IMG/VR virus record: IMGVR_UViG_3300023440_000007
Coordinates: 1 to 61,254 of that record
Direction: 5' to 3' (one strand)
Length of the DNA: 61,254 nt
Origin: a virus
The notes beneath the pieces were generated by a model that worked only from the letters and a program-made list of their open reading frames with translations, had not been told where the DNA came from and ran no database searches. Position numbers and translations under genes: made by a program. Below, one piece after another: positions 1 to 61,254 of the stretch (positions are counted from its first letter, which is position 1; each line of letters begins with the position of its first letter).

Positions 1-337
1 AGAGGCTGAGAGCCTTCTGCCTGATCTCTAGAGGATACTTCTGTAACTGAGAAGACTTTACATATTTCCTTGAGCCTCTGTTATTAGAGACTCGGATGAA
101 CAGCCTCCAAGAAGTTGAACCGACACCCTGACCAACTTTATTGACGACGGCCCTGAGCCACGGCATACTATTATAGCTCTTCAAAAGCTCAGTCGTCCCG
201 AGCCTTGGAGGCGTGCTCTTACTTCCTATGAAAGAGACGCTTCCAGATGGAGATATAGAAAGCCCAGCTCCAGAAGCCTTTGAAGAACGTCCAAAGACGT
301 TAGACAATACTCTAGAGAAGAAATTCTCTTTTGCCAT
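1..337 (-). CDS. Portal protein, N-terminal part (runs off left edge)
   Basis: The 112 visible residues begin MAKENFFSRVLSNVFG. A later segment reads LKSYNSMPWLRAVVNKVGQG, the helix typical of HK97-type portal proteins (a run of small and aromatic residues followed by W-L-R-A-V-V-N). The portal forms the dodecameric ring at the capsid vertex through which DNA is packaged. The ATG is at 337-335 and no in-frame stop occurs before the window edge, so the C-terminal bulk is missing. TerL lies at the other end of the window, which suits a circular or permuted genome. The assignment rests on motif resemblance only. Confidence 0.72.
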   Translation of the reverse strand, partial: MAKENFFSRVLSNVFGRSSKASGAGLSISPSGSVSFIGSKSTPPRLGTTELLKSYNSMPWLRAVVNKVGQGVGSTSWRLFIRVSNNRGSRKYVKSSQLQKYPLEIRQKALSL

Positions 338-419
338 GATCTACTGATGCATTCCAATAGAATCGTTCTTTGCAGTATATCTTAACACAATCAGTATGCC
401 AATCGTTATGGAGAATTAA

Positions 420-761
420 ATGTTTCTAGACGCGAAAAGGAGATGGCTGAAAGCACTGGAATCTGGGAACTACAAAAAGGGCCGGTATGGATTACGGACT
501 AGAGACACATACTGCGCCACAGGAGTATTATGCGACATCTATAGAGCTTATATAGGAGGAGAATGGGTAGAATCTAAGAAGAATTCTGGTATGTTCAGAC
601 TGAACGTAAAAGGTCAATATTACATATCGTACATACCAGAGGAGATATTAGAACTTACTGGGCTGAGCAAAGAAGACGTAGACATGATACAAAAGATAAA
701 TGACAGCAGCGAAGACGAAGACTTCAGCCAGGCAATAAGATACATTAAGAGCATGCTCTAG
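420..761 (+). CDS. Small phage protein with YCATGVLCD motif
   Basis: 113 aa. It carries RDTYCATGVLCDIYRAYIG at about residues 28-46 and a C-terminal KINDSSEDEDFSQAIRYI segment. This order (W-x-x-A-L-x-S-G, then YC-x-x-GVLCD, then a conserved ND-S element) is found in small proteins of many unrelated phages whose role is unknown. A GGAGA ribosome site precedes the ATG. The gene stands alone between the leftward portal and a perfect terminator hairpin, so it is probably transcribed on its own. Confidence 0.75.
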   Translation: MFLDAKRRWLKALESGNYKKGRYGLRTRDTYCATGVLCDIYRAYIGGEWVESKKNSGMFRLNVKGQYYISYIPEEILELTGLSKEDVDMIQKINDSSEDEDFSQAIRYIKSML

Positions 762-762
762 C

Positions 763-797
763 AAAAAAGATGGGGCCGAAAGGCCCCATTAAGTTTA
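763..797 (+). terminator. Intrinsic terminator
   Basis: Perfect 8-bp stem ATGGGGCC / GGCCCCAT (770-777 and 782-789) closed by a GAAA tetraloop, preceded by an A-tract (763-768) and followed by TTAAGTTT. It ends the gene at 420-761. Confidence 0.8.
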
Positions 798-1065
798 CAG
801 GGAGGCTTGTAGGTAGGACACCTACAGACGGGAGAATCCGCCTCTGATGAGAATACAATACACCGAGAACTACACAACCGCAAGACTATATCTCTGTGCG
901 CTGCACCTCCTCAGTAGCTTGCTGAGAAAAGCGATGTGTGGATGCAGCATAGGCCAACAATGCATGACAAGCCCAAGAAGCCTATGCTGCTCGCGGACCC
1001 CACACAAGCCCGGAAAGGAGTCTTGAGCTTGATCCAAGCACCTGCAGAGGACACATATAAATACA
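795..1065. ncRNA. Structured non-coding RNA candidate
   Basis: No convincing ORF. The stretch contains GTAGGT-aggac-ACCTAC, CTCAG (910-914)/CTGAG (922-926), and an exact 11-bp stem GCAGCATAGGC (944-954)/GCCTATGCTGC (980-990). That stem is nested inside TGTGTGG (935-941)/CCACACA (1000-1006). Nested long stems in a gene-free stretch next to tRNA genes suggest a folded RNA. Strand and family are unknown. Confidence 0.45.
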
Positions 1066-1093
1066 CAAGCAAAATCCGTTCTGTGAAGAACAA

Positions 1094-1411
1094 CTATAGT
1101 CTTTCATATTCTTCGTCGTCAGAAGGACCGCCCGTCACTTCCAAAAAGCTCCTAAGAGAATCATTCTCTATGTCTTTCATGCATCTTATGACGCACTTCC
1201 AATAGACGTCTCCTTCCTGAGTAGTAAAATACGGTCTGAAAGGAAACCTCACATATGAGAACTCTCCAACATACTTCTTTGTAGAAGACATATATCTATC
1301 GACATATACCATCTTCTTATAAGACGGTACTCCGACCATGTGCCCACGTTTGTCCGATAAGTCCTTTATGTTGGAGAACATCATACCTCCTGAGTCGGAT
1401 AAATTTTCCAT
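1094..1411 (-). CDS. EGYW-family small protein
   Basis: 105 aa. The motif is TTQEGDVYWKCVIRCM at about residues 63-78, preceded by FPFRPYF. The tail after the motif is unusually long and ends in an acidic DDEEYE stretch. It is the distal gene of the leftward run, and its start overlaps the end of the next upstream gene by 31 nt. Confidence 0.75.
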   Translation of the reverse strand: MENLSDSGGMMFSNIKDLSDKRGHMVGVPSYKKMVYVDRYMSSTKKYVGEFSYVRFPFRPYFTTQEGDVYWKCVIRCMKDIENDSLRSFLEVTGGPSDDEEYERL

Positions 1412-1563
1412 CCTTTCCTACCGCAATATCCTATCAACCATTTCATGTCCTTACCTATAGCCCACTTCAGTATTGGAGCTGCGTCTATGATCTCATCATT
1501 GTCCGACACAATTATGCCAGCACAGAAATATCCAGAATCTACTGTTATTACTGACTCATCCAT
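1381..1563 (-). CDS. Small phage protein, AAPILKW...KGWKI type
   Basis: 60 aa, not an EGYW member. The order is an N-terminal V-x-x-G-Y-F-x-A-G-I strand, then IDAAPILKWAIGKD, then a C-terminal GRKGWKI. Small phage and prophage proteins with the same three elements are common; their role is unknown. It lies immediately downstream of tRNA-Arg, and its ATG is 23 nt from the tRNA 3' end, so it probably sits on the tRNA transcript. Confidence 0.75.
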   Translation of the reverse strand: MDESVITVDSGYFCAGIIVSDNDEIIDAAPILKWAIGKDMKWLIGYCGRKGWKIYPTQEV

Positions 1564-1585
1564 AGAACTGACAATTTTCTCATAT

Positions 1586-1661
1586 TGGCCCTCCCTCTAG
1601 GATTCGAACCTAGAACCTACGGTTTAGAAGACCGTTGCTCTATCCATTGAGCTAAGGGAGG
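1586..1661 (-). tRNA. tRNA-Arg(UCU)
   Basis: Complete cloverleaf on the minus strand. Acceptor CCTCCCT (1661-1655) pairs with AGGGAGG (1596-1590), discriminator G, CCA encoded (1588-1586). The anticodon loop CTTCTAA is flanked by ACGGT/ACCGT and gives UCU. The T-loop TTCGAAT is canonical. Its 5' part also contains the stop codon of the overlapping gene 1652-1903. Confidence 0.95.
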
Positions 1662-1903
1662 AAGAGTTCTCTAATAATAAGGAATGAATCTGACCTAATT
1701 CCATGAACATTAATCCTATCAGCGCTGAATATAGACTTGACAACCTGCTGCCAATACATATGGCCTTCACGAGTCTTCCTTAGAGAAAATGGGAACACTG
1801 CTCCAGATACAGACGTCCTTTCATCAGATGTAAAAGGCATATAGTGGACCTTGAAAGTCTTCAAGACTTCAGGACTATCATATAGCAATGAAAAGCTTCT
1901 CAT
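1652..1903 (-). CDS. EGYW-family small protein embedded between two tRNAs
   Basis: 83 aa with motif KTREGHMYWQQVVKSI and an FPFSLR lead-in. The ATG shares its A with the last base of the tRNA-Leu CCA end (CC-ATG), and the TAG stop lies inside the 5' part of tRNA-Arg. Maturation of either tRNA would therefore cut this message. Translation must precede processing, or the tRNA ends define the mRNA ends. Confidence 0.72.
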   Translation of the reverse strand: MRSFSLLYDSPEVLKTFKVHYMPFTSDERTSVSGAVFPFSLRKTREGHMYWQQVVKSIFSADRINVHGIRSDSFLIIRELFLP

Positions 1904-1979
1904 GGTGCCCGTCCTGGGACTCGAACCCAGACTTGCGAGATTTTAAGTCTCGCTCCTCTGCCAATTGGGATAGACGGGC
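1903..1979 (-). tRNA. tRNA-Leu(UAA), short variable loop
   Basis: Acceptor GCCCGTC (1979-1973) pairs with GACGGGC (1913-1907), discriminator A, encoded CCA (1905-1903). The anticodon stem-loop CGAGA-CTTAAAA-TCTCG gives UAA, and the T-arm is CTGGG-TTCGAGT-CCCAG. The variable region is only about 5 nt, whereas bacterial tRNA-Leu normally has a long variable arm. It is therefore a class I-like leucine tRNA or has altered charging. Confidence 0.88.
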
Positions 1980-1984
1980 ATTAA

Positions 1985-2236
1985 TCACCACTTGTCTACC
2001 CTAACAAGATACGCATTAGGAGAATTGGAAAAGAATCTCATCCTACTTATATCAATCATATTTGTCATACTATACAGGACGCCTGACCAATAGTCAAATC
2101 CCTCAACCGAGTCTTCCAAGGAGAATGGACAAACAATCGTATGAGTCTCCCTGAGGTCGAAATTGACAAATCTAAATACTCTAGACCTGATCATTCTTTT
2201 ACGACTATGAGTCCATCTCTTCATGGAGCTACCCAA
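1985..2236 (-). CDS. EGYW-family small protein
   Basis: 83 aa. The motif is divergent, EDSVEGFDYWSGVLYSM (V for R before EG), after CPFSLE. The gene starts inside the end of the next gene (16-nt overlap) and stops 5 nt before tRNA-Leu. Confidence 0.72.
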   Translation of the reverse strand: MGSSMKRWTHSRKRMIRSRVFRFVNFDLRETHTIVCPFSLEDSVEGFDYWSGVLYSMTNMIDISRMRFFSNSPNAYLVRVDKW

Positions 2237-2493
2237 TAGTACAAATACTCATCCACATCTTTCATTTCAACGATCCTATACTGTGCACCTAGAAATCTAG
2301 AAAATACTTCTAGCCAATATGTCTCACCTTCATTAGAAGTAACTATTGGAAAAGGAGACAATACGAAGTACTCAAATCCATTGGGCGGGGAAGAAGTGCA
2401 TACTATATTCACTGTCTGATACATGTATATGTTCAATACGGATTCTATCTCTCTAAGAGATGAATAAAATCTTCTTTTCTTACAAGAATCCAT
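2221..2493 (-). CDS. EGYW-family small protein
   Basis: 90 aa; motif TSNEGETYWLEVFSRFL after LSPFPI. It begins within the last codons of the 2480-2713 gene (14-nt overlap), which implies translational coupling. Confidence 0.72.
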   Translation of the reverse strand: MDSCKKRRFYSSLREIESVLNIYMYQTVNIVCTSSPPNGFEYFVLSPFPIVTSNEGETYWLEVFSRFLGAQYRIVEMKDVDEYLYYWVAP

Positions 2494-2713
2494 TAGAACA
2501 CAAACAAAAGAATACTCTCTTCCAGTATTGCTTACCCTCTCTCAGGACGTCTATGTAAAATGGCAGATTAATCTCTCTGTAATAGTATCTTCTAGCATCA
2601 TTTGTGTCCTGCTCATAATAGCAGAAGACCGGGACATATCTATTCCTTCCTATAGGCTTTCCTCTAACATGAGAATATTCATATCTAACTAATTCATTAC
2701 CCATCAAAAACAC
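2480..2713 (-). CDS. EGYW-family small protein
   Basis: 77 aa; LPFYIDVLREGKQYWKRVFF, ending 10 residues later with a Cys-rich FFCLCSNGFL tail. The N-terminus is rich in Arg and Tyr. It overlaps its upstream neighbour by 10 nt. Confidence 0.75.
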   Translation of the reverse strand: MFLMGNELVRYEYSHVRGKPIGRNRYVPVFCYYEQDTNDARRYYYREINLPFYIDVLREGKQYWKRVFFCLCSNGFL

Positions 2714-2916
2714 CTCTCCCCTATAGAGTCAAAGACATAATACCAATATGAATTGCCCTCCCTGGAAACATTAGAGGAAAACGGAGCCAGATGCGAATTC
2801 TTCCTATTGATAGGCTGCGCAGGAATTGCAATGAATCTGCGACCGTCTTTATAGATTATCCAATACTTCCTGCCATGCATATAGACTTTCTTTAAGACCT
2901 TTGTCATATCAAACAT
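2704..2916 (-). CDS. EGYW-family small protein
   Basis: 70 aa; APFSSNVSREGNSYWYYVFD. A basic N-terminus (MFDMTKVLKKVYMHGRKYW) precedes a short beta-type segment, then the motif. It is separated from the next upstream gene by 4 nt. Confidence 0.75.
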   Translation of the reverse strand: MFDMTKVLKKVYMHGRKYWIIYKDGRRFIAIPAQPINRKNSHLAPFSSNVSREGNSYWYYVFDSIGERCF

Positions 2917-2920
2917 CCAA

Positions 2921-3118
2921 TCAAAAAATCAGATAACAAGCATCCCTACTGATGTCTGAGATAGACCTGAAAACTGAGTTCCAATATAAATTGCCTTCCC
3001 TTGTGATAGAAGAATCGAATGGAGCCGATACTGATTCTATATATCTGTAATCACTTCCTCTGTCTATACCCTTCCTATGATATCTGATCATAAGAATTGG
3101 AGGAAAAGTCTCACTCAT
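2921..3118 (-). CDS. EGYW-family small protein
   Basis: 65 aa; APFDSSITREGNLYWNSVFR then SISDI. The APF-x-S-x-[I/V]-[S/T]-R-E-G run matches the preceding gene closely, so the two look like recent duplicates. The start overlaps the stop of the next gene (ATGA). Confidence 0.77.
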   Translation of the reverse strand: MSETFPPILMIRYHRKGIDRGSDYRYIESVSAPFDSSITREGNLYWNSVFRSISDISRDACYLIF

Positions 3119-3297
3119 CTAGTGAGACTAACCCTGGAAAAGTCTATCATCTCAGAGTCATTTCTATAAGCTATTATAGAGAAAATGTGATCCCAATATG
3201 ACCTGCCCTCTCTAGTGAGATTGATATCAAAAGCAAGGTATGGATACCTATAAACTATGTGATCCTTATGTATTACCGTAGACATCGAAACGGTCAT
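3115..3297 (-). CDS. EGYW-family small protein
   Basis: 60 aa; LAFDINLTREGRSYWDHIFS. Coupled by ATGA overlaps on both sides. Confidence 0.77.
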   Translation of the reverse strand: MTVSMSTVIHKDHIVYRYPYLAFDINLTREGRSYWDHIFSIIAYRNDSEMIDFSRVSLTR

Positions 3298-3500
3298 CTA
3301 TTGGGGTATGATTGTCTGATAGAAAGAGTGCATTGGCCGTATTTGAGTATAGTCTCATGCTCATCAATCTCTGTAAGAGAATGAAAGACGTGCTTCCAAT
3401 ACCCATCACCTTCTACAGCCAGACTTATATCGAAAGGAATCTCATAGCTTTTGTATAGAAATCCACCAGATGAGACTTCCTTTTTAGTCCATGCGAACAT
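3294..3500 (-). CDS. EGYW-family small protein
   Basis: 68 aa; IPFDISLAVEGDGYWKHVFH then SLTEI. The basic residue before EG is replaced by V. A 60-nt gap to the next gene breaks the overlapping chain here. Confidence 0.75.
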   Translation of the reverse strand: MFAWTKKEVSSGGFLYKSYEIPFDISLAVEGDGYWKHVFHSLTEIDEHETILKYGQCTLSIRQSYPNR

Positions 3501-3560
3501 GAGAACAAACTCTTCACAATATCTACAGGATATACGACTGCAAAACCAAGTCTGTGCAGA

Positions 3561-3836
3561 TTATGACTCTATATGATCATAATATACAGAAGATATATGA
3601 CGCATGATACGCTCTAAGTGATGATTCAGATGAAGATAGGAATAATCTGGCAGACTCCTTAGAACATATCTCCAATAGTACTTGCCTTCTTGGGCTCTGT
3701 CCATAGCGAATGGAAGCCTGAGCCCTCCTCTGAAATCAAACTTGTTTATTGCCGGTCTGTTGTCAACGAATATGCAGACGTGGGTTCTCGCACCGTTAGA
3801 GTATGTTATATACATGGACTTCTTGTATTTCTTCAT
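3561..3836 (-). CDS. EGYW-family small protein
   Basis: 91 aa; LPFAMDRAQEGKYYWRYVLR then SLPDYS. It has a longer N-terminal domain and a His-rich tail (LHLNHHLERIMRH). Its start overlaps the stop of the next gene. Confidence 0.73.
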   Translation of the reverse strand: MKKYKKSMYITYSNGARTHVCIFVDNRPAINKFDFRGGLRLPFAMDRAQEGKYYWRYVLRSLPDYSYLHLNHHLERIMRHISSVYYDHIES

Positions 3837-4090
3837 GAAGATTCCCTAAGATCGAAAAATCTATTGCAGAGTTGTAGGATATCCAAGTCGTAGAGTCTTA
3901 TGAAGACATACTTCCAAAATAGAGGATGCTCCCTGCACAACCGAAAATCGGCAGGGATATACACTTCATCGTATACGACCTGCTGTTCATCTATGACTAT
4001 GAGCACAGGCTTTGAGTACTCTGTCGTATACTTCTCCATCTCTATGGAGTATGAGAAGAAAGACCTCTCAAGCCTGTGGTTGCTTATCAT
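3833..4090 (-). CDS. EGYW-family member with degenerate motif
   Basis: 85 aa. The motif reads RLCREHPLFWKYVFIRLYDL: EH-P-L-F-W replaces EG-x-x-Y-W, while the flanking F-R-L and V-F-x-R-L positions are kept. This is the clearest case of the glycine and tyrosine being lost, and it is useful for testing which residues matter. Confidence 0.65.
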   Translation of the reverse strand: MISNHRLERSFFSYSIEMEKYTTEYSKPVLIVIDEQQVVYDEVYIPADFRLCREHPLFWKYVFIRLYDLDILQLCNRFFDLRESS

Positions 4091-4292
4091 CAGTATTCAT
4101 CTTCCTATGTATGCGCCAATAGACCTCTAGCCAGTACTCTGCTCCTTCTCTGAACATATTATATCCAATCCAATTCATCCAGTCTATGGGAATATTCACA
4201 TTATCATGCACATGATCAGAGATATAGCTCTCAAGCTCCTTGTCCATACATTCTGGGATATAGGAATAGTCGTCTAACTTTACCCATCTCAT
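4068..4292 (-). CDS. EGYW-family small protein, MKWV/WRIHR subfamily
   Basis: 74 aa; begins MRWVKLDDYSYIPE and carries NMFREGAEYWLEVYWRIHR. It belongs with 5370-5600 and 5575-5793 by the shared M-[R/K]-W start, a W-I-x-x-x-G segment and the WRIHR ending. Confidence 0.77.
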   Translation of the reverse strand: MRWVKLDDYSYIPECMDKELESYISDHVHDNVNIPIDWMNWIGYNMFREGAEYWLEVYWRIHRKMNTDDKQPQA

Positions 4293-4477
4293 ACTTCTAG
4301 TATCTTCTTATATCTGATGAAGACTTGTCTCCAATAGTCATCTCCTTCACGCGTCCTGGCATATGCGAATGGAGTGACCGCCCATAGCTCCCATGACCCC
4401 AGCTTATCTGCAAGACCTACGAACACGCTTCCTTGAGGATTGATATAGGATATATGTGAACAGAAATGCTTCTTCAT
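4289..4477 (-). CDS. EGYW-family small protein
   Basis: 62 aa; TPFAYARTREGDDYWRQVFI then RYKKI. The N-terminus contains a GSVFVGLADKLGSWEL strand-like region. ATGA overlap with the downstream gene. Confidence 0.77.
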   Translation of the reverse strand: MKKHFCSHISYINPQGSVFVGLADKLGSWELWAVTPFAYARTREGDDYWRQVFIRYKKILEV

Positions 4478-4499
4478 ACATAGTCTCCATATGTAGAAA

Positions 4500-4745
4500 T
4501 CAATTCCTCTGAGATATGAAAGTCTGTATGTCTTGGATCTCCCTTTCTATGATCTTACCTGTTACGCATAACCAGTACTGAATGCCTTCTCTGGATCTAG
4601 CAGGTAAGAATGGGAATAGAAGATCTTCGCTCCAATCTTCTCCATAATATGTAAAGAACGTCTCAGATTTGTGCTCGCTGCGCCAGAAGAATCCAGCATA
4701 GTCTACCCTCCCATCTGATAGAATCTTCTTGACTATCGTTCTCAT
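4500..4745 (-). CDS. EGYW-family small protein
   Basis: 81 aa; LPARSREGIQYWLCVTGKII. The upstream 55 nt contain an AGATCCAAATTTT segment that resembles repeats at 6.88-7.03 kb and may be a leftward control element. Confidence 0.73.
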   Translation of the reverse strand: MRTIVKKILSDGRVDYAGFFWRSEHKSETFFTYYGEDWSEDLLFPFLPARSREGIQYWLCVTGKIIEREIQDIQTFISQRN

Positions 4746-4799
4746 GATCCAGATCCAAATTTTATTTGTGTGAAATTTCCTAGAAAATAGATGCCCTCC

Positions 4800-5009
4800 T
4801 CAGGTTCTCGCTATGCGTCTATATAGATACCCTAGCCTATTCTGACCTGTAATGCGGTAGATCCTCCTGTAAATGCAATCCCAGTACTTTGGACCTTCCC
4901 TGGAAAAGTCGGGAACGAATGGAGAATAGATCACTCCTTCCCCTAAATAGATTGGACAAAGACTAGGACTCTTCCTGAGCCTATCGTCTAGAGGCTTGAA
5001 TTTTATCAT
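4800..5009 (-). CDS. EGYW-family small protein
   Basis: 69 aa; VPDFSREGPKYWDCIYRRIY. Followed by a 54-nt gap without a gene. Confidence 0.75.
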   Translation of the reverse strand: MIKFKPLDDRLRKSPSLCPIYLGEGVIYSPFVPDFSREGPKYWDCIYRRIYRITGQNRLGYLYRRIART

Positions 5010-5056
5010 AGAGTCACTGCTTCAACGCTCTGACTTATTGAATAGATCTGTCCAGC

Positions 5057-5386
5057 TCAATCCCCAGAACTCTTCCCCTTATCATCCTTTTTCTGTTGTT
5101 GTCGAACTTCACCAATGACCCAGAACGATGACCAGTGACACGTGAATCTGTTGAATGCGACACAGTGATAGGCTTTATAGCCGTCTTTTGCGACATATTC
5201 TTTCCAAAACCTTATCTCATTGACTTTCTTGAACAAATCTTGTTTAATTTCAACATCTTCTACATATCTGAATTTATACGGTTCAAGCCAGATCCAATAC
5301 TCTCCTATCTTCACTGGAATCACAGCGTATCTATGTATGTATTCCTGTCTAGTAGACCTCTTCTTTACTTCAGCCTTGAATCTCAT
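5057..5386 (-). CDS. Small phage protein (EYWIWLEPYKF type)
   Basis: 109 aa, not an EGYW member despite its position. The core is VKIGEYWIWLEPYKFRYVE followed by KVNEIRFWKEYVAKDG and a Lys/Gln-rich hydrophilic tail (RQQQKKDDKGKSSGD). Short phage proteins with an EYWIWLE-x-Y segment are familiar but uncharacterised. Its start overlaps the neighbouring EGYW gene by 17 nt, so it is part of the same leftward unit. Confidence 0.7.
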   Translation of the reverse strand: MRFKAEVKKRSTRQEYIHRYAVIPVKIGEYWIWLEPYKFRYVEDVEIKQDLFKKVNEIRFWKEYVAKDGYKAYHCVAFNRFTCHWSSFWVIGEVRQQQKKDDKGKSSGD

Positions 5387-5600
5387 CTCTCATTCCCAAG
5401 AGCCTATGAATCCTCCAATACACATCAGACCAATATTCACTGCCTTCTCTGAACCTGCATACTCCGACCAGAGCTATCCAGTTTATGTAGCCACATGCAT
5501 CAAATCTGTGAGAATCGACGTACTGAGCAAGGTCTTCATCTTGACTGTAGAATCTATATTCAGAATACCCAGATTCATTTATTTCCATTATCCACTTCAT
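5370..5600 (-). CDS. EGYW-family small protein, MKWV/WRIHR subfamily
   Basis: 76 aa; MKWIMEINESG start, NWIALVG, then FREGSEYWSDVYWRIHRLLG. Overlaps the next gene by 26 nt. Confidence 0.78.
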   Translation of the reverse strand: MKWIMEINESGYSEYRFYSQDEDLAQYVDSHRFDACGYINWIALVGVCRFREGSEYWSDVYWRIHRLLGMRDEIQG

Positions 5601-5793
5601 TCAAGAGCCTGTGAATCCTCCAGAATACTTCAAGCCAGTATTCCCATCCTTCTCTGAATTTCTCATATCCTACCGCCGCTATCCATTCTGCATATTCACA
5701 TCTCTCATATCTGTTCTTTTTGACGTATTCATCCAACTCCGCATCATTGGAATGCGGATCATATAGAGCAGATCCAGTTTTTACCCACTTCAT
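5575..5793 (-). CDS. EGYW-family small protein, MKWV/WRIHR subfamily
   Basis: 72 aa; MKWVKTGSALYDPHSNDAE, then EWIAAVG and FREGWEYWLEVFWRIHRLLN. Together with 5370-5600 it gives the best consensus of this branch and marks the promoter-proximal end of the run. Confidence 0.78.
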   Translation of the reverse strand: MKWVKTGSALYDPHSNDAELDEYVKKNRYERCEYAEWIAAVGYEKFREGWEYWLEVFWRIHRLLNEVDNGNK

Positions 5794-5844
5794 TTATAAG
5801 ATATATTCTCTAGATCTATGTCCTAGGATAATATTTTACAGAAC

Positions 5845-6345
5845 TCAGAATATTTCCATAAAGGATTTTATGAACTCTACTGCGACCTGCGGCACGATCG
5901 CGTTCCCATAGGCGCGCAGTCGTCCCACTCGGTTGGGTATCCCATGAGCCAGCGGGAATGAGCCGGGTTCAATACGTCTCGCTTTTCCGTCTCTGCACCA
6001 TACGAGTTCGTACTCGTCCCAGAAACCAGAGTTACTTGCATACTTAGGGGTTTCCCTCTTCTTTGTTTCCAGCGTCTCTGATTGAATTCGTCCGATGCCT
6101 TCTCGCTTTTGTAGTCTCTTGCCGTTGGCGTCGCCCAACCGCTCAGATCTATTAAATGAACTATGTCTTCTACTGACCATTGTCTCTTCTTTTTGCTTAG
6201 ATCCCTCTTCCTGCCTGTTTCTGTAGCGCAGGGAGTCGGCCACCCACCAAAGCCTTTGTCGGATGTGCGGCGCGCCGACGCTCGCAGCGCAGATATCTGC
6301 GGTCCCGACGGCATATCCCATCTTTTCCAAGTCAGAGCGTACTCT
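5845..6345 (-). CDS. DNA cytosine-C5 methyltransferase, C-terminal part (after +1 frameshift)
   Basis: Read after skipping one base at the UAG that ends the upstream frame, this segment starts [20 protein letters not shown]. It contains motif VIII ([13 protein letters not shown]), a hydrophilic target-recognition region, and motif X ([18 protein letters not shown]), about 166 aa. Joined to 6344-6730 it gives a methyltransferase of about 294 aa, normal for small phage Dcm-type enzymes that methylate cytosine C5 using S-adenosylmethionine. Upstream the frame is open to 6552, but no start is needed if a frameshift occurs. The alternative is a pseudogene or assembly error. Confidence 0.75.
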
Positions 6346-6730
6346 AGAGCCATACCCTTCCATCCTTCGAAGCAACCTGCTCTCCAAACACCGTTGGAGG
6401 TTTGCACTCAAGTATGATCTGTTTCCATACCGGCCATAGATGCCTTGGGTCTTTCTCAGCTTGTCGCTTCCCTGCGGCCGAGAACGGCTGACAAGGACAT
6501 GATCCTGTCCATACTTTCTTTCCTTCAGGCCATCCAGCAATTTCAAGCGCATAGGCCCATCCTCCTATCCCAGCAAAGAAGTGGCATTGAACATAATCAT
6601 CAAGAGCTCCAACATCTATGTCTTCTATACTCCTATTGTCTATATATCCTTCTTGTATGAGCCCTTCCTTCATCAAATTCTCAAGCCATCTACACACATA
6701 CGGATCATTGTCATTGTAATACGCAGCCAT
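6344..6730 (-). CDS. DNA cytosine-C5 methyltransferase, N-terminal part
   Basis: 128 aa holding motif I ([18 protein letters not shown], AdoMet binding), motif IV with the catalytic cysteine ([10 protein letters not shown]) and a motif VI equivalent ([11 protein letters not shown]). It ends VWL-stop exactly where relatives continue. The final codons are CUC UAG A, a plausible +1 slippage site like the RF2 frameshift (CUU UGA). A slip would place the ribosome in the frame of 5845-6345. Confidence 0.82.
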
Positions 6731-7225
6731 TGTTCAATGTCTAATCCCAATGATTACTCATTGCGTACATATTAGCCATAAATTCTCAGACTTGAGGAAA
6801 TATCTTATAGAAGAGTCTAGCACTTGAGCAATTGTATATGGAGTAAACAGTATAGGCTGGAGTCTCAGGTATATAGTCTCAGATCCAAGGATTCAATTCT
6901 CAAGCCTAATCTCAGATCCAAAATTTGTGTGATGGAATTTTTGTATTCTTAGTATGTGGAGTTCAATGAGTAGAGTTCTTGGTGTCAAGATCTCAGATCC
7001 AAAAATTTCATGAGGGGATTTTTGGGTGACCCAGGGTGTGCCAGTGCGCGCAATGCGCGCATAACCCGCCCCCCGTACCACCTATAGGCGCATAGGCCAT
7101 TGCTGCGCCTACAAGCCGCGTACACGCGCACTAGGCATTGTGCAGTACCTAGTACCGCACCAGGCCACAACGCGCACCACGCGCGCTTGTAGGGGCGTTG
7201 TGGCCATACCTAGCAGGCATGGTAC
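6731..7225. other. Gene-free stretch: methyltransferase upstream region and TCTCAGATCCAA repeats
   Basis: AT-rich until 7027, then abruptly GC-rich. It holds three direct copies of TCTCAGATCCAA (6877, 6910, 6991). The last is followed by an imperfect hairpin of CCAAAAAT and ATTTTTGG arms (6999-7026). No ORF with a family resemblance is visible. The portion after 7030 contains no GA or TC dinucleotide. Confidence 0.5.
6877..7026. repeat. TCTCAGATCCAA direct repeats (three copies)
   Basis: Copies at 6877, 6910 and 6991. The second and third continue into AT-rich tails (AAAATTTGTGTGATGGAATT and AAAAATTTCATGAGGGGATT). A related AGATCCAAATTTTATTTGTG lies at 4751. They probably serve as leftward regulatory sites or terminators; the function is not established. 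Confidence 0.45.
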
Positions 7226-7230
7226 AGGCA

Positions 7231-7264
7231 CAACAAAACCCCCGCGCCTACATGGTGCGGGGGC
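7231..7264 (-). terminator. Intrinsic terminator of cassette 1
   Basis: On the minus strand CCCCCGC / GCGGGGG (7263-7257 and 7245-7239) with a loop of about 11 nt, followed by TTTTGTTG. It terminates the leftward transcript of 7362-7793. Confidence 0.75.
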
Positions 7265-7361
7265 TTGGTTTGGGTTTGGCCCGCTTACTTATGCGGGCCG
7301 GTTTGCCTTACCACTAGGCGCGCACGCCACCTAGTGGCAAGGGGCGCGCAGCATGCTAGCG

Positions 7362-7793
7362 TTACTTGTTGTAACGCTTAGCAAGCGCAGCATACACCGC
7401 GCGCGCCGCCGCTATAGTAGCGGCCAAGCTGGGCGCGGGCATACCGGGCTTGCACGCAGGCGCGTGCTTGGCCACCAGTTTAGTGGCCGCAGCAACATGC
7501 TGCGGGGCCACAAACACGGCATGGCCATGCTTGTGGTACCAGCTAAACTGGTGCCGCACGCCTGCGGCACGCCAGGCACCCTGCATAGTGGCCATAGTAG
7601 CACCGCTATGCTGCGCCAACAAACGCCCCTTTAACTGGGCGCCTGCGGCACGGTAAGGGTACCCCGGGCAAGCGCACACAACACAGTGTGCGCCCGCCTT
7701 GGGCGCTTGGGCGCTTGGCACGCCAGGCCAGGCCGCCGCAGCGGCCATAGTGGCGTAAAAAGCGCCAGGCGTGGTAGGTGCCTGCATGGGCAC
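7362..7793 (-). CDS. Cassette 1 protein, no acidic residues
   Basis: 143 aa, Ala-rich, with HCVVCACPGYPYR at about residues 36-48 and a YHKHGHAVFVAPQHV segment. It contains no Asp or Glu at all, because every GAN codon is excluded by the GA/TC-free sequence; Ser is only AGY and Phe only TTT. A GCAAGGGGG ribosome site precedes the ATG, matching the GCAAGGGG of neighbouring cassettes, and a terminator follows. It is therefore very likely a genuine gene although I recognise no family. The predicted protein is strongly basic and could bind nucleic acid (inference). Confidence 0.6.
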   Translation of the reverse strand: MPMQAPTTPGAFYATMAAAAAWPGVPSAQAPKAGAHCVVCACPGYPYRAAGAQLKGRLLAQHSGATMATMQGAWRAAGVRHQFSWYHKHGHAVFVAPQHVAAATKLVAKHAPACKPGMPAPSLAATIAAARAVYAALAKRYNK

Positions 7794-8017
7794 AACCCCC
7801 TTGCCAATTAGTGCGCGCCGCCCCGCACCAGGCCTGGCCGCCCCGCGCGGCCAGTAAGTACACTACCACAACTACGCGCGCGTAGGCGCGCAATGTTTGC
7901 ATACCAGCCATGCAACAAACGCATACCACCTGCGGGTGTAACACACGAAAACGCAATACAACCCACAGTTGCACAACCACAGGTTGTGCGCCACACAACC
8001 AAAACACGTGCATACTT

Positions 8018-8082
8018 GCATAGGTTTGCAAGTATGCAAATGCGTCTCTCACAACTTGCGTATGTGCATAGGTTTGCAAGTA
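8018..8082. repeat. Direct repeat GCATAGGTTTGCAAGTA (two copies)
   Basis: Identical 17-mers at 8018-8034 and 8066-8082, 48 bp apart; ACTTGC/GCAAGT arms let the first copy fold. They lie in the cassette 1 5' UTR. Confidence 0.7.
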
Positions 8083-8122
8083 AGCAAGCGTGCAAGTGGG
8101 CGCAGACGCGCCGTTGACCCGA

Positions 8123-8410
8123 CGCTTGTGTGACCGCTGGATGATTTGGACCTAGTGTGAACACTGGATGACTGAGCGCTTGTGAACTCGCTGGACGGTT
8201 CTCTCTTCTACGCTGAAGATGCCGTGAGTGAAGAGTTCCTCCTCTTCATCATCAAAGAAGATGAAGAGACATGAAGAACTCGTCTTCATCTTCTTTGATG
8301 AAGAACTCACGCACTGGAGTTAGGGTCAAATTTTTTGACAATGAACTTGTGATTCCGCTGGATGATTTGGATCAATATATATGACTAAGAGCTTGTGACT
8401 CTGCTGGATC
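8123..8410. promoter_or_regulatory. GCTGGAT repeat cluster (cassette 1)
   Basis: Copies of the pattern CTTGTGATTCCGCTGGATGA-TTTGGATCAATATATATGA at 8123-8152, 8164-8200, 8346-8382 and 8391-8410. They lie between the terminator of the 8471 gene and the cassette 1 UTR, where a promoter is needed. On the minus strand each copy offers TTGATCC, then ATCCAGC, then CACAAG/CATACT. Confidence 0.5.
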
Positions 8411-8432
8411 ATCTTCTTTGATACTGTACGGC

Positions 8433-8463
8433 AAAAGGGTAGCGGACTGACTGCCCGCTACCC
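8433..8463 (-). terminator. Terminator of the Csx16-like gene
   Basis: GGGTAGCGG (8437-8445) / CCGCTACCC (8454-8462) stem with TTTTGCC on the minus-strand 3' side. Confidence 0.75.
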
Positions 8464-8470
8464 CTGCGGC

Positions 8471-8770
8471 TTAGGAGTCCAGCGCCGTAACCTGGTAAGT
8501 CACAGGCGGCTGAGCGTACTGCCTAACCTGTTCGAGCGTGAGCTCCTTGCCACGCAAGTTGGGCGGCAGGTTAAGCGGAATCTCCGTAACCTTGGTGGCA
8601 AGCGCTGCCAAGTGCAGCGGGAGGACGCCAATAACGTGCTTACCGGCGATCTCCCTGGCAGGATCCGTCACGTGCATAATGCACGCAACGGTGCCCTGGT
8701 CGTCAATAAGCCCCAGCTCCTTAATGTACGAGAGCAGGGCCGGATGGCGTGTAACGATGACCTTTTCCAT
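8471..8770 (-). CDS. Csx16-like protein (CRISPR type III accessory / ring nuclease family)
   Basis: 99 aa. The conserved order of the Csx16 (VVA1548) family is visible: TRHPALLSYIKELGLID at about 7-23, a central H-V, then GKHVIGVLPLHLAALATKV at about 43-61, and PPNLRGKELTLEQVRQYA at about 69-86. Csx16 proteins accompany type III CRISPR systems and have been reported as ring nucleases that degrade cyclic oligoadenylate. A phage copy outside any cas context could dampen type III signalling (inference). It has its own leader, ribosome site and terminator. Family assignment is good; activity is untested. Confidence 0.72.
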   Translation of the reverse strand: MEKVIVTRHPALLSYIKELGLIDDQGTVACIMHVTDPAREIAGKHVIGVLPLHLAALATKVTEIPLNLPPNLRGKELTLEQVRQYAQPPVTYQVTALDS

Positions 8771-8811
8771 CTTTGTTACCCCTTGCTAGTTGCTAGGCGG
8801 TATTGCCTAGT
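8771..8811 (-). promoter_or_regulatory. Conserved leader hairpin and ribosome site
   Basis: Stem CTAGGC (8793-8798)/GCCTAG (8805-8810) with loop AAUACC on the mRNA strand, then ACUAGCAAGGGG ending 8 nt before AUG. Upstream is the shared block CAAACGCAAATCCAAAGTGC (8839-8858). Confidence 0.7.
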
Positions 8812-9083
8812 GTTTGCAGCGTAGTAGGGCAGACTGTCAAACGCAAATCCAAAGTGCATCAGTCGAAAAGAAGATGCATCTGAGGAGGCATCATCAAACA
8901 GGAAGACGTGTCTGAGGAGGCATCATCATCTTTGAAAATGAGATCAGAGAAGCTGACTTGGGTCAAATTTTTTGATAGGACGCTTGTGAAATCGCTGGAT
9001 CAATTCGATTGACTGGGTCAATATATATGACTGAGGACTAGTGTGAGCGCTGGATCATCTTCACGGATGCTGGCGGGCAGCAG
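8811..9083 (-). other. 5' UTR and promoter region of the Csx16-like gene
   Basis: No gene. It holds the CAAACGCAAATC block, GAAGATGCATC/GAGGCATCATC palindromic pieces, and GCTGGAT repeats at 8981-9011 and 9035-9060. Confidence 0.5.
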
Positions 9084-9111
9084 TAAGGGGGCCAGGATCC
9101 TGGCCCCCTTA
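9084..9111 (-). terminator. Palindromic terminator
   Basis: Perfect 28-bp palindrome: TAAGGGGGCCAG / CTGGCCCCCTTA around GATC. No clear U-tract follows on the minus strand, so it may act as a stabilising 3' hairpin. Confidence 0.6.
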
Positions 9112-9116
9112 GTGGC

Positions 9117-9365
9117 TTAAGCCGTAAAGCCGGTTTCGATCCCGCCCCCGTACTTACGGCAAAAAGCCACGATCCGCAGCTGCCGCTTGGGCATAACGGC
9201 AACCGCGCGGTTACCGAAGACCGTGTGGTTGTGGTAGGCCCACACGGCGTCGACGATCTGCTGCGGCTTAAAGCCAAGCAGCAGGCCGCGAACGAACGAT
9301 GACAGCGGCAGGGTAACGCCCTGCCAGCTGATCCAAGTACCATGCCTGGTAATTTCGATCTTCAT
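9117..9365 (-). CDS. Cassette 3 hypothetical protein
   Basis: 82 aa: MKIEITRHGTWISWQGVTLP, a middle WAYHNHTVFGNRAVAVMPKR and a C-terminal CRKYGGGIETGF. Not recognised. The shared leader and ribosome site (GCAAGGGGTAAATGCT before ATG) and the terminator beyond the stop support it as a gene. Confidence 0.7.
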   Translation of the reverse strand: MKIEITRHGTWISWQGVTLPLSSFVRGLLLGFKPQQIVDAVWAYHNHTVFGNRAVAVMPKRQLRIVAFCRKYGGGIETGFTA

Positions 9366-9370
9366 AGCAT

Positions 9371-9408
9371 TTACCCCTTGCTAGTTTTGGGCAGCACCAT
9401 TGCTGCCC
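9371..9408 (-). promoter_or_regulatory. Conserved leader hairpin and ribosome site
   Basis: Stem GGGCAGC (9389-9395)/GCTGCCC (9402-9408), loop AAUGGU on the mRNA; then CUAGCAAGGGG. A second small hairpin, TGCCAgcaTGGCA, lies just upstream (9412-9424). Confidence 0.72.
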
Positions 9409-9735
9409 ATGTTGCCAGCATGGCAGGGTGGATTTTCCATTGCAAATCCTTTATGTATCCGTCAACAAAGAAGACAGCGCCTCAGACGCATCATAAGGAA
9501 GGAAGAAGTTAGAGTTGCATTCATCTTCTATGATGAAGATAACTCGAATAGGAGGCTGAATCATCTTTGAAGATGACATCATGCGAATTGAACAGACTCA
9601 AAATATCTGACTGTGAACTAATGATTCTATTGGATGATTTCGGTCAAATTGTATGAGAGAAGGCTAGTATGACTGCTGGATGATTTGGATCAACACATAT
9701 GAACTAGAGCTTATCCATTCGCTGGATGGTTTCCT
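9409..9735 (-). other. 5' UTR and promoter region of cassette 3
   Basis: No gene. Holds a reverse TTCGAGTTATC box (9538-9548) next to a GATGAAG hairpin, and three GCTGGAT repeats (9616-9645, 9663-9700, 9705-9732). Confidence 0.5.
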
Positions 9736-9764
9736 CAAAAAGTGTTGGGGCCTACCTGGCCCCA
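9736..9764 (-). terminator. Terminator of cassette 4
   Basis: TGGGGCC / GGCCCCA stem (9746-9752, 9758-9764) with a five-A tract at 9737-9741, that is a U-tract on the transcript. Confidence 0.78.
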
Positions 9765-9776
9765 TAGTCAAGCCAA

Positions 9777-10325
9777 CTACTTGTTGGCGTAAATCGGCAA
9801 CTGCACGTTGCCGGGTCGTCTGTATTTGTACTGCGTTACGGCAGCCAGCATCCTGTAGGCGCAAGCCGTAACCTTAAGCGGGTCAGCGGCGGCAAGGCGG
9901 GCCGGTCCAACCAGGGCCTTGGCCAGCTCAATATGCTGCCGCTTAACCCAAATGGCGGCGGTCAAAGCAAGGCCGTCAATGCAAACGGCCACGTCGCCAA
10001 ACGGCTTGGCCCAATCAGGGGCCTGTCGTTCCGGGTTATTGTCTCCCCAAAACAGCGTAAGGCCGTCGTCCACGCTGGCAACATGCTGCAAAGCCGTGCT
10101 GTACAGCTTGCGCATGTCATCGTAGGGCAGGTCAAATGCCCCAAGCGCGTGGTCAATAACCTGCGTGGGCAGGTCGTAGGCATTGCCATACACCCACACA
10201 GGGTACAGGTCTTCCTGGCGGGCAATAATGGCAAAATCGCCAAACACGCCGCCGTAGCCGTCGTCGTCCCCGTTGGGCACGTACGCGGCCAAGTCATCGT
10301 ACAAGCTGGTTGTGTTGTTGGTCAT
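9777..10325 (-). CDS. Cassette 4 hypothetical protein, mRNA without UC
   Basis: 182 aa, acidic at the N-terminus (MTNNTTSLYDDLAAYVPNGDDDGYGG), with VWVYGNAYDLPTQVIDHALG in the middle. No family recognised. The plus strand has no GA dinucleotide anywhere from 9726 to 10383, so the coding strand has no TC: Ser is only AGY, Phe only TTT, Ile never ATC, Leu never CTC. Unlike cassette 1, GA is allowed on the coding strand and Asp is abundant. Confidence 0.75.
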   Translation of the reverse strand: MTNNTTSLYDDLAAYVPNGDDDGYGGVFGDFAIIARQEDLYPVWVYGNAYDLPTQVIDHALGAFDLPYDDMRKLYSTALQHVASVDDGLTLFWGDNNPERQAPDWAKPFGDVAVCIDGLALTAAIWVKRQHIELAKALVGPARLAAADPLKVTACAYRMLAAVTQYKYRRPGNVQLPIYANK

Positions 10326-10330
10326 CGCTA

Positions 10331-10365
10331 AACCCCTTGCTAGTGCTGTGGCCCCATTGCCACAG
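10331..10365 (-). promoter_or_regulatory. Conserved leader hairpin and ribosome site
   Basis: Stem CTGTGGC (10346-10352)/GCCACAG (10359-10365), loop AAUGGG on the mRNA, then CACUAGCAAGGGG upstream of AUG. Confidence 0.72.
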
Positions 10366-10646
10366 TACCCACACTAATAGGGCTGATAATCAAACACAAA
10401 TCTAAAATGCATCTATCCCATTGGAAGATAACACGAAAAGGGCGTTGAATCTTCTTTGAAGAAGATGCCTCTATGCGTACCTCATCATCTTTGATGGGGA
10501 TGCTTATTCACACTTCATCTTCTTTGATGAAGATTTGGCGTCTAGTTTGTCTTGTTATAAGAGGATGAGCTTGTATGACCGCTGGATGATTTGGATCAAT
10601 ATATATGATAGGAAGCTTGTGATTCCGCTGGATGATTTGGATAGCC
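10366..10646 (-). other. 5' UTR and promoter region of cassette 4
   Basis: No gene. Shared CAAACACAAATCTAAAATGC block (10393-10412), GAAGAAGATGC hairpin material, and two GCTGGAT repeats (10568-10605, 10613-10640). Confidence 0.5.
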
Positions 10647-10680
10647 AAAAAGAAGGGGCAGGCTTTGATGCCTACCCCAA
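10647..10680 (-). terminator. Terminator of cassette 5
   Basis: GGGGcAGGC / GCCTaCCCC stem with an A-tract at 10647-10651 (U-tract on the transcript). Confidence 0.72.
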
Positions 10681-10686
10681 ACAAGC

Positions 10687-11109
10687 CTAGATATACGGCC
10701 GACCATCCCCGCCTGGGCCTACCATGCCGTACAGCCCATTAGCGACGAAGGCGCAAGCCTTAGCCAACGACTTTTTGTTAACGGTGGAGCAGAACACCCT
10801 GCTGCCTACCTGGATAGTGCTGGAACACACCCTTACGCCACACAGATCTACATACCGTATGGCAAAACTAAAGTGCGCATGCGGAACTACGGCGAAGTAG
10901 CCCACATTGACCAACACCTTAAACCGCTGTATGACGTTCTCCACCTGCTGATACTCACCATTTACCAAATGCGTACCAGCAGTGAAGCGTTCCAGATCCG
11001 CCAGCTTTAGCCAGCCAACCCGACTGAGGACCTGGCACAAAACCGGCAGTTTGCTGGGATCGTCGCTGTGAGTAACCACGCACAGCGCATACAGGTTACG
11101 ATTTTCCAT
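10687..11109 (-). CDS. Cassette 5 hypothetical protein
   Basis: 140 aa, MENRNLYALCVVTHSDDPSK..., Cys-containing and predicted mixed alpha/beta, with a Gly-rich C-terminus (GMVGPGGDGRPYI). Not recognised. The leader ACUAGCAAGGGG is present. No GCTGGAT repeat lies upstream, unlike most cassettes. Confidence 0.7.
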   Translation of the reverse strand: MENRNLYALCVVTHSDDPSKLPVLCQVLSRVGWLKLADLERFTAGTHLVNGEYQQVENVIQRFKVLVNVGYFAVVPHAHFSFAIRYVDLCGVRVCSSTIQVGSRVFCSTVNKKSLAKACAFVANGLYGMVGPGGDGRPYI

Positions 11110-11119
11110 AGTTTTTTAC

Positions 11120-11150
11120 CCCTTGCTAGTGTTATGGCACCATTGCCATA
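11120..11150 (-). promoter_or_regulatory. Conserved leader hairpin and ribosome site
   Basis: Stem TATGGC (11133-11138)/GCCATA (11145-11150), loop AAUGGU, then CACUAGCAAGGGG. Confidence 0.72.
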
Positions 11151-11222
11151 GTAACAGCCTAGTAGGGCTGAATATCAATAGCAAATCATAAATACTTCAG
11201 TCAATTAAGACTCAAAGGCCGC

Positions 11223-11250
11223 TTCGAGTTATCTTCATCGTAGACGAAGA
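11223..11250. repeat. TTCGAGTTATC box with hairpin
   Basis: TTCGAGTTATC at 11223-11233 followed by a TCTTC..GAAGA hairpin; a member of the nine-copy repeat set. Confidence 0.65.
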
Positions 11251-11293
11251 ACAATACTCTACCGCAATCATCCACGTAGAAGAGACATACAGT

Positions 11294-11327
11294 CAAAAAG
11301 AAGGGGCGAGTTTTGATACTCACCCCA
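11294..11327 (-). terminator. Terminator of cassette 6
   Basis: GGGGcGAGT / ACTCaCCCC with an A-tract at 11295-11299; near-identical in design to the terminator at 10647. Confidence 0.74.
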
Positions 11328-11347
11328 AGTTGCCTAGCAGGGGGAAG

Positions 11348-11458
11348 CTAGTACAGGAACTTGGCGGTAGCGATAATGCCCACGCCGAACACACCGCCAA
11401 GAATCAGAGACCCTATGGCTGCCAGGCCGAGGATAATTGCGGCTTCGAGCTTATGCAT
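11348..11458 (-). CDS. 36-residue membrane peptide
   Basis: MHKLEAAIILGLAAIGSLIL followed by GGVFGVGIIATAKFLY: one long hydrophobic helix with a charged N-terminus. The ATG (11458-11456) lies inside the last codons of the upstream gene, giving an 8-nt overlap (ATGCATAA) and hence translational coupling. A terminator follows directly. Small single-helix phage peptides can act as lysis, exclusion or toxin-like factors, but nothing here selects among these. Confidence 0.65.
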   Translation of the reverse strand: MHKLEAAIILGLAAIGSLILGGVFGVGIIATAKFLY

Positions 11459-11828
11459 GGTTTAACGCCTCCTTAGCGCGCTTGATGGTATCGCCGTACA
11501 GGGAGGCCAGCGCATTGTACAGCAGGAGCGACATGGCATAGTGCGGTTCCATGCCGATGCTGTGCGCTTGGCTGTGGACAGCCGCTGGCCACGAGCTGCT
11601 AAGCAGGTCGTCGACGCGCTGCACATCCCTGGGGTGAATGAACACAACCTTGCCTTCGTACAAGGCCGTGGTGCTGTCGAGCTCGTGGTCCCACACAGGC
11701 CCAAGGATTACACGGTGGGTGCATCCCGCAGCCTTGAGGTCGTCCACGGTTGCCTGCCCATCAGCCGCCAGGCGGTATGCCCGATAGACGGGCTGGGCAA
11801 GCTTCAGCATATCCTGAATGTCTTGCAT
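11451..11828 (-). CDS. Cassette 6 hypothetical protein
   Basis: 125 aa, MQDIQDMLKLAQPVYRAYRL, with a HRVILGPVWDHE segment and a helical C-terminus. Not recognised. The only cassette that is bicistronic, with the 36-aa membrane peptide coupled to its stop. Confidence 0.72.
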   Translation of the reverse strand: MQDIQDMLKLAQPVYRAYRLAADGQATVDDLKAAGCTHRVILGPVWDHELDSTTALYEGKVVFIHPRDVQRVDDLLSSSWPAAVHSQAHSIGMEPHYAMSLLLYNALASLYGDTIKRAKEALNHA

Positions 11829-11837
11829 TGCTTAATC

Positions 11838-11869
11838 CCCTTTGCTAGTTGCATGGCTTGCTTGCCATG
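11838..11869 (-). promoter_or_regulatory. Conserved leader hairpin and ribosome site
   Basis: Stem CATGGC (11852-11857)/GCCATG (11864-11869), loop AAGCAA on the mRNA (the loop differs from AAUGGU), then ACUAGCAAAGGGG. Confidence 0.68.
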
Positions 11870-11963
11870 TTGCCAGCATGGCAAAGGTGATTATCAAACG
11901 CAAATCTAAAGTGCGTCAGTCGCAGCGGAAGAGAAACCCTCGTGGCTGGTCGTCTTTGATGAG

Positions 11964-11974
11964 GATAACTCGAA
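11964..11974. repeat. TTCGAGTTATC box (reverse orientation)
   Basis: GATAACTCGAA followed by TAGCGGGTTGAATCATCTTT, an extension shared with the copy at 12822. Confidence 0.6.
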
Positions 11975-12039
11975 TAGCGGGTTGAATCATCTTTGAAGAG
12001 AAGCTGCGAGGCGGCATCGTCTTCTTGGATACCTCGAAA

Positions 12040-12070
12040 CAAAAAGAACCCCGGCCTACCTGGCCGGGGA
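12040..12070 (-). terminator. Terminator of cassette 7
   Basis: CCCCGGCC (12049-12056)/GGCCGGGG (12062-12069), loop TACCT, A-tract on the plus 5' side and TTTT on the 3' side, so it could act in both directions. Confidence 0.78.
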
Positions 12071-12080
12071 TTTTGCTTGG

Positions 12081-12545
12081 CTACGTGCCAAGACGCCAGC
12101 CCAACAGCGCGCCGTAGACGGCGGCGGCAAGCTGGGCCGACGGAACCGTACCCTGCAGCGCACCAGCCAAGGACTGGGCGGCGCTGCGGTCCTGCTTGCG
12201 CGGGAACACGGCGCAGTAGTACATCAGTTCGTTAACCGCCGGGCCGTAGTCCTGCTCGAAGTTGGGCAGCAGGTTTTCCATTTCCCGCATGGCCAACACA
12301 AAGTCGTCTTTGTTGTTGGCCATAAAGCCGCGCAGGTTTGCCCAAGTATCCTGCACGCTTCCCGTGCTGCACTCAGCAAGCGCAGCAACAAAAGCGGCCA
12401 GGTCATCCGGCAACGGCTTAGCGGAAAACACCCAAACCGGGACCGGACCAACCTGCTGCATCAACTTAGGCCAGCCCGGCCAATCAGGGTGCATGTTGTC
12501 GTTACGCACCCTAAGGATTTCGCTGTAGTACTGGTAAGCATCCAT
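12081..12545 (-). CDS. Cassette 7 hypothetical protein
   Basis: 154 aa, MDAYQYYSEILRVRNDNMHP start, a PVPVWVFSAKPLPDDLAAFV middle and an Ala-rich C-terminus (LAAAVYGALLGWRLGT) that could lie along a membrane or pack as a helix. Not recognised. Confidence 0.72.
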   Translation of the reverse strand: MDAYQYYSEILRVRNDNMHPDWPGWPKLMQQVGPVPVWVFSAKPLPDDLAAFVAALAECSTGSVQDTWANLRGFMANNKDDFVLAMREMENLLPNFEQDYGPAVNELMYYCAVFPRKQDRSAAQSLAGALQGTVPSAQLAAAVYGALLGWRLGT

Positions 12546-12552
12546 TGGTTAA

Positions 12553-12585
12553 TCCCCTTGCTAGTTGCTAAGCACCATTGCTTAG
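12553..12585 (-). promoter_or_regulatory. Conserved leader hairpin and ribosome site
   Basis: Stem CTAAGC (12568-12573)/GCTTAG (12580-12585), loop AAUGGU, then ACUAGCAAGGGG. Confidence 0.72.
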
Positions 12586-12999
12586 TGTGCCCATGCTAGT
12601 AAGGGGGACTTTCAAAGGCAAATCCAAAGTGCATCAGTCAGGCCGGACTCAAAACAGCTCTGCTGGCTCATCTTTTGCGAGTCACAGCGCCATTCGAGTT
12701 ATCATCATCTATGATGAGGAACAGTACTCTGCTGCAATCATCAGTCCTGATTCATTAGCCTATTCGAGTTATCTTCATCGTAGACGAAGACAAGTGAGTG
12801 CAAATCTTCTTCGCTGAAGAGGATAACTCGAATAGCGGTTTGAATCATCTTTGATGAGGCAATCATCTTCATGATGATGAAATGCCTGGCAAGCTCATCT
12901 TATATGAGATAGAGCTTATGAATCCGCTGGATGATTTGGTCCTAGCGTGTGAACTAGAGCTTATGGATTTGCTGGATCAATTGGATAGACATATACCGT
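12586..12999 (-). other. 5' UTR and promoter region of cassette 7
   Basis: No gene. Contains TTCGAGTTATC boxes at 12693 and 12763 (forward) and 12822 (reverse), each beside a GATGA/GAAGA hairpin, the AAAGGCAAATCCAAAGTGC block, and GCTGGAT repeats at 12912-12942 and 12956-12986. Confidence 0.5.
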
Positions 13000-13032
13000 C
13001 AAAAAGATGGGCGGGGCATTGAGCCCCGCCCG
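13000..13032 (-). terminator. Terminator of cassette 8
   Basis: Perfect 9-bp GGGCGGGGC (13009-13017)/GCCCCGCCC (13023-13031) with a five-A tract before it. Confidence 0.8.
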
Positions 13033-13052
13033 ATGGCCGCCTGGCAAGGGGT

Positions 13053-13601
13053 TCAGGCAGCCGCGTCGCTGGCCTGCTCGTTAACGAGCACCGGCACCGG
13101 CGGTGTGGACTCGGCCTTGGGCTTGGCCTCCTCCTTGGGCTTCTCCTTGGGCGTAATGGCGTCGACCAGGGCCTCATAAAAGCCCATGAACGCCTGCTTC
13201 CTAGCCGCCTCGAAGTTGGCCCGGAAGCTGGTAGCCTCGCCCTGGAACTTCTTGCGCCCCACCTTCAGCGCCCCGTCACTGCCGATGGACACGGCGTAAC
13301 GCTTGGCAAACTGAAGCGCCTTGCGCGTGTGGGTGGGATGGACCAGCGCCACGAAGCAGTTCTTGTAGTGCCAGGACAAGCCCCACCTGTCGCGCGGGAC
13401 GCTGCGCTTGCTGAACGCCTGGTTCAGCTCCCCCACGGTCTTGCCGGGGTTGTGGGTAATCACGTCCCACTTGACCGGGGCCGTGTCCCCACGGGGATTG
13501 TAACCCTCTCCCACCAGGGGGATGGCCACCGCGCAGCCCGCGTTGAGCATGCCACGGTAGCTGTTCTTCAACTCGCTGGCCTTGTAATAGGTATCACGCA
13601 T
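13053..13601 (-). CDS. Cassette 8 hypothetical protein with Pro/Lys/Glu-rich tail
   Basis: 182 aa. The first 130 residues look folded (NSYRGMLNAGCAVAIPLVGE, RWGLSWHYKNCFVALVHPTH). They are followed by a low-complexity hinge, PKEKPKEEAKPKAESTPPVP, and an Ala-rich end. Not recognised. The leader is the least conserved of the set, with GGAGGAAACA before ATG and no AAUGGU loop. Confidence 0.74.
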   Translation of the reverse strand: MRDTYYKASELKNSYRGMLNAGCAVAIPLVGEGYNPRGDTAPVKWDVITHNPGKTVGELNQAFSKRSVPRDRWGLSWHYKNCFVALVHPTHTRKALQFAKRYAVSIGSDGALKVGRKKFQGEATSFRANFEAARKQAFMGFYEALVDAITPKEKPKEEAKPKAESTPPVPVLVNEQASDAAA

Positions 13602-14330
13602 TGTTTCCTCCTTTGCTGCTAGATGCGCGGCACTAACTGCACCGCCCTATGGTTTGCAGCATGGCAGGGTTGATTGTCAGTTGCAAATCTAAAATGGCTG
13701 CATTTTTGTGAGGTGGGACGGCTCATCAACCTTGAGTCAAACCGCTATTCGAGTTATCTTCATCGTAGAGGAAGAACACAGCCCTATATATTATATAAAG
13801 TGCGCCAATTCGTCAAAGCTGAGTCATTGGCCTATTCGAGTTATCCTCATCAAAGAGGACTCAAAGCCCTATTCGAGTTATCTTCTTCAATGAAGAACGT
13901 ACTCGTTTTGTTTCGGATCATCTTTTTTGATGATACCGCATCCTCATCATGATGAGGATCTATGGGAATGACACCCGACATTACGCTAGAGTATGAGCTT
14001 GCATATGAGCTGGATTGATTCAAAATATCTTCATTTTGAAGATGAACATGACGGTTTTTTGTCATTTTTCGGATTCACAAACTTCATCCAGCTAAGTCAT
14101 TGTAAAACAACAAAACACGATCGCGTGTCTCAAGCGGGGCAGACGTCGTTTTTGGACCGTGTTTCATCTTCATCCATGACGCTTTTGAATCATAAAATCT
14201 TCCTCATGAAGAAGACATTCCACACTTGAACCGGAATCCATGGAATGATGCCAGAGGTTTTGTATGAAAGTGAGCTAATATGACCGCTGGATGAGCCTGT
14301 ACACTCCCATACTTTAGACCCAAAAAAGAC
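13602..14330 (-). other. Upstream region of cassette 8
   Basis: No gene. TTCGAGTTATC boxes at 13748, 13835 and 13872; hairpin ATCATCttttttGATGAT near 13917-13934; a perfect 20-bp palindrome ATCCTCATCATGATGAGGAT at 13940-13959; GCTGGAT repeats at 13996-14022 and 14272-14300. The short open frames here are not supported. Confidence 0.55.
13748..13900. repeat. Three TTCGAGTTATC boxes with hairpins
   Basis: Boxes at 13748-13758, 13835-13845 and 13872-13882. Each is followed by a different short hairpin (TCATCGTAGAGGA, CTCATCAAAGAGG, CTTCTTCAATGAAG), so the box is constant while the stem changes. Confidence 0.65.
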
Positions 14331-14336
14331 TTGCAT

Positions 14337-14365
14337 GTGAAATTCCACCATGTAAGGGTTATAAT
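14337..14365 (+). promoter_or_regulatory. Sigma70-type promoter for the 14.4-kb structured RNA
   Basis: Consensus -10 TATAAT (14360-14365), 17-nt spacer, -35 candidate GTGAAA (14337-14342). Transcription would begin near 14372, at the start of the folded region. Confidence 0.6.
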
Positions 14366-14371
14366 GCTGGC

Positions 14372-14785
14372 GCGGCATATGCGTCAGGGCCTAAAAGTCA
14401 ATGGTTCCATAGGAGTAACCATTGGCAGGACGACAGGGGTTATGCCCGGCCATAGAGAGCCTAGGGGGCCAGACGGGAGCGGTACTTGCCTTTGAGCAAG
14501 CAGCGCACGTCGCAGGGTAGCGGAAGCCTACAGCGAGGCGCACAACGTGGTCTGCGCCGGTAGAGCTGGATATGACCGCTAAGGAAAATTCCCTGGGTGG
14601 AATTCCCAGGGCCAGGGGCTGAGTAGCTGATATAGTGAAACCCCTGCGAGGACTGCGGAATACTCTGGTTTTACTCGGTATGCAGCAAGCCGGACGGTGT
14701 GATGAGCTGTAGGGATACAACCGCCCTGAAGGTCAGAAAAACCTCCTCTTACCATGCAACTTGACAGGGGGTACTGAGTGCTGGC
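14372..14785 (+). ncRNA. Structured RNA of unknown family (about 400 nt)
   Basis: Gene-free, compact and rich in stems. Examples are CAATGGTT..AACCATTG (8 bp), CTTGC..GCAAG, CCCTGGG..CCCAGGG (7 bp) and CAGGGG..CCCCTG. It follows a consensus promoter and leads directly into ORF 14855-15196. It does not show the hallmarks I know for tmRNA, RNase P RNA or group II domain V. A mobile-element guide RNA, a group I intron relic or a new phage RNA remain possible. Confidence 0.6.
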
Positions 14786-14854
14786 GTGATGCGGTACTGT
14801 AAGTATCCCCTTGCTTTATCCATTTATGGACCAACCAGTAGAGGACGTGATGAA

Positions 14855-15196
14855 ATGACCAGTACATGGAGAACAATGCAAGGACTGAACACATACGGTG
14901 GTGGGTACAGCCTGAGAAAGAAACACAGGGCTGATCGCTGGTTCAAAGGGAAAGCCGGTGATGAAATAACCGCCAAGATGTGCCGTAAAAAGAGCAAAAC
15001 CTACAAAATAAGGAGTGGCCCAAGTCCTTGGACGCCAGGGGAAACTCTGGAACACTACCCTGAAATACATCCTTGGCATGTGAAAAACGCTGAGGCGCTA
15101 ATAGCGAAAATCAACCTATACTGGGAAAGCAAAGGGCTGCCGACCAAAGTAAACATCACCAATGAAATGAGAAAGAAATACGGACCCAAACAATAA
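14855..15196 (+). CDS. Hypothetical basic protein downstream of the structured RNA
   Basis: 113 aa from the ATG at 14855 (GAGGACGTGATGAA before it); an upstream in-frame ATG at 14786 would give 136 aa. The sequence is basic and Trp-rich: RADRWFKGKAGDEITAKMCR, then a WTPGETLEHYPEIHPWHVKN segment and a helical end. No nuclease motif (HNH, GIY-YIG, LAGLIDADG) is visible. Its adjacency to the RNA suggests RNA binding (inference). Confidence 0.5.
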   Translation: MTSTWRTMQGLNTYGGGYSLRKKHRADRWFKGKAGDEITAKMCRKKSKTYKIRSGPSPWTPGETLEHYPEIHPWHVKNAEALIAKINLYWESKGLPTKVNITNEMRKKYGPKQ

Positions 15197-15327
15197 AAAA
15201 ATCTGAGTAATACGTTACTGGAAGGAGGGGTTGGGGAGGGAAAATTGAGAGAAGAAGGGGGATAGCATTCAGAGATAGAGAATTTCGAGTTTGACACTTA
15301 CTCCCAATACATGAGAGAAACTGAATC

Positions 15328-15675
15328 ATGGTGAGGATCCTACCGGAAGACATAGAAGACCTATTCCATGAATCATTTGAATTCAGATATTCAAGGGAAG
15401 GTGGAGAATATTGGTGGGACATTTACGAACATGTAACTGACCACCTTGAATGGATAATGAGGAAAGATGAAGTGATGGACTACGAGATGATGGAATTCAT
15501 TCTATACAAAAGAATAGAATATGAATGGGAAGAGAAAGCCATATGGGAGAAGTTGAATGAATCTCTTTGCAGTGGGAATACCTGCGAAGGGAACAGATAC
15601 TGGAAAGAAGTTCTGAAAAGATTTGGGAAATTAGTGAACAAGAAAACTCTCCATCCTGCCTATAGGGAGAAATGA
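15328..15675 (+). CDS. EGYW-family protein with two motif copies
   Basis: 115 aa made of two repeats: FRYSREGGEYWWDIYEHV at about 18-35 and SGNTCEGNRYWKEVLKRF at about 81-98, with a helical linker. One of two double-domain members, indicating internal duplication or gene fusion. Confidence 0.78.
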   Translation: MVRILPEDIEDLFHESFEFRYSREGGEYWWDIYEHVTDHLEWIMRKDEVMDYEMMEFILYKRIEYEWEEKAIWEKLNESLCSGNTCEGNRYWKEVLKRFGKLVNKKTLHPAYREK

Positions 15676-15676
15676 G

Positions 15677-16306
15677 ATGAAGATAGTGAAAAATAAATTC
15701 ATTGTGAACGACGAAGGAAGAGTAATCGGGAAAATCTCAAAAGTCAGATATGAAAACAATAGAGTGACGATCTACAACGTAAAAGGAGAGACGGTGGGTC
15801 ATACGAGTCTAGAGAAACTCTTTGATGTATGTAGAGCTCTAGAGAAAATCGGAGTGTTGGATTCCAATGATCCAAAACTGAATCCAAAATGGGGAATTGT
15901 GAAATACATAGGAGAAAGTCTATACAAACTCGGAGATACTATTGGATACATAAGTCCGAATATGGACGAGATGTTTGAGATTGATGAAGAAAATAAGATC
16001 ATAAAATTCAAACTTTCCTCGATGGAAAAAGAAATCAGAGAGGAAATTCAAGACGAGTTTGAAGGTAAATTCAAGAACTTTTTGAGGCTCTACTTCGACA
16101 AAGAGACTCTGAAACCCATAAAAGGGAATACGGTAAAAAACATCTGTCTGAAAAGCGCATTCGAGAAACAAGTTGAGCTTTACAACAAATCTCTCATTCT
16201 TTCCAGACTTGTAGCAGAGGTCTCACTGATAAGCTTCAAAGAAGCGAATGCCTCACTGGAAGAGGCTCTGTCCAAGTTTGGGTACAAATTCACAATCGAG
16301 TACTGA
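15677..16306 (+). CDS. Hypothetical protein
   Basis: 209 aa. The N-terminal 60 residues look like a small beta barrel (KFIVNDEGRVIGKISKVRYE and VTIYNVKGETVGHTSLEKL). Helices follow, including an acidic EEIQDEFEGKFKNFLRLYFD segment. Not recognised. It begins 1 nt after the stop of the double EGYW protein and is followed at once by a strong AAAGGAGGTGA ribosome site. Confidence 0.75.
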   Translation: MKIVKNKFIVNDEGRVIGKISKVRYENNRVTIYNVKGETVGHTSLEKLFDVCRALEKIGVLDSNDPKLNPKWGIVKYIGESLYKLGDTIGYISPNMDEMFEIDEENKIIKFKLSSMEKEIREEIQDEFEGKFKNFLRLYFDKETLKPIKGNTVKNICLKSAFEKQVELYNKSLILSRLVAEVSLISFKEANASLEEALSKFGYKFTIEY

Positions 16307-16322
16307 AAGGAGGTGAAGACCG

Positions 16323-16529
16323 CTGACACGCAGAATTCTAAAGAAAGCGCTGACGAGCTGCGTCATCGCAATCGCTTCACTTGCGATTAGCATCATCATG
16401 GCGGGCTCGTTCACCTATGGAGCCCTCATGATAGCTGAGGGAAACTTCCTCCTTGGAACAAGCCATCTCCTTCTTGGTTGGTCTATTGCCTTTCTGGTAA
16501 TTGGTCTGATTACAGATTTCAATCTCTGA
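16323..16529 (+). CDS. Two-helix membrane protein with CTG start
   Basis: 68 aa. The only reading that fits the near-perfect ribosome site AAAGGAGGTGA (16306-16316) starts at CTG 16323, 9 nt beyond GGAGG: L/M-TRRILKKALTSCVIAIASLA and so on. Two hydrophobic helices (about residues 12-32 and 45-64) with a basic N-terminus suggest a holin-like or small membrane protein. CTG starts are rare, so an internal ATG at 16398 is the alternative. Confidence 0.55.
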   Translation: MTRRILKKALTSCVIAIASLAISIIMAGSFTYGALMIAEGNFLLGTSHLLLGWSIAFLVIGLITDFNL

Positions 16530-16550
16530 TAAGAAAGGAGGTGAAAACTC

Positions 16551-16697
16551 TTGAAAATCTCTAAGAAAATTCAGAGAAAGCTCGAAGCCAGGCTCAAAGG
16601 CTATAAGATAGCCTGCGAAATCGCAGAAAAGAAGAAGCCTGGATCGAGCAAGGGACTGAGGATTCCTGGATCTAGGAATCCAAGGAAGCAGGCATGA
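16551..16697 (+). CDS. Small basic protein with TTG start
   Basis: 48 aa, LKISKKIQRKLEARLKGYKI then GSSKGLRIPGSRNPRKQA; about a third Lys/Arg. AAAGGAGGTGA (16534-16544) supports the TTG at 16551. ATGA overlap with the following gene. Confidence 0.6.
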   Translation: MKISKKIQRKLEARLKGYKIACEIAEKKKPGSSKGLRIPGSRNPRKQA

Positions 16698-17023
16698 GAA
16701 CGATGGAGCCTTACGAAGAAAGACTCATTGAATTGAAAGCCGTAGAAGCGCTGATACGAGCTCTGAAGTCTATGTCTGAGACGGAAGAGGAGCGTCTGGC
16801 GCATTCAGCGGCTTTGAAGAAGCTCAAGAGAGTTCAGAGAAAAGTTGGGATCTCTGGATCTCTCTTTGGGTTCCTTTCCAATTTCAAAATTTCAAAATTG
16901 GGAAGGAATGCGCTGCTTCTAATAAAGCGAGTAAGGATGGCGGTCAATGTCTACAAATTCTATCGGCATTACTCAATGCCGAGGAAAGCATCGGCCGTAT
17001 TGAAGACCTTACTCGCATTGTAG
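16694..17023 (+). CDS. Hypothetical helical basic protein
   Basis: 109 aa; long predicted helices (EERLIELKAVEALIRALKSM), then a basic amphipathic stretch (ISKLGRNALLLIKRVRMAVN). Not recognised. Coupled to the basic 48-aa protein and followed by another strong ribosome site, so 16.3-17.35 kb is one small operon. Confidence 0.7.
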   Translation: MRTMEPYEERLIELKAVEALIRALKSMSETEEERLAHSAALKKLKRVQRKVGISGSLFGFLSNFKISKLGRNALLLIKRVRMAVNVYKFYRHYSMPRKASAVLKTLLAL

Positions 17024-17061
17024 AAGCTCTAAACTTTCTGATAGAAAGGAGGTGATAGTAA

Positions 17062-17346
17062 ATGGCCGAGAAGAAAGTGAAGAAGATCCCTCTGGACAAG
17101 CTTCCCAAGGCCAAGGTCGGATTGAACTACAAGCCGCATATGGACGACAGACGCGGTCTGTATCGCGGCGTCAATCAGGAAGCTCTGGCGAAGCTGATCG
17201 AGATTCTCGAAGATACCGACTTCTCTGACGCTCCAGAGCCTGAGGAGTTCTGGGAAGAGGTGATCGCCAGGCTGAAGAAAATTCAACGGGATACCAAGCT
17301 CGTTCTCACCACCCTGAAAATTCAGGGTAAATTGGAAGGAGACTGA
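17062..17346 (+). CDS. Hypothetical protein, possible distant EGYW relative
   Basis: 94 aa; Lys-rich start (MAEKKVKKIPLDKLPKAKV). A segment APEPEEFWEEVIARLKKI is aligned like the EGYW motif (E-F-W-E-E-V-x-x-R-L for E-Y-W-x-E-V-x-x-R-I) but lacks EG. Ribosome site AAAGGAGGTGATAGTAA precedes the ATG. Confidence 0.72.
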   Translation: MAEKKVKKIPLDKLPKAKVGLNYKPHMDDRRGLYRGVNQEALAKLIEILEDTDFSDAPEPEEFWEEVIARLKKIQRDTKLVLTTLKIQGKLEGD

Positions 17347-17354
17347 GCGTCACT

Positions 17355-17388
17355 TTTGGGGGTGCGGACGCTTTCGCACTCCCAGTTT
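17355..17388 (+). terminator. Intrinsic terminator
   Basis: GGGGGTGCG / CGCACTCCC stem with loop GACGCTTT, then AGTTTTATG. Ends the 16.3-17.35 kb unit. Confidence 0.72.
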
Positions 17389-17389
17389 T

Positions 17390-17680
17390 ATGGATTTGAT
17401 AGAAATGAGTGATAATCTCATAGACTACCTGTTCGGTAAAACGAGCATAAAAGAAGAGATAGATAAGAAAAGACTGATGTGGAAAAACTTTCTTGACCAT
17501 ACCGAGACGGAAAACAAGAGAGAGGTCTGGAAGAACCTTCTGTCTAGAAGCGAGGAAGAGGTCACGCTGTTGACCTGCTTCGACCTTCTATACCCGAGCC
17601 TATTCCTTAAATCAAGAGAAGGATATGAGTATTGGGATTGCGTAGAAACGAGATTGATGAACTCTCTTGACCTCTCTTAG
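17390..17680 (+). CDS. EGYW-family small protein
   Basis: 96 aa; unusually long helical N-terminus with two repeats of a W-K-N-[F/L]-L segment (MWKNFLDHTETENKREVWKN), then LFLKSREGYEYWDCVETRLM. The ATG sits in the tail of the terminator. Confidence 0.72.
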   Translation: MDLIEMSDNLIDYLFGKTSIKEEIDKKRLMWKNFLDHTETENKREVWKNLLSRSEEEVTLLTCFDLLYPSLFLKSREGYEYWDCVETRLMNSLDLS

Positions 17681-17753
17681 AGTAAGTCTAAGATTGGATG
17701 AATTCAAAAATACTCCGTTTTATGAATTTCATGGAGTTTTAGGAGAACAAGAC

Positions 17754-17924
17754 ATGAAAAGGTATGAGATGATAGAACTCATGGCGCTAAGAATAGCGCC
17801 TTATTCTCTCCTTCAGGAAGGCTACGAATACTGGTACGAAGTCTCAAGGAGAGTAAGACGTCTATATGAGTTGAAGGAGAACAATCGTGAAAGTGTACAG
17901 AATTCAGAGGAAGCCTCTGACTGA
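17754..17924 (+). CDS. EGYW-family small protein
   Basis: 56 aa from ATG 17754 (AGGAGAACAAGAC before it); the open frame extends back to 17667 without a good site. Motif SLLQEGYEYWYEVSRRVRRL. Confidence 0.7.
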   Translation: MKRYEMIELMALRIAPYSLLQEGYEYWYEVSRRVRRLYELKENNRESVQNSEEASD

Positions 17925-18378
17925 GAAACAGATAAATGAGCTTCCCTCTGTTATAAGGATGAAGCTCAAAAGAACCAGGAACTCTAGAAAGATCCTGAAA
18001 GTCAGATGCCTGTACATCAACTATCAGCCGGTTCTCTATTATCAGAGAGACATGGGCTGCATCAGAGCAGTTGACATGGTCGGGAGCGCTGATACGTTCT
18101 ATGCAGGAAGAAACAGAGATACCATCCATACTTCTGACCAGGAAGTGATCGATCTGATCAATAAAGAAAGAATCCTGGTTTCCATTGACGATCAGCTTAG
18201 AGCGCTAATACGCAGATGTCTTTCTAGCCTGATCAATTCTGCAATACGCAAAGCCATGATCGTACGGCTTTCGTATTCATCCGGCAATGAAATCTGTAGA
18301 AAGATTCTGCAGAGACTGGCAGAAGACGCAGGATGCAGTGATCGGGAGATAGAATCTCTAAAATATCTGGAATTCTGA
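17887..18378 (+). CDS. Hypothetical protein
   Basis: 163 aa with GTG start (GAAGGAGAACAATC before it), overlapping the previous gene by 38 nt. Basic N-terminal half (KLKRTRNSRKILKVRCLYIN). The second half includes ALIRRCLSSLINSAIRKAMI and an acidic, helical end (LAEDAGCSDREIESLKYLEF). Not recognised. Confidence 0.7.
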   Translation: MKVYRIQRKPLTEKQINELPSVIRMKLKRTRNSRKILKVRCLYINYQPVLYYQRDMGCIRAVDMVGSADTFYAGRNRDTIHTSDQEVIDLINKERILVSIDDQLRALIRRCLSSLINSAIRKAMIVRLSYSSGNEICRKILQRLAEDAGCSDREIESLKYLEF

Positions 18379-18390
18379 GGAGAACTGCAC

Positions 18391-18576
18391 ATGTTCAAGC
18401 TGAAAAACGAAGAAGAGATAGTCAAATTATGGAAAGAACAGTTCAATAGTGGATATCGCTCTCCCATTATGGAAAGGGAGAGGGAGAAAATCTATGAAGA
18501 ATTCTGTGAGAGGATCCTGAGTATTCTGAGATCTGATCCTACTTTGTCAAAGAGCTCAGATACTGATCCAAGGTAA
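18391..18576 (+). CDS. Hypothetical small protein, possible degenerate EGYW relative
   Basis: 61 aa. Order WKEQFNSGYRSPIMEREREK then IYEEFCERILSIL resembles the F-x-x-x-x-E-x-x-x-x-E-x-x-x-R-I spacing of the family, but the EG and YW residues are absent. GAGGAGAACTGCAC precedes the ATG. Its end overlaps the convergent gene by 38 nt. Confidence 0.6.
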   Translation: MFKLKNEEEIVKLWKEQFNSGYRSPIMEREREKIYEEFCERILSILRSDPTLSKSSDTDPR

Positions 18577-19015
18577 TCGTGTTAGAGTCTTTCATGACTC
18601 TCTCCATGCCCATTATCTTGAGTAACATCGCCAAAGACCTAGAGACGACTATATAACGCTCAAACGTTTCCCTATCGTCGCTTCCTCGTGCAATCTCAAT
18701 TTCCAGGTCCTGCGCAAGAGTCGCAAGACCGGCACATCGTTTGGCGATTTCTCTCTGAGCAGTCGTAACGTAGTCCATACCGCCAAGATCTGATATGAAC
18801 TGCTCATAAATCGAGGTCATTGTTCTGACTCGTGGATCGTTGGCGCTCAATCCATCGAGCCACTTCCCAGTTCTTGGATTGTATCTTACAAGATCCCTGG
18901 CCTTTGTCTTAAGGACCTTCTTGAGGAACTTCTTATCAGACTTCCTTCTTTTGTAGATTTCTTTAGTGGCAGAAGACATTGCCTTCTGCAAAGAATCTGA
19001 AATGCGCTCAGTCAT
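18539..19015 (-). CDS. Hypothetical protein (STAQR-like)
   Basis: 158 aa, Lys/Arg-rich start (ATKEIYKRRKSDKKFLKKVL), then RVRTMTSIYEQFISDLGGMD and TTAQREIAKRCAGLATLA. The pair L-G-G and T-A-Q-R-x-x-x-x-R resembles helical proteins found in phages and mobile elements, of unknown role. AGGGAG ribosome site. The only leftward gene in this region; a GCTGGAT-type repeat covers its start region. Confidence 0.68.
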   Translation of the reverse strand: MTERISDSLQKAMSSATKEIYKRRKSDKKFLKKVLKTKARDLVRYNPRTGKWLDGLSANDPRVRTMTSIYEQFISDLGGMDYVTTAQREIAKRCAGLATLAQDLEIEIARGSDDRETFERYIVVSRSLAMLLKIMGMERVMKDSNTITLDQYLSSLTK

Positions 19016-19024
19016 GTGAACTCC

Positions 19025-19052
19025 CTAATATGACAGCTGGATGAAATTGTAC
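19025..19052. promoter_or_regulatory. GCTGGAT-type repeat in a divergent intergenic region
   Basis: CTAATATGACAGCTGGATGA followed by AATTGTAC, the same pattern as 14272-14300 and as the cassette island repeats. It links the island to the regulation of the rest of the genome. Confidence 0.45.
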
Positions 19053-19250
19053 ATGTCAAAGAAACTAAAGAAAAGACTTTTGCCTGACGAGACTGTCACA
19101 GCATCGATATTGATAGACATATCGCTCTCATTATCTCTTACAAGAGAGGGCGAGGAGTACTGGAGAGAAGTCAAAGATAAGATATTCGACAACAATGAAT
19201 TGAGTTTGCCTATGTCTGAAGTATTAATGCTTGCATTGGGAGAACAGTAA
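19041..19250 (+). CDS. EGYW-family small protein
   Basis: 69 aa (65 from the second ATG at 19053); LSLSLTREGEEYWREVKDKI after an all-hydrophobic TASILIDISLSL strand. Confidence 0.74.
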   Translation: MKLYMSKKLKKRLLPDETVTASILIDISLSLSLTREGEEYWREVKDKIFDNNELSLPMSEVLMLALGEQ

Positions 19251-19291
19251 GACGGACAAAGATCCATCCTAAGAAACTCTCAGAATGGAGA

Positions 19292-19561
19292 ATGATATTG
19301 AATAGGTCGGGAAGGATGAATTATAAAGAACTGAGAGAAAGATATTCTGAGAAGGCTCTAAAGCAATGCTTCTCAAGCCCGATGAGGGTTGGGCATCTGC
19401 TGATTGAGGCATTCAAGCTTGACGTTTCAAGAGAAGGGCTCAGATACTGGTATGAAGTAGACAGCCGAATTCCCAATAAAGAACAAGCTCTGAGCGTAGA
19501 TGAAGAGTACAAAATCCTGAGTGAGATAGGCGGATACTTGGAGAAGAAGTATATCAGGTGA
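19292..19561 (+). CDS. EGYW-family small protein
   Basis: 89 aa (alternative ATG at 19316); FKLDVSREGLRYWYEVDSRI followed by a 30-residue helical tail, longer than usual. Confidence 0.74.
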   Translation: MILNRSGRMNYKELRERYSEKALKQCFSSPMRVGHLLIEAFKLDVSREGLRYWYEVDSRIPNKEQALSVDEEYKILSEIGGYLEKKYIR

Positions 19562-19563
19562 AT

Positions 19564-19596
19564 ATCTCACTGGTCTTTTTGTGAGAGACCAGTGAG
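19564..19596 (+). terminator. Long hairpin after the 19.3-kb gene
   Basis: 12-bp stem TCTCACTGGTCT / AGACCAGTGAGA with loop TTTTTGTGAG. No U-tract follows, so it may be a processing or stability element. Confidence 0.5.
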
Positions 19597-19646
19597 ATGT
19601 CCACTGATGGGCATCATATAGAACTTCTACATGGAAGGAGGAGACA

Positions 19647-20660
19647 ATGAGACCAAGTGATGCCAAGGAAGTCCTCAAGGCCATGTTCCGCATGAGGCGT
19701 CCGATCCTGCTGTCCGGGATGCCCGGCGTCGGCAAGACATCCATTGTCGTGCAGGCGTGTGAGAGCATCGGCATGAAGTATGTTCTGTTCCACCCGGCAG
19801 TCAGCGAGCCGACTGACTTCAAGGGCTATCCGTTCGTTGTGGATGGCCAGGCGCTGTTCCTGCCGTTCGGGGATCTTAAGATCCTGCTGGACGCGCAGGA
19901 GCCGATTGTGGCGTTTATGGACGACTTCGGACAGGGACCCGCTTCCACTCAGGCTGCCATCATGCAGCTGCTTGGGAGCCGACGGCTGAACGATCACGTT
20001 ATCAGCGACAACGTGACGTTCGTACTCGCCACCAATCGCAAGCAGGACAAGGCCAATGTGAGAGGCATCCTGGAGCCGGTGAAGTCCAGATGCATCACCA
20101 TCATCGAAGTGACGCCCAATCTGGACGATTGGTGTGAATGGATGATCAAGAACAACAAGTCTCCAGAGGTCGTCGCGTTTATCCGCTGGAGGCCTGAGTT
20201 CTTGGAGAAGTTCAAGCCCACCAACGACATGACCAATTCTCCATGTCCGCGCACGTTGGCGAACGCGGCGGACTTGGTCGCAAATCCGGACATCCCGAGG
20301 AACTGCTTGTTCGAAGTCCTCGCTGGCGCTGCCGGTGAGGCCTTCGCAGCGGAATTCACGGGATTTCTGAAGGTCTATCAGAACTTGCCGGATCTGGACA
20401 AGATGCTTCTGATGCCGGACCAGGCGCATATTCCCACTGACGAGGTCGGCGTGTTGTATGCCATCGCCGTCGGCTTGGGAGTGAGGGCTAACAAGAGGAA
20501 CTTCAAGAATTACACGAAGCTCCTCAGCAAGATGCCTGACGAGATGGCCGTCACATCCATCAGGACTGCCGTTTCCAAGACTCCTGACTTGGTTGAAACC
20601 AAGGAATACATGGAGGGATGGGGAAGGCAGTTCGCTGAGAAGATGTACTCTGACGACTGA
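19647..20660 (+). CDS. MoxR-type AAA+ ATPase
   Basis: 337 aa. Walker A GMPGVGKTS at about 24-32, Walker B PIVAFMDDFG at about 86-95, sensor 1 LATNRKQD at about 127-134. The short P-loop region and TDFKGYPF segment match MoxR-group ATPases, which act as chaperones with VWA-domain partners. Here the VWA partner is at 22196-23476, with a helical protein in between, giving a complete phage MoxR-VWA module of unknown substrate. AAGGAGGAGACA ribosome site. Higher GC than the EGYW genes around it. Confidence 0.85.
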   Translation: MRPSDAKEVLKAMFRMRRPILLSGMPGVGKTSIVVQACESIGMKYVLFHPAVSEPTDFKGYPFVVDGQALFLPFGDLKILLDAQEPIVAFMDDFGQGPASTQAAIMQLLGSRRLNDHVISDNVTFVLATNRKQDKANVRGILEPVKSRCITIIEVTPNLDDWCEWMIKNNKSPEVVAFIRWRPEFLEKFKPTNDMTNSPCPRTLANAADLVANPDIPRNCLFEVLAGAAGEAFAAEFTGFLKVYQNLPDLDKMLLMPDQAHIPTDEVGVLYAIAVGLGVRANKRNFKNYTKLLSKMPDEMAVTSIRTAVSKTPDLVETKEYMEGWGRQFAEKMYSDD

Positions 20661-20744
20661 CATCTCGCTACAGCGCAGGGGAGCCAGCCAGTCTGGCTCC
20701 CTCACGGTGCAGCGAGAATGCGCCGAACAGAAAAGGAGGTAACA

Positions 20745-21572
20745 ATGACCAGTATTTCAGAGAAAGCGATGCTGTCCAGGTTTCGTGCGACGGGCTGGAG
20801 AGCCAGCAAGGCTGACAGAAGCGTGAGCGATGAGGTCGCCGAGAGCAAGAAGGCAGAGCGGACGGCTGGGAAGTATTACAAGAAGTTGATCCGCTGTGTC
20901 GCCATCGACGACTTCAATCGCACCGTAGCGTCTGCCAGAGCGTATCACAACAAGGTGACGCTGCCGTGGCTCGACTCGGACTTCCGGATCTTGCCGAACA
21001 AGTTCCATATGGAACATGTCCAGCAGATGGCGAAGTTCCGTGAGGAGTGCATGGAGCACGTCGAGCACTTCTGCCAGTTGTACGAGCTCTCCAAGAACGA
21101 TGCCAAGAAACGTCTTGGGGAGTTGTTCAACGAGCAGGACTATCCGCCCATCGAAGACCTGAAGGCCAAGTTCACCTTCACGGTGAGCTACATGCCGATC
21201 CCAGAGGTCGGGGACTGGCGTGTCGAGGACAGCCTGAAGGCTGAGACGGAGAAGATGCTGCTCGAAGCTCAGAACGAGGCTGTGAGAGACCTGCTTCGCA
21301 GACTCCACAGTCGCGTCGAGAAGCTTCACGAGAGGCTGTCGGATCCTACGGCATCGTTCAGGAACTCTCTGCTCGACAAGGTCAAAGGGCTTGTGGAAGT
21401 CATTCCGGACATGAACGTCATCGACAATGCTGACGTCAGGACGTTCACGGAAGAGGTCCGCAAGCACCTGTGCTCCGTGCATCCTGACGACCTCCGCAAC
21501 GACCTCGTGAAGAGGCAGAAGGTCTCTGACGCTGTGTCTGAGATCCTGGAGCGTATGAAGGGATACGTATAA
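20745..21572 (+). CDS. Helical protein of the MoxR-VWA module
   Basis: 275 aa from ATG 20745, chosen for AAAAGGAGGTAACA; an upstream in-frame ATG at 20718 lacks a site. Predicted almost wholly alpha-helical and charged (for example KAETEKMLLEAQNEAVRDLL). No family recognised. Constant company with MoxR and the VWA protein suggests an adaptor or substrate. Confidence 0.78.
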   Translation: MTSISEKAMLSRFRATGWRASKADRSVSDEVAESKKAERTAGKYYKKLIRCVAIDDFNRTVASARAYHNKVTLPWLDSDFRILPNKFHMEHVQQMAKFREECMEHVEHFCQLYELSKNDAKKRLGELFNEQDYPPIEDLKAKFTFTVSYMPIPEVGDWRVEDSLKAETEKMLLEAQNEAVRDLLRRLHSRVEKLHERLSDPTASFRNSLLDKVKGLVEVIPDMNVIDNADVRTFTEEVRKHLCSVHPDDLRNDLVKRQKVSDAVSEILERMKGYV

Positions 21573-21574
21573 AA

Positions 21575-21640
21575 AGCAGCTCGAAATCCTGTATAGCTAT
21601 GGGGGGAGTCATATATGACTCCCCCTAGTCTCTTTTATTT
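21575..21640 (+). terminator. Hairpin after the helical protein
   Basis: GGGGGAGTCATatATGACTCCCCC stem (about 21601-21625) followed by TAGTCTCTTTTATTT; a good rho-independent terminator. Confidence 0.75.
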
Positions 21641-21651
21641 GGATATTCGTT

Positions 21652-21867
21652 ATGCGATTTAATCAGACACTGAGACCCATGAGGAAGAGAATTCTCCTAA
21701 AAGACAGTGACGCTCCCCGTCTTCTAGTATATTCGTTTGATTGGTTTGCATCTAAAGACGGAGGAGATGAGGACGGATCAGATGAATTCTGGCATCAGAT
21801 ATATAGGAGAATGTCGTTCTGTAGAGCAGAAGTTCAACCCAATAGAAAACGGATAAAGAAGAAATGA
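21652..21867 (+). CDS. EGYW-family member with insertion
   Basis: 71 aa. SFDWFASKDGGDEDGSDEFW then HQIYRRM: DG replaces EG and a six-residue acidic insertion separates it from FW, yet F-x-W and Y-R-R-M flank correctly. ATGA overlap with the next gene. Confidence 0.65.
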   Translation: MRFNQTLRPMRKRILLKDSDAPRLLVYSFDWFASKDGGDEDGSDEFWHQIYRRMSFCRAEVQPNRKRIKKK

Positions 21868-22094
21868 GAAAAAAGCTTCTATTAAGATATAGTGAAGCTG
21901 GAATATTATTGATACGCGCCTTCCATTGGCGTTTATCTAGAGATGGAGGAGTCCCATATCTATCAGACCTATATTGGTACTTAGTCCATAAAAGGATTAT
22001 GGGAAGCAATGCGGAAGTCAGAAGTAGGACCAAATCCGTCTACAATAAGAATAAAAAGGATCACATTACTGAATACCGTAAGATGCATCATTAA
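21864..22094 (+). CDS. EGYW-family member with insertion
   Basis: 76 aa. AFHWRLSRDGGVPYLSDLYW then YLVHKRI; again DG and an insertion before YW. Sister of the previous gene. Confidence 0.67.
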   Translation: MRKKLLLRYSEAGILLIRAFHWRLSRDGGVPYLSDLYWYLVHKRIMGSNAEVRSRTKSVYNKNKKDHITEYRKMHH

Positions 22095-22195
22095 GACATA
22101 CTGCGACTTCTCAAAAATAGACCATAGATGATAGACTATAACGAATAATTCGTTAGCTCATTACAGAGCATCCATAACCAGAAAAGGAGGTTGAA

Positions 22196-23476
22196 ATGAC
22201 CGCTCAACCTGGAAACGTGATCCAAGTGACCGTGATCAGCGAGGAAGAGAAGAACCGACTGGAGAAGCGTGCTGAGGAGCTCATCTCCAAAGCAAAGACG
22301 AAGGTCGTTCTAGACCATCCGGAATTCTCCATTTTCATTCTGACGTCGAAAATGGAACCGGATTGGTCCTTCCCAACGCTGGCGACTGATGGACAGTGGA
22401 TCAAGTATAATCCACACTTCATCTGCCAGTTCAAGGTGAAGCACATCAAGACTTTCTTGATGCATGAGTGCCTGCACATCATGATGCTTCACGCTTCCAG
22501 GCGTAGGAACAGACCCCATGTGAAGTGGAACATGGCCTGTGACTATGCGATCAATGCCCTGCTGGTCCAGTCCAAACAGGACTTCGGCATGAAACCTGGA
22601 GAATTCCTGTACGGCAAGGAATTCGAAGGAATGTCTGCCGAGGACATCTATGCCAAAATCCCCGATCCGCCTGAGAGGGAAGGTGGAAATGGGGATGGTG
22701 AATGTGAGGGCCAAGACAAGACTGGGAAGTCCAATGCTGGACACGGTCATACGAATGCAGGCGGATGCACCTGCACCATCCTGGATCCCAGGAATCCTGA
22801 TGGCTCTAAGATGACTGAGTCTCAAATCAAAGAGCTTGAGTCTCAGGTAAAGATCGCCGTCGCACAGTCTGAGGCGATTGCGAAGCAGTGCGGCAGAGAT
22901 CCTCTTGGAGTCAAAAGGATCCTGAAGGCCATCGAGGCTCCGGTTGTAGACTGGCGAACCCTGCTGGCTAATCTTGCGACAGAGATCGCCCACGACGACT
23001 ACACGTGGACCAAGGCTAATAGGAGATACGTCTATTCCGGCGCATTTCTACCGAGCCTTGAGAATCGCGAAGTCGGTCACATCGCATTCGTGATCGACAC
23101 GTCTGGATCGGTGTCTGACAAGGAAGTCAGCAAGGCTGCGGCAGCAGCGGAGGACATGTTCAATATCATCAATCCAAGCAGGATTGAGGTAATGTATGTG
23201 GACTATTCGCTGCACGGCATCCAGAATCTCGATGCCTCTGACCTTCCCTTCAAGCTTGAGATCAAGGGAGGGGGAGGGACGAGCTTCCGTCCTGCGTTCG
23301 AGCATATTAGCAAGAACGAGGACGACGAGCCTGTCGCATTGGTCTACGTGACCGATGGGTATTGTCGAGACTTCCCGAAGGAGGAGCCGGATTATCCAGT
23401 AATCTGGCTGCTTATCGGGGATTACGACAGGCGGTTCACTGCACCGTTCGGAGACGTTGTAAGAACAGACGAATAA
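22196..23476 (+). CDS. VWA-like metallopeptidase (DUF2201 type)
   Basis: 426 aa. N-terminal zinc-peptidase-like domain with HECLHIMMLH (about 90-99), a Gly/His/Cys-rich linker (GHGHTNAGGCTCT), then a VWA domain with the metal-binding DTSGSVSDKE at about 301-310 and the later TDG at about 385. This is the architecture of DUF2201 proteins, usual partners of MoxR ATPases. AAAAGGAGGTTGAA precedes the ATG. A perfect terminator follows the stop. Confidence 0.85.
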   Translation: MTAQPGNVIQVTVISEEEKNRLEKRAEELISKAKTKVVLDHPEFSIFILTSKMEPDWSFPTLATDGQWIKYNPHFICQFKVKHIKTFLMHECLHIMMLHASRRRNRPHVKWNMACDYAINALLVQSKQDFGMKPGEFLYGKEFEGMSAEDIYAKIPDPPEREGGNGDGECEGQDKTGKSNAGHGHTNAGGCTCTILDPRNPDGSKMTESQIKELESQVKIAVAQSEAIAKQCGRDPLGVKRILKAIEAPVVDWRTLLANLATEIAHDDYTWTKANRRYVYSGAFLPSLENREVGHIAFVIDTSGSVSDKEVSKAAAAAEDMFNIINPSRIEVMYVDYSLHGIQNLDASDLPFKLEIKGGGGTSFRPAFEHISKNEDDEPVALVYVTDGYCRDFPKEEPDYPVIWLLIGDYDRRFTAPFGDVVRTDE

Positions 23477-23496
23477 GAGTATCTGACCAAACTATT

Positions 23497-23535
23497 CTGG
23501 GATCTTGTATAAGATCCCAGACTTTATCCATTTAT
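23497..23535 (+). terminator. Intrinsic terminator
   Basis: Perfect 10-bp CTGGGATCTT-GTAT-AAGATCCCAG (23497-23520), followed by ACTTTAT. Confidence 0.8.
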
Positions 23536-23546
23536 ATGAGGAGAGA

Positions 23547-23702
23547 ATGATAAATACAGAGAAAGATAAGGATGATCACACAAAGTGTGTTGTATATCTA
23601 CAACAGATGTTTCCATATAGAAACAGCATGGAAGGATGGGAATATTGGACTACAGTCTATTTTAGGATAATCTCTTTTTATAGAAGGGATGATATGGAAT
23701 AG
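23547..23702 (+). CDS. EGYW-family small protein
   Basis: 51 aa from ATG 23547 (GAGGAGAGA before it). FPYRNSMEGWEYWTTVYFRI. Confidence 0.75.
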   Translation: MINTEKDKDDHTKCVVYLQQMFPYRNSMEGWEYWTTVYFRIISFYRRDDME

Positions 23703-23717
23703 GATCTGGACATAGAC

Positions 23718-23906
23718 ATGAAAACAAACAAGAAAACAGAAGATACCGCAGTAAGTGAAGCCTCAGAAATTAGTCAGCAGATCTTTTTCTATGGTCTGAA
23801 TGGTAGAGAGGGCTGGGAATATTGGCGATATGCGTTCACTAAAATAAATGAAATCTTAGTTAAGAACTTAGTAGAACTGGAGGTGATGAAAACAGACAAT
23901 GATTGA
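23718..23906 (+). CDS. EGYW-family small protein
   Basis: 62 aa; FYGLNGREGWEYWRYAFTKI. Overlaps the next gene by 8 nt (ATGATTGA). Confidence 0.75.
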   Translation: MKTNKKTEDTAVSEASEISQQIFFYGLNGREGWEYWRYAFTKINEILVKNLVELEVMKTDND

Positions 23907-24042
23907 AGGGACAAGAGCATTCATGGACGATAGGATGGAGCTCTTAGATAGAGCATTCACATGGATCTGTTCAAGAGAAGGATCAGAGTATTGGACATAT
24001 GTATTTGAAGCTCTAGACAACCTAAGACCCGTGTATCCTTAA
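23899..24042 (+). CDS. EGYW-family small protein, 47 aa
   Basis: Compact member: MIEGTRAFMDDRMELLDRAF then TWICSREGSEYWTYVFEALD. Shows the minimal domain: one helix plus motif. Confidence 0.72.
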   Translation: MIEGTRAFMDDRMELLDRAFTWICSREGSEYWTYVFEALDNLRPVYP

Positions 24043-24061
24043 TACGGAATGAAGCTAATAT

Positions 24062-24289
24062 GTGAACTGGATAGAAATGGACACTCTAGGAAATAGAATA
24101 ACGGTAAATATCGGTGCGCTTCTAAATGAAGCTTTCCATTGGAGATGTTCTGAAGAAGATTATGTTTACTGGCATCAGATCTATGATGCTTTGAATGATC
24201 TTGACAGTATCAGCACCGAAATCATATTCGTCCATAAGCCATTTGGACCACCCAAAATCTGTGTTTCCCCTAAGGGCAGGAGCAGATGA
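24062..24289 (+). CDS. EGYW-family small protein
   Basis: 75 aa, GTG start. AFHWRCSEEDYVYWHQIYDA: E-D replaces E-G. The start region (GCTAATATGTGAACTGGATA) resembles the GCTGGAT repeat. Confidence 0.68.
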   Translation: MNWIEMDTLGNRITVNIGALLNEAFHWRCSEEDYVYWHQIYDALNDLDSISTEIIFVHKPFGPPKICVSPKGRSR

Positions 24290-24462
24290 AAGGAGTAAAA
24301 CCAAAAGTGTTCATAAGAATTTGGCGTAGGAATGAGAGACTCCTATGGAAGACCGGGATATTCTGGGTAAAGACAAGAGAAGGACTAGAATACTGGAAAG
24401 CCGTGGGAGAAAGATTCAGCATTAGACATGAGCAAGACGACGTTGATCTATACAATCAATAA
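24286..24462 (+). CDS. EGYW-family small protein, 58 aa
   Basis: MKGVKPKVFIRIWRRNERLL then GIFWVKTREGLEYWKAVGER. ATGA overlap upstream; overlaps the next gene by 35 nt. Confidence 0.72.
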   Translation: MKGVKPKVFIRIWRRNERLLWKTGIFWVKTREGLEYWKAVGERFSIRHEQDDVDLYNQ

Positions 24463-24628
24463 AGGAAAAGAACAGCCTCCCTGGTTTAGAGGGATAGTTT
24501 GGGAAGCAGTAATACATCCAGAAACAGAATCTATGAAGTTAATGGATATCAGCTTCTGGTATGACTGTTCGAGAGAGGGATTCGATTACTGGCTCTATAT
24601 CTTAAGAAGGATAGAAAGTGAAATATAG
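24428..24628 (+). CDS. EGYW-family small protein, PWFRG subfamily
   Basis: 66 aa; PPWFRGIVWEAVIHPE, then SFWYDCSREGFDYWLYILRR. Shares the [P/K]-WFRG-I-x-W lead with 25006-25254 and 25251-25568. Confidence 0.76.
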   Translation: MSKTTLIYTINKGKEQPPWFRGIVWEAVIHPETESMKLMDISFWYDCSREGFDYWLYILRRIESEI

Positions 24629-24836
24629 CATAGTTGAAATACAAGAAGACCTTCCAGAATATTCTCTTTGCAGAAAGTATGGGGTGATTCCTTCAAAGGA
24701 ACATTACCCATATCAGAGTGAATATGATCTGAGTTGGATATCTGCATTGCTTGATAGTTGCTTCATATTCAGACATTCTATGGAAGGACCAGAGTATTGG
24801 ATGGAAATCCGCAAGAAGCTGAATTTCATAAAGTGA
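24618..24836 (+). CDS. EGYW-family small protein
   Basis: 72 aa, GTG start overlapping the previous gene. CFIFRHSMEGPEYWMEIRKK. Confidence 0.72.
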   Translation: MKYSIVEIQEDLPEYSLCRKYGVIPSKEHYPYQSEYDLSWISALLDSCFIFRHSMEGPEYWMEIRKKLNFIK

Positions 24837-24847
24837 AATCTGGTAAG

Positions 24848-25021
24848 ATGCCAGAGGAATACATGAATCCTGCTAAGAGAAGGAAGAAAAGATTCCTATT
24901 CGATCCTATAGAAGCAGCAAGACTGCTGGATCGCTCATTCATTTGGCATAGATCTAGAGAGGAAGACAGCTATTGGATATTCGTTCAGAGAAGGATCAGA
25001 ACATCATGCCAGAACGAGTAG
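24848..25021 (+). CDS. EGYW-family small protein
   Basis: 57 aa from ATG 24848. RLLDRSFIWHRSREEDSYWI: E-E in place of E-G. Confidence 0.7.
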   Translation: MPEEYMNPAKRRKKRFLFDPIEAARLLDRSFIWHRSREEDSYWIFVQRRIRTSCQNE

Positions 25022-25254
25022 AAGTGAGGAAAAGACATAAAAGCAGTAATACGTATCTATGCATCAATACTGAGACTCCAAAGCCCAAGTGGTTTAGAGG
25101 AATAGAGTGGGATTTTCGTGTAAGCGAGAAATCTATGTTAGAGAAATTGGCCATTGTTTCCTTCTGGTTCTCAGAGCCAATGGAAGGGTATGAGTATTGG
25201 AGAGAGGTCTATGATCGGATAAAATTCTTGAACAGGAAAGACAGGGAAACATGA
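25006..25254 (+). CDS. EGYW-family small protein, PWFRG subfamily
   Basis: 82 aa from ATG 25006. PKWFRGIEWDFRVSEK, then SFWFSEPMEGYEYWREVYDR. Overlaps both neighbours. Confidence 0.76.
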   Translation: MPERVEVRKRHKSSNTYLCINTETPKPKWFRGIEWDFRVSEKSMLEKLAIVSFWFSEPMEGYEYWREVYDRIKFLNRKDRET

Positions 25255-25568
25255 AACTTCCTATCAAGATAAATGCAGAAAATATGAGACCAAAGTGGTT
25301 CAGTGGGGTCACGTATCACTTAACAATAAGAGAGAGTACTGAGATACATCTGTTACTAAATTCAGCTTTCTGGTTCAGTGCCTCCAATGAAGGAGCAGAA
25401 TACTGGTATGAAGTCAGAAATAGGATAGAGAGCCATACAAAAGAACAGGAATATGTCTTTCCATACGAAACAGCTATGGAGCTGCTAGATAAGTCATTTC
25501 TCTGGGCTTCTACCAGAGAAGAAGTAAGATACTGGATGCACGTATATTATGGATTTCAAAGAATTTGA
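25251..25568 (+). CDS. EGYW-family protein with two motif copies
   Basis: 105 aa. PKWFSGVTYHLTIRES lead, first motif AFWFSASNEGAEYWYEVRNR, then LLDKSFLWASTREEVRYWMH as a second copy. The halves belong to different subfamilies, which looks like fusion of two neighbouring genes. Confidence 0.78.
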   Translation: MKLPIKINAENMRPKWFSGVTYHLTIRESTEIHLLLNSAFWFSASNEGAEYWYEVRNRIESHTKEQEYVFPYETAMELLDKSFLWASTREEVRYWMHVYYGFQRI

Positions 25569-25665
25569 ATCTAAGAGTCCTACAAGCCTTAGGATCCGTT
25601 CCATTCAGACATCAAGATGAAAAAGAAAATTCCATACTCAAAAGAGATCAGTACCAGAAGAACAA

Positions 25666-25932
25666 ATGGAAACGACTCTAATGAACGAAATATTCATAAG
25701 GACCATAATAAGAAAGGAAATAAGTAAGATACACTTTTCTGTCATATTTGACTTCTGCTCAACAAGAGAGGGCAAAGAATACTGGAATGGATCTTTGTAC
25801 TGTCATGTCTATGTATTTTACTTTTACAGAGATTTCTGCATAAAAGGGAGCAAGATCGATAAATGGCTAGTAGGAAAACATGAAAGAGATTTCATTGAAT
25901 ATACAAATACGAGCTCTATTGATGCGCCTTAA
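25666..25932 (+). CDS. EGYW-family small protein
   Basis: 88 aa; FDFCSTREGKEYWNGSLYCH. The region after YW is divergent and aromatic (VYVFYFYRDF). Confidence 0.65.
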   Translation: METTLMNEIFIRTIIRKEISKIHFSVIFDFCSTREGKEYWNGSLYCHVYVFYFYRDFCIKGSKIDKWLVGKHERDFIEYTNTSSIDAP

Positions 25933-26200
25933 GAAGAGACCCAAACAGACAATGGATGAAGAAAGATACAACAATATATTAGACCTATTTGTTAGAGACT
26001 CTAGAACTCTATACATAATAGAACCAGCCTTCTATACCTCAGTATCCCACGAAGACTGGGAATATTGGTACGAAGTATTCAATAGAATGTCTTCACTCTT
26101 TGCAAGAGAATTGAAAGCGAATGGAGTGTTTGAAGGAATTGGCGTCATAAGACCAAAAGTCAGGATGAGAAAGAAACCGCCGACGACGAAGCTATTCTGA
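25880..26200 (+). CDS. EGYW-family small protein
   Basis: 106 aa by the longest frame; an internal ATG at 25952 (MDEERYNNILDLF) may be the true start. AFYTSVSHEDWEYWYEVFNR then M. Basic C-terminal tail RPKVRMRKKPPTTKLF. Confidence 0.7.
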   Translation: MKEISLNIQIRALLMRLKKRPKQTMDEERYNNILDLFVRDSRTLYIIEPAFYTSVSHEDWEYWYEVFNRMSSLFARELKANGVFEGIGVIRPKVRMRKKPPTTKLF

Positions 26201-26265
26201 CTGTGTTCCTCCACGCATGGTCAGTGAAGTATGTGAACCTAGTGGAGAAGAAAAGGAGGGTATAA

Positions 26266-26595
26266 ATGCACGAATCTGACCTTGTTGACGAGTATGCGCA
26301 AGTCTGTAAGCGCATCGAGTCTCTTAACAAGAAGAAACAGAAGCTCAAGCAGGAGCTTCTACGTCTCACTGGGAATACCTTCATCGGCAACAAGTATGCC
26401 GTAGTGAAAGTCGTCTCAACGAGGGAGACGCTGAAGACGGCAGAAGTCAAGAAGTTCCTTGGCAAACGCCTTGAAAAGTTCCTGCGCGTGACTGATGTTA
26501 TCTCCTTGAAGATTGTAAAGCTCGACAAGAGAACATCGAGCAGGATTGTTCCTCTCGATGAATTCTCAAAAGAGCAGAAGGAGAAAGTCGCGTGA
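26266..26595 (+). CDS. Hypothetical coiled-coil protein
   Basis: 109 aa. Coiled-coil-like start (YAQVCKRIESLNKKKQKLKQ), then an [F/Y]-x-G-x-K-Y-A-V-V-K-V strand and VKKFLGKRLEKFLRVTDVIS. Not recognised; similar short helix-plus-strand proteins occur in phage replication regions. AAAAGGAGGGTATAA precedes the ATG. Confidence 0.72.
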   Translation: MHESDLVDEYAQVCKRIESLNKKKQKLKQELLRLTGNTFIGNKYAVVKVVSTRETLKTAEVKKFLGKRLEKFLRVTDVISLKIVKLDKRTSSRIVPLDEFSKEQKEKVA

Positions 26596-26699
26596 TAAGA
26601 ACCATTCTGTACTGTACGATCGCTGCTGGACTCACAGTAGTCGGGTTCTTCTGGGGACTCTATCTCCTATTGGAGAACCTGGATAAAGTAGTGAAGTAG
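26592..26699 (+). CDS. 35-residue single-helix membrane peptide
   Basis: GTG start in a GTGA overlap with the preceding stop. MIRTILYCTIAAGLTVVGFF then WGLYLLLENLDKVVK: one transmembrane helix. A terminator follows 18 nt later. Confidence 0.6.
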   Translation: MIRTILYCTIAAGLTVVGFFWGLYLLLENLDKVVK

Positions 26700-26717
26700 T
26701 GATCATTATTCAAACTC

Positions 26718-26746
26718 GGCCACAGAAATGTGGCCATTCTTTTATC
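26718..26746 (+). terminator. Intrinsic terminator
   Basis: GGCCACA-GAAA-TGTGGCC (26718-26735) followed by ATTCTTTTAT. Confidence 0.8.
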
Positions 26747-26816
26747 CATTTCATGCAGTGCAACATGAAAAGGAGGAATGGAGAGACCATACATCAAAAG
26801 ATGAGGAGAAAAACAA

Positions 26817-27818
26817 ATGAAGCATGGTTGGAAGTATTCCCCATACCGGATTGTGCGTGAAGGAACACGTCACTTCGGCGTGGGAACATGCGAAGAGTGT
26901 GGATTTGAAGTGAAGATCGGACTCTCAAAGAACTTGCCCAGAAATGTAATGATGGAAAAGTTCGCCCAGAAGGGTCTGTTTCCTTCACACAATATCCCCA
27001 CCAAGAAAGCGAAGTTCAGAACTGGGGAGTATCCCCCATTCATCTGCAAATCTTGTGAAGACAAGAGGAAGCAGAAGAACGTCGCTATTCAGAAACCTCA
27101 AAAGGAGGAGACAATGACTACTTTCCCGCAAGGAAAGGACCTGGTTGTGTACATGTCCATCACGTCTCCTGCTGCTCGCAGTGTGTACCACAGGGTCAAC
27201 TTCGCCCTTGATAGAGACGAGTGGGAGAAGATGGGAAGTCCGAAATTCGCCAGGATCCTGATAGGAGAAAACGGACATACCATTAAGGATACCTCCAAGC
27301 TGATCATTCAGTTCACTTCGGAGGGAAACGGAAAGTCCGTTCCTGGGTATAGGACGCTGGCGATCGGAGACTACGATTACGGCAAAACCCTTAATCGTAA
27401 AGTCAGGTTCACGACGTCAGCAAGATACCTTCCCATAAAGGACGTGACCTGCTTATGCGGGGCGACTCCCATCAAGGGGACGCTTTCCTACTCCATGGGA
27501 AACAAGTACCGACAGTTCGTTTCCAATGACAACTTCGTCGGAATCAAGAACTCTCTCATGCAGAGGAAGCGTGGAGTTCCCAAAACCGGACTCAAGCCCG
27601 TATCCGCTGTCGGTAAGTTCGTACAAGTAGAACAGACCAGAAAGAAGAACTATATGAGTCAGACTGATCACTCATACAGTCTGGAAGACGGTAGAGTGAT
27701 CTGTGACATGCTGGAAGGCTGGGTCAAATGGATGCGCGGCAGAGGATTCCAAGTATCCCTGAGCGTTGATCCAAACAACCCTGACAAGATCAACATCAAG
27801 GCATACATGGACCTGTAA
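26817..27818 (+). CDS. Zinc-ribbon protein with an internal strong start
   Basis: 333 aa. N-terminal zinc ribbon: CEECG at about 25-29 and CKSC at about 77-80. From about residue 100 a second region follows, with a further CLCG pair. Met100 (27114) is preceded by AAAGGAGGAGACA, a better ribosome site than that of the first ATG, so a 234-aa shorter product lacking the ribbon is likely made too, or the two parts were once separate genes. Not recognised beyond the ribbon. Confidence 0.7.
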   Translation: MKHGWKYSPYRIVREGTRHFGVGTCEECGFEVKIGLSKNLPRNVMMEKFAQKGLFPSHNIPTKKAKFRTGEYPPFICKSCEDKRKQKNVAIQKPQKEETMTTFPQGKDLVVYMSITSPAARSVYHRVNFALDRDEWEKMGSPKFARILIGENGHTIKDTSKLIIQFTSEGNGKSVPGYRTLAIGDYDYGKTLNRKVRFTTSARYLPIKDVTCLCGATPIKGTLSYSMGNKYRQFVSNDNFVGIKNSLMQRKRGVPKTGLKPVSAVGKFVQVEQTRKKNYMSQTDHSYSLEDGRVICDMLEGWVKWMRGRGFQVSLSVDPNNPDKINIKAYMDL

Positions 27819-27894
27819 AAAACTGTTGCATTTCCTGTCCAGCCTCGCTAGTATGTCTGTCGTGGAGTAAGCAACCCCCTTGCTAGCTCTGCTT

Positions 27895-27984
27895 TGGAGG
27901 AGATGGAGGGCAACCCTGGGGATCATCCAGTCCAACCTGTCCGGTTGATCCTTGTCATCACTACTCCATCTCCTCCAGCTTTTT
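27895..27984 (+). terminator. Large forked terminator
   Basis: GGAGGAGATGGAG (27896-27908) pairs exactly with CTCCATCTCCTCC (27964-27976), then AGC-TTTTT. The enclosed part folds further (GGATCA..TGATCC). The 90-nt structure may be a small RNA as well as a terminator. Confidence 0.7.
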
Positions 27985-27989
27985 CATTT

Positions 27990-29230
27990 AGGAAATAATC
28001 AATCTATTCAGTCTTTCAGATAACGGTTCCGTGAACAGGATCAGCTCTAAGACACCCAAAATATGGACTGATCGTCCATCAGCGATAAGGATCCTGTTCG
28101 AACGAGATGATCTCCGTCATGATTGGCGGGGATCTTTTTGTTCCTCCTACGGAGATTCTCAAATGTAGGAGACGGTTGACATAGCCTGACCGATGTTCCA
28201 TTAGGAACCGAGCCAGATTCGGCCATTTAGCTCTGCGGGGCGGTGCGCCGATGGGGGGCTGAGACAGGCATAAGGAGGCTGTCTCTATAGTTTCCATTAT
28301 AGAGACGGGAAAGTGACGAGGTGAAAAAGACTCAGGCATCATTGGTAGTGATGACCGTTTAGGGTTGCCTATGTTGCTCCCGTCGGTGGTTCTATGCGCA
28401 ACGTAGAGGCTAGACGGCCTGTAATCGTCTACAGCTCTTATAGAGCCAATTGCTGGTAGTTGTTACCAGCAGAGACCCTTGTAGGAGCCATAGACGATCA
28501 TACGACCATCTAGTAGAATTTTCTATGGCTGCCGCAGAAGTCGCTTCTATAGAGTGCGTATAGACCAGTGGATCTTGCGTAAAAGGTGACCGGCCGACCT
28601 ACCTAATCCCGCTGACTGTGTGTTAGATCGTGAGATATAAGTCGCATGTCTTTGCTTAGAGCTCAGAGACATGTTCCATCCTCTAGCCGCATCCTTCCTC
28701 CGGGGTACGGCTACGATGGTTAGGATGAAGTTCTCACCGTCTAGCTGGCAGCGTGGAGCTCTTCAATTCATCCATCACGGGTTGGGATCCTGATGGAGTG
28801 AATGAATCTACACGAGAAGATCAGCGGGTTGCATATCCCTACGGCGCTAATGTCAGTCAATCCCCTTAGCATTAGCTGTTTGATCCATCATCTAGGGTTC
28901 TTTGAATATTCCGGTATTGAACTGGATACTGATACTGGAGTATGAACCTTAGATGATGGATTGAATACTCTACTCCCTGGTAGGGGGTGGAGTGTGCTAA
29001 TGAGGGGGAGAGAGAAGTCATGAATCTACCACGAAATTAGCACACGACTAGAAATGGAGGGGGTGGGTGGCGGGTAAAGAATAACCGCTACTCGTAGAGT
29101 AGGAGAAGTCCTGCTCGTAGAGTAGGCCGCTAGGTAGGACCATACCTGTAAACAACATCTACGCTTGGGATTGGAGGCGTCTGGAAGGAGTGTGTCTAGA
29201 GAATGAAATGAATCTATGACTCAAGCCGTA
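27990..29230. ncRNA. Large structured RNA (about 1.2 kb) of unknown family
   Basis: No coding signal in six frames, but many exact stems. These include GAACAGGATC (28033-28042)/GATCCTGTTC (28090-28099), ATCCATCATCTA (28883-28894)/TAGATGATGGAT (28950-28961) continued by GGTTC/GAACC, GCTAATG/CATTAGC near 28845-28875, and GTGTGCTAAT (28992-29001)/ATTAGCACAC (29036-29045). CTCGTAGAGTAGG occurs twice near 29090-29126. Size and phage location recall GOLLD and ROOL RNAs, but I cannot assign it. Confidence 0.65.
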
Positions 29231-29299
29231 TTCAATTGAGTGGAATATATTTCTTAAGCTGTAAGAATCAGTCTCATGCGTTCAATGGGATACTAGAAT

Positions 29300-29530
29300 A
29301 TGTGGGGAATACATAAAACCATGATGAAGATGGAGAAGATAGGGAATAAGATCTATTTCTATAGGAACAAGTATCTACCTGATTTGGAAGATCAGTTGGC
29401 CCTATATAGAATATTGAGGATTAATGTGAAGGCTCTACGTAATTCAAGAGAGCGGCAGGCATACTGGGAATATGTGATGTACTCTATTGAGACGTATAAA
29501 TCATATGAACGGCCTGGTTTGGACAGATGA
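29300..29530 (+). CDS. EGYW-family member with ER for EG
   Basis: 76 aa. ALRNSRERQAYWEYVMYSIE; E-R replaces E-G. First gene after the large RNA; its stop overlaps the next ATG. Confidence 0.68.
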   Translation: MWGIHKTMMKMEKIGNKIYFYRNKYLPDLEDQLALYRILRINVKALRNSRERQAYWEYVMYSIETYKSYERPGLDR

Positions 29531-29715
29531 TCATAAACAGGGACATACTTCCTGAAATGTTCAGAAATATCGAAAATATGTCCATCGTTGGAACCATAAT
29601 CTTCTATAATGGGAGAACGAGGGAGGGATGGAAGTACTGGCTTGCAGTCACTTCTAAGATCGAGGAGAGGTTCATTGAGAACTCTGAATCTATGGATCAA
29701 AGTGAATGGAGGTAA
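29527..29715 (+). CDS. EGYW-family small protein
   Basis: 62 aa; YNGRTREGWKYWLAVTSKIE. Confidence 0.76.
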   Translation: MIINRDILPEMFRNIENMSIVGTIIFYNGRTREGWKYWLAVTSKIEERFIENSESMDQSEWR

Positions 29716-29716
29716 A

Positions 29717-29860
29717 ATGAGCAGGTCTAGAAATAGAATCTCTAGGAAATTCGCCATTATCTATGACGCTTTGGACATATATAAAACCAGAGAGGGATGG
29801 AAGTATTGGTTTGATGTATCTGTAGAAATATTCAAGCTCATGGAAAGAGGGAAGATATAG
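29717..29860 (+). CDS. EGYW-family small protein, 47 aa
   Basis: ATG 29717. MSRSRNRISRKFAIIYDALD then IYKTREGWKYWFDVSVEI. TREGWKYW is identical to the previous gene, indicating a recent tandem duplication. Confidence 0.74.
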   Translation: MSRSRNRISRKFAIIYDALDIYKTREGWKYWFDVSVEIFKLMERGKI

Positions 29861-29862
29861 AA

Positions 29863-30078
29863 ATGAAGAGATTCAAAAGAATAGGATCAATAGAAGCAAA
29901 ATATCTGAGAATAGAAGATAAAGAGCTCAATAACAAAATACTTCGTCTATTCCAAAATGTGTTCTCATGGATGAGCGCTAGAGAGGGACGATTCGAAAAT
30001 TCGAACAAGCCGTATGATTACTGGTACTATGTCACAATGATTGTCAGATGTGACGGTAAATTCGTTATGAACGCTTGA
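29863..30078 (+). CDS. EGYW-family, AREG-insertion subfamily
   Basis: 71 aa. MKRFKRIGSIEAKYLRI start; VFSWMSAREGRFENSNKPYD then YWYYV. Seven or more extra residues separate EG from YW. Confidence 0.72.
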   Translation: MKRFKRIGSIEAKYLRIEDKELNNKILRLFQNVFSWMSAREGRFENSNKPYDYWYYVTMIVRCDGKFVMNA

Positions 30079-30086
30079 TATAATCA

Positions 30087-30254
30087 ATGGCCTATATCGT
30101 GAAAGAAGTGATACGGGATCGGCAGCACAATCTTATATGGATCTATCTATTTGATTCCTTGCTCTCAAGAGAAGGACCTGAATATTGGGTAGAAGTCGTT
30201 AAGAAAATAGAAGATCTCATTATAGACGGGACTATACAGATCAGCGAATCATGA
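30087..30254 (+). CDS. EGYW-family small protein, 55 aa
   Basis: MAYIVKEVIRDRQHNLIWIY then DSLLSREGPEYWVEVVKKIE. ATGA overlap with the next gene. Confidence 0.74.
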   Translation: MAYIVKEVIRDRQHNLIWIYLFDSLLSREGPEYWVEVVKKIEDLIIDGTIQISES

Positions 30255-30463
30255 ATAACTGCAACAGAGAGAAGAAATACAAAAGACTTGGGATCAAGCA
30301 TAGTTACGGAAACGGGAACATAGATAGGGAAATCCGTCATCTGTTCATTCGCATGTTTCCTTGGACTTGTGCTAGAGAAGGAATCCTAGATAAAGGATAT
30401 TCTTACTGGTGTGCTGTAGATAAATACCTCCAATTGAATGGAAATATAGTCAGGAATAGATGA
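30251..30463 (+). CDS. EGYW-family, AREG-insertion subfamily
   Basis: 70 aa. KKYKRLGIKHSYGNG, then MFPWTCAREGILDKGYSYWC. Confidence 0.72.
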   Translation: MNNCNREKKYKRLGIKHSYGNGNIDREIRHLFIRMFPWTCAREGILDKGYSYWCAVDKYLQLNGNIVRNR

Positions 30464-30654
30464 TGGTCTATGTAGCCAAAGAAATGCTTGGATACGATGC
30501 GGGCCGTATGATTATGGTCCGCATATTCGATTCTGAGAGATCAAGAGAAGGGATCAGATACTGGATGGAGACTCTCTATAGAATAGAGGAGCTGCTTTGG
30601 AATAATGGACCGTCCCGTCGATATAAACAAAGAAAGAATGTACAGTCTGACTGA
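30460..30654 (+). CDS. EGYW-family small protein
   Basis: 64 aa; similar start to 30087-30254 (M-V-Y-V-A-K-E). RIFDSERSREGIRYWMETLY. The alternation of the two subfamilies (29863/30087, 30251/30460) suggests duplication as a gene pair. Confidence 0.74.
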   Translation: MMVYVAKEMLGYDAGRMIMVRIFDSERSREGIRYWMETLYRIEELLWNNGPSRRYKQRKNVQSD

Positions 30655-30700
30655 TGACAGGTCATGTTTCAATTTCGAATCTCCTCAAGAAGGCGTCTGA
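30638..30700 (+). pseudogene. Truncated EGYW relic
   Basis: Twenty codons, MYSLTDDRSCFNFESPQEGV then TGA: the F-x-F-x-x-P-x-E-G half of the motif ends exactly before the YW half. It lies in the 61-nt gap of the array. Confidence 0.4.
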
Positions 30701-30715
30701 GCAAGAAGGTCTGAG

Positions 30716-30904
30716 ATGAAGAAATACAGACGAGAGGAATACATAAATAATTCATTTCTTAAGAATGAGATAGAAAGACTTTTTACGACTATGTTCAGCT
30801 GGAGGCGTGCCCAGGAAGGGATATGCTCAAATGAGCTCTCATATTGGGCATTGGTCTTCAGAGTCTTAATTAGATCTCCTAGGAATCGTAGATATACGAG
30901 ATGA
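30716..30904 (+). CDS. EGYW-family, AREG-insertion subfamily
   Basis: 62 aa. MKKYRREEYINNSFLKNEIE start, MFSWRRAQEGICSNELSYWA. Confidence 0.73.
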   Translation: MKKYRREEYINNSFLKNEIERLFTTMFSWRRAQEGICSNELSYWALVFRVLIRSPRNRRYTR

Positions 30905-31125
30905 AGAAATACAAGAGAACTATGGATGAAGGGGAGGACACTTTAATCCCTCTTAAAGAAGACGAGTTGTTTATGCTGTTTGACCAAATGTTCATTTGGA
31001 AGTCTGCCAGGGAAGGATCCATAGACGATCATAATACATTCACGTACTGGAATGCGGTTATGAGAATTCTCCTATATAGAAACCATAGATTATGTATTGA
31101 GGACCATTGGGAGAACCATTGGTAG
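30901..31125 (+). CDS. EGYW-family, AREG-insertion subfamily
   Basis: 74 aa. MKKYKRTMDEGEDTLIP, MFIWKSAREGSIDDHNTFTY then WNAV. Its sequence is close to 30716-30904, confirming tandem duplication. Confidence 0.73.
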   Translation: MKKYKRTMDEGEDTLIPLKEDELFMLFDQMFIWKSAREGSIDDHNTFTYWNAVMRILLYRNHRLCIEDHWENHW

Positions 31126-31135
31126 GAGAATCATT

Positions 31136-31303
31136 ATGATTATAGACAAGATTGATGATGTCTGAGTGATCCCATCTGACGCGTCCTCTATCCAAGAAGG
31201 ATGGCAATATTGGGAAAGAGCGATGGACAGGGTTCTGTACATAGTACACAGTCTGTGCACAATACATAGAAAGGGAGGGAATTCGGAAGAGTTGTTCATA
31301 TAA
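31136..31303 (+). pseudogene. EGYW-family member interrupted by in-frame TGA
   Basis: ATG 31136 has a good AGGAGA site but meets TGA at codon 10, directly followed by GTG (TGAGTG). The frame continues to SSIQEGWQYWERAMDRVLYI and stops at 31303. Either a nonsense-mutated copy, or stop-and-restart translation from GTG 31166 (45 aa). Confidence 0.6.
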
Positions 31304-31346
31304 GACAACGCTTTGATATTTGTATGGATATCCCTCTTGAACTCAG

Positions 31347-31577
31347 ATGCAGCGCTTAGGATATAAAGAAATGGGAAACGGCTTCATAGAGATATTCGAT
31401 GTCTATCGTCCTGTCACAATGGAAGCTAATATCTGCTATCTAATAAAGCCGGTTGGAGAAGAGGTCATTACTCTGGAATTTCCATTCGATATAGAGGATA
31501 CAAGAGAAGGATATATCTACTGGGCTAGAGCGTCGTGGAGCATATACAGATACTTCAAGGAAACACGAGGCAGATAG
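31347..31577 (+). CDS. EGYW-family, PF-I-E subfamily
   Basis: 76 aa. FPFDIEDTREGYIYWARASW. From here the array switches to the PF-x-I-E-x-x-[K/R]-E-G branch that resembles the leftward genes. Confidence 0.75.
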   Translation: MQRLGYKEMGNGFIEIFDVYRPVTMEANICYLIKPVGEEVITLEFPFDIEDTREGYIYWARASWSIYRYFKETRGR

Positions 31578-31736
31578 ATGATGATATATGAAGGAGAACT
31601 GATCTGTTATGAAAAAGGGCCATGTACGATCTTCATAGATCTGTTCTCTGAGGAAGGTCCTCAATACTGGCAAGAAGTCTCTGTGAGGATAAATGAGATC
31701 TTGCGTGATAGAAATCAGGAAATTCTAGAGACATGA
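31578..31736 (+). CDS. EGYW-family small protein, 52 aa
   Basis: MMIYEGELICYEKGPCTIFI then LFSEEGPQYWQEVSVRINEI. The ATG abuts the previous stop; ATGA overlap downstream. Confidence 0.73.
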   Translation: MMIYEGELICYEKGPCTIFIDLFSEEGPQYWQEVSVRINEILRDRNQEILET

Positions 31737-31948
31737 GCTTGCCACGACGTGGAGGACATTGGTCTTATATGCCGTTCGAAATCGATAACACTAAAGAAGG
31801 AACGGAGTATTGGATCTCTATCTCTAGAAGATTGGATGAATTAGTAGCAGATAAAATGTCCTCAGCCTTTCCTCACAGAGTAGAAAGATTCATCTCAGTA
31901 ATGCAGTATTCTGGAGATAAATACATATTTTACTGGGTTAAGGACTGA
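31733..31948 (+). CDS. EGYW-family, PF-I-E subfamily
   Basis: 71 aa. MPFEIDNTKEGTEYWISISR, followed by a 35-residue beta-rich tail ending FYWVKD. Confidence 0.76.
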   Translation: MSLPRRGGHWSYMPFEIDNTKEGTEYWISISRRLDELVADKMSSAFPHRVERFISVMQYSGDKYIFYWVKD

Positions 31949-32179
31949 TTGGAGCAGACAAGAGCGATGGGCGATTATTACCCAATAAGATTCATGCCGT
32001 TTACAGAAGAAGATTCTATGGAGGGTAATGAGTATTGGGAAGAAGTCTCTGACAGGATTTCTCAAACTTCCGTATTTAATGTCATGCAGAGTATGAGTAC
32101 ATACGATAAAGACTTGGCTGGAATATTGATTTTTCCAGGAGCTGAAAGGATCCTATTTAGGGTGAGTCCAGTAAAATGA
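31949..32179 (+). CDS. EGYW-family, PF-I-E subfamily
   Basis: 76 aa with TTG start, or 70 aa from ATG 31967. MPFTEEDSMEGNEYWEEVSD; tail ends ERILFRVSPVK, matching the tails of neighbours (Y-x-F-Y-x-V). Confidence 0.73.
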   Translation: MEQTRAMGDYYPIRFMPFTEEDSMEGNEYWEEVSDRISQTSVFNVMQSMSTYDKDLAGILIFPGAERILFRVSPVK

Positions 32180-32379
32180 ATACATCAAGCACAATGTCTG
32201 TTATGCCATTCTTCATAGAAGTATCTAGAGAAGGTCCTAGCTATTGGTTTGACGTTTCTTGTATTCTTGATAGAGAGTTGTCTGACAAAGTAGTATCTGC
32301 AGATATGTCTTCAGGAATATACCTTTGCAGTTCTCCTAATGAGAATGGATATGTATTCTATGTAGTAGGGAAGCCGTAG
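32176..32379 (+). CDS. EGYW-family, PF-I-E subfamily
   Basis: 67 aa. MPFFIEVSREGPSYWFDVSC; tail ENGYVFYVVGKP. The motif lies close to the N-terminus, so the variable part is C-terminal in this branch. Confidence 0.76.
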   Translation: MNTSSTMSVMPFFIEVSREGPSYWFDVSCILDRELSDKVVSADMSSGIYLCSSPNENGYVFYVVGKP

Positions 32380-32381
32380 AC

Positions 32382-32597
32382 ATGAAACAAGATACAAGAT
32401 ACGTCCTATATCATCTATATGAACTATCGTCAACTGTTCCTATGGTCGATGTCATGCCGTTCTGTATAGAACATACCAAAGAAGGATCAGAATACTGGGT
32501 TGGAATTTCCAGTATTCTGTTTAGATCAGGAGTAACTCCATATAGGGTCCAATGTGGCGGTGAAGAATGGATAGAAAATATGGAGACATTCCAATGA
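32382..32597 (+). CDS. EGYW-family, PF-I-E subfamily
   Basis: 71 aa. MPFCIEHTKEGSEYWVGISS. Confidence 0.76.
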   Translation: MKQDTRYVLYHLYELSSTVPMVDVMPFCIEHTKEGSEYWVGISSILFRSGVTPYRVQCGGEEWIENMETFQ

Positions 32598-32785
32598 ACA
32601 TGCCGAAGAGCCTGATCCCATTCAGCGAACTTCCAAGTGAGAAGGAGATCATCCCAAGAAGCCTGGTTATATTCTTCAATTTCAGGACCAGGGAAGGCGC
32701 TGAATATTGGGTAGAAGTCAATAACAAGATCAAGTATATCTTGGAGAGGAACGTTGGAACAGAAGCAGATAGAAAAGCTTCATAA
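32594..32785 (+). CDS. EGYW-family small protein
   Basis: 63 aa from ATG 32594 (ATGA overlap). FFNFRTREGAEYWVEVNNKI. Confidence 0.74.
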   Translation: MNMPKSLIPFSELPSEKEIIPRSLVIFFNFRTREGAEYWVEVNNKIKYILERNVGTEADRKAS

Positions 32786-32960
32786 TGCACTTAGACTAGA
32801 TAAGCTGTTGAGGGATGAGCCAATATTCACCTTCGGCAGGATCAAGTCTAATGGAGAATTCCCATTTATGGAGGGGTATGAATATTGGAAAGAGGTTGGA
32901 AATAGGCTTGCTAAGTACTGTTCATCCCAGCTTGGTAAGGAAACAGAGAATATTCTGTAA
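32754..32960 (+). CDS. EGYW-family small protein
   Basis: 68 aa, TTG start overlapping by 32 nt. SNGEFPFMEGYEYWKEVGNR. Confidence 0.7.
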   Translation: MEQKQIEKLHNALRLDKLLRDEPIFTFGRIKSNGEFPFMEGYEYWKEVGNRLAKYCSSQLGKETENIL

Positions 32961-32967
32961 TACAGAC

Positions 32968-33168
32968 ATGAGAGACATAAAATCAGGGAGACAGGATATT
33001 CTATATACTAATGAGAAAGAAGTATTCAATGTAGTCAGAAGAAATATAGATTGTTTTACATGGCTAAATTCTGAGGAATCTTATGATTACTGGAAAGAAG
33101 TATTCAGCAGAATGTATGGATATTACTACTGGAAGAGTACAGGAAAATATGGGCTTGTCTTCTCTTAG
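32968..33168 (+). CDS. EGYW-family member with ES for EG
   Basis: 66 aa from ATG 32968. CFTWLNSEESYDYWKEVFSR; tail rich in Tyr (MYGYYYWKS). Confidence 0.7.
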   Translation: MRDIKSGRQDILYTNEKEVFNVVRRNIDCFTWLNSEESYDYWKEVFSRMYGYYYWKSTGKYGLVFS

Positions 33169-33349
33169 CTTATTAGAACGACACGAAATGATATCGAGCG
33201 GACTATGCGCATTTAGGTGGCACGGAACCATGGAAGGATTGAAATATTGGTCCTTAGTTGATATGCGTCTTCATGACTACGCATATCAATTAGAGATTCA
33301 ATATTATAATTCTGATAGACATGGAGAACATGAATGGAATTGTCGATAG
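33149..33349 (+). CDS. EGYW-family small protein (last of the array)
   Basis: 66 aa from ATG 33149. AFRWHGTMEGLKYWSLVDMR. Overlaps the start of the next membrane protein by 16 nt. Confidence 0.7.
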   Translation: MGLSSLSLLERHEMISSGLCAFRWHGTMEGLKYWSLVDMRLHDYAYQLEIQYYNSDRHGEHEWNCR

Positions 33350-33498
33350 ACCAGAAGCTGTTGTTAGTTTTGATTGTTTCTATAGTCGTTACTATCAATC
33401 TGATATTCTTGATCTACAAGGAATATCAGACTGTGAAGATGTGCAAGACATACTTAAGACTCATTGAGGAGCTGAACAGAGACTATAGCAGAGAGTGA
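33334..33498 (+). CDS. Small membrane protein, 54 aa
   Basis: MELSIDQKLLLVLIVSIVVT then INLIFLIYKEY: one transmembrane helix, with a charged helical C-terminus. Overlaps the EGYW gene before it. Spanin-like topology, but not recognised. Confidence 0.65.
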   Translation: MELSIDQKLLLVLIVSIVVTINLIFLIYKEYQTVKMCKTYLRLIEELNRDYSRE

Positions 33499-33504
33499 TA
33501 TGTT

Positions 33505-34053
33505 GTGAATAGAAAGAAGGTAGACAAGATAATAGATCAGCTTTTCTATCTACAGAAAGACCAAGTCGAAGAGATAAAAGCTGCATGTGATCTTATTCTG
33601 TCCTCTGGAAAGAAGAGGAATATCAGTGAAGACCAAGCAGAATTCTATTCTAGGATAGTAGCTATCCTAAGAAAGAATAATGTTCCATTCATACCTACTC
33701 TGGATGGCAAGACTAGATCGCCAAAGATCAAAGGATTCTCTTATGAGAAGTTCGTAGATGCATACAATTCGGTTGTTTATTTTTCTGAACAATTGGATCT
33801 TCCAAGAAGAGGACCCAAGAAAATATTATGGTATGATCTTCTACTGGAGTGTTGCTGTAATTATATTCGTAGTAGAGAAGGGACAGTCGGTATAAAGTCT
33901 TTGCTTGAGTGTCTTAATGCCTTAGAAGACGTTATAGAAGAGTCCTATCCAGGATATATAAGATCTGGCCTTCTTCCCTCTATAATAAGGGATAGGGATG
34001 GAAAAGCTCTCAGAAAGCTTGCAAGAAAGTCTGCTGACTCTTCTATGTTATGA
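33505..34053 (+). CDS. Hypothetical protein upstream of the helicase
   Basis: 182 aa, GTG start. Basic and helical, with VPFIPTLDGKTRSPKIKGFS and an RSREG-T-V segment that is not the EGYW motif (no YW). It overlaps the start of the DnaB-like gene by 56 nt, so helicase loading or primosome function is a reasonable guess from position only. Confidence 0.7.
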   Translation: MNRKKVDKIIDQLFYLQKDQVEEIKAACDLILSSGKKRNISEDQAEFYSRIVAILRKNNVPFIPTLDGKTRSPKIKGFSYEKFVDAYNSVVYFSEQLDLPRRGPKKILWYDLLLECCCNYIRSREGTVGIKSLLECLNALEDVIEESYPGYIRSGLLPSIIRDRDGKALRKLARKSADSSML

Positions 34054-35377
34054 CGAGAAGTCTGCGAAGATAATAAGAAATATAGCTTCCGTATCTCACT
34101 TCGATTCTTTTTACTCTCCTATAGTATCAAAGATCTATTCATACATAGATCAGTATGATTCTGTTCCTAAAGACAATACGATAGATCTATTTGATGATGT
34201 AATCTATGGAGACAATGAGGAAAAGGCGAGGGTATACAAAGAGCTGTTTATAGCTGTCGCTGAAAATTCAAGTTCTATATTCGCAAAATATCATCTAGAC
34301 AGACTCTCTGAGTTCATAGAAAGACAGGAGCTTAAGAAGGCCATCATAAAGGCTGCTCCATTATTGCAGTCTGAAACAAGGGAAGGACTAGAGTCAGCCA
34401 AAGCCGTAATATCTTCGAGTCTGAATAAGAAGCTTGAAATCTTTGATGCTGGCATAAGGCTTGGGGATGTAAGGAATTTAGACAAGGAAAATGAACCTGA
34501 ATTCGTAACCGGCATAAGAGAGCTTGATAAACACAGTGTCTGTCCAGACAGAGGACAGCTCATGACACTGATCGCCAAATACAATGCAGGTAAGACATGG
34601 TGGCTGATAAATATAGGCAAACGCGCTCTTATGAACAGGAAGAAGGTATGTCACATCTCATTAGAAATGTCAGACAAGATGATAGCGACCAGGTATTATC
34701 AGTGTCTCTTTGCTGTTTCTACAAGAAAGGAAGCATTGGTAATATCTAATTTCGTCAAAGATTCTGATAACAGACTTATAGGAATAGACGAAAATGACAT
34801 TCAAGCCAAAATGAGCTTTGAGAGCCCAACTGATGTGATAAAGCTCAAACAGAAGATACAGATGTGGGGACCTAGATTGAACAGTCTAGTCATAAAGCAA
34901 TTCCCTACAAGTTCCCTATCAGTCCACAACCTAGAAGCCTATCTTGATGCTCTTGAAGATAGGGAAGGATTCTTTCCAGACATATTATTAATAGATTATG
35001 CAGATTTGATGAAGCTAGACACGTCCTCTTATCGTTTGGAGCTTGGTCGTATTTATAGGGAGCTAAGAGGTATAGCCGTAAAGAGGAATATAGCCGTAGT
35101 CACTGTGAGTCAGTCTAATAGACAGAGTGAGAAGTCTAAGATAATAACTGGAGCAGAGGTTGCAGAAGACTTCAGCAAAATGGCGACAGCTGACGTTGTT
35201 CTGTCGTATAATCAGACAGAAGCAGAACAAAAGTCTGGTCTAGCTAGACTGTTTGTTATAAAGAACAGATCAGATAAGGGAAAATATGTAGTATTGATAT
35301 CTCAGAACTACTCTATAGGACAGTTTGTAATAGATTCCTGCATGATGTCTGATCATTACTGGGACTTGATTGAATAA
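33998..35377 (+). CDS. DnaB-like replicative helicase
   Basis: 459 aa. RecA-fold with Walker A LIAKYNAGKTWW (about 191-202), then the DnaB-type strand-helix CHISLEMSDKMIATRYYQ, Walker B DILLIDYADLMKL (about 328-340) and a downstream VVTVSQSNRQSEKSK arginine-finger region. It unwinds DNA at the phage fork. The N-terminal 150 residues are helical, as in DnaB family members. Its stop overlaps the helicase gene that follows. Confidence 0.85.
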   Translation: MEKLSESLQESLLTLLCYDEKSAKIIRNIASVSHFDSFYSPIVSKIYSYIDQYDSVPKDNTIDLFDDVIYGDNEEKARVYKELFIAVAENSSSIFAKYHLDRLSEFIERQELKKAIIKAAPLLQSETREGLESAKAVISSSLNKKLEIFDAGIRLGDVRNLDKENEPEFVTGIRELDKHSVCPDRGQLMTLIAKYNAGKTWWLINIGKRALMNRKKVCHISLEMSDKMIATRYYQCLFAVSTRKEALVISNFVKDSDNRLIGIDENDIQAKMSFESPTDVIKLKQKIQMWGPRLNSLVIKQFPTSSLSVHNLEAYLDALEDREGFFPDILLIDYADLMKLDTSSYRLELGRIYRELRGIAVKRNIAVVTVSQSNRQSEKSKIITGAEVAEDFSKMATADVVLSYNQTEAEQKSGLARLFVIKNRSDKGKYVVLISQNYSIGQFVIDSCMMSDHYWDLIE

Positions 35378-36882
35378 TGATATCTAAAAAGGCAGTGCAC
35401 GTCTTTCTAAATAGAAAGCTCAGAGAGTTTGATTGGATCAATGATCTCTCAGATAGAGAGATAGACAGAGTCTGTGATAATCTAGGCTATGAGTTTACTA
35501 CTCAGCCGTTCAGACATCAAAAAATCTGCTTCCTGATCGGAGTTTTTGAGAGCAAGTTCATGTTCTTTTTGGACATGGGCTTGGGTAAGACCAAGATAAT
35601 CTTGGACATACTGAATTATCACAGGAATTATTCTCGTAAAGCGCGTAGGGCCTTGATTGTCGTTCCCAATGAGTCCATAATGAATACGTGGGAAACGGAG
35701 AATAGGCTGCATGCTCCTGATCTGAATATAGTCATATTGAACGGCGAGACGAAACAGCGTCGCAGGAAGATAGAGACTATAGATGCTGATGGATTCGTAA
35801 TCCATTATCCAGGCATGATGCATCTATGTACAACTATAGCTAAAAGGAAGCGTAGGATAGATCCTGAAAAGCTCTTATTCATGAAGAGTAAGTTTGACTT
35901 CATAGTGGCTGATGAATCTCATTCAATAGCAAACTGGTCTTCTATGCAGACCAAGTGTTTCACTGCCATAGCGTCTTCATGCAAGTTCAGATACGGCTTG
36001 ACAGGTACTCCATTCGGTAGAGACCCTATGCGTATCTGGGCTCAATTCAAGGCCATAGACGGCGGCGAGACTCTAGGTAATACGCTCGGACTATTCAGAG
36101 AAGCATTCTTCACTAAGCACCAAAATTACTGGGGAGGGTATGAATACAAATTAAGGAAAAGAAGGGAGGGGATACTACACAGAACTCTGAAGAACAGGTC
36201 TATAAGATATTGCATAGAAGACTGCATTCGTATGCCAGACAGGTCTTTTATCTCTATTCCTATCCCATTTCCAAAGAGAAACAGAGAAATCTATCTTGAG
36301 CATGTCAATAAGTTCAATAGTTCCAACAGGAACGAAAAGACAGAATCCTTCATTAAGATCAGAGAAGTCTTATCTGGATTCGTCATTCATGATGGGAAGA
36401 CTATAAGGCTTCCACAAAACCCGAAGCTTGATACTCTACTGGAACTCATAGAAGATATTCCTGAGGACAGGAAGATTGTTGTTTTTCACGAGTTCAACTA
36501 CAGCGGGCAAGTCATAGAGCAGGCTCTAAAGGGCAAAGACATATCTTGTGTCAGGCTCTATGGCGGCACAAAAGATAAGATGGAAGTAGTGAGAGAGTTT
36601 ACTGGGGGAGAAAAGTATAGAGTCCTGATAACCAACTCCGCTACCGGCGGTCAGGGAATAAACCTTCATATAGCGAATTACCAGATATTCTACGAATGTC
36701 CTGTTTCTCCAATCGTAAGGACTCAGGCAGAGAATAGATGTTATAGACCAAACCAGGAAAGGAAGGTGTTTGTGTATGATCTCGTAATCAATAATTCTAT
36801 AGATACCAAAATTCTAGGATTCGTAAAAGAAGGGAAAGACCTCCTAAAAGCCATTATAGATGGGAAAGAGACCATAGATTGA
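35377..36882 (+). CDS. SNF2/DEAD-like helicase
   Basis: 501 aa. Motif Q-like FRHQ, Walker A FFLDMGLGKTKI (about 64-75), motif II VADESHS (about 177-183), motif III LTGTPFGRDP, then the C-terminal half with NSATGGQGINLHIAN and the SNF2-type QAENRCYRPNQERKVFVYDL. Such ATPases translocate on double-stranded DNA; in phages they serve in replication or origin remodelling. Lies between the replicative helicase and the primase. Confidence 0.87.
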   Translation: MISKKAVHVFLNRKLREFDWINDLSDREIDRVCDNLGYEFTTQPFRHQKICFLIGVFESKFMFFLDMGLGKTKIILDILNYHRNYSRKARRALIVVPNESIMNTWETENRLHAPDLNIVILNGETKQRRRKIETIDADGFVIHYPGMMHLCTTIAKRKRRIDPEKLLFMKSKFDFIVADESHSIANWSSMQTKCFTAIASSCKFRYGLTGTPFGRDPMRIWAQFKAIDGGETLGNTLGLFREAFFTKHQNYWGGYEYKLRKRREGILHRTLKNRSIRYCIEDCIRMPDRSFISIPIPFPKRNREIYLEHVNKFNSSNRNEKTESFIKIREVLSGFVIHDGKTIRLPQNPKLDTLLELIEDIPEDRKIVVFHEFNYSGQVIEQALKGKDISCVRLYGGTKDKMEVVREFTGGEKYRVLITNSATGGQGINLHIANYQIFYECPVSPIVRTQAENRCYRPNQERKVFVYDLVINNSIDTKILGFVKEGKDLLKAIIDGKETID

Positions 36883-37928
36883 TGGAAACCTTTGATTGGA
36901 GGTCATTCCTGGAGCTACACGGGATTCCTTATATAGAATCAGGCAAGAACGTAGCTTCTGGGAACATAAATATAAAATGTCCCTTCTGTAGGGATGATGA
37001 TCCTTCAGAACATATGGGCATAAATATAGAGAATGGGTACTGGGGATGTTGGAGAGATGATACTCATAGAGGAAAGGCTCCCCATAGATTGATAGCTCAG
37101 CTCCTAGGGTATACTCGCAGACAGGTTTTGGAGCTGTTAGGGCAATTTAGAACATTGCCAGATGATGAGGACATGATCAATGCGATAAGAGCCATTTCCA
37201 ATGAAAATAGAGGTGAAGATAGAAGCATTGCAAGAAACAAGCTGTCTATGCCGAAGACGTTTTGGAGATATTCTGAAATACCGTCTGAGGCTATGAAAGA
37301 ACAATTCAAAAGATATTTGATAGGCAGGGGCTTCAAGCACAATAGGATAGAGAGGGTATGTAATCAATATGATATAAGGTTTTGTATTTCTGATCCATTG
37401 AAGAATAGAATAATATTCCCAATAACCAAGAACAATTCTCTATATACCTGGACTAGCAGATCTATAGGAAGCAGAGGTCCTAAATACAAGACCTTATCCC
37501 ACAAGAGCAGGACAGTCATAGCAGGAAGATATTATACTGCGGTAGGAAGCATAAAAGACTGTGTGTATAGATATGATCATGTGATTAGAAACAATGCTGA
37601 ATTCGTATTCATATGCGAAGGAGTGTTTGATGCTATCAAGTTCAATTATCTCGCAGATAGGGTAGGCTTGAGCGATACGTTCACTGCTGTCTGTGTTTTT
37701 GGAAAAGTGACTTCTACTGAGCAAGAGTTCATGTTAATGCGTCTGCAAAGACAGGGAAGGAAACTTATACTCTTGCTGGATGAAAATACAACTCATGATG
37801 CTCTCAGAATATGCAGCAGATTTGGCAGAGATCCTGTATCTATTTTGACTTTGCCAGAAGACATAAAAGATCCTGGGAGTCTCACGAAGAGGTCATTCAT
37901 TAAACTCATTGGAAGCATGAACAGGTGA
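36882..37928 (+). CDS. DNA primase (DnaG-like)
   Basis: 348 aa from ATG 36882; a TTG 3 nt earlier is less likely. N-terminal zinc finger KCPFC...GCWRDDTHRGKAPH (C-x2-C-x19-C-x4-H). A core with RIIFPITKNN follows, then a Toprim-like domain FVFICEGVFDAIKF and LILLLDENTTHDALR, with the catalytic acidic residues. Makes RNA primers for lagging-strand synthesis. Overlaps the preceding stop. Confidence 0.87.
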   Translation: METFDWRSFLELHGIPYIESGKNVASGNINIKCPFCRDDDPSEHMGINIENGYWGCWRDDTHRGKAPHRLIAQLLGYTRRQVLELLGQFRTLPDDEDMINAIRAISNENRGEDRSIARNKLSMPKTFWRYSEIPSEAMKEQFKRYLIGRGFKHNRIERVCNQYDIRFCISDPLKNRIIFPITKNNSLYTWTSRSIGSRGPKYKTLSHKSRTVIAGRYYTAVGSIKDCVYRYDHVIRNNAEFVFICEGVFDAIKFNYLADRVGLSDTFTAVCVFGKVTSTEQEFMLMRLQRQGRKLILLLDENTTHDALRICSRFGRDPVSILTLPEDIKDPGSLTKRSFIKLIGSMNR

Positions 37929-37931
37929 ATC

Positions 37932-38168
37932 ATGGAAAAGTCGGAGCTTCATTTACAGAGGGCTAGGAAGAATGCAGGAAAGAAATCCAAGCTGCGACAG
38001 CCAGAGATGCTGGTCTCTGTAATTGGATTTGACAGTCCCGGTATGATATTCAGGACGTGCCAATTCTTTCCAGGAGAAATTTATGAAGGTAAGTGCGGCA
38101 AGCCTGCTAAGAGGGGATCTCCATACTGTCAAGAACACTATGAAATCTGCTACAAGCCGATAGAATGA
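37932..38168 (+). CDS. GcrA-like Cys/His protein
   Basis: 78 aa. C-terminal RTCQFFPGE..GKCGKPAKRGSPYCQEHY repeats the C-x-F/W-P-G...C-G-x-P...YC-x-x-H pattern of the GcrA cell-cycle regulator C-terminus. The N-terminal DNA-binding segment of GcrA is lacking, and a basic RARKNAGKKSKLR stretch is present instead. Phages of alphaproteobacteria often carry GcrA-like proteins; here it may modulate host or phage transcription (inference). Confidence 0.55.
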   Translation: MEKSELHLQRARKNAGKKSKLRQPEMLVSVIGFDSPGMIFRTCQFFPGEIYEGKCGKPAKRGSPYCQEHYEICYKPIE

Positions 38169-38413
38169 TGATAAGATCTTTTCGTAGTAGAGTACTGGAA
38201 GAGTTTGGAAATGAATGGGACATAGAAATAATAGATGGAATAGATCATGATCTTGATTCTGCTCTGTGGATATATCTCCGTATGAAGAAGTCAGCTACGA
38301 AATCTGTGTGGAATGCAGAGAATAGAAATGGAATAAGAACAAGGATATTTGAAATAGCGAAAGAATATGGGATCATAGATGACAGCATGATATACATAAG
38401 GTTCAGGAAATGA
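38165..38413 (+). CDS. Hypothetical protein
   Basis: 82 aa (or 81 from the second ATG). Mixed charge, with SALWIYLRMKKSATKSVWNA and an ISOLEUCINE/ARG-rich end. Overlaps the stop of the GcrA-like gene and the start of the membrane protein. Not recognised. Confidence 0.65.
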   Translation: MMIRSFRSRVLEEFGNEWDIEIIDGIDHDLDSALWIYLRMKKSATKSVWNAENRNGIRTRIFEIAKEYGIIDDSMIYIRFRK

Positions 38414-38634
38414 CTCTCTTAGAGAAGATAGTACATGCAGCGAAAATTTCTTCACTAATTATTGGGATATTTACTATATGCGTATTGATGATACTTTTCA
38501 TCATATTTGGCATAAATATGGCTTTGCGTCCAGAGTATTCCATATTTGATGTTCTTGAGGGGATATCTATAGTCATAGCTTCGGCTTTTATAGGGATATT
38601 CTCCATAGTCATTATGGTTGAATGTATAGAGTGA
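38410..38634 (+). CDS. Two-helix membrane protein
   Basis: 74 aa. Helices ISSLIIGIFTICVLMILFII and ISIVIASAFIGIFSIVIMVE flank a short loop (MALRPEYSIFD); both ends would face the same side. Holin-like topology, without other support. Last gene before the repeat-built RNA. Confidence 0.65.
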   Translation: MTLLEKIVHAAKISSLIIGIFTICVLMILFIIFGINMALRPEYSIFDVLEGISIVIASAFIGIFSIVIMVECIE

Positions 38635-38639
38635 TTCCA

Positions 38640-39660
38640 AGTCTGTCTTCAAAGGACTCACAAAGAACAGGTATAAGCCTATTGTCTACAGCGGCGTGGA
38701 AAGTCGCAGACACGCTAGGGAAGTCTCTATGATCCTATCGCTCGTGAACCCGACGTGCCAGATAGGGGAGAGACTAGGACGTTCGATTCGTCCGATATCG
38801 GGCAGCCGGAGTAGCGCTCGGCCTGTAGACAAGATTTGGGTCCACGGGGGTGCATGAGACGTATTGGATCATGCATATTTCCACGCCCAATGTCAGTCTG
38901 AAGCCGTGGGTAGGACTGGCGCTTATGGACGCGGCGGCATGGAAAGTCGCAGACATGCGGGCAGTGGCGATGGGATGGTAAACCATGAGTTCTGACGCCT
39001 ATAGCCTCCATAGTCGGAGTAGCGCCCGACCCGCGTCCGCTAGCCATTAGATTTAATGCCTAGATGTGGCCCGCAGAAACGCATACGATAACGGCGCGTC
39101 GATGGGAAGCCCGTATGCGGTTTCCAGCGCCATGAGCTGACCCAAAGCTGCGGATAGGGTCGGCATCTATGGATGTGACAGCGATCTGAGTTACGACTGG
39201 TTCTGTTCTCAGGATCAGTTGCAGTCTTTGAATTTACGTTATCTGGATAACTACATGTATTCCTGTGGACGCAGCGGTGCAGAAGTCGCAGATGCACAAG
39301 CCCACGAGGTCATGCCATTAGGTATGAAAGGGACAGTGGCGCAAGCTCAAGGAAGGGAGTGACCGGAGTACCGGAAGTGGCTTTAGGGTCCCGGCCCACG
39401 CCTCGCCGAAGAATATCCTTCCTGATACGGCAGAGGGTAAGAATCCGAGATGAGTGTGGAGCCGAAGCGCCATGAGAGCAGGAGTAGCGTCCTGCCTGCG
39501 TCCGCCATATTCAGGCCCGTAGTTCAAAACGCTTAATAGAAGATCACTGTATTCTATAATGGGAAAGTGCAGATTTTGCGGTAAAGAATACGTAGGAAGT
39601 CTGCACTATGATTAATGAAATAACTACAATGTTGCAGGTTCGAGTCCTGCTGGGCCTGCC
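38640..39660 (+). ncRNA. Repeat-built structured RNA ending in a tRNA-like fold
   Basis: No coding signal. Two hairpin types recur three times in alternation. Type A has loop GAAAGUCGCAGA (third copy GAAGUCGCAGA) closed by CGTG/CACG (near 38694), CATG/CATG (near 38938) or TGCA/TGCA (near 39278). Type B is a GAGTAGCG loop in GCCG/CGGC (38804), GTCGG/CCGAC (39013) or GCAGG/CCTGC (39478). The loops are constant while stems change compensatorily, which is evidence for RNA structure. Size and phage setting recall GOLLD RNA; family membership is not established. Confidence 0.7.
39512..39658 (+). tRNA. tRNA-like structure at the 3' end of the RNA (non-canonical)
   Basis: Canonical T-arm GCAGG-TTCGAGT-CCTGC (39634-39650), then TGGGCCT, which pairs with AGGCCCG (39513-39519) as a 7-bp acceptor. 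The discriminator is G, and CCA is not encoded. Between them are a TAGTTCAA D-arm-like start and hairpins ATAGAA/TTCTAT and AGTGCAGA/TCTGCACT, totalling 147 nt, so there is no standard anticodon arm. A tRNA-like domain or a tRNA with an insertion. Confidence 0.55.
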
Positions 39661-39702
39661 GTCTTCACCAAAACGTGTAACTATGCAGTATATGAACGTA
39701 TC

Positions 39703-40116
39703 GTGAACTTAACGGAGCTATACACGATGTTTGTAGAATGTGAATACAAGAGGGAAAACAACAAGAATACAGGGATCCGCATCTGCGTATACAGGGTAGG
39801 AAGGAACGAAAGTCCTAGATTCGCCTTTCACATCATGGTAACAAAAGACCTCCTGAAAAAGGCGAACATTCCTGAAGACTCCAAACTTTCCCTGCTTTAT
39901 GGGATTGAAGAGGATTCTGGGAAAGTACTGATCCGTAGAGCGACCGATGGAAGAAAATTCACCTCCATGCGCTCCAAAACCCAGCTTAAAGTCCTAACGA
40001 CTCATCTGCCCTCTTGGCTTAAGAGGGATGTCGTAAAGCCCCAGAATGCCGATTTCTCCTTTGGGGACGGAGAGATCCTGTTTGAAGTTCCGAAAGAGTT
40101 CCGAGTAGATATTTGA
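39703..40116 (+). CDS. Hypothetical protein
   Basis: 137 aa, GTG start. Predicted beta-rich, with RFAFHIMVTKDLLKKANIPE, then LLYGIEEDSGKVLIRRATDG and a C-terminal GDGEILFEVPKEFRV. Resembles an AbrB-like small beta domain, but the match is weak and I do not assign it. Followed by a strong terminator. Confidence 0.68.
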   Translation: MNLTELYTMFVECEYKRENNKNTGIRICVYRVGRNESPRFAFHIMVTKDLLKKANIPEDSKLSLLYGIEEDSGKVLIRRATDGRKFTSMRSKTQLKVLTTHLPSWLKRDVVKPQNADFSFGDGEILFEVPKEFRVDI

Positions 40117-40120
40117 CAAT

Positions 40121-40153
40121 AAAAGGCCGAATTCCAATGATTCGGCCTTTTAT
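40121..40153. terminator. Bidirectional terminator
   Basis: AAAAGGCCGAAT / ATTCGGCCTTTT with loop TCCAATG; U-tracts result in both directions. It separates convergent genes. Confidence 0.88.
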
Positions 40154-40156
40154 TTC

Positions 40157-40330
40157 CTACCTTGAAGTCCAGAGCTTATTAGCTCTGTCTATCTCCTGGA
40201 GAATTCTGTCCCACTGTTCCTTCGGGACTTTTCCACTTTCGCTGGCTGTCCGTATGACTTGCGCTAGATCAAGTCCAGTTGAAGCAAGTTCTGCTAAGGC
40301 CAAGCCTAACTGTATAGCTGCTGAACTCAT
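40157..40330 (-). CDS. Hypothetical protein, 57 aa
   Basis: MSSAAIQLGLALAELASTGL followed by DLAQVIRTASESGKVPKEQW and an amphipathic C-terminal helix. ATGA overlap with the lipoprotein gene upstream. Not recognised; the pair resembles small two-gene envelope cassettes of phages. Confidence 0.65.
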   Translation of the reverse strand: MSSAAIQLGLALAELASTGLDLAQVIRTASESGKVPKEQWDRILQEIDRANKLWTSR

Positions 40331-40629
40331 TTCCTGACTTCCTTCTCAACTATGAGCATTTTGCTCAATTCAGCTCTCACGGTATCCAAAGAGGATCTTA
40401 AGTCGTATACTTCACCGCTAGCGGCAGTCTGACAGATGGGATTGATTATTGCTCTTGCCTCATCTACTGTCTTTATCTGTTCCTGTGTCATCTTGTCCTT
40501 GTATGTCGCTAGGATGGTCAGTGTTGAAGCATATCCTCTACAGGCTATGGCCATCTCCTGATCAACGGTCAGAGAGGCGCATGAAGCTATAAGAAGAGGC
40601 AGAGCTATTACGAAAGTTTTCAGTTTCAT
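40327..40629 (-). CDS. Lipoprotein
   Basis: 100 aa from the ATG at 40629; the open frame extends upstream without a good start. MKLKTFVIALPLLIASCASL is a lipoprotein signal with lipobox IASC. The mature part is helical with two more cysteines (ACRGYAS, NPICQTA). Similar lipoproteins occur in Gram-negative phage lysis modules. A TATACT box lies 30-40 nt upstream on the minus strand. Confidence 0.75.
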   Translation of the reverse strand: MKLKTFVIALPLLIASCASLTVDQEMAIACRGYASTLTILATYKDKMTQEQIKTVDEARAIINPICQTAASGEVYDLRSSLDTVRAELSKMLIVEKEVRK

Positions 40630-40690
40630 AGGGACAGTCTCCATGTAGTATTCGGGTGAAGTATACCACTTAATAGGGAGATGGAAACGA

Positions 40691-41245
40691 ATGTCAGTTA
40701 TGTCAGACACATGGATAAAAGACATGGTTATTAAGCACGATATGATCACGCCATTCATTGACCATCTTGTTAAAGATGGCTGTATATCGTATGGATTATC
40801 ATCGTATGGATATGATGTAAGAGTATCAAATCACTTCAAAATCTTCACTGACGTTGATTCTGTAATCGTCGATCCAAAAAAGTTTTCCGATAAGAGTTTC
40901 GTGAATAGGACATTGGAGGAGTGTATAATTCCTCCAAACAGCTTCGTCTTAGCGACTACGGTAGAATGGTTCAAGATACCGAGAGATGTGATGGCATTCT
41001 GCGTGGGCAAGTCTACATACGCAAGAATAGGCATCTCTGTCGGCTGTACCCCATTAGAGCCCGAATGGTCAGGACAGATAACTCTGGAATTGGCTAATAC
41101 CACACCGATTCCAGCAAAGGTCTATGCCAATGAGGGGATCGCACAAGTTATCTTCTTTAAGGCTGACAAGGAATGTTCTGTGTCCTATAAGGATCGTAAA
41201 GGGAAGTACATGAACCAGATAGGAGTAACTCCAGCAAAGATATAG
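40691..41245 (+). CDS. dcd: dCTP deaminase
   Basis: 184 aa. [14 protein letters not shown] at about 34-47, then [20 protein letters not shown] and [20 protein letters not shown], the trimeric dUTPase/dCTP deaminase fold with the catalytic Glu in L-E-L. Converts dCTP to dUTP (some relatives also to dUMP), feeding the ThyA-like enzyme downstream. Fits a thymine-modifying phage. Shares an intergenic region with the divergent lipoprotein. Confidence 0.88.
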
Positions 41246-41249
41246 GACG

Positions 41250-41531
41250 ATGCTGAACCCAAAATCAAAGACCGTAGTTGTTCATGTTAAGGACAATCAT
41301 CCAGATGCCGTCTACATAGGCAGAGGCAGCAAATGGGGAAATCCTTTCAGGATAGGAAAGGATGGAACTAGGATGGAAGTCATAAGAAAGTATGAATTAT
41401 GGATAAGAACTCAGCCTCACCTCCTGTCAAGCGTGTGTGAATTGAAGGGGAAGAAACTGGCCTGTTTCTGCGCTCCAAAGCCTTGTCACGGGGACGTTCT
41501 GATAAAGCTCATAGAGGAGCAGGGAATATGA
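41250..41531 (+). CDS. DUF4326 protein
   Basis: 93 aa. YIGRGSKWGNPFRIGKDGTR near the N-terminus and KLACFCAPKPCHGDVLIKLI at the end are the two signatures of DUF4326. Three conserved Cys and a His suggest metal binding. Frequent in phages; function unknown. Starts 5 nt after the Dcd stop. Confidence 0.85.
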   Translation: MLNPKSKTVVVHVKDNHPDAVYIGRGSKWGNPFRIGKDGTRMEVIRKYELWIRTQPHLLSSVCELKGKKLACFCAPKPCHGDVLIKLIEEQGI

Positions 41532-41603
41532 AATAGATTCAAAAATGATTTGCTTATCAAGGCCGGTTATGTAATGGTAATGGCCTTCTTAGAGGGGAGA
41601 ACG

Positions 41604-42158
41604 ATGATGCAAATCGAATGGAATGGAGCTATAGAGAACTGGACTAAGAAGTTTATAAGCAAGAACCTATGGAGATTCGAGGGATCATATGAGTTTGATG
41701 ACCTAATGCAGGACTGCTTTATAAAATTCATGTTCTGCAGAGACAAATACAAAGATACTGCTGAAAACATGGCTCATTTCATGAGCCTATACAAAAGAGC
41801 GGTAGTAAATCATTTTCATGACAAGGCTAATGAGACTACCAATCATAGACATTCTGATATAGAGGAAGTGCAAAACTATGCGGCTTCCTCTATATGTTTT
41901 AACAATCTAGGATTCTTGTTGGTTCTTATAAAAGAAGCGCCCAAAGAGGTACAAACAGTTATAGAGACAATGATATTGGAAGGGAACAGCGGTAAGCTGA
42001 GGAGACCATTCAGGAAAACGTATGGGAAGCGTTCCAAGATCTCTGGGAAGATCGTGCGCATAAGAGAGACAACCGACGAGTTCCTGTCTAGGGTCATGGA
42101 CATCCCAGAGCTTGAAGAGAATTTAAGAGAGAGGGTAAGAGAGTATCTATTGAAATGA
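41604..42158 (+). CDS. Sigma-70 region 2-like transcription factor
   Basis: 184 aa from ATG 41604 (GAGGGGAGAACG before it). SYEFDDLMQDCFIKFMFCRD and HFMSLYKRAVVNHFHDKANE correspond to sigma region 2 (DL-x-Q-[D/E]-x-F-x-K-[A/F] and the DNA-melting helix). A region 4-like helix-turn-helix is not obvious. Likely a phage sigma factor directing middle or late transcription. Confidence 0.68.
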   Translation: MMQIEWNGAIENWTKKFISKNLWRFEGSYEFDDLMQDCFIKFMFCRDKYKDTAENMAHFMSLYKRAVVNHFHDKANETTNHRHSDIEEVQNYAASSICFNNLGFLLVLIKEAPKEVQTVIETMILEGNSGKLRRPFRKTYGKRSKISGKIVRIRETTDEFLSRVMDIPELEENLRERVREYLLK

Positions 42159-42697
42159 GACATAGCCTAGCCTTTGTCAGCAAAGTCGAGCGCGATATCA
42201 CTCGTGCTACTGGGATAAGAAGGGCTCCTTCATATAAAAACTTGTTCAGATGGAGAGTGGCCCTGCTAGAAGCTGTCGCTGAATTGCCTGAGAAAGAGTG
42301 GCGGCTTCTCTCTGAAGACACGAAGAAATGGTATGTTGAAGCATGTCAAGCTCTTAAGAATAAGCAGAAGCTTCCACCGTTTCCAGATGAAGATGAAATA
42401 GAGATCAAAAGAAGACAAGCATATGGAAGCGCATATGAAAAGAAGCACAAGAACTTTAAGATAAACTACAAGGGAGCAGGATATAGGGCAAAGGAGATAA
42501 TGATAAAAGAGGGTATGTATTTTCCTCTTATGAAACTTCATAAGAGGCTTCAAGAAGAGGGATACATATACTCTCCTAGGACTCTGCAGATCGTTATTGC
42601 GGAGTTTAGATCAGCGGTTAGAGTCCTACAAGATCATGGACTTCTTAAGTGTGAACTGAATTGGGACAGAAGGAAAAAACATGAAGAGCAAGATTGA
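42155..42697 (+). CDS. DNA-binding-like phage protein with W-x-x-LSEDTKKWY domain
   Basis: 180 aa. The N-terminal LLEAVAELPEKEWRLLSEDT then KKWYVEACQAL is shared with the next gene (LSDDDWEQLSSPAQEWVN). The basic C-terminal half is helical (REGMY.. KRLQEEGYIYSPRTLQIVIA). Coupled to the sigma-like gene by ATGA, so probably a transcription partner. Confidence 0.65.
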   Translation: MRHSLAFVSKVERDITRATGIRRAPSYKNLFRWRVALLEAVAELPEKEWRLLSEDTKKWYVEACQALKNKQKLPPFPDEDEIEIKRRQAYGSAYEKKHKNFKINYKGAGYRAKEIMIKEGMYFPLMKLHKRLQEEGYIYSPRTLQIVIAEFRSAVRVLQDHGLLKCELNWDRRKKHEEQD

Positions 42698-43400
42698 AGA
42701 GGAGCTTATGAAGGCTACCGCTACCTCTCCTGATGAAAATGAAGACAGGGAAGCGTGGTTGGAACGTCTCACTGTCGCTGCTGCTTCTCTTTCTGACGAT
42801 GACTGGGAACAGCTGTCTTCCCCTGCTCAGGAGTGGGTAAACATCAACGTAGACATCCTCACAGACTATGAAAACAATGATAAGCATCTGAATGACTTCA
42901 ATGACATTGAAGCTGAAGATGGAGAGCTCAGTGAGGAAGTAGAACAGAACGAAGAGGACACAGAGGAGAAAGACATGGTGGAGTTCAATAGGTTCGAAGA
43001 AGACGCGTTCAAGGGTAAAAAGCGTAAGAAGACTAAGAAAGAGAATGAAACGGCAGTAGAGGAAGCCAAGGTGGAGGCTGAGGAAGCTGCCGAGGAAGAG
43101 GCTGAGGAAGAGCCCTCTGTCGAGGAAATCGTTGAGGAGGTTGAGACTTCCAAGAAGATCAAGAAGAAAAAGGTGAAGTACACTAACGTTATCGAGATGG
43201 ATAACGTTATCAAGGTCAATGTCAAGGAAAATCCCAAGAGACAGGGAACCAAAGCGTACAAGAAGTTTGCGCTTATCAAAGACGGCATGACCGTGAAGGA
43301 GTTCTGTGAACTTGCTGATAAGCATGAAGAGTTCGGCAAGAAGTGGGGAATCAGAGAGCTCAGGTGGTGTCTGGCTCGTGGCTACATCGAGCTCAAATAG
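42681..43400 (+). CDS. Acidic linker protein with shared W-x-x-L domain
   Basis: 239 aa. N-terminal domain REAWLERLTVAAASLSDDDW, then a long Glu-rich linker (about residues 70-160) with a Lys-rich break, and a C-terminal folded module (AYKKFALIKDGMTVKEFCEL, RELRWCLARGYIEL) that looks like a winged-helix domain. Probably a transcriptional or DNA-binding adaptor. Followed by a perfect terminator. Confidence 0.72.
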   Translation: MKSKIEEELMKATATSPDENEDREAWLERLTVAAASLSDDDWEQLSSPAQEWVNINVDILTDYENNDKHLNDFNDIEAEDGELSEEVEQNEEDTEEKDMVEFNRFEEDAFKGKKRKKTKKENETAVEEAKVEAEEAAEEEAEEEPSVEEIVEEVETSKKIKKKKVKYTNVIEMDNVIKVNVKENPKRQGTKAYKKFALIKDGMTVKEFCELADKHEEFGKKWGIRELRWCLARGYIELK

Positions 43401-43414
43401 GTCTGTATGAAGTA

Positions 43415-43456
43415 GGGTCTCCGTGCAGCTATCAACTGCACGGAGACTTTTTATAG
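43415..43456 (+). terminator. Intrinsic terminator
   Basis: Perfect 12-bp GTCTCCGTGCAG / CTGCACGGAGAC with loop CTATCAA, then TTTTTAT. Confidence 0.92.
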
Positions 43457-43465
43457 GAGACACTG

Positions 43466-43633
43466 ATGGAAAACAGGAATCCTATGGAGTGGCTTGAATC
43501 CATTCCTTCGTTTTGGTTAGGCAGAGCAGAGGCTAGGCTTCAGATCGCTGAAAAAGCAGTAGGAGATGAAAAGCTTAGGCACTTGAGCGTCGCTGCTGAG
43601 TACGAAAGAATCGCCAAACAGAGAAGCACATGA
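43466..43633 (+). CDS. Hypothetical protein, 55 aa
   Basis: MENRNPMEWLESIPSFWLGR, then a helix ARLQIAEKAVGDEKLRHLSV. ATAGGAGACACTG precedes the ATG. Ends 1 nt before the hypermodification gene. Not recognised. Confidence 0.65.
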   Translation: MENRNPMEWLESIPSFWLGRAEARLQIAEKAVGDEKLRHLSVAAEYERIAKQRST

Positions 43634-43634
43634 T

Positions 43635-44549
43635 ATGGGAGATTTAGGGGAACTGTGGTATGGCTTGGATGCGAACCAAGTCGTAAACTTCTTCTCCTTT
43701 ATAAGAGAAAGAGAGAACATACGCTTAAGAAGGCTTCGTAGACAGCCTTATCCATGGACAGAAGATCCAATCCTCTGTTCTTACAGGTTTACGAATGTAA
43801 AGAGGAAGCATGACAAGACTACGCAATGGGCTATAAAGAACTGGTATGAGCCAAATAAAGAAAATGAGAATTTAGGAGCGCAGTTCTTCAATTGCGCTGT
43901 GTTCAGATACTTTGGAACTATAGAGTTCGCAAAAAGATATGGCTGGAGCGAGAGCTTCTATCCCCAAAAAGCCATAAAAGTTGTAGAACAGCTCAGAGCA
44001 GAAGGAAAGCCTGCTTTCACAAGCGCTTATGTAATAACGAACTCTGGGATAAAGGCTCCAAAAGAGGAAGTTGTAGCCAACAACTTCCTAATGCCCCTCT
44101 TTGTCAAGAGGGAGGAAGTTGTCGAGATAGCCCAAGATACCAAGTCTTGGAAAGCCGTGTTTGAATACCTAAAAGAGTTTGAAGGATTTGGAGGTACTGG
44201 CTTCATGGCCAAAGAAGTACTCCAAGACACTATGTTCACTGCCGTATTGCAAGACTGTATAGATGCTGATACATGGTCCCCATGCGGACCAGGAGCTACT
44301 CGCGGCATAGAAATTCTTTTAGGAGAGCACGACTTTAATGCAGATGCGAAAAAGAGGATCAAGGGACTCACAGAATCTAAGAAGCTTTCGATAATGAAGT
44401 ATCTTAGGATGCTGTCCCTACACGGATTTTGGCCTAAGAGATGGGAGCCTCTCACTGTCCATGATATTCAATTTTCATTGTGTGAGTTTGCGAAGTATAT
44501 GCGGATTAAGAATGGGTGTAGAGCAAAGAGAAAATACCATCCAACATGA
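43635..44549 (+). CDS. 5-hmdU DNA kinase-like protein (aGPT-Pplase/HMUDK family)
   Basis: 304 aa. NFFSFIRERENIRLRRLRRQ followed by PYPWTEDPILCSYRFTNVKR is the signature of the helical family first predicted as alpha-glutamyl/putrescinyl thymine pyrophosphorylases and later linked to 5-hydroxymethyl-deoxyuridine DNA kinases. A G-P-G-A-T-R-G-I and C-terminal VHDIQFSLCEFAKYMR also fit. It would act on 5-hmdU in DNA, preparing it for further modification. The next two genes are a glycosyltransferase and a ThyA-like enzyme, supporting this role. Confidence 0.78.
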   Translation: MGDLGELWYGLDANQVVNFFSFIRERENIRLRRLRRQPYPWTEDPILCSYRFTNVKRKHDKTTQWAIKNWYEPNKENENLGAQFFNCAVFRYFGTIEFAKRYGWSESFYPQKAIKVVEQLRAEGKPAFTSAYVITNSGIKAPKEEVVANNFLMPLFVKREEVVEIAQDTKSWKAVFEYLKEFEGFGGTGFMAKEVLQDTMFTAVLQDCIDADTWSPCGPGATRGIEILLGEHDFNADAKKRIKGLTESKKLSIMKYLRMLSLHGFWPKRWEPLTVHDIQFSLCEFAKYMRIKNGCRAKRKYHPT

Positions 44550-45364
44550 AGTTCTTCAAGCCTCTGAAAGAAGACTTCTGCCTATTTATTCCAACGTGCA
44601 GAAGACCCAATAGACAGATCACAGCAACAAGGCTGCTACAGGCTAGCATACCATTTAATGTCGTCGTACAAGGCCGTGAGGCGACCGCATACGACTACTT
44701 TAGGGAGCAGGGAGTGCCTGTCATCGTACTGCCGTGGTGGGTATGTGATCTCTCTGATACATGGCAGTGGCTATTAGAAAATACCCCGACAAGATACTTC
44801 ATGTGTATGGATGACGACTTGTACCTCTTCAGGAGGGAGCCAGACAGTGTAAAGCTCCACATAGCTTCAGATGAAGACATAAAACAGATGTTTGATACTC
44901 TTTATGGTTGGATGAAAGAAGGAGTAGTCCATGTCGGAGTATCTATGAGAGAAGGCAATAATAGGTATCCAGACCCATATTACGAAAACATGAGGATGTG
45001 CAGGGCGACTGGATATGATTCTGAAGTGGTTAGAAGCCTTGGAGTGAAGTTCAATAGAGTTATTTGTAGAGCAGACTTTCACATGACTCTAGAATTATTG
45101 AAAAGGGGTTATAAAAACAGAGTATTATTTGAATTTGCTACTAATCAACCTGGCAGCAATACTGATGGTGGATGCAGCAGCTACAGATCTGACGAAGTGC
45201 TAGAAGAAAATGCCATACTCTTAGCGAAGATGCATCATCCGTATGTTAAAGTCGTAGAAAAAGTAACCAAAACTGCTTGGAATAGCAGGCCGAGAAAGGA
45301 CGTAATCGTCTATTGGAAAAAAGCCTTCAGAGATTCTCAGAAGAATCAAAATGATAGTCATTAA
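44546..45364 (+). CDS. Glycosyltransferase, probable DNA-base modification
   Basis: 272 aa. GT-A type fold: FIPTCRRPNRQITATRLLQA nucleotide-sugar region, then the metal-binding MCMDDDLYLFRR (D-x-D) and a C-terminal GCSSYRSDEVLEENAILLAK. ATGA overlap with the kinase-like gene. By context it probably transfers a sugar to modified thymine in phage DNA, like TET/JBP-associated glycosyltransferases; a protein or lipid target is the alternative. Confidence 0.72.
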   Translation: MKFFKPLKEDFCLFIPTCRRPNRQITATRLLQASIPFNVVVQGREATAYDYFREQGVPVIVLPWWVCDLSDTWQWLLENTPTRYFMCMDDDLYLFRREPDSVKLHIASDEDIKQMFDTLYGWMKEGVVHVGVSMREGNNRYPDPYYENMRMCRATGYDSEVVRSLGVKFNRVICRADFHMTLELLKRGYKNRVLFEFATNQPGSNTDGGCSSYRSDEVLEENAILLAKMHHPYVKVVEKVTKTAWNSRPRKDVIVYWKKAFRDSQKNQNDSH

Positions 45365-46412
45365 TTGCAGAAATGTAAGCGAGTCGCTTGCCAGGGGTAT
45401 AGACATGCTCCTGACAGAAGGAGTAGTGCATAAGAGCAGAGCAGGGGATGTTGTGGTATATCCAACCCCTGTGACGACCATATTCAGAAAGCCTACAGAG
45501 AGAGTACTTCTTTATGAAGAAAGAGACGCAAATCCTTTCTTCCATATATTCGAAGCTCTGTGGATGTTGGCAGGTAGAAATGATGTCTCATACGTGAAGA
45601 AATATGTCAAGACTATAGAAAAATACAGCGATGATGGCATTACATTCAACGGAGCCTATGGATACAGATGGAGAAGAGCATTTGGATTTGACCAAATAGA
45701 AAAGATAGTCCAATTGTTAAAGAATTGTCCGAATACAAGGAGGGCCGTATTGCAGATGTGGTTTCCTCCTCTTGACTTGTTTGAGGATGAGGACAATGCG
45801 AGCCTTGATGTATGTTGCAATACGGCTGTCTATTTCTGGATGAGCAGTGATGGACTGAACATAACCGTAACCAACAGATCCAATGACATAATATGGGGAC
45901 TTTATGGTTCAAATGCTGTCCATTTCAGTATCTTGCAGGAGTATGTAGCTAGTCGTATAGGAGCACAAGTAGGCAAATATTATCATATCAGTAATAATTA
46001 TCATGCATATCTAGATATTCTTGACAAGTGTGCCCCGATAAGAATCCATGCTCCAGATCCATATAGAACAGTAGAAAGAAATCCCTACTTAGGGGACAAT
46101 AGAATCCAATGTTATCCTCTTGTCTCCGATTCAGAACACTTTATGGAAGACCTTAACCATTTCATGGGAGACGAATTTGATTATCCCTATAAGAACAAGT
46201 TCTTTAGGGAGGTAGTCATACCACTAGAGAAAGGACATAGATATTTCAAGAACAAGAAGGATCCAGATAGGTTTGACAAGGCACTAGTAGAAATTGCTAA
46301 ATGCAAAGCTTCTGACTGGAAGACAGCCGCTGAGGAGTGGATAATAAGGAGGAGGGATCGTGCAAAAAGAGTTCAAACAGATAATAGAGAGACTAGCAAA
46401 ACAGGACGTTGA
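45351..46412 (+). CDS. Thymidylate synthase family (possible dUMP hydroxymethylase)
   Basis: 353 aa. FFHIFEALWMLAGRNDV, then the catalytic-cysteine region LDVCCNTAVYFWM (about 146-158), NRSNDIIWGLYGSNAVHFSI and a substrate-binding Y-H-x-Y (NNYHAYLDIL). The Pro of the usual P-C is replaced by Cys. With a 5-hmdU kinase-like protein upstream, the enzyme may make 5-hmdUMP instead of dTMP; sequence alone does not decide. Overlaps the gene before it by 14 nt. Confidence 0.82.
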   Translation: MIVINCRNVSESLARGIDMLLTEGVVHKSRAGDVVVYPTPVTTIFRKPTERVLLYEERDANPFFHIFEALWMLAGRNDVSYVKKYVKTIEKYSDDGITFNGAYGYRWRRAFGFDQIEKIVQLLKNCPNTRRAVLQMWFPPLDLFEDEDNASLDVCCNTAVYFWMSSDGLNITVTNRSNDIIWGLYGSNAVHFSILQEYVASRIGAQVGKYYHISNNYHAYLDILDKCAPIRIHAPDPYRTVERNPYLGDNRIQCYPLVSDSEHFMEDLNHFMGDEFDYPYKNKFFREVVIPLEKGHRYFKNKKDPDRFDKALVEIAKCKASDWKTAAEEWIIRRRDRAKRVQTDNRETSKTGR

Positions 46413-46665
46413 AGCTCTAGAGAAAGCAGACGAGTCCTATGGAGATAGCTGGAAGAAGCGTGGGGGTATTGGGGCATACATGGTCTCAATACGGAAGATT
46501 GATAGGATCGAAAATCAAGTAGAGAAATTCAATTACGATATATTCAAGGCTGGAATAAAAGAGATAGAGGGAAATATACAGGATGGTATTCTAGACGACA
46601 TAAGAGATTATCGTAGGTATCTCTTTCTGATAGAGGCTGAAATAATCAGACTTAGCAAGAAATGA
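46360..46665 (+). CDS. Widespread small phage protein (DESYGDSWKKRGG)
   Basis: 101 aa, GTG start preceded by GGAGGAGGGATC. ADESYGDSWKKRGGIGAYMV, KIDRIENQVEKFNYDIFKAG and ILDDIRDYRRYLFLIEAEII form a pattern I know from many phage genomes, without a known function. Often near nucleotide-metabolism genes, as here. Confidence 0.75.
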   Translation: MQKEFKQIIERLAKQDVEALEKADESYGDSWKKRGGIGAYMVSIRKIDRIENQVEKFNYDIFKAGIKEIEGNIQDGILDDIRDYRRYLFLIEAEIIRLSKK

Positions 46666-49193
46666 GCCTAGCTATAGTAAAGGAGAAGTTCAAGAGGTCA
46701 ACAAAGCCTGAAATGATCAGGCTTTGTAATCGGTACGGCTGCGCGCTATGTCCTCTAGACAACGCTAAAGTAAACAGCCCGAAGATGGAGCCTTCCGGGG
46801 CTGAGTACCCGGTAGTATACTTCCTAGCGGAAGCCCCAGGAAGAATAGAAGATGATAGAGGAGAGCCTTTGATTGGACCTTCTGGGCAACTGCTCAGGAG
46901 GGTCATTCCCAATAGATATAAGGACAAAGTGAGGTTCAACAACTGTGTTAGAACCCGCCCACCTAATAATAGGACGCCTACCTATATAGAAATAGAGTGT
47001 TGTCGTAAAAGCATTGAAGAGGACATTGAAGAATCCAAGCCCAAGGCCATAATAGGTTTGGGCAATATCCCGCTTAAATGGATGACAGGACAGTCAGGCA
47101 TATCTGCCTGGCGTGGAAGGATAATGCCTGTGAAGGTAGGAAGCCACGAGTGTTGGTTCCTGCCCACTTTTCATCCTGCTCTTATACTCAGGAGAGGAAC
47201 AGAGATTTATGGAGAAGAAACTCAAGAATATAGGATCTTTAAGAAAGACATAAGAAGCCTCTTTAGAGAAATAGAGGCTATGCCGGATGCGCATGTATTT
47301 CCTCGTGAAGACATAGAAAACAATGTTCAATTACTGGGCATAGATAGAGATGCAGCAGAGGTCAATAAGACCATCCGCTTAATGGAAGAATTAGCAAGTT
47401 CAGGACTTATAGCCATAGACCTGGAGACTACTTGCTTACGGCCATACGACGAGAATGCGAAGATTCTTTCTATATCCATGTGCGATGATAGGAGAGCTAT
47501 CGCATTCCCAATAGACCACAGCGAGAGTGCATTTGATAGAAAGTCAAAAGAAAAGATCTGGAATAAGTTCGTTGAAATCATACTGGATAGGTCAGTACAG
47601 AAGATAGTCCACAATTCTACATTCGAGTATGAATGGCTAATAGAATTCATAGGAAGAGATGTAGCTAAGCAAGAACCTTGGCACGATACTTTGGCTCAAG
47701 CATATGTTTTAGATGCTAGGAAAGGAGTCTTAAGCCTTGAGTGTTTGACGATCCAGTATTACGGATTCAATTTGAAATCTTACTCTGATGTAAATGTAAA
47801 GAAACTCAGTAAAGAGCCTCTAAATAAAGTTCTTCTGTATAATGCTCTTGATTCCAAATTTGAATATATGTTGTTTCAAGACCAGATGAGGAAGATAGAG
47901 ATTGAGAACCTGAAAGATGTATATTATGAGCAGATAAGAAGAAATAGAACGGTATCTTTAACACAAGCAAAAGGACTTCTTATTGATAAGAAGCAGAATA
48001 AGAATCTTGCTAGGAAGTATGCCTTAAAGATAAAGAACGTTTTGGATAAAATACATTCGTATGAAGAAGTGAAAATGTATAAACAGAACAGTGAAGATGG
48101 GGAATTCAACATTGGATCTCCTAACCAACTCGGACTGTTATTAGACAGATATTTTGGCATACCTATAGGAAAGACAGATAAAGGCAATTACTCAACCGGA
48201 AAAGACATATTAGAAGAATTGGATATTCCAATAGCGAAGGATGCTGTTCTTTACAGAAACTTGAAGAAGATGCACTCCACGTACATAGTGGAGTTCTCTG
48301 AGAATGGAAAATATTATTGGCCAGATGGGAGGCTGCACCCCAAGTTCAATACTGCCCATGTAGTCACTAGAAGGTTTTCCAGCTCAGAGCCTAATGGGCA
48401 GAACTTCCCAAAAACAGAAAATAAGGAGATCAGAAGACAGATAATCCCAGAGGAGGGATGCTTGCTTCTGAGCTGTGACTATGGTCAGATGGAGATATGC
48501 GTCGTTGCTATCCTTTCTAGGGATACCAAGCTAAGGAGAGCAATAAAGGAAAGACATGATATCCATATGGAATGGAGTCAGAGAATCGCCTATGCTAGAC
48601 CTAGTCTCATTGGAGGCAAGAAATTCATAAAAGACAAAGATGAGATGAAGAAGTTCAGGAGCAAGGTGAAGAATGGATTCGTGTTTCCCCTGTTATATGG
48701 GAGCTCAACCAATAAGGTCGGAATCGCTATGGGTTTGGAGGGGAGTATTCTATACAAGCTCGTGGACGCGTTCTGGCATCAAATGCCTGGAGTCAAGAGA
48801 TGGCATAAGATCATAAGAGAAACATACAAAGAGTATGGATATTTGGAAGCTCCTACTGGATTTAGGTTTAGGGAGCCTTTGGATGTGACAAAGCTTATAA
48901 ACTATCCTGTACAATGTACCGCTTCAGAAATAGTCGTTAATTCTATGAACAGAATTTCTGAGTACAGTATTAGTAAGGACAAAGAGTATTTTCAGCCAAT
49001 ACTTAACATACACGACGATTTGACTTTCTCAATACCAGAGAAGTCATTTGATGAAGATGCTGAAACAATCATCAAATTCATGCTGAATCCAGATTTTGAC
49101 TTTATTTCTGTGCCTCTTTCTGTAGAAGCTTCCTATGGAAAGAATTGGTGTGACATGGAAGACATAGGAGTGTTTTTCTCTGATGAATTCTAG
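46662..49193 (+). CDS. Uracil-DNA glycosylase / DNA polymerase I fusion
   Basis: 843 aa. Residues 1-200: family 4-type UDG with a Cys pair (NRYGCALCPL), FLAEAPGRIEDDRGEPLIGP and PTFHPALILR. About 240-420: 3'-5' exonuclease with AIDLETTCLRP. About 430-843: family A polymerase with motif A SCDYGQMEICVVAIL, motif B RSKVKNGFVFPLLYGSS and motif C NIHDDLTFSI. The UDG part could remove uracil left by altered dUMP metabolism during synthesis. ATGA-like overlaps on both sides. Confidence 0.9.
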   Translation: MSLAIVKEKFKRSTKPEMIRLCNRYGCALCPLDNAKVNSPKMEPSGAEYPVVYFLAEAPGRIEDDRGEPLIGPSGQLLRRVIPNRYKDKVRFNNCVRTRPPNNRTPTYIEIECCRKSIEEDIEESKPKAIIGLGNIPLKWMTGQSGISAWRGRIMPVKVGSHECWFLPTFHPALILRRGTEIYGEETQEYRIFKKDIRSLFREIEAMPDAHVFPREDIENNVQLLGIDRDAAEVNKTIRLMEELASSGLIAIDLETTCLRPYDENAKILSISMCDDRRAIAFPIDHSESAFDRKSKEKIWNKFVEIILDRSVQKIVHNSTFEYEWLIEFIGRDVAKQEPWHDTLAQAYVLDARKGVLSLECLTIQYYGFNLKSYSDVNVKKLSKEPLNKVLLYNALDSKFEYMLFQDQMRKIEIENLKDVYYEQIRRNRTVSLTQAKGLLIDKKQNKNLARKYALKIKNVLDKIHSYEEVKMYKQNSEDGEFNIGSPNQLGLLLDRYFGIPIGKTDKGNYSTGKDILEELDIPIAKDAVLYRNLKKMHSTYIVEFSENGKYYWPDGRLHPKFNTAHVVTRRFSSSEPNGQNFPKTENKEIRRQIIPEEGCLLLSCDYGQMEICVVAILSRDTKLRRAIKERHDIHMEWSQRIAYARPSLIGGKKFIKDKDEMKKFRSKVKNGFVFPLLYGSSTNKVGIAMGLEGSILYKLVDAFWHQMPGVKRWHKIIRETYKEYGYLEAPTGFRFREPLDVTKLINYPVQCTASEIVVNSMNRISEYSISKDKEYFQPILNIHDDLTFSIPEKSFDEDAETIIKFMLNPDFDFISVPLSVEASYGKNWCDMEDIGVFFSDEF

Positions 49194-49713
49194 CGATCCT
49201 CTGATAGAAAGAGCGAAAGAAAAGCTTCTGATAGATAAGTACAATCTTGACGATGCTTTACAGGAGCATCCATCTCTGTATTGGGACATATGCGAAGAGT
49301 ACATTCAGGCTGTATCCAAAAGAGATGAGGCATACGAGAACATAAAGACCGTATCTGCCGATCTCAATGTCTCCATAAGACAGATGTTTGAGTCTGAAGG
49401 TAAGAAATGCACTGAAGCTATGATCACAAATGCGGTATTGTCTGCTAAGCCTTACAAAGAAGCTGTAGAGAAACATCTTTCTTTGAAAGAGGAAGCAGCT
49501 AAACTGGGAGCGCTTAAGGACTCGTTTGAGCAGCGCAGCTATGTCCTAAAATCTCTGGTTGAGCTGTATATAGCAGGATACTTTACGAAGGAGACATACT
49601 TCTCTAAGCCTAAGAGGGAAGAAAAGAGCAGCAAGCAGATGCTTGCTGAAGACCTTCGAGCAAAGCTTATAGAGAAGCGTAGGAACAGAGCCTCTAACAG
49701 AACCTCGAAATAG
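49183..49713 (+). CDS. Hypothetical recombination-associated protein
   Basis: 176 aa, helical and charged: LDDALQEHPSLYWDICEEYI, KLGALKDSFEQRSYVLKSLV, and a basic tail (AKLIEKRRNRASNRTSK). It sits between the polymerase and the single-strand binding protein, a place where phages keep helical mediator-type proteins. No direct assignment. Confidence 0.72.
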   Translation: MNSSDPLIERAKEKLLIDKYNLDDALQEHPSLYWDICEEYIQAVSKRDEAYENIKTVSADLNVSIRQMFESEGKKCTEAMITNAVLSAKPYKEAVEKHLSLKEEAAKLGALKDSFEQRSYVLKSLVELYIAGYFTKETYFSKPKREEKSSKQMLAEDLRAKLIEKRRNRASNRTSK

Positions 49714-49724
49714 GGAAAAGAGCT

Positions 49725-50672
49725 ATGGAACGCAGGAAGAAAGTGTCTAGCAGACATGGACCTAAACACCCTACATTCAAGTATCGCAAAAGGGACATCT
49801 CGGTAGTCAAGAAGAGGGCGACCCAGAAGGGATACACGACTACGAGGATGCTCAAAGATGAGTTTGAGTATTTTGTCCCTACTGAAGGAGACTTTAGGAT
49901 AAGAATCCTGCCTCCTTCCTCTAAGCTCCCTGAGCCTTACTATGGCTACGATATCTATATCCACTATGGAGTTGGCGTAGACGAGGGTAATTACATTTGT
50001 CCTAAAAAGACGTTCAACGACAAGTGTCCCATTTGTGAAGAAAGAGACAGCATGGTCTCAAAGGACCCTGACTATGCTGCGAAACTCGACTCTAAGAAAA
50101 GGGTAGCTGTATGGATCATAGATAGGGACAAAGAGAAGGAAGGTCCCCTCATGTGGTTCATGCCTTGGACTGTAGATAGAGACATCGCTCAGATCTCTCA
50201 GGACAAGTACACTGGTGAAGTCTATTACATAGACGATCCTGAAGAGGGATATGATGTCATGTTCTCTAAAGAGGGTTCCGGGTTAAGGACAAAGTATACC
50301 GGGATCATGATCGCCAGGAAGAGCTCTCCCATCCATGACGATCCAGACGTAATGGATTCCTGGCTGGAATTTGTAGAGGTGAATCCCATAAATGAGTGTC
50401 TGGTAGTTTACAGCTACGACGAGCTCAAAGACATCTTCTGTGGAGCTTCTCCTGCTAAACAGGAAGTATATGAAGATGATGAAGACGAAGATGAAGAGTA
50501 CGAAGAAGAGGAAGAAAGTGATCTCAAGAAATATGTAACGAGTAGGAGGGAAAGACTTGATGTAGATGATGAGGAAGACGAGGATGAAGAGCCTTCTCCC
50601 TGGGATGATGAGGAAGAAGAGGAAGAAAGGCGTTCCATTTCCAAGCGCATTAGGAGGGCTAGGAGCAGATAA
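49725..50672 (+). CDS. gp32-like single-stranded DNA-binding protein
   Basis: 315 aa. Core FRIRILPPSSKLPEPYYGYD and a zinc-binding CPKKTFNDKCPICEERDSM (about 86-104), as in T4 gp32-type proteins, then VAVWIIDRDKEKEGPLMWFM. About 60 residues of Asp/Glu-rich tail follow, the usual partner-recruiting segment. The tail ends with an unusual strongly basic RRSISKRIRRARSR. Confidence 0.8.
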   Translation: MERRKKVSSRHGPKHPTFKYRKRDISVVKKRATQKGYTTTRMLKDEFEYFVPTEGDFRIRILPPSSKLPEPYYGYDIYIHYGVGVDEGNYICPKKTFNDKCPICEERDSMVSKDPDYAAKLDSKKRVAVWIIDRDKEKEGPLMWFMPWTVDRDIAQISQDKYTGEVYYIDDPEEGYDVMFSKEGSGLRTKYTGIMIARKSSPIHDDPDVMDSWLEFVEVNPINECLVVYSYDELKDIFCGASPAKQEVYEDDEDEDEEYEEEEESDLKKYVTSRRERLDVDDEEDEDEEPSPWDDEEEEEERRSISKRIRRARSR

Positions 50673-51697
50673 TGAAAAGACCAGACCTTTCTAACTATAG
50701 AAAAGAGTCTGAAAGAGCTGGGAACTACTTCCTAAAGAAAACGTCTTCCCACAGATTTGTTTCCTCTGGGTGCGTCCTCCTAGACTGTGTTCTAGGAGGA
50801 GGCTTCCCTATAGGAAGGATAGTCAACATCGTAGGTGACAAAGCTGTAGGAAAGACTTTATTGGCCATAGAAGCCATAGCCAATTTCCATAGAGAGTACC
50901 CACAAGGCAAGATATGGTATAGGGAGACAGAAGCAGCATTTGATACAGAATATGCGAGGATGCTAGGTCTGCCAGTGGAAGATGTTGATTTTGGTGATCA
51001 TAAGTTCTTCACTGTAGAAGACATCTTCGATGACATCAGACAATGCATAAAGTCTATAGAAAAAGAAAATGTCGGTATCTATATCCTTGATTCTTTAGAT
51101 GCCCTTTCGGATAAAGCTGAACTAGAAAGGGACATGGACCAAGGGACTTATGGAGCTACCAAAGCAAAAAAGATGTCAGAGCTGTTCAGGAGGGTATCCC
51201 AACTTCTAGAAGACAGCAATATCCTCTTGATAATCATATCCCAAGTCAGAGATAAGATAGGGGTAATGTTTGGCGAGAAGCATACAAGGTCTGGAGGTAG
51301 AGCCTTAGACTTCTATGCTAGCCAGATCTTGTATCTTTCTCAGCTGAAAAAGATCTCTAAGACTGTCAATAAGATAAAGAGGCCGGTAGGAGTATATGTC
51401 TCTGCGCTTTGTAAGAAGAATAAGATAGGAATGCCGTATAGATCTTGTGAGTTTCCAATCATATTCTCTTTTGGCATTGACAACCTTGCAGCCTGCACAG
51501 AGTGGCTAAAGAGCGTGGATAGACTAGAGGAAGCAGGTCTAGGTGAAGTTAATATATCCTCTCTGTCTTGCAGGAGCAAGGGCATATCTGTAGACACGTA
51601 TTTCAAATACGACAAGAAAGTCAGACAGATTGTACCGAAGGTATGGAAAGAACTAGAACAAGAGTTCATGCCTACCTTCGGTAAGTATGATGGCTAA
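50672..51697 (+). CDS. RecA/UvsX-type recombinase
   Basis: 341 aa. Walker A VGDKAVGKTLL (about 54-64), YRETEAAFDTEYA, Walker B VGIYILDSLDALSD and the loop IISQVRDKIGVMFGEKHTRS then GGRALDFYAS. Catalyses strand exchange in recombination-dependent replication. Overlaps the SSB stop and the nuclease start. Confidence 0.9.
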   Translation: MKRPDLSNYRKESERAGNYFLKKTSSHRFVSSGCVLLDCVLGGGFPIGRIVNIVGDKAVGKTLLAIEAIANFHREYPQGKIWYRETEAAFDTEYARMLGLPVEDVDFGDHKFFTVEDIFDDIRQCIKSIEKENVGIYILDSLDALSDKAELERDMDQGTYGATKAKKMSELFRRVSQLLEDSNILLIIISQVRDKIGVMFGEKHTRSGGRALDFYASQILYLSQLKKISKTVNKIKRPVGVYVSALCKKNKIGMPYRSCEFPIIFSFGIDNLAACTEWLKSVDRLEEAGLGEVNISSLSCRSKGISVDTYFKYDKKVRQIVPKVWKELEQEFMPTFGKYDG

Positions 51698-52235
51698 GCC
51701 TGGATACAGTAATGCTAAGGGAGGCAATTTTGAAAGAAGAGTCTCTAAAGACCTTTCACTCCTGATCTCAAAAGGCAGTAAGAAAGATCTATTCTGGAGG
51801 TCTCCATCCTCTGGAGGCAGAGCGACTATAGCAATAAGGATAGGAGACAGCGCTGATAGGATTTCAGGTGACGTTATAGCCTTATCTGAAGAGGGGAGAA
51901 TCCTAACCGAACACTTCTTAATTGAATGTAAGGCATATAAGGATGTTCAATTCGATTCTTTCATCATAAAAAGCACTGGACTTCTACAAGGGTTTTGGGA
52001 AAAGACATGTATACAAGCAAAGAGCATAGATAAGCATCCTCTTCTAATAGTCAAAGAGAACTTTGTAAAGCCATACATTCTTTTATGGGATTCCAGCGTG
52101 AGATTCTTGCAAAGGGTTGGTCCTATATGTCTAATAGCTAGGAAATATGTATCCAAGACTGACTATGAGAGCAGTATTATTTCTATTATAGACTATGAGA
52201 AATTTGTGAACTATAAAGATGCTGATAACTTCTGA
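51687..52235 (+). CDS. PD-(D/E)XK-type nuclease (possible Holliday junction resolvase)
   Basis: 182 aa. GGNFERRVSKDLSLLI (the leading Glu), FWRSPSSGGRATIAI, SGDVIAL (the metal-binding Asp) and FLIECKAYKDVQF (E-x-K) form a PD-(D/E)XK active site. Lies between RecA and the SbcCD pair, consistent with junction resolution or repair. Confidence 0.72.
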   Translation: MMAKPGYSNAKGGNFERRVSKDLSLLISKGSKKDLFWRSPSSGGRATIAIRIGDSADRISGDVIALSEEGRILTEHFLIECKAYKDVQFDSFIIKSTGLLQGFWEKTCIQAKSIDKHPLLIVKENFVKPYILLWDSSVRFLQRVGPICLIARKYVSKTDYESSIISIIDYEKFVNYKDADNF

Positions 52236-53223
52236 TCTACACTTGACCAGCAATGAGAATGATTCCTACAGGTTAGGGATCCTCTTATGGCTCGCACAAA
52301 AGGCCAAGGATCTTGACGTGAATACCGTCTTCATACTTGGAGACCTTACCGATAAGAAGGATAATCACCCTTCTTCATTGGTGAATAGGATAGTATCTGA
52401 CTTGAAGACGATAGCGAATAGAGTCGAGAATGTGGTCATATTGAAAGGGAACCACGACTATATAGATCCGGAAAACCCATTCTTCAAGTTCTTATCCAAT
52501 ATTGATAAGATTTCGTTCATAGTCAGTCCTTCCATCATGACCATAGGAAGGAAGAAAATACTGCTCCTTCCTCATAGCCAAAATCCATACAAGGAATGGG
52601 GCACTATAGACATGTCCGGATTTGACCTGATCCTCATGCATCAAACTATAAAAGGAGCTATAGCATCTAACGGCATGAGGATGGACGGGTATCGACAAGA
52701 CCTTTTCTCAAGAGCAAATTGTAGGATCATATCTGGAGATATCCATGTTCCCCAAGTCTTGGGAAGAATAGAATATGTAGGATCTCCATATAGGATAAAA
52801 TTTGGAGATAATTTCACCCCAAGACTCATTCATATAGATCATAGAGACTTCACTTCTACAGATTTGTATTTTCCATGTCTTTCAAAACATGTAATAGAGA
52901 TATCCTCCCCAGAGGAGCTTGAATCTATAGACTTCCTAAATAAGGGAGATCAAGTGAAGATACGAATGTTCCTAGGTAGACATGATTATCATAAGTGGCC
53001 TGAATACAGAGACAGGGTAAGGAGGTACTGTGGCTCAATCGGTATGTCAACGTGTTCTATAGAACTTGTTTCAGACGCAAACATGATAGAGGGAGAGACC
53101 CCTTCTGAGGAGGACCTTACTAAAAAGCAGGATGATGAGGTCCTGGTAGCCTACTGTGAATACAAAAACGTTCCTGATTTCTATGTCAGAAGGGGACTAG
53201 AGATTATAGGGGATGGAGAATGA
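52219..53223 (+). CDS. SbcD/Mre11-like exonuclease subunit (gp47-like)
   Basis: 334 aa. Calcineurin-type metallophosphoesterase motifs in order: ITSDLHL (D-x-H), FILGDLTDKK (G-D-x-x-D), ILKGNHDYIDP (G-N-H-D), ILMHQTIKGA and SGDIHVPQVL (G-D-x-H). Forms a nuclease complex with the SbcC-like ATPase encoded 4 nt overlapping downstream. Confidence 0.88.
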   Translation: MLITSDLHLTSNENDSYRLGILLWLAQKAKDLDVNTVFILGDLTDKKDNHPSSLVNRIVSDLKTIANRVENVVILKGNHDYIDPENPFFKFLSNIDKISFIVSPSIMTIGRKKILLLPHSQNPYKEWGTIDMSGFDLILMHQTIKGAIASNGMRMDGYRQDLFSRANCRIISGDIHVPQVLGRIEYVGSPYRIKFGDNFTPRLIHIDHRDFTSTDLYFPCLSKHVIEISSPEELESIDFLNKGDQVKIRMFLGRHDYHKWPEYRDRVRRYCGSIGMSTCSIELVSDANMIEGETPSEEDLTKKQDDEVLVAYCEYKNVPDFYVRRGLEIIGDGE

Positions 53224-55067
53224 ACATAGATTCTGTGGTCCTTACAAATTTCAGGTCATTTTTGGGTAGACACTCTCTGAACTTCAATAGATTCAGTCAT
53301 GGAGTCAATTTCGTTTTTGGAGAAAACAAACAGGAAGAAGGATTAGGAGCTAACGGGGCAGGCAAGTCTTCTCTGTTCGAAGCTATATATTGGTGTCTGT
53401 ACGGTAAGACGACTCGTAACGTTAGAGGCGCAAATGTGCTCGCCAGATCGTCGTCAGATCCGTGTAGCGTACTTGTGCGCTTAGGCATAGGCGGTAAGCA
53501 ATACGAGATCGAGCGGAGATTAAAACCAAACAGACTTACCATAAATGGCGAACAGGTTACTCAAGCTGATGTAGAACAGCTGATAAACCTTACACCCGAA
53601 GAGTTTCAGAGCTGCATCCTAATAGGACAGTTCTCAAGCATGTTCTTCGACATGCAGCCAGCACAAAGACTGCAGATATTTTCGAACATTCTTGATCTAG
53701 AAAAGTGGTCAAAATATGGCAAGAAAGCAGCAGAACTGTGTCGCATACGCTATGAACAACTTTCTGACTTAGAAGTTAAGTACTCTACGCACTGCTCATT
53801 ATTGCGTAGAGAGGAATCTCTGTACGAGGAAAATATTGAGAAGTCTAAGAATTTTGAAAAGGAGAGGGATAGAAGAATTAAGGACTGTGAAGCTAGGATA
53901 GAGAATATCCTATCTTCCATAAAGGAATTTGAGAGCTCAAACTCCAAAGCTCACAATAAGATAAAGAAGACCAAGATAAAGCTGCGGAAATACGAAGCTG
54001 AAATAGAAGACATACTTTCTATAAAAGAAGAGCTGGAAAGAGAAAGAAGTGTTATGAGAGATGAGGCTTCTAGACTCGAAGCTGAGATATCCGCTGAAGA
54101 GAGAGCTATACAGGATCTAGATTCCATTGGATCTAGGTGTCCAATATGTTTCAATGAGATAACAGAGAGCCACAAGAATACTGAAATCAAAAATAGGGAA
54201 GAGATCATAGAGAGACTCTCTGAAAAATTCGATAAGCTAGTGCAACCTTACGAAGAGATAAAAGCAGCTATATCGGAAGCGGATGAAAGGATAAGACAGC
54301 TTTCTGAATTGATAGCGGAGTGTAAGAGCACAATACCCGTCCTTGAGAATTCGATAAAATCGAACGATAAGACTATAGATCAATACAAATCTCTGATAGA
54401 ACAAGCTGCATCAGAGAAGACATGCGTAGAGAACATGATGAATTTATACGAAGAAGAGTCAAAGAAGAACATGGAAACCATATCTTCACTGAAGTCTAAG
54501 ATAGAAAGACTTTCTAGAAAGAAGAAGCTATGCGAGAAAGATATGGAGGCATATGAGTTCTGGTCTAAAGAATTCAGTAAAGTCAGGCTCATGATAATAG
54601 AAAATGCTGTATCTCATCTAACTCTTGAGACAAACAGCATATTGGGACAATTGGGAATGGGAGATTGGTCCATAAAATTCGACATAGCTAGAGAGACAAA
54701 ATCCGGCTCTATCAGTTCTGGATTCCATCTAATGGTCACTCCTCCTGGAAATAGGGATCCCATCCCTATAGAGTGCTTCTCTGGAGGAGAAGTCCAGAGA
54801 CTCAGAATGGCTACTACCTTCGGGCTAGCTAACCTTATACAGAACAGCAAGGGCATCAATACCAATATCGAGATATACGATGAACCTTCTCAACACTTGT
54901 CTGAAGAAGGAATCACGGACCTAGTAGAGTTCTTAAGCTATAGAGCTAGGTCTCAAAGAAAACAGATATGGTTCATAGACCATAGAACGGTCAATTTTGG
55001 TGACTTCACTTCTGTTATCACTGTGATAAAAGACAACAACGGTTCTAGGATCAGTAGAGTTGCATGA
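53220..55067 (+). CDS. SbcC/Rad50-like ATPase (gp46-like)
   Basis: 615 aa. NFRSFLGRH start, Walker A GANGAGKSSLFEAIYWCLYG (about 42-61), a coiled coil, zinc hook CPICFNE (about 304-310), a second coiled coil, ABC signature CFSGGEVQRLRMA, and Walker B IEIYDEPSQHL. Partner of the SbcD-like protein in end processing. Confidence 0.9.
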   Translation: MNIDSVVLTNFRSFLGRHSLNFNRFSHGVNFVFGENKQEEGLGANGAGKSSLFEAIYWCLYGKTTRNVRGANVLARSSSDPCSVLVRLGIGGKQYEIERRLKPNRLTINGEQVTQADVEQLINLTPEEFQSCILIGQFSSMFFDMQPAQRLQIFSNILDLEKWSKYGKKAAELCRIRYEQLSDLEVKYSTHCSLLRREESLYEENIEKSKNFEKERDRRIKDCEARIENILSSIKEFESSNSKAHNKIKKTKIKLRKYEAEIEDILSIKEELERERSVMRDEASRLEAEISAEERAIQDLDSIGSRCPICFNEITESHKNTEIKNREEIIERLSEKFDKLVQPYEEIKAAISEADERIRQLSELIAECKSTIPVLENSIKSNDKTIDQYKSLIEQAASEKTCVENMMNLYEEESKKNMETISSLKSKIERLSRKKKLCEKDMEAYEFWSKEFSKVRLMIIENAVSHLTLETNSILGQLGMGDWSIKFDIARETKSGSISSGFHLMVTPPGNRDPIPIECFSGGEVQRLRMATTFGLANLIQNSKGINTNIEIYDEPSQHLSEEGITDLVEFLSYRARSQRKQIWFIDHRTVNFGDFTSVITVIKDNNGSRISRVA

Positions 55068-55519
55068 AAAGAAACTGTGTAATTTTTGATCTAGACGGTA
55101 CTATGTCCAATGACAAGTGGCGCAGACAATTTGCCTATGATGGGGATTTTGACAAATACTTCTCTGGGATAATATATGATCCTCCAGTAGAAATGGTATG
55201 CAGACTGTATAGGAGGATGCATGATATCTGTCCCATCTTCATTTTGACTGGAAGACCAGATAAGTGTCTTAATGACACTCTATACTGGTTCAAGATAAAT
55301 AACATAGAGCTTCCCGATGCATTCATGTTTAGACTGAAAGGGGAAAGATCGAAGACTTCTGTAGTAAAGAGCAGGATGCTTAAAACAGTACAGACTAAAT
55401 ATGATCCTCTATTTGCAGTAGAAGATAATGAAGATGTGATAAACATGTATAGAAGTTATGGGATAAATTGTATTATTCCAGAAGACGTTCTAAAGATTGA
55501 TAATGGAGATTGCCATTAG
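55064..55519 (+). CDS. HAD-type phosphatase (polynucleotide kinase 3'-phosphatase-like)
   Basis: 151 aa. CVIFDLDGTMSNDKWRRQF (motif I D-x-D), FILTGRPDKC (motif II), KTSVVKSRML and FAVEDNEDVINMY (motif IV). Matches stand-alone phosphatase domains related to the T4 PseT 3'-phosphatase. ATGA overlap with SbcC. Confidence 0.8.
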   Translation: MKRNCVIFDLDGTMSNDKWRRQFAYDGDFDKYFSGIIYDPPVEMVCRLYRRMHDICPIFILTGRPDKCLNDTLYWFKINNIELPDAFMFRLKGERSKTSVVKSRMLKTVQTKYDPLFAVEDNEDVINMYRSYGINCIIPEDVLKIDNGDCH

Positions 55520-56927
55520 GATGTCTTCTGGTAGGAGAGAACTTTCCATAATCGAGGCAATGGATGACCCAAATCTCTTCTTGCCTTGGTTTCAGGATAA
55601 GAAGAGTTGGGCCAGATGGAGAAGTTTTCTTAAAGTACTATTCCATCTAAAGATGGATAGAGAGGATATTCGCACATATAGACAATTCACAAAAAGGAAT
55701 AAGCTGCCGAAAGCTCCTTTCAATGAAAGTTGGCTTGTCATTGGAAGAAGAGGCGGGAAGTCAAGAATATTAGCTCTTATCGCTGTCTACCTTGCCTGCT
55801 TCAAAGACTGGAAGAAATATCTGTCTCCAGGTGAGCGTGGGATGCTTGTCATCATCGCAACAGACAGGAGACAAGCTAGAGTCATATTCAGATACATACA
55901 GGCATTTTTTGAAGAGATTCCCCTACTGAAAGGCGTAGTGCTTAATGAAACCATGGAGAGGTTTGACCTTAGGGGACAGATCTCTATAGAGATCCATACA
56001 GCGACTTATAGAGGAGTAAGAGGATATACGATTATAGCTGCTTTATTGGATGAGATTGCGTTTTGGAGGACCGATAAAGCCCAAAATCCGGACTATGAGA
56101 TCTTAGCCGCTCTTCGTCCTGGTATGGCCACTATGCCAGGATCTATGATGCTATGCGCAAGCTCTCCTTATGCCAGAACCGGGGAACTGTATAACAACTA
56201 CAAGAAACACTTTGGAGAAGATGATTCTCCAGTCCTGATATGGCAGGCGAAGAGCTTGGACATGAATCCTACTCTTGATCCTAGAGTAGTGGAGGAGGCG
56301 TACGAAAGGGATCCATATGCAGCTAGATCAGAATATGACGCGGAATTTAGGACAGATGTAGAAAATTTCATTCCAATCGAAGTATTAGAGGACTGTACAG
56401 ATAAAGGATCTAGAGAAAAGCCGTATAGTCCTTCATTTTCTTATAATGCATTCGTTGACGTGTCTGGTGGATCTCAAGACAGCTTTACACTAGCCATCTC
56501 CCATAAAGAGGGAGACAGAGTAGTATTAGACGTAATAAGGGAAAGGATGCCCCCCTTCTCACCGGATGATGTCGTTGCAGAGTATTCTGAACTGATGAAG
56601 AAATACTCAGTATACAAAGTAACAGGAGACAGATATGGTGGAGAATGGCCGAGAGAAAGGTTTGAGAGACACGGGATATACTATGAAGTCTCTAAGAGGT
56701 TCAAATCTCAGTTATATTCAGAGTTTCTTCCACTAATCAATACTGGAAAAGTCGTCTTATTGGATAACGATAAAATGATCAGGCAATTTGCTTCTCTTAT
56801 ACGTCGTAAAACATCTTCTGGCAGAGAGACAATTGACCATCCTCCAAAAGGCCAAGATGACTTGGCTAACGTGGTTGCTGGATCAGTCGTAGAGTCTGGG
56901 ACTGTAACTTCAGTCGACTTGTGGTGA
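55503..56927 (+). CDS. Terminase large subunit
   Basis: 474 aa from ATG 55503. ATPase: SWLVIGRRGGKSRI (Walker A-like, about 75-88), AALLDEIAFWR (Walker B), CASSPYARTG (coupling motif). Nuclease: NAFVDVSGGSQDSFTL (first acidic residue), TGDRYGGEWPRE and GQDDLANVVAG. Packages DNA into the prohead through the portal seen at the left edge. Confidence 0.92.
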   Translation: MEIAIRMSSGRRELSIIEAMDDPNLFLPWFQDKKSWARWRSFLKVLFHLKMDREDIRTYRQFTKRNKLPKAPFNESWLVIGRRGGKSRILALIAVYLACFKDWKKYLSPGERGMLVIIATDRRQARVIFRYIQAFFEEIPLLKGVVLNETMERFDLRGQISIEIHTATYRGVRGYTIIAALLDEIAFWRTDKAQNPDYEILAALRPGMATMPGSMMLCASSPYARTGELYNNYKKHFGEDDSPVLIWQAKSLDMNPTLDPRVVEEAYERDPYAARSEYDAEFRTDVENFIPIEVLEDCTDKGSREKPYSPSFSYNAFVDVSGGSQDSFTLAISHKEGDRVVLDVIRERMPPFSPDDVVAEYSELMKKYSVYKVTGDRYGGEWPRERFERHGIYYEVSKRFKSQLYSEFLPLINTGKVVLLDNDKMIRQFASLIRRKTSSGRETIDHPPKGQDDLANVVAGSVVESGTVTSVDLW

Positions 56928-57377
56928 GCACCAACCCTTTCTAGGCCCACCTGCATAGGCTCTAGCAAGTCCTTCGTCTATCAGAGCTTGAGCGAGATTT
57001 CCCTTACTAGAGAACACATCCGCTAGGATCCTTCCTGCATACTTTCCAAGCCTGACGTCTACAAGTAAGACCTTATCTCCTATAAAGCTCTTCGTGAATT
57101 CTCTGGCAGCTCTAGCTCGCTCCTTCTCAAACTCACATTTCCCCTTTATTTCTGGAGTATCTATGCCATTGACTCTTACTGATATCCTTATAGACATGCC
57201 AGGCCACGGACGGGCCAGCGCAGTGAAAGTATCACCATCATAGACGCTGACGACGTCAGCCCAGACAACAATCTTCTGCCTGAAAGGACTGGTCTGCGCT
57301 GCCGTCCTAGCGCCTGACCAAACTAGGACCGTCGCAGCGCAGACCAGCGCGGCTACGAACTTGTGCCTACCTGTCAC
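56910..57377 (-). CDS. Secreted staphylococcal-nuclease-like protein
   Basis: 155 aa. Sec signal KFVAALVCAATVLVWSGART then AAQT. SNase core VSVYDGDTFTALA, RVNGIDTPEIKG and GKYAGRILADVF. Would act in the periplasm, perhaps degrading host or competing DNA. Overlaps convergent TerL by 18 nt and the holin-like gene by 4 nt. Confidence 0.82.
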   Translation of the reverse strand: MTGRHKFVAALVCAATVLVWSGARTAAQTSPFRQKIVVWADVVSVYDGDTFTALARPWPGMSIRISVRVNGIDTPEIKGKCEFEKERARAAREFTKSFIGDKVLLVDVRLGKYAGRILADVFSSKGNLAQALIDEGLARAYAGGPRKGWCSPQVD

Positions 57378-57559
57378 TTGTCCGTAGCTACAGACTTGAT
57401 GCCCTTACGAAGCGTGATAGCCATAAAGGCAACGATAAACTTATCTATGGAATCACCGATAGTGATATCTCCCTGGAAAAGCTGGAATAGGAGATGGAAT
57501 ATCTCCGCTGCCGCCAACATATACGTCTTATAACCAGGGAAGAAGTCCAAGAGCTTCAT
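57374..57559 (-). CDS. Holin-like membrane protein
   Basis: 61 aa. GYKTYMLAAAEIFHLLFQLF then a second hydrophobic helix FIVAFMAITLRKGIKS. The GYKTY start, a central hydrophilic turn and the T-L-R-x-G-I end are typical of small phage holins or holin-like proteins; next to the endolysin. Confidence 0.65.
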   Translation of the reverse strand: MKLLDFFPGYKTYMLAAAEIFHLLFQLFQGDITIGDSIDKFIVAFMAITLRKGIKSVATDK

Positions 57560-57578
57560 ATCAATTCTCCATCAGTAG

Positions 57579-58136
57579 TTAGTCGTAAGCCCTGTTGAGC
57601 CAACCTCTCTCGTATTTGCTGAATCTCGGTGAGAACTTCCTAACGATGTTTCTGTAATGACACGCTGCTTCCGATCTAATGGAAGCCACTAGTGCAAAAG
57701 ACCTATCTCCAATCTCCAAGGCATTGATCGCTGAAAGTGTCTTTGGTCCTAGTATGCCATCCTGTACTACAGGAAGACCACATGCCCTAAGTGCTCTTTG
57801 AACGATCTTGTGAGCATTTATAGGACCGACATTTACAGACAAATCTAAGACCTTAGCCGCTACTTCACAGCTTGCAATTCTATCATATCCATACCTATCC
57901 CACCACTGATTCTTATAGATTTGTATAGCCTTTTCCTTAGTCAGCTTCTTTATATCATCTGGATCGATGTCTCCATCTTCATCCAAATCTCCGTATTTCA
58001 TACCAACTCTCTTTATAAAGTTCAGGCTTATGCCGTACTTGGTCACTCCGCCTGGATCATCTGGGTCATCTATATACCCGCCTTCATGCTTCAAGACAAA
58101 TTCAACGGCTTTAGTGAACTTTTGATCCTCTGTCAT
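57579..58136 (-). CDS. Endolysin, GH108 with EF-hand-like loop
   Basis: 185 aa. FVLKHEGGYIDDPDDPGGVT then KYGIS is the catalytic N-terminus of GH108 muramidases (Glu of EGGY). NQWWDRYGYDRI and a C-terminal peptidoglycan-binding part follow. Between them DLDEDGDIDPDDIKKL matches an EF-hand/dockerin calcium loop (D-x-D-x-D-G-x-I-x-x-x-D-x). No signal peptide, so holin-dependent. Confidence 0.87.
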   Translation of the reverse strand: MTEDQKFTKAVEFVLKHEGGYIDDPDDPGGVTKYGISLNFIKRVGMKYGDLDEDGDIDPDDIKKLTKEKAIQIYKNQWWDRYGYDRIASCEVAAKVLDLSVNVGPINAHKIVQRALRACGLPVVQDGILGPKTLSAINALEIGDRSFALVASIRSEAACHYRNIVRKFSPRFSKYERGWLNRAYD

Positions 58137-58642
58137 AGCTGGTATCTCGGGGAGTTTAGATATTCCGGAACATCCTCTCCCTCTTTAGGAGGATTTGGAG
58201 GCTGTGGAGCAGGATAAAACATTCTGTCTCCATCTTGGAGTCCATGTCTATACATATTCTTCATCATTATTTCACCCTGCCCATTCTCAGTGGCTTCTTT
58301 TATAGCTCTTCTTAGATCCTTAGCGATGTTTGGATCCCATGGAAACTTGAAATATCTGGGCTGCTCTCCTTCTGAAAATCTAAGGAGCATGTATATAGCC
58401 GTGTTTGGGATGATCACGGCTGACACGACAACCGCATCAGAGTTTGAAGCATACAGCCTGGCAGAATAGACTTCTTTTGGGTTAGAAAGGGAAGCCTCTA
58501 TAAGACTCCATGAGAGAGGGATGCCAAAAAAGGCCAACACTACAGCAAAAGCCTTTAATGCGACTGAGCGACGACCGTAGGCGACAGCAGCGGCAGTTAT
58601 AGCTACAAAGGTAGATGCAATGATATAGAGAATAGGAGTCAT
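58133..58642 (-). CDS. Membrane protein of the lysis/ExbBD region
   Basis: 169 aa. Two N-terminal helices (PILYIIASTFVAITAAAVAY, ALKAFAVVLAFFGIPLSWSL), then a periplasmic-type domain and a proline-rich PAPQPPNPPKEGEDVPEY tail. ATGA overlaps to the endolysin and to the ExbD-like gene. Not recognised. Confidence 0.72.
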   Translation of the reverse strand: MTPILYIIASTFVAITAAAVAYGRRSVALKAFAVVLAFFGIPLSWSLIEASLSNPKEVYSARLYASNSDAVVVSAVIIPNTAIYMLLRFSEGEQPRYFKFPWDPNIAKDLRRAIKEATENGQGEIMMKNMYRHGLQDGDRMFYPAPQPPNPPKEGEDVPEYLNSPRYQL

Positions 58643-59214
58643 GGAGTATAGCTCCTCAAATATACCTGAGTATCGTCTTCAGAGCCCCTATCTATACGAC
58701 CATTCACTACTCTGAAGCCTAGTACAGTTATCTCCTGTCCAAGAAATAGAAGCTTTGTCCTACGAACAAAAGCGGTATTTGATCTGTTTCCATTTATTTC
58801 CCATACTCTTATGAGGACATTCACAGGCCACTTCTTGGCTCTATTAGCATATGCATGAACATTTATGATGTATTTCCCATCTGGCATTCCTCTAGTGTAG
58901 GCATTTTCATAATTCAGTCTGGTTATATCAGAAGAGTCGCCTAGATCATCCCTGAGAAGATTGAATACCTTCCCAGACAGATTGGAATATCCAACCGGCC
59001 TATCCCCAGGAGCCTTGACCCACAAGTCAATGTCTATGTCTCCTTGATCCCAGATCATCTCTACTGCGATAGATCCAGGATTTTTCATCGTTATCTTCTG
59101 ATTCTCTCCCACAGGATTTATATGGGGAATCAGTATCATTATAGCCGCTGTCATAACAGACAGGATCAAGAATACGACGTCTAAGAAGGTCGTACTCGTA
59201 CGCCTATCAATCAT
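58639..59214 (-). CDS. ExbD/TolR-like protein
   Basis: 191 aa. N-terminal RRTSTTFLDVVFLILSVMTA: a basic stretch and one helix with an early Asp, as in ExbD/TolR/MotB. The remainder is beta-rich (DIDIDLWVKAPGDRPVGYSN) and unlike the usual ExbD domain. With the adjacent channel-like gene it forms a likely energised pair. Confidence 0.6.
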   Translation of the reverse strand: MIDRRTSTTFLDVVFLILSVMTAAIMILIPHINPVGENQKITMKNPGSIAVEMIWDQGDIDIDLWVKAPGDRPVGYSNLSGKVFNLLRDDLGDSSDITRLNYENAYTRGMPDGKYIINVHAYANRAKKWPVNVLIRVWEINGNRSNTAFVRRTKLLFLGQEITVLGFRVVNGRIDRGSEDDTQVYLRSYTP

Positions 59215-59220
59215 TGTAGA

Positions 59221-59640
59221 TTAGTCCTCCTTTTGAGGACGGAAGAACATCAATTTATTTATGGAGAGCCATACACTTCCTACTGCGCCCACTAGGGTCG
59301 TTCCTAGAGCAGTTCCAAGGCCGGACAGCAAAGTCGAAACCATCTTTGCAGCTGAAGATGGATCTGAAGCAGTGCTCGGATCTATACCGGACAGGGATAT
59401 CATAAACCCAATCACTGTCCCTATCAATCCCAGGAACACTAAGAAAGACCTAGAACTATCAACAAATCTCCATGCTTTTACGGAAATAGAAGCTACTGCT
59501 ACAAAGGCCCAAGCAGCGATGGCATATGTCAGATATGTATGATCATTTTCGAATATCACTCCAGCATTTCCCCAAAATACCGAAGCAAATATCGCTGCTA
59601 CAACACTGAGATTGAAACAAGCATAAACAAAGATGTTCAT
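59221..59640 (-). CDS. MotA/TolQ/ExbB-like channel protein
   Basis: 139 aa, three or four helices. FLGLIGTVIGFMISLSGIDP and LSGLGTALGTTLVGAVGSVW correspond to the channel helices of the MotA/TolQ/ExbB family (G-L-x-G-T-V-x-G and A-L-x-T-T-x-x-G). The cytoplasmic loop is short. Six nt from the ExbD-like gene. Confidence 0.68.
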   Translation of the reverse strand: MNIFVYACFNLSVVAAIFASVFWGNAGVIFENDHTYLTYAIAAWAFVAVASISVKAWRFVDSSRSFLVFLGLIGTVIGFMISLSGIDPSTASDPSSAAKMVSTLLSGLGTALGTTLVGAVGSVWLSINKLMFFRPQKED

Positions 59641-59650
59641 AGTGATGCTC

Positions 59651-59938
59651 CTATTTGAATCTAATCATATTATCCCCCCTTCCTAAGACACAGGCTTTAT
59701 TCTCTTCTATGAATTCCTGCAAGACGACCCATTGATTGTCTTTATTGCTCATAACCACAATAACAACTCCAGGCTCTTCAGAAGTACCTATAAATGATAC
59801 CTTCATTCCAGCCTGAAAGACAAGAGCCTGTATAATTTTTCCTGAATCAAAGCACAGACCTTCTTTCAATAGATCTTCGTTATTGAAGAAATAGACGTTA
59901 GTTAATAATAACGAGGAAAGTACTATAGTATTTATCAT
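59651..59938 (-). CDS. Hypothetical exported protein
   Basis: 95 aa. Hydrophobic N-terminus MINTIVLSSLLLTNVYFF suggests export or anchoring. Then a small beta domain with two Cys. ATGA overlap with the coiled-coil gene. Not recognised. Confidence 0.68.
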   Translation of the reverse strand: MINTIVLSSLLLTNVYFFNNEDLLKEGLCFDSGKIIQALVFQAGMKVSFIGTSEEPGVVIVVMSNKDNQWVVLQEFIEENKACVLGRGDNMIRFK

Positions 59939-60420
59939 CTATTAGACAGCTTTTCCAACATCTCCTTCAGAGTCCTCCTCATCTCTTTTTGGAATTGTTT
60001 AGAATCGGTTATGAACTCTTCCTGCTTATTCTTTAGATTCTCAATCTTCTCTTGCATAACAGCCTGTTCACGTTCTATTCTCTGTATTGGGATAACAGCT
60101 TCCTGAAGCTTCTTATATCTCTGAAATGATTCAAGTCTCAGCTTCTCTATTTCTCTAGCACTCCTCATTTCATCCATGCTTATTCTATATTCTAGTGCAT
60201 CTATATCCTTCGCCATAGACACTTTGCTAGAGGTATACTCAGAAATCGCGGCTACAATTCCTATCAATGCAGGAATCATCACACTGATAATAGATACTAC
60301 AAATGTACCAACCTTTAGAGACTGAGAAGCTTTTTGTTTGACTTTTTCAATAGTCATTTCTAAACACTCGTTTTTGAAATTACCTATGGAAGCTTCCTTC
60401 CCAACAGTGTCTGAACTCAT
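59935..60420 (-). CDS. Membrane-anchored coiled-coil protein (spanin-like)
   Basis: 161 aa (a later ATG at 60357 is possible). One helix VGTFVVSIISVMIPALIGIV, then about 100 residues of coiled coil (REIEKLRLESFQRYKKLQEA and beyond). Inner-membrane anchor plus periplasmic coil resembles an i-spanin; the overlapping lipoprotein upstream could be its partner. Confidence 0.62.
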   Translation of the reverse strand: MSSDTVGKEASIGNFKNECLEMTIEKVKQKASQSLKVGTFVVSIISVMIPALIGIVAAISEYTSSKVSMAKDIDALEYRISMDEMRSAREIEKLRLESFQRYKKLQEAVIPIQRIEREQAVMQEKIENLKNKQEEFITDSKQFQKEMRRTLKEMLEKLSNR

Positions 60421-60664
60421 GATACATGATTTTCCATCTTTCTAAATCTGTCGGATCCCTAGGCTTAGGAACGTATATCCTACACCCGCTATCAAACAAT
60501 TCTGCATATCCAAGAGCTCCTCTCCTACCGTATTGCTCAGCATAGTCTATGCTTATTTGTTCAGGTTCCTGGAATATGACAGTTATAGGAACGTCTGGTC
60601 CAAACTTCGTTGAACATGCTCCGAGCACCAGTAGGATAGGCAGCATTATGAAGTATTGTCTCAA
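60380..60664 (-). CDS. Lipoprotein with HEFRH motif
   Basis: 94 aa. MRQYFIMLPILLVLGACSTK is a lipoprotein signal with lipobox LGAC. C-terminal KIMYHEFRHCWEGSFH contains HExxH, a zinc-peptidase-type motif. Such small lipoproteins occur in lysis regions of Gram-negative phages. Overlaps the coiled-coil gene by 41 nt. Confidence 0.75.
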   Translation of the reverse strand: MRQYFIMLPILLVLGACSTKFGPDVPITVIFQEPEQISIDYAEQYGRRGALGYAELFDSGCRIYVPKPRDPTDLERWKIMYHEFRHCWEGSFHR

Positions 60665-60667
60665 TAA

Positions 60668-61162
60668 TCAGCTCCATGCCCTCAAAATCAACTTCCAATT
60701 AGCAACTGTAATGAGAGCGGAAAGGCCGATTGAACCAGAATCCTTTCTAAGGATTTGGATTCCTCCGGAGCCTATCGTTACATAAAGGTTCGTGGAGTCT
60801 GCGCTTGTGTTTATTCCGTAATTCGTATCGTTTGACATGGCAGAGGCCGAGAGGGAAATTTCATCTCCCACGGCATAACCATATTCGGCAGTAGCGCATT
60901 GAAGAACAGCAATTACTAGACGTGGAATAGCTCCCAATCCATGAGCTAACGTCAATGTTGTTCCCAGGGTGATAGTCTGGACACCCGAATCGTACTTCTT
61001 ATGTTCCTCGAAGGATGGATCAGTAGGGAACCCTCCCGCCGTCGCTCCATCATGGACAACAATCCTGTCCTTCGTGGTATCCACTGTGACCTCGCCGACT
61101 GCTCCTGTGAAAGAGGAATGGTCGCTGGTCGTTCCACGCCGGAATTGGACTTGAGTTGACAT
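60668..61162 (-). CDS. Tail-fibre-type protein with phage tropism-determinant N-domain
   Basis: 164 aa. STQVQFRRGTTSDHSSFTGA and VGEVTVDTTKDRIVVHDGAT form the short N-terminal repeat domain found at the start of many phage fibre or receptor-binding proteins. The C-terminal half is beta-rich and ends QILRKDSGSIGLSALITVAN then WKLILRAW. It resembles the truncated neighbour, so the two are probably paralogues. Confidence 0.75.
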   Translation of the reverse strand: MSTQVQFRRGTTSDHSSFTGAVGEVTVDTTKDRIVVHDGATAGGFPTDPSFEEHKKYDSGVQTITLGTTLTLAHGLGAIPRLVIAVLQCATAEYGYAVGDEISLSASAMSNDTNYGINTSADSTNLYVTIGSGGIQILRKDSGSIGLSALITVANWKLILRAWS

Positions 61163-61165
61163 GGT

Positions 61166-61254
61166 TCACTTCCACGCTAGAATTTTAATATCAAGATCGT
61201 CCGTTAGAGTTACAAGTCCTACACTTCCTGTGTCCCGCCGGAGAATGGGAACCA
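61166..61254 (-). CDS. Tail-fibre-type protein, C-terminal end (runs off right edge)
   Basis: 28 visible residues: VPILRRDTGSVGLVTLTDDL then DIKILAWK. They match the end of the adjacent gene (ILRKDSGSIGL, K-L-I-L-R-A-W), indicating a duplicated C-terminal domain. Confidence 0.65.
   Translation of the reverse strand, partial: VPILRRDTGSVGLVTLTDDLDIKILAWK

Follow-up and report, generated by a model that had tools for sequence, protein, structure and literature searches.

In phages M6, ViI, and phiW-14, the pattern of sites that resist restriction points to a hypermodified thymine in TG or TC, a specificity credited to a 5-hydroxymethyldeoxyuridine (5hmdU) kinase (PMC6449724). SP8 DNA treated with the kinase became resistant only where a site included TG/NG or TC (PMC7653180). 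Transcription by E. coli RNA polymerase of an hmU template treated with 5-HMUDK was 10% of the hmU level and 37% of that obtained with natural DNA (PMC6457204). hmU itself boosts transcription and glucosyl-hmC templates are still transcribed; bulkier base modifications typically prevent promoter recognition (PMC11550810). The corresponding genes of YuA, M6, Sonora, and Pam3 follow one order, namely, a putative kinase, HMUDK_hel (5-hmdU DNA kinase helical domain protein), further genes, a thymidylate synthase (TS)/hydroxymethylase, and the DNA polymerase, some of them bearing other names in their records.

Predicted thymine-modification genes of the window

The window analyzed here, i.e., the whole stretch of 61,254 nucleotides, contains a tight modification operon at 43635-46412, behind which lies a family A DNA polymerase. 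The operon encodes, on the plus strand, an HMUDK_hel protein (43635-44549; PF18723, E 2.2e-45), a TAGT-family DNA glycosyltransferase (44546-45364; PF20691, E 3.2e-7; phrog_842, E 2.2e-36), and a TS-family protein (45351-46412; phrog_5131, E 2.1e-115), and a dCTP deaminase is encoded on the same strand at 40691-41245 (PF22769, E 9.5e-33; phrog_1663, E 2.3e-61). Homologues of the HMUDK_hel protein are present in YuA (about 31% identity), M6 (28%), Sonora, and LuckyBarnes, and no solved structure matched it by sequence. The TS-like protein, 46.6% identical to YuA gp17, which is annotated as a putative deoxyuridylate hydroxymethyltransferase, is probably a dUMP hydroxymethylase.

HMUDK_hel, TS/hydroxymethylase, and DNA polymerase occur here in an order matching that of the M6/YuA, ViI, and phiW-14 type, but the M6/YuA type has a kinase or another modification gene where this phage has the TAGT glycosyltransferase. 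No P-loop kinase was recognized beside HMUDK_hel in this record, which is a fragment, and the TAGT gene stands in its place. We infer that HMUDK_hel and TAGT act as a pair, an arrangement suggesting that the role of the helical domain may extend to directing nonkinase enzymes, for instance in a bacterial virus that glycosylates hmU at specific sequences. Brevibacterium phage LuckyBarnes similarly has HMUDK_hel, TAGT (two matches), and TS clustered near its DNA polymerase, and no description of its base chemistry was found in the literature searched.

A minus-strand gene unit without GA and TC

At a locus 36 kb from this operon, the sequence-only reading had described 917 bp without the GA/TC step, and direct counting bore this out, with neither GA nor TC occurring in 7030-7946. 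The maximal run free of both words on both strands measures 919 nt (7029-7947) and is flanked by a GA on the left (7028-7029) and another on the right (7947-7948). Base composition predicts about 105 occurrences (the sequence-only reading expected roughly 100), and the window-wide rate predicts 142. Elsewhere, 1,167 sampled segments of 917 bp contained between 77 and 181 GA/TC (mean, 144), and the window as a whole has 9,487; these counts rule out chance as the cause. The second-longest GA/TC-free run of the window (98 bp, 7948-8045) directly abuts the main one, and the third-longest is 69 bp. When all words of 2 to 4 bases were compared, the gap of GA/TC far exceeded every other in extremeness, and the words ranking next at 7030-7946 all include GA or TC.

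The return to normal flanks, previously described as abrupt, is so at the left edge only; the right edge is gradual. A strongly depleted extension (7948-8105) consists of the 98-bp free run, a TCTCTC at about 8044-8050, and a 56-bp free run. Since the GA at 7947 and this TCTCTC are the sole occurrences from 7030 to 8105, the depleted unit amounts to ∼1.08 kb. No comparable gap was found in 13 stretches (558 kb) of phages with related modification genes, in which the product of gap length and rate reached at most 16.4 across the ten dinucleotide steps, versus 142 here. The absence of GA/TC is genuine and very unusual.

As the sequence-only reading had proposed, the run covers coding and noncoding DNA alike; it spans one full minus-strand unit composed of an upstream region, a ribosome site, a gene (g0), a terminator-like hairpin, and a folded downstream segment. 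The g0 open reading frame (ORF) (7362-7787, start ATG at 7787) has 141 codons, and its product contains 40 Ala but no Asp and no Glu. In DNA that lacks TGA, the length of the ORF is no proof of a gene, because 27% of simulated random GA-free sequences reach 141 codons. However, g0 is homologous to g7, another gene of the minus strand (13053-13601) with a normal GA/TC content (50) and 18 Asp/Glu (Smith-Waterman score of 67, with shuffles averaging 30.7; z 7.2; 0/400 shuffles), and this homology does prove g0 to be a gene. A ribosome-site-like GGCAAGGGGG (7796-7805, minus strand) is the counterpart of the CTAGCAAGGGG found 5' of most sister genes when upstream sequences were compared, and the layout of the site resembles that of the sister cassettes. 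Downstream of the ORF, further hairpins precede the terminator-like hairpin (7239-7263), which is followed by TTTTGTTG on the minus strand but was listed by the hairpin scan on the plus strand only. Beyond it lies a noncoding, highly structured, GA/TC-free segment (7030-7238); folding of 7030-7260 on the minus strand, terminator-like hairpin included, gave −129.9 kcal/mol (z −3.7). Upstream of g0, a repeat search identified two imperfect direct repeats with a TGCATAGGTTTGCAAGTANGCAA core (8006-8095), possibly regulatory.

Homology to g7 makes g0 the last member of an eight-gene minus-strand array, whose seven sister cassettes (g1 to g7, 8440-13960) have, unlike g0, ordinary GA/TC and Asp/Glu contents. 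Comparison of the leaders revealed a promoter-like block, ATTTGY-N4-GANNNTC, upstream of all seven sisters (8832-13688) and absent upstream of g0; in the sister leaders it is followed by a hairpin and usually by ACTAGCAAGGGG. Outside the array, the exact block occurs once in the window (5222-5238), and it is probably an array-specific promoter. The g1 product (8471-8770, minus strand) matches the Csx16/Cas_VVA1548 family (PF09652, E 3.8e-18), which is counted among the type III CRISPR ring nucleases (PMC12409355). A phage gene of this family possibly serves counter-defense, and the match suggests an array devoted to counter-defense or host takeover.

Searches for relatives of g0, g7, the terminase, and the array leader retrieved none from the viral contigs searched, nor were relatives of g0 found in the genomes searched or relatives of g0 and g7 in the phage and plasmid records searched. 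No orthologous cassette of g0 was present in the collections searched, and pattern searches with an array repeat and an upstream repeat returned chance matches or nothing. A single genome matched the leader pattern and was discarded, as the sequence itself looks unrelated. AlphaFold models of g0 (pLDDT 42) and of g7 with g0 (pLDDT 42) were too poor for a fold search.

Several other loci drew our attention. A C5 cytosine DNA methyltransferase lies across two overlapping minus-strand frames (6344-6730 and 5845-6552, together 5845-6730) and is broken or frameshifted. The minus strand also carries an array of short paralogues (1652-5793; about 60 to 110 amino acids) with an REGxxYW-like motif, most of them in separate small ORFs. 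Between the genes of the g0 array (8200-14250) are GA/TC-rich repeats (GATCCAAATCATCCAGCGG and TCATCTTCTTTGAT inverted repeats), which may serve recombination or regulation. The segment 14380-14790, which separates the leftward array from the rightward genes, has no obvious gene and looks structured, and it gave no Rfam match at the gathering threshold. A weak Sigma70_r2 match was recorded at 41550-42158.

Nature of the constraint and rival explanations

Because neither word occurs on either strand and the gap reaches beyond the gene, the terminator, and the promoter region, the constraint most likely acts on duplex DNA through an asymmetric two-base target. Transcripts lacking the cleavage word of an mRNA interferase are a known principle, and by this precedent the g0 transcript alone might escape an enzyme that cuts mRNA at GA and UC. 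Yet avoidance of a single-strand word would have left one of the pair intact on the sense strand, and an interferase-immune transcript would lack its word on that strand only and within its own limits. The absence seen here affects the two strands and extends into the flanks, which recognition of a word on a single RNA strand does not explain; we consider RNA-level immunity very unlikely. The earlier suggestion of a mutational or editing process fared no better. A targeted process, e.g., a TC-directed deaminase that stripped all TC/GA, would hit both strands, and its targeting could set the bounds. We therefore compared the stretch with a maximum-entropy model of the same composition in which GA/TC is forbidden. 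This plain ban predicted the other nine steps well: TA (52 observed versus 58 predicted), GC (153 versus 134), and CA/TG (154 versus 136) were all close, the largest deviation was a deficit of CC/GG (169 versus 207; −2.6 in Poisson units), and no single replacement step was in surplus. A deaminase footprint would consist of a TT/AA excess and of E/D converted to K/N, but AA/TT was not in excess (69 versus 75), the Asp/Glu positions of g7 aligned to Ala, Arg, Gly, Pro, or Thr in g0 rather than to Lys or Asn, and the segment has 64% GC, above its neighbors. Mutational erasure is thus improbable, slightly more so than RNA-level immunity. A sequencing or assembly artifact seems the least likely explanation of all: the record is a single metagenomic contig, with neither a relative nor raw reads, but the cassette contains a coherent gene, a ribosome site, a terminator-like hairpin, and homology to g7, and a base-calling error would have left one favored replacement.

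Selection against a short target in double-stranded DNA (dsDNA), as the sequence-only reading had put it, could concern cleavage or modification. Strand symmetry, the inclusion of noncoding DNA, and the 5hmdU-type operon make a modification target the best-supported option, with a cleavage target as a possible alternative. The main rival is that the cassette evades a dsDNA enzyme of the host or of a competitor attacking GA/TC, with g0 encoding an inhibitor that has to be expressed under attack. Candidate attackers are a nuclease, a DddA-like TC-specific dsDNA deaminase, an ADP-ribosyltransferase, or a similar enzyme. DddA is a TC-specific dsDNA deaminase, and a two-base asymmetric target in duplex DNA suits an enzyme of that kind; in addition, the Csx16/Cas_VVA1548 match within the array makes a counter-defense role plausible. 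On the other hand, the remainder of the genome, with its thousands of GA/TC, would still be exposed and no such defense was identified, so we hold this explanation to be unlikely, although it is the strongest of the alternatives. Next in rank, and more doubtful, is an unmodified cis-acting site (for replication origin, packaging, or regulation) serving proteins that need undecorated DNA, with g0 being incidental. The direct and inverted repeats at 8006-8095 and the strongly structured segment 7030-7260 are consistent with such a site, but the repeats fall in the less strict part, whereas the ban is strictest over the gene, which pays for it with all its Asp and Glu. Avoidance of a CRISPR protospacer-adjacent motif (PAM) was also considered, TC-type PAMs being known, but TC abounds everywhere else in the genome, and the idea was dropped for this reason.

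A candidate modification-free island and its relation to known systems

Our preferred reading, to which we assign a probability of roughly 40%, is that the cassette (7030-7947, looser to 8105) forms an island free of modification in the genome of a phage that hypermodifies the thymine of TpC, such that its gene stays transcribable. The dCTP deaminase and the TS homologue would supply 5-hydroxymethyl-dU, the DNA polymerase would incorporate it, and HMUDK_hel with the TAGT glycosyltransferase would decorate hmU after replication, only where T precedes C. Because every TC pairs with a GA on the opposite strand, a duplex with neither word would have no decorated base. TG is plentiful in the stretch (61 and 93 on the two strands), so the specificity must be for TC only, unlike the TG/TC specificity of M6. 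The bulky decorated thymine would impede RNA polymerase, and the g0 unit would remain readable by the unmodified host enzyme. g0 could be read upon entry of the decorated genome or after shutdown of the decorated sisters, its product acting at the same stage, and the sister promoters would respond to decoration, since GANNNTC puts one target on each strand. Somewhat more tentatively, we propose that the genome is decorated at every TpC thymine and that one TpC-free unit evolved as a bootstrap gene for the unmodified host RNA polymerase.

The modification-free reading is favored by the strand-symmetric loss of a single asymmetric dinucleotide from the entire unit, promoter region and flank included, by the agreement of the other steps with a plain ban, and by the conservation of GANNNTC in all seven sister promoters and its absence from g0. 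Further points in its favor are the operon and dCTP deaminase of this genome, arranged as in yuavirus-type thymine-modification loci, and the published TG/TC targeting and reduced transcription after kinase treatment. Against it, the seven sister genes are unprotected, no such island was found in the other HMUDK phages examined, and GA/TC is not specially favored outside the run, where a synonymous-shuffle test gave +5%, no more than for AG/CT or CA/TG. The abundant TG of the island, the P-loop kinase search that recognized none beside HMUDK_hel, the failure to find an orthologous cassette in the collections searched, and the published transcription of hmU and glucosyl-hmC templates also count against it. 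If TpC decoration is real, the cassette would be the sole undecorated kilobase of this record, the most useful consequence being that unmodified host RNA polymerase could always read g0, and the missing step would disclose which sites the DNA-modifying enzyme of the phage itself recognizes. A modification-free island would also mean that DNA hypermodification has a cost that shapes gene sequence, that gene reading in phages with bulky bases becomes testable on one cassette, and that modification specificity can be deduced from sequence in uncultured viruses.

A gene unit without one of the ten dinucleotide steps was found neither in the literature searched nor in the 558 kb of related phage DNA; its link to base hypermodification is a specific and testable hypothesis, whose mechanism we infer. 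The M6/YuA, ViI, and phiW-14 type resembles the present phage, as we read it, in having a dinucleotide-level target, but in contrast to the latter, no dinucleotide-free island was present in the M6, YuA-type, or Ackermannviridae stretches examined or, for GA/TC, in the first 50 kb of LuckyBarnes. Eukaryotic glycosylated hmU, which sets RNA polymerase stop sites and is chemically similar to the proposed phage product, is made via JBP dioxygenases rather than a hydroxymethylase and is not defined by a dinucleotide, unlike what we propose for the phage. Phages are known to lose restriction sites under selection, but that avoidance, in the known cases, thins words of 4 to 6 bp genome-wide, whereas here a 2-bp step is gone from one gene unit. 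In phage T4, base modification decides through Alc which DNA is transcribed; there the unmodified DNA is acted on by a protein, whereas here the discrimination would reside in the gene's own sequence.
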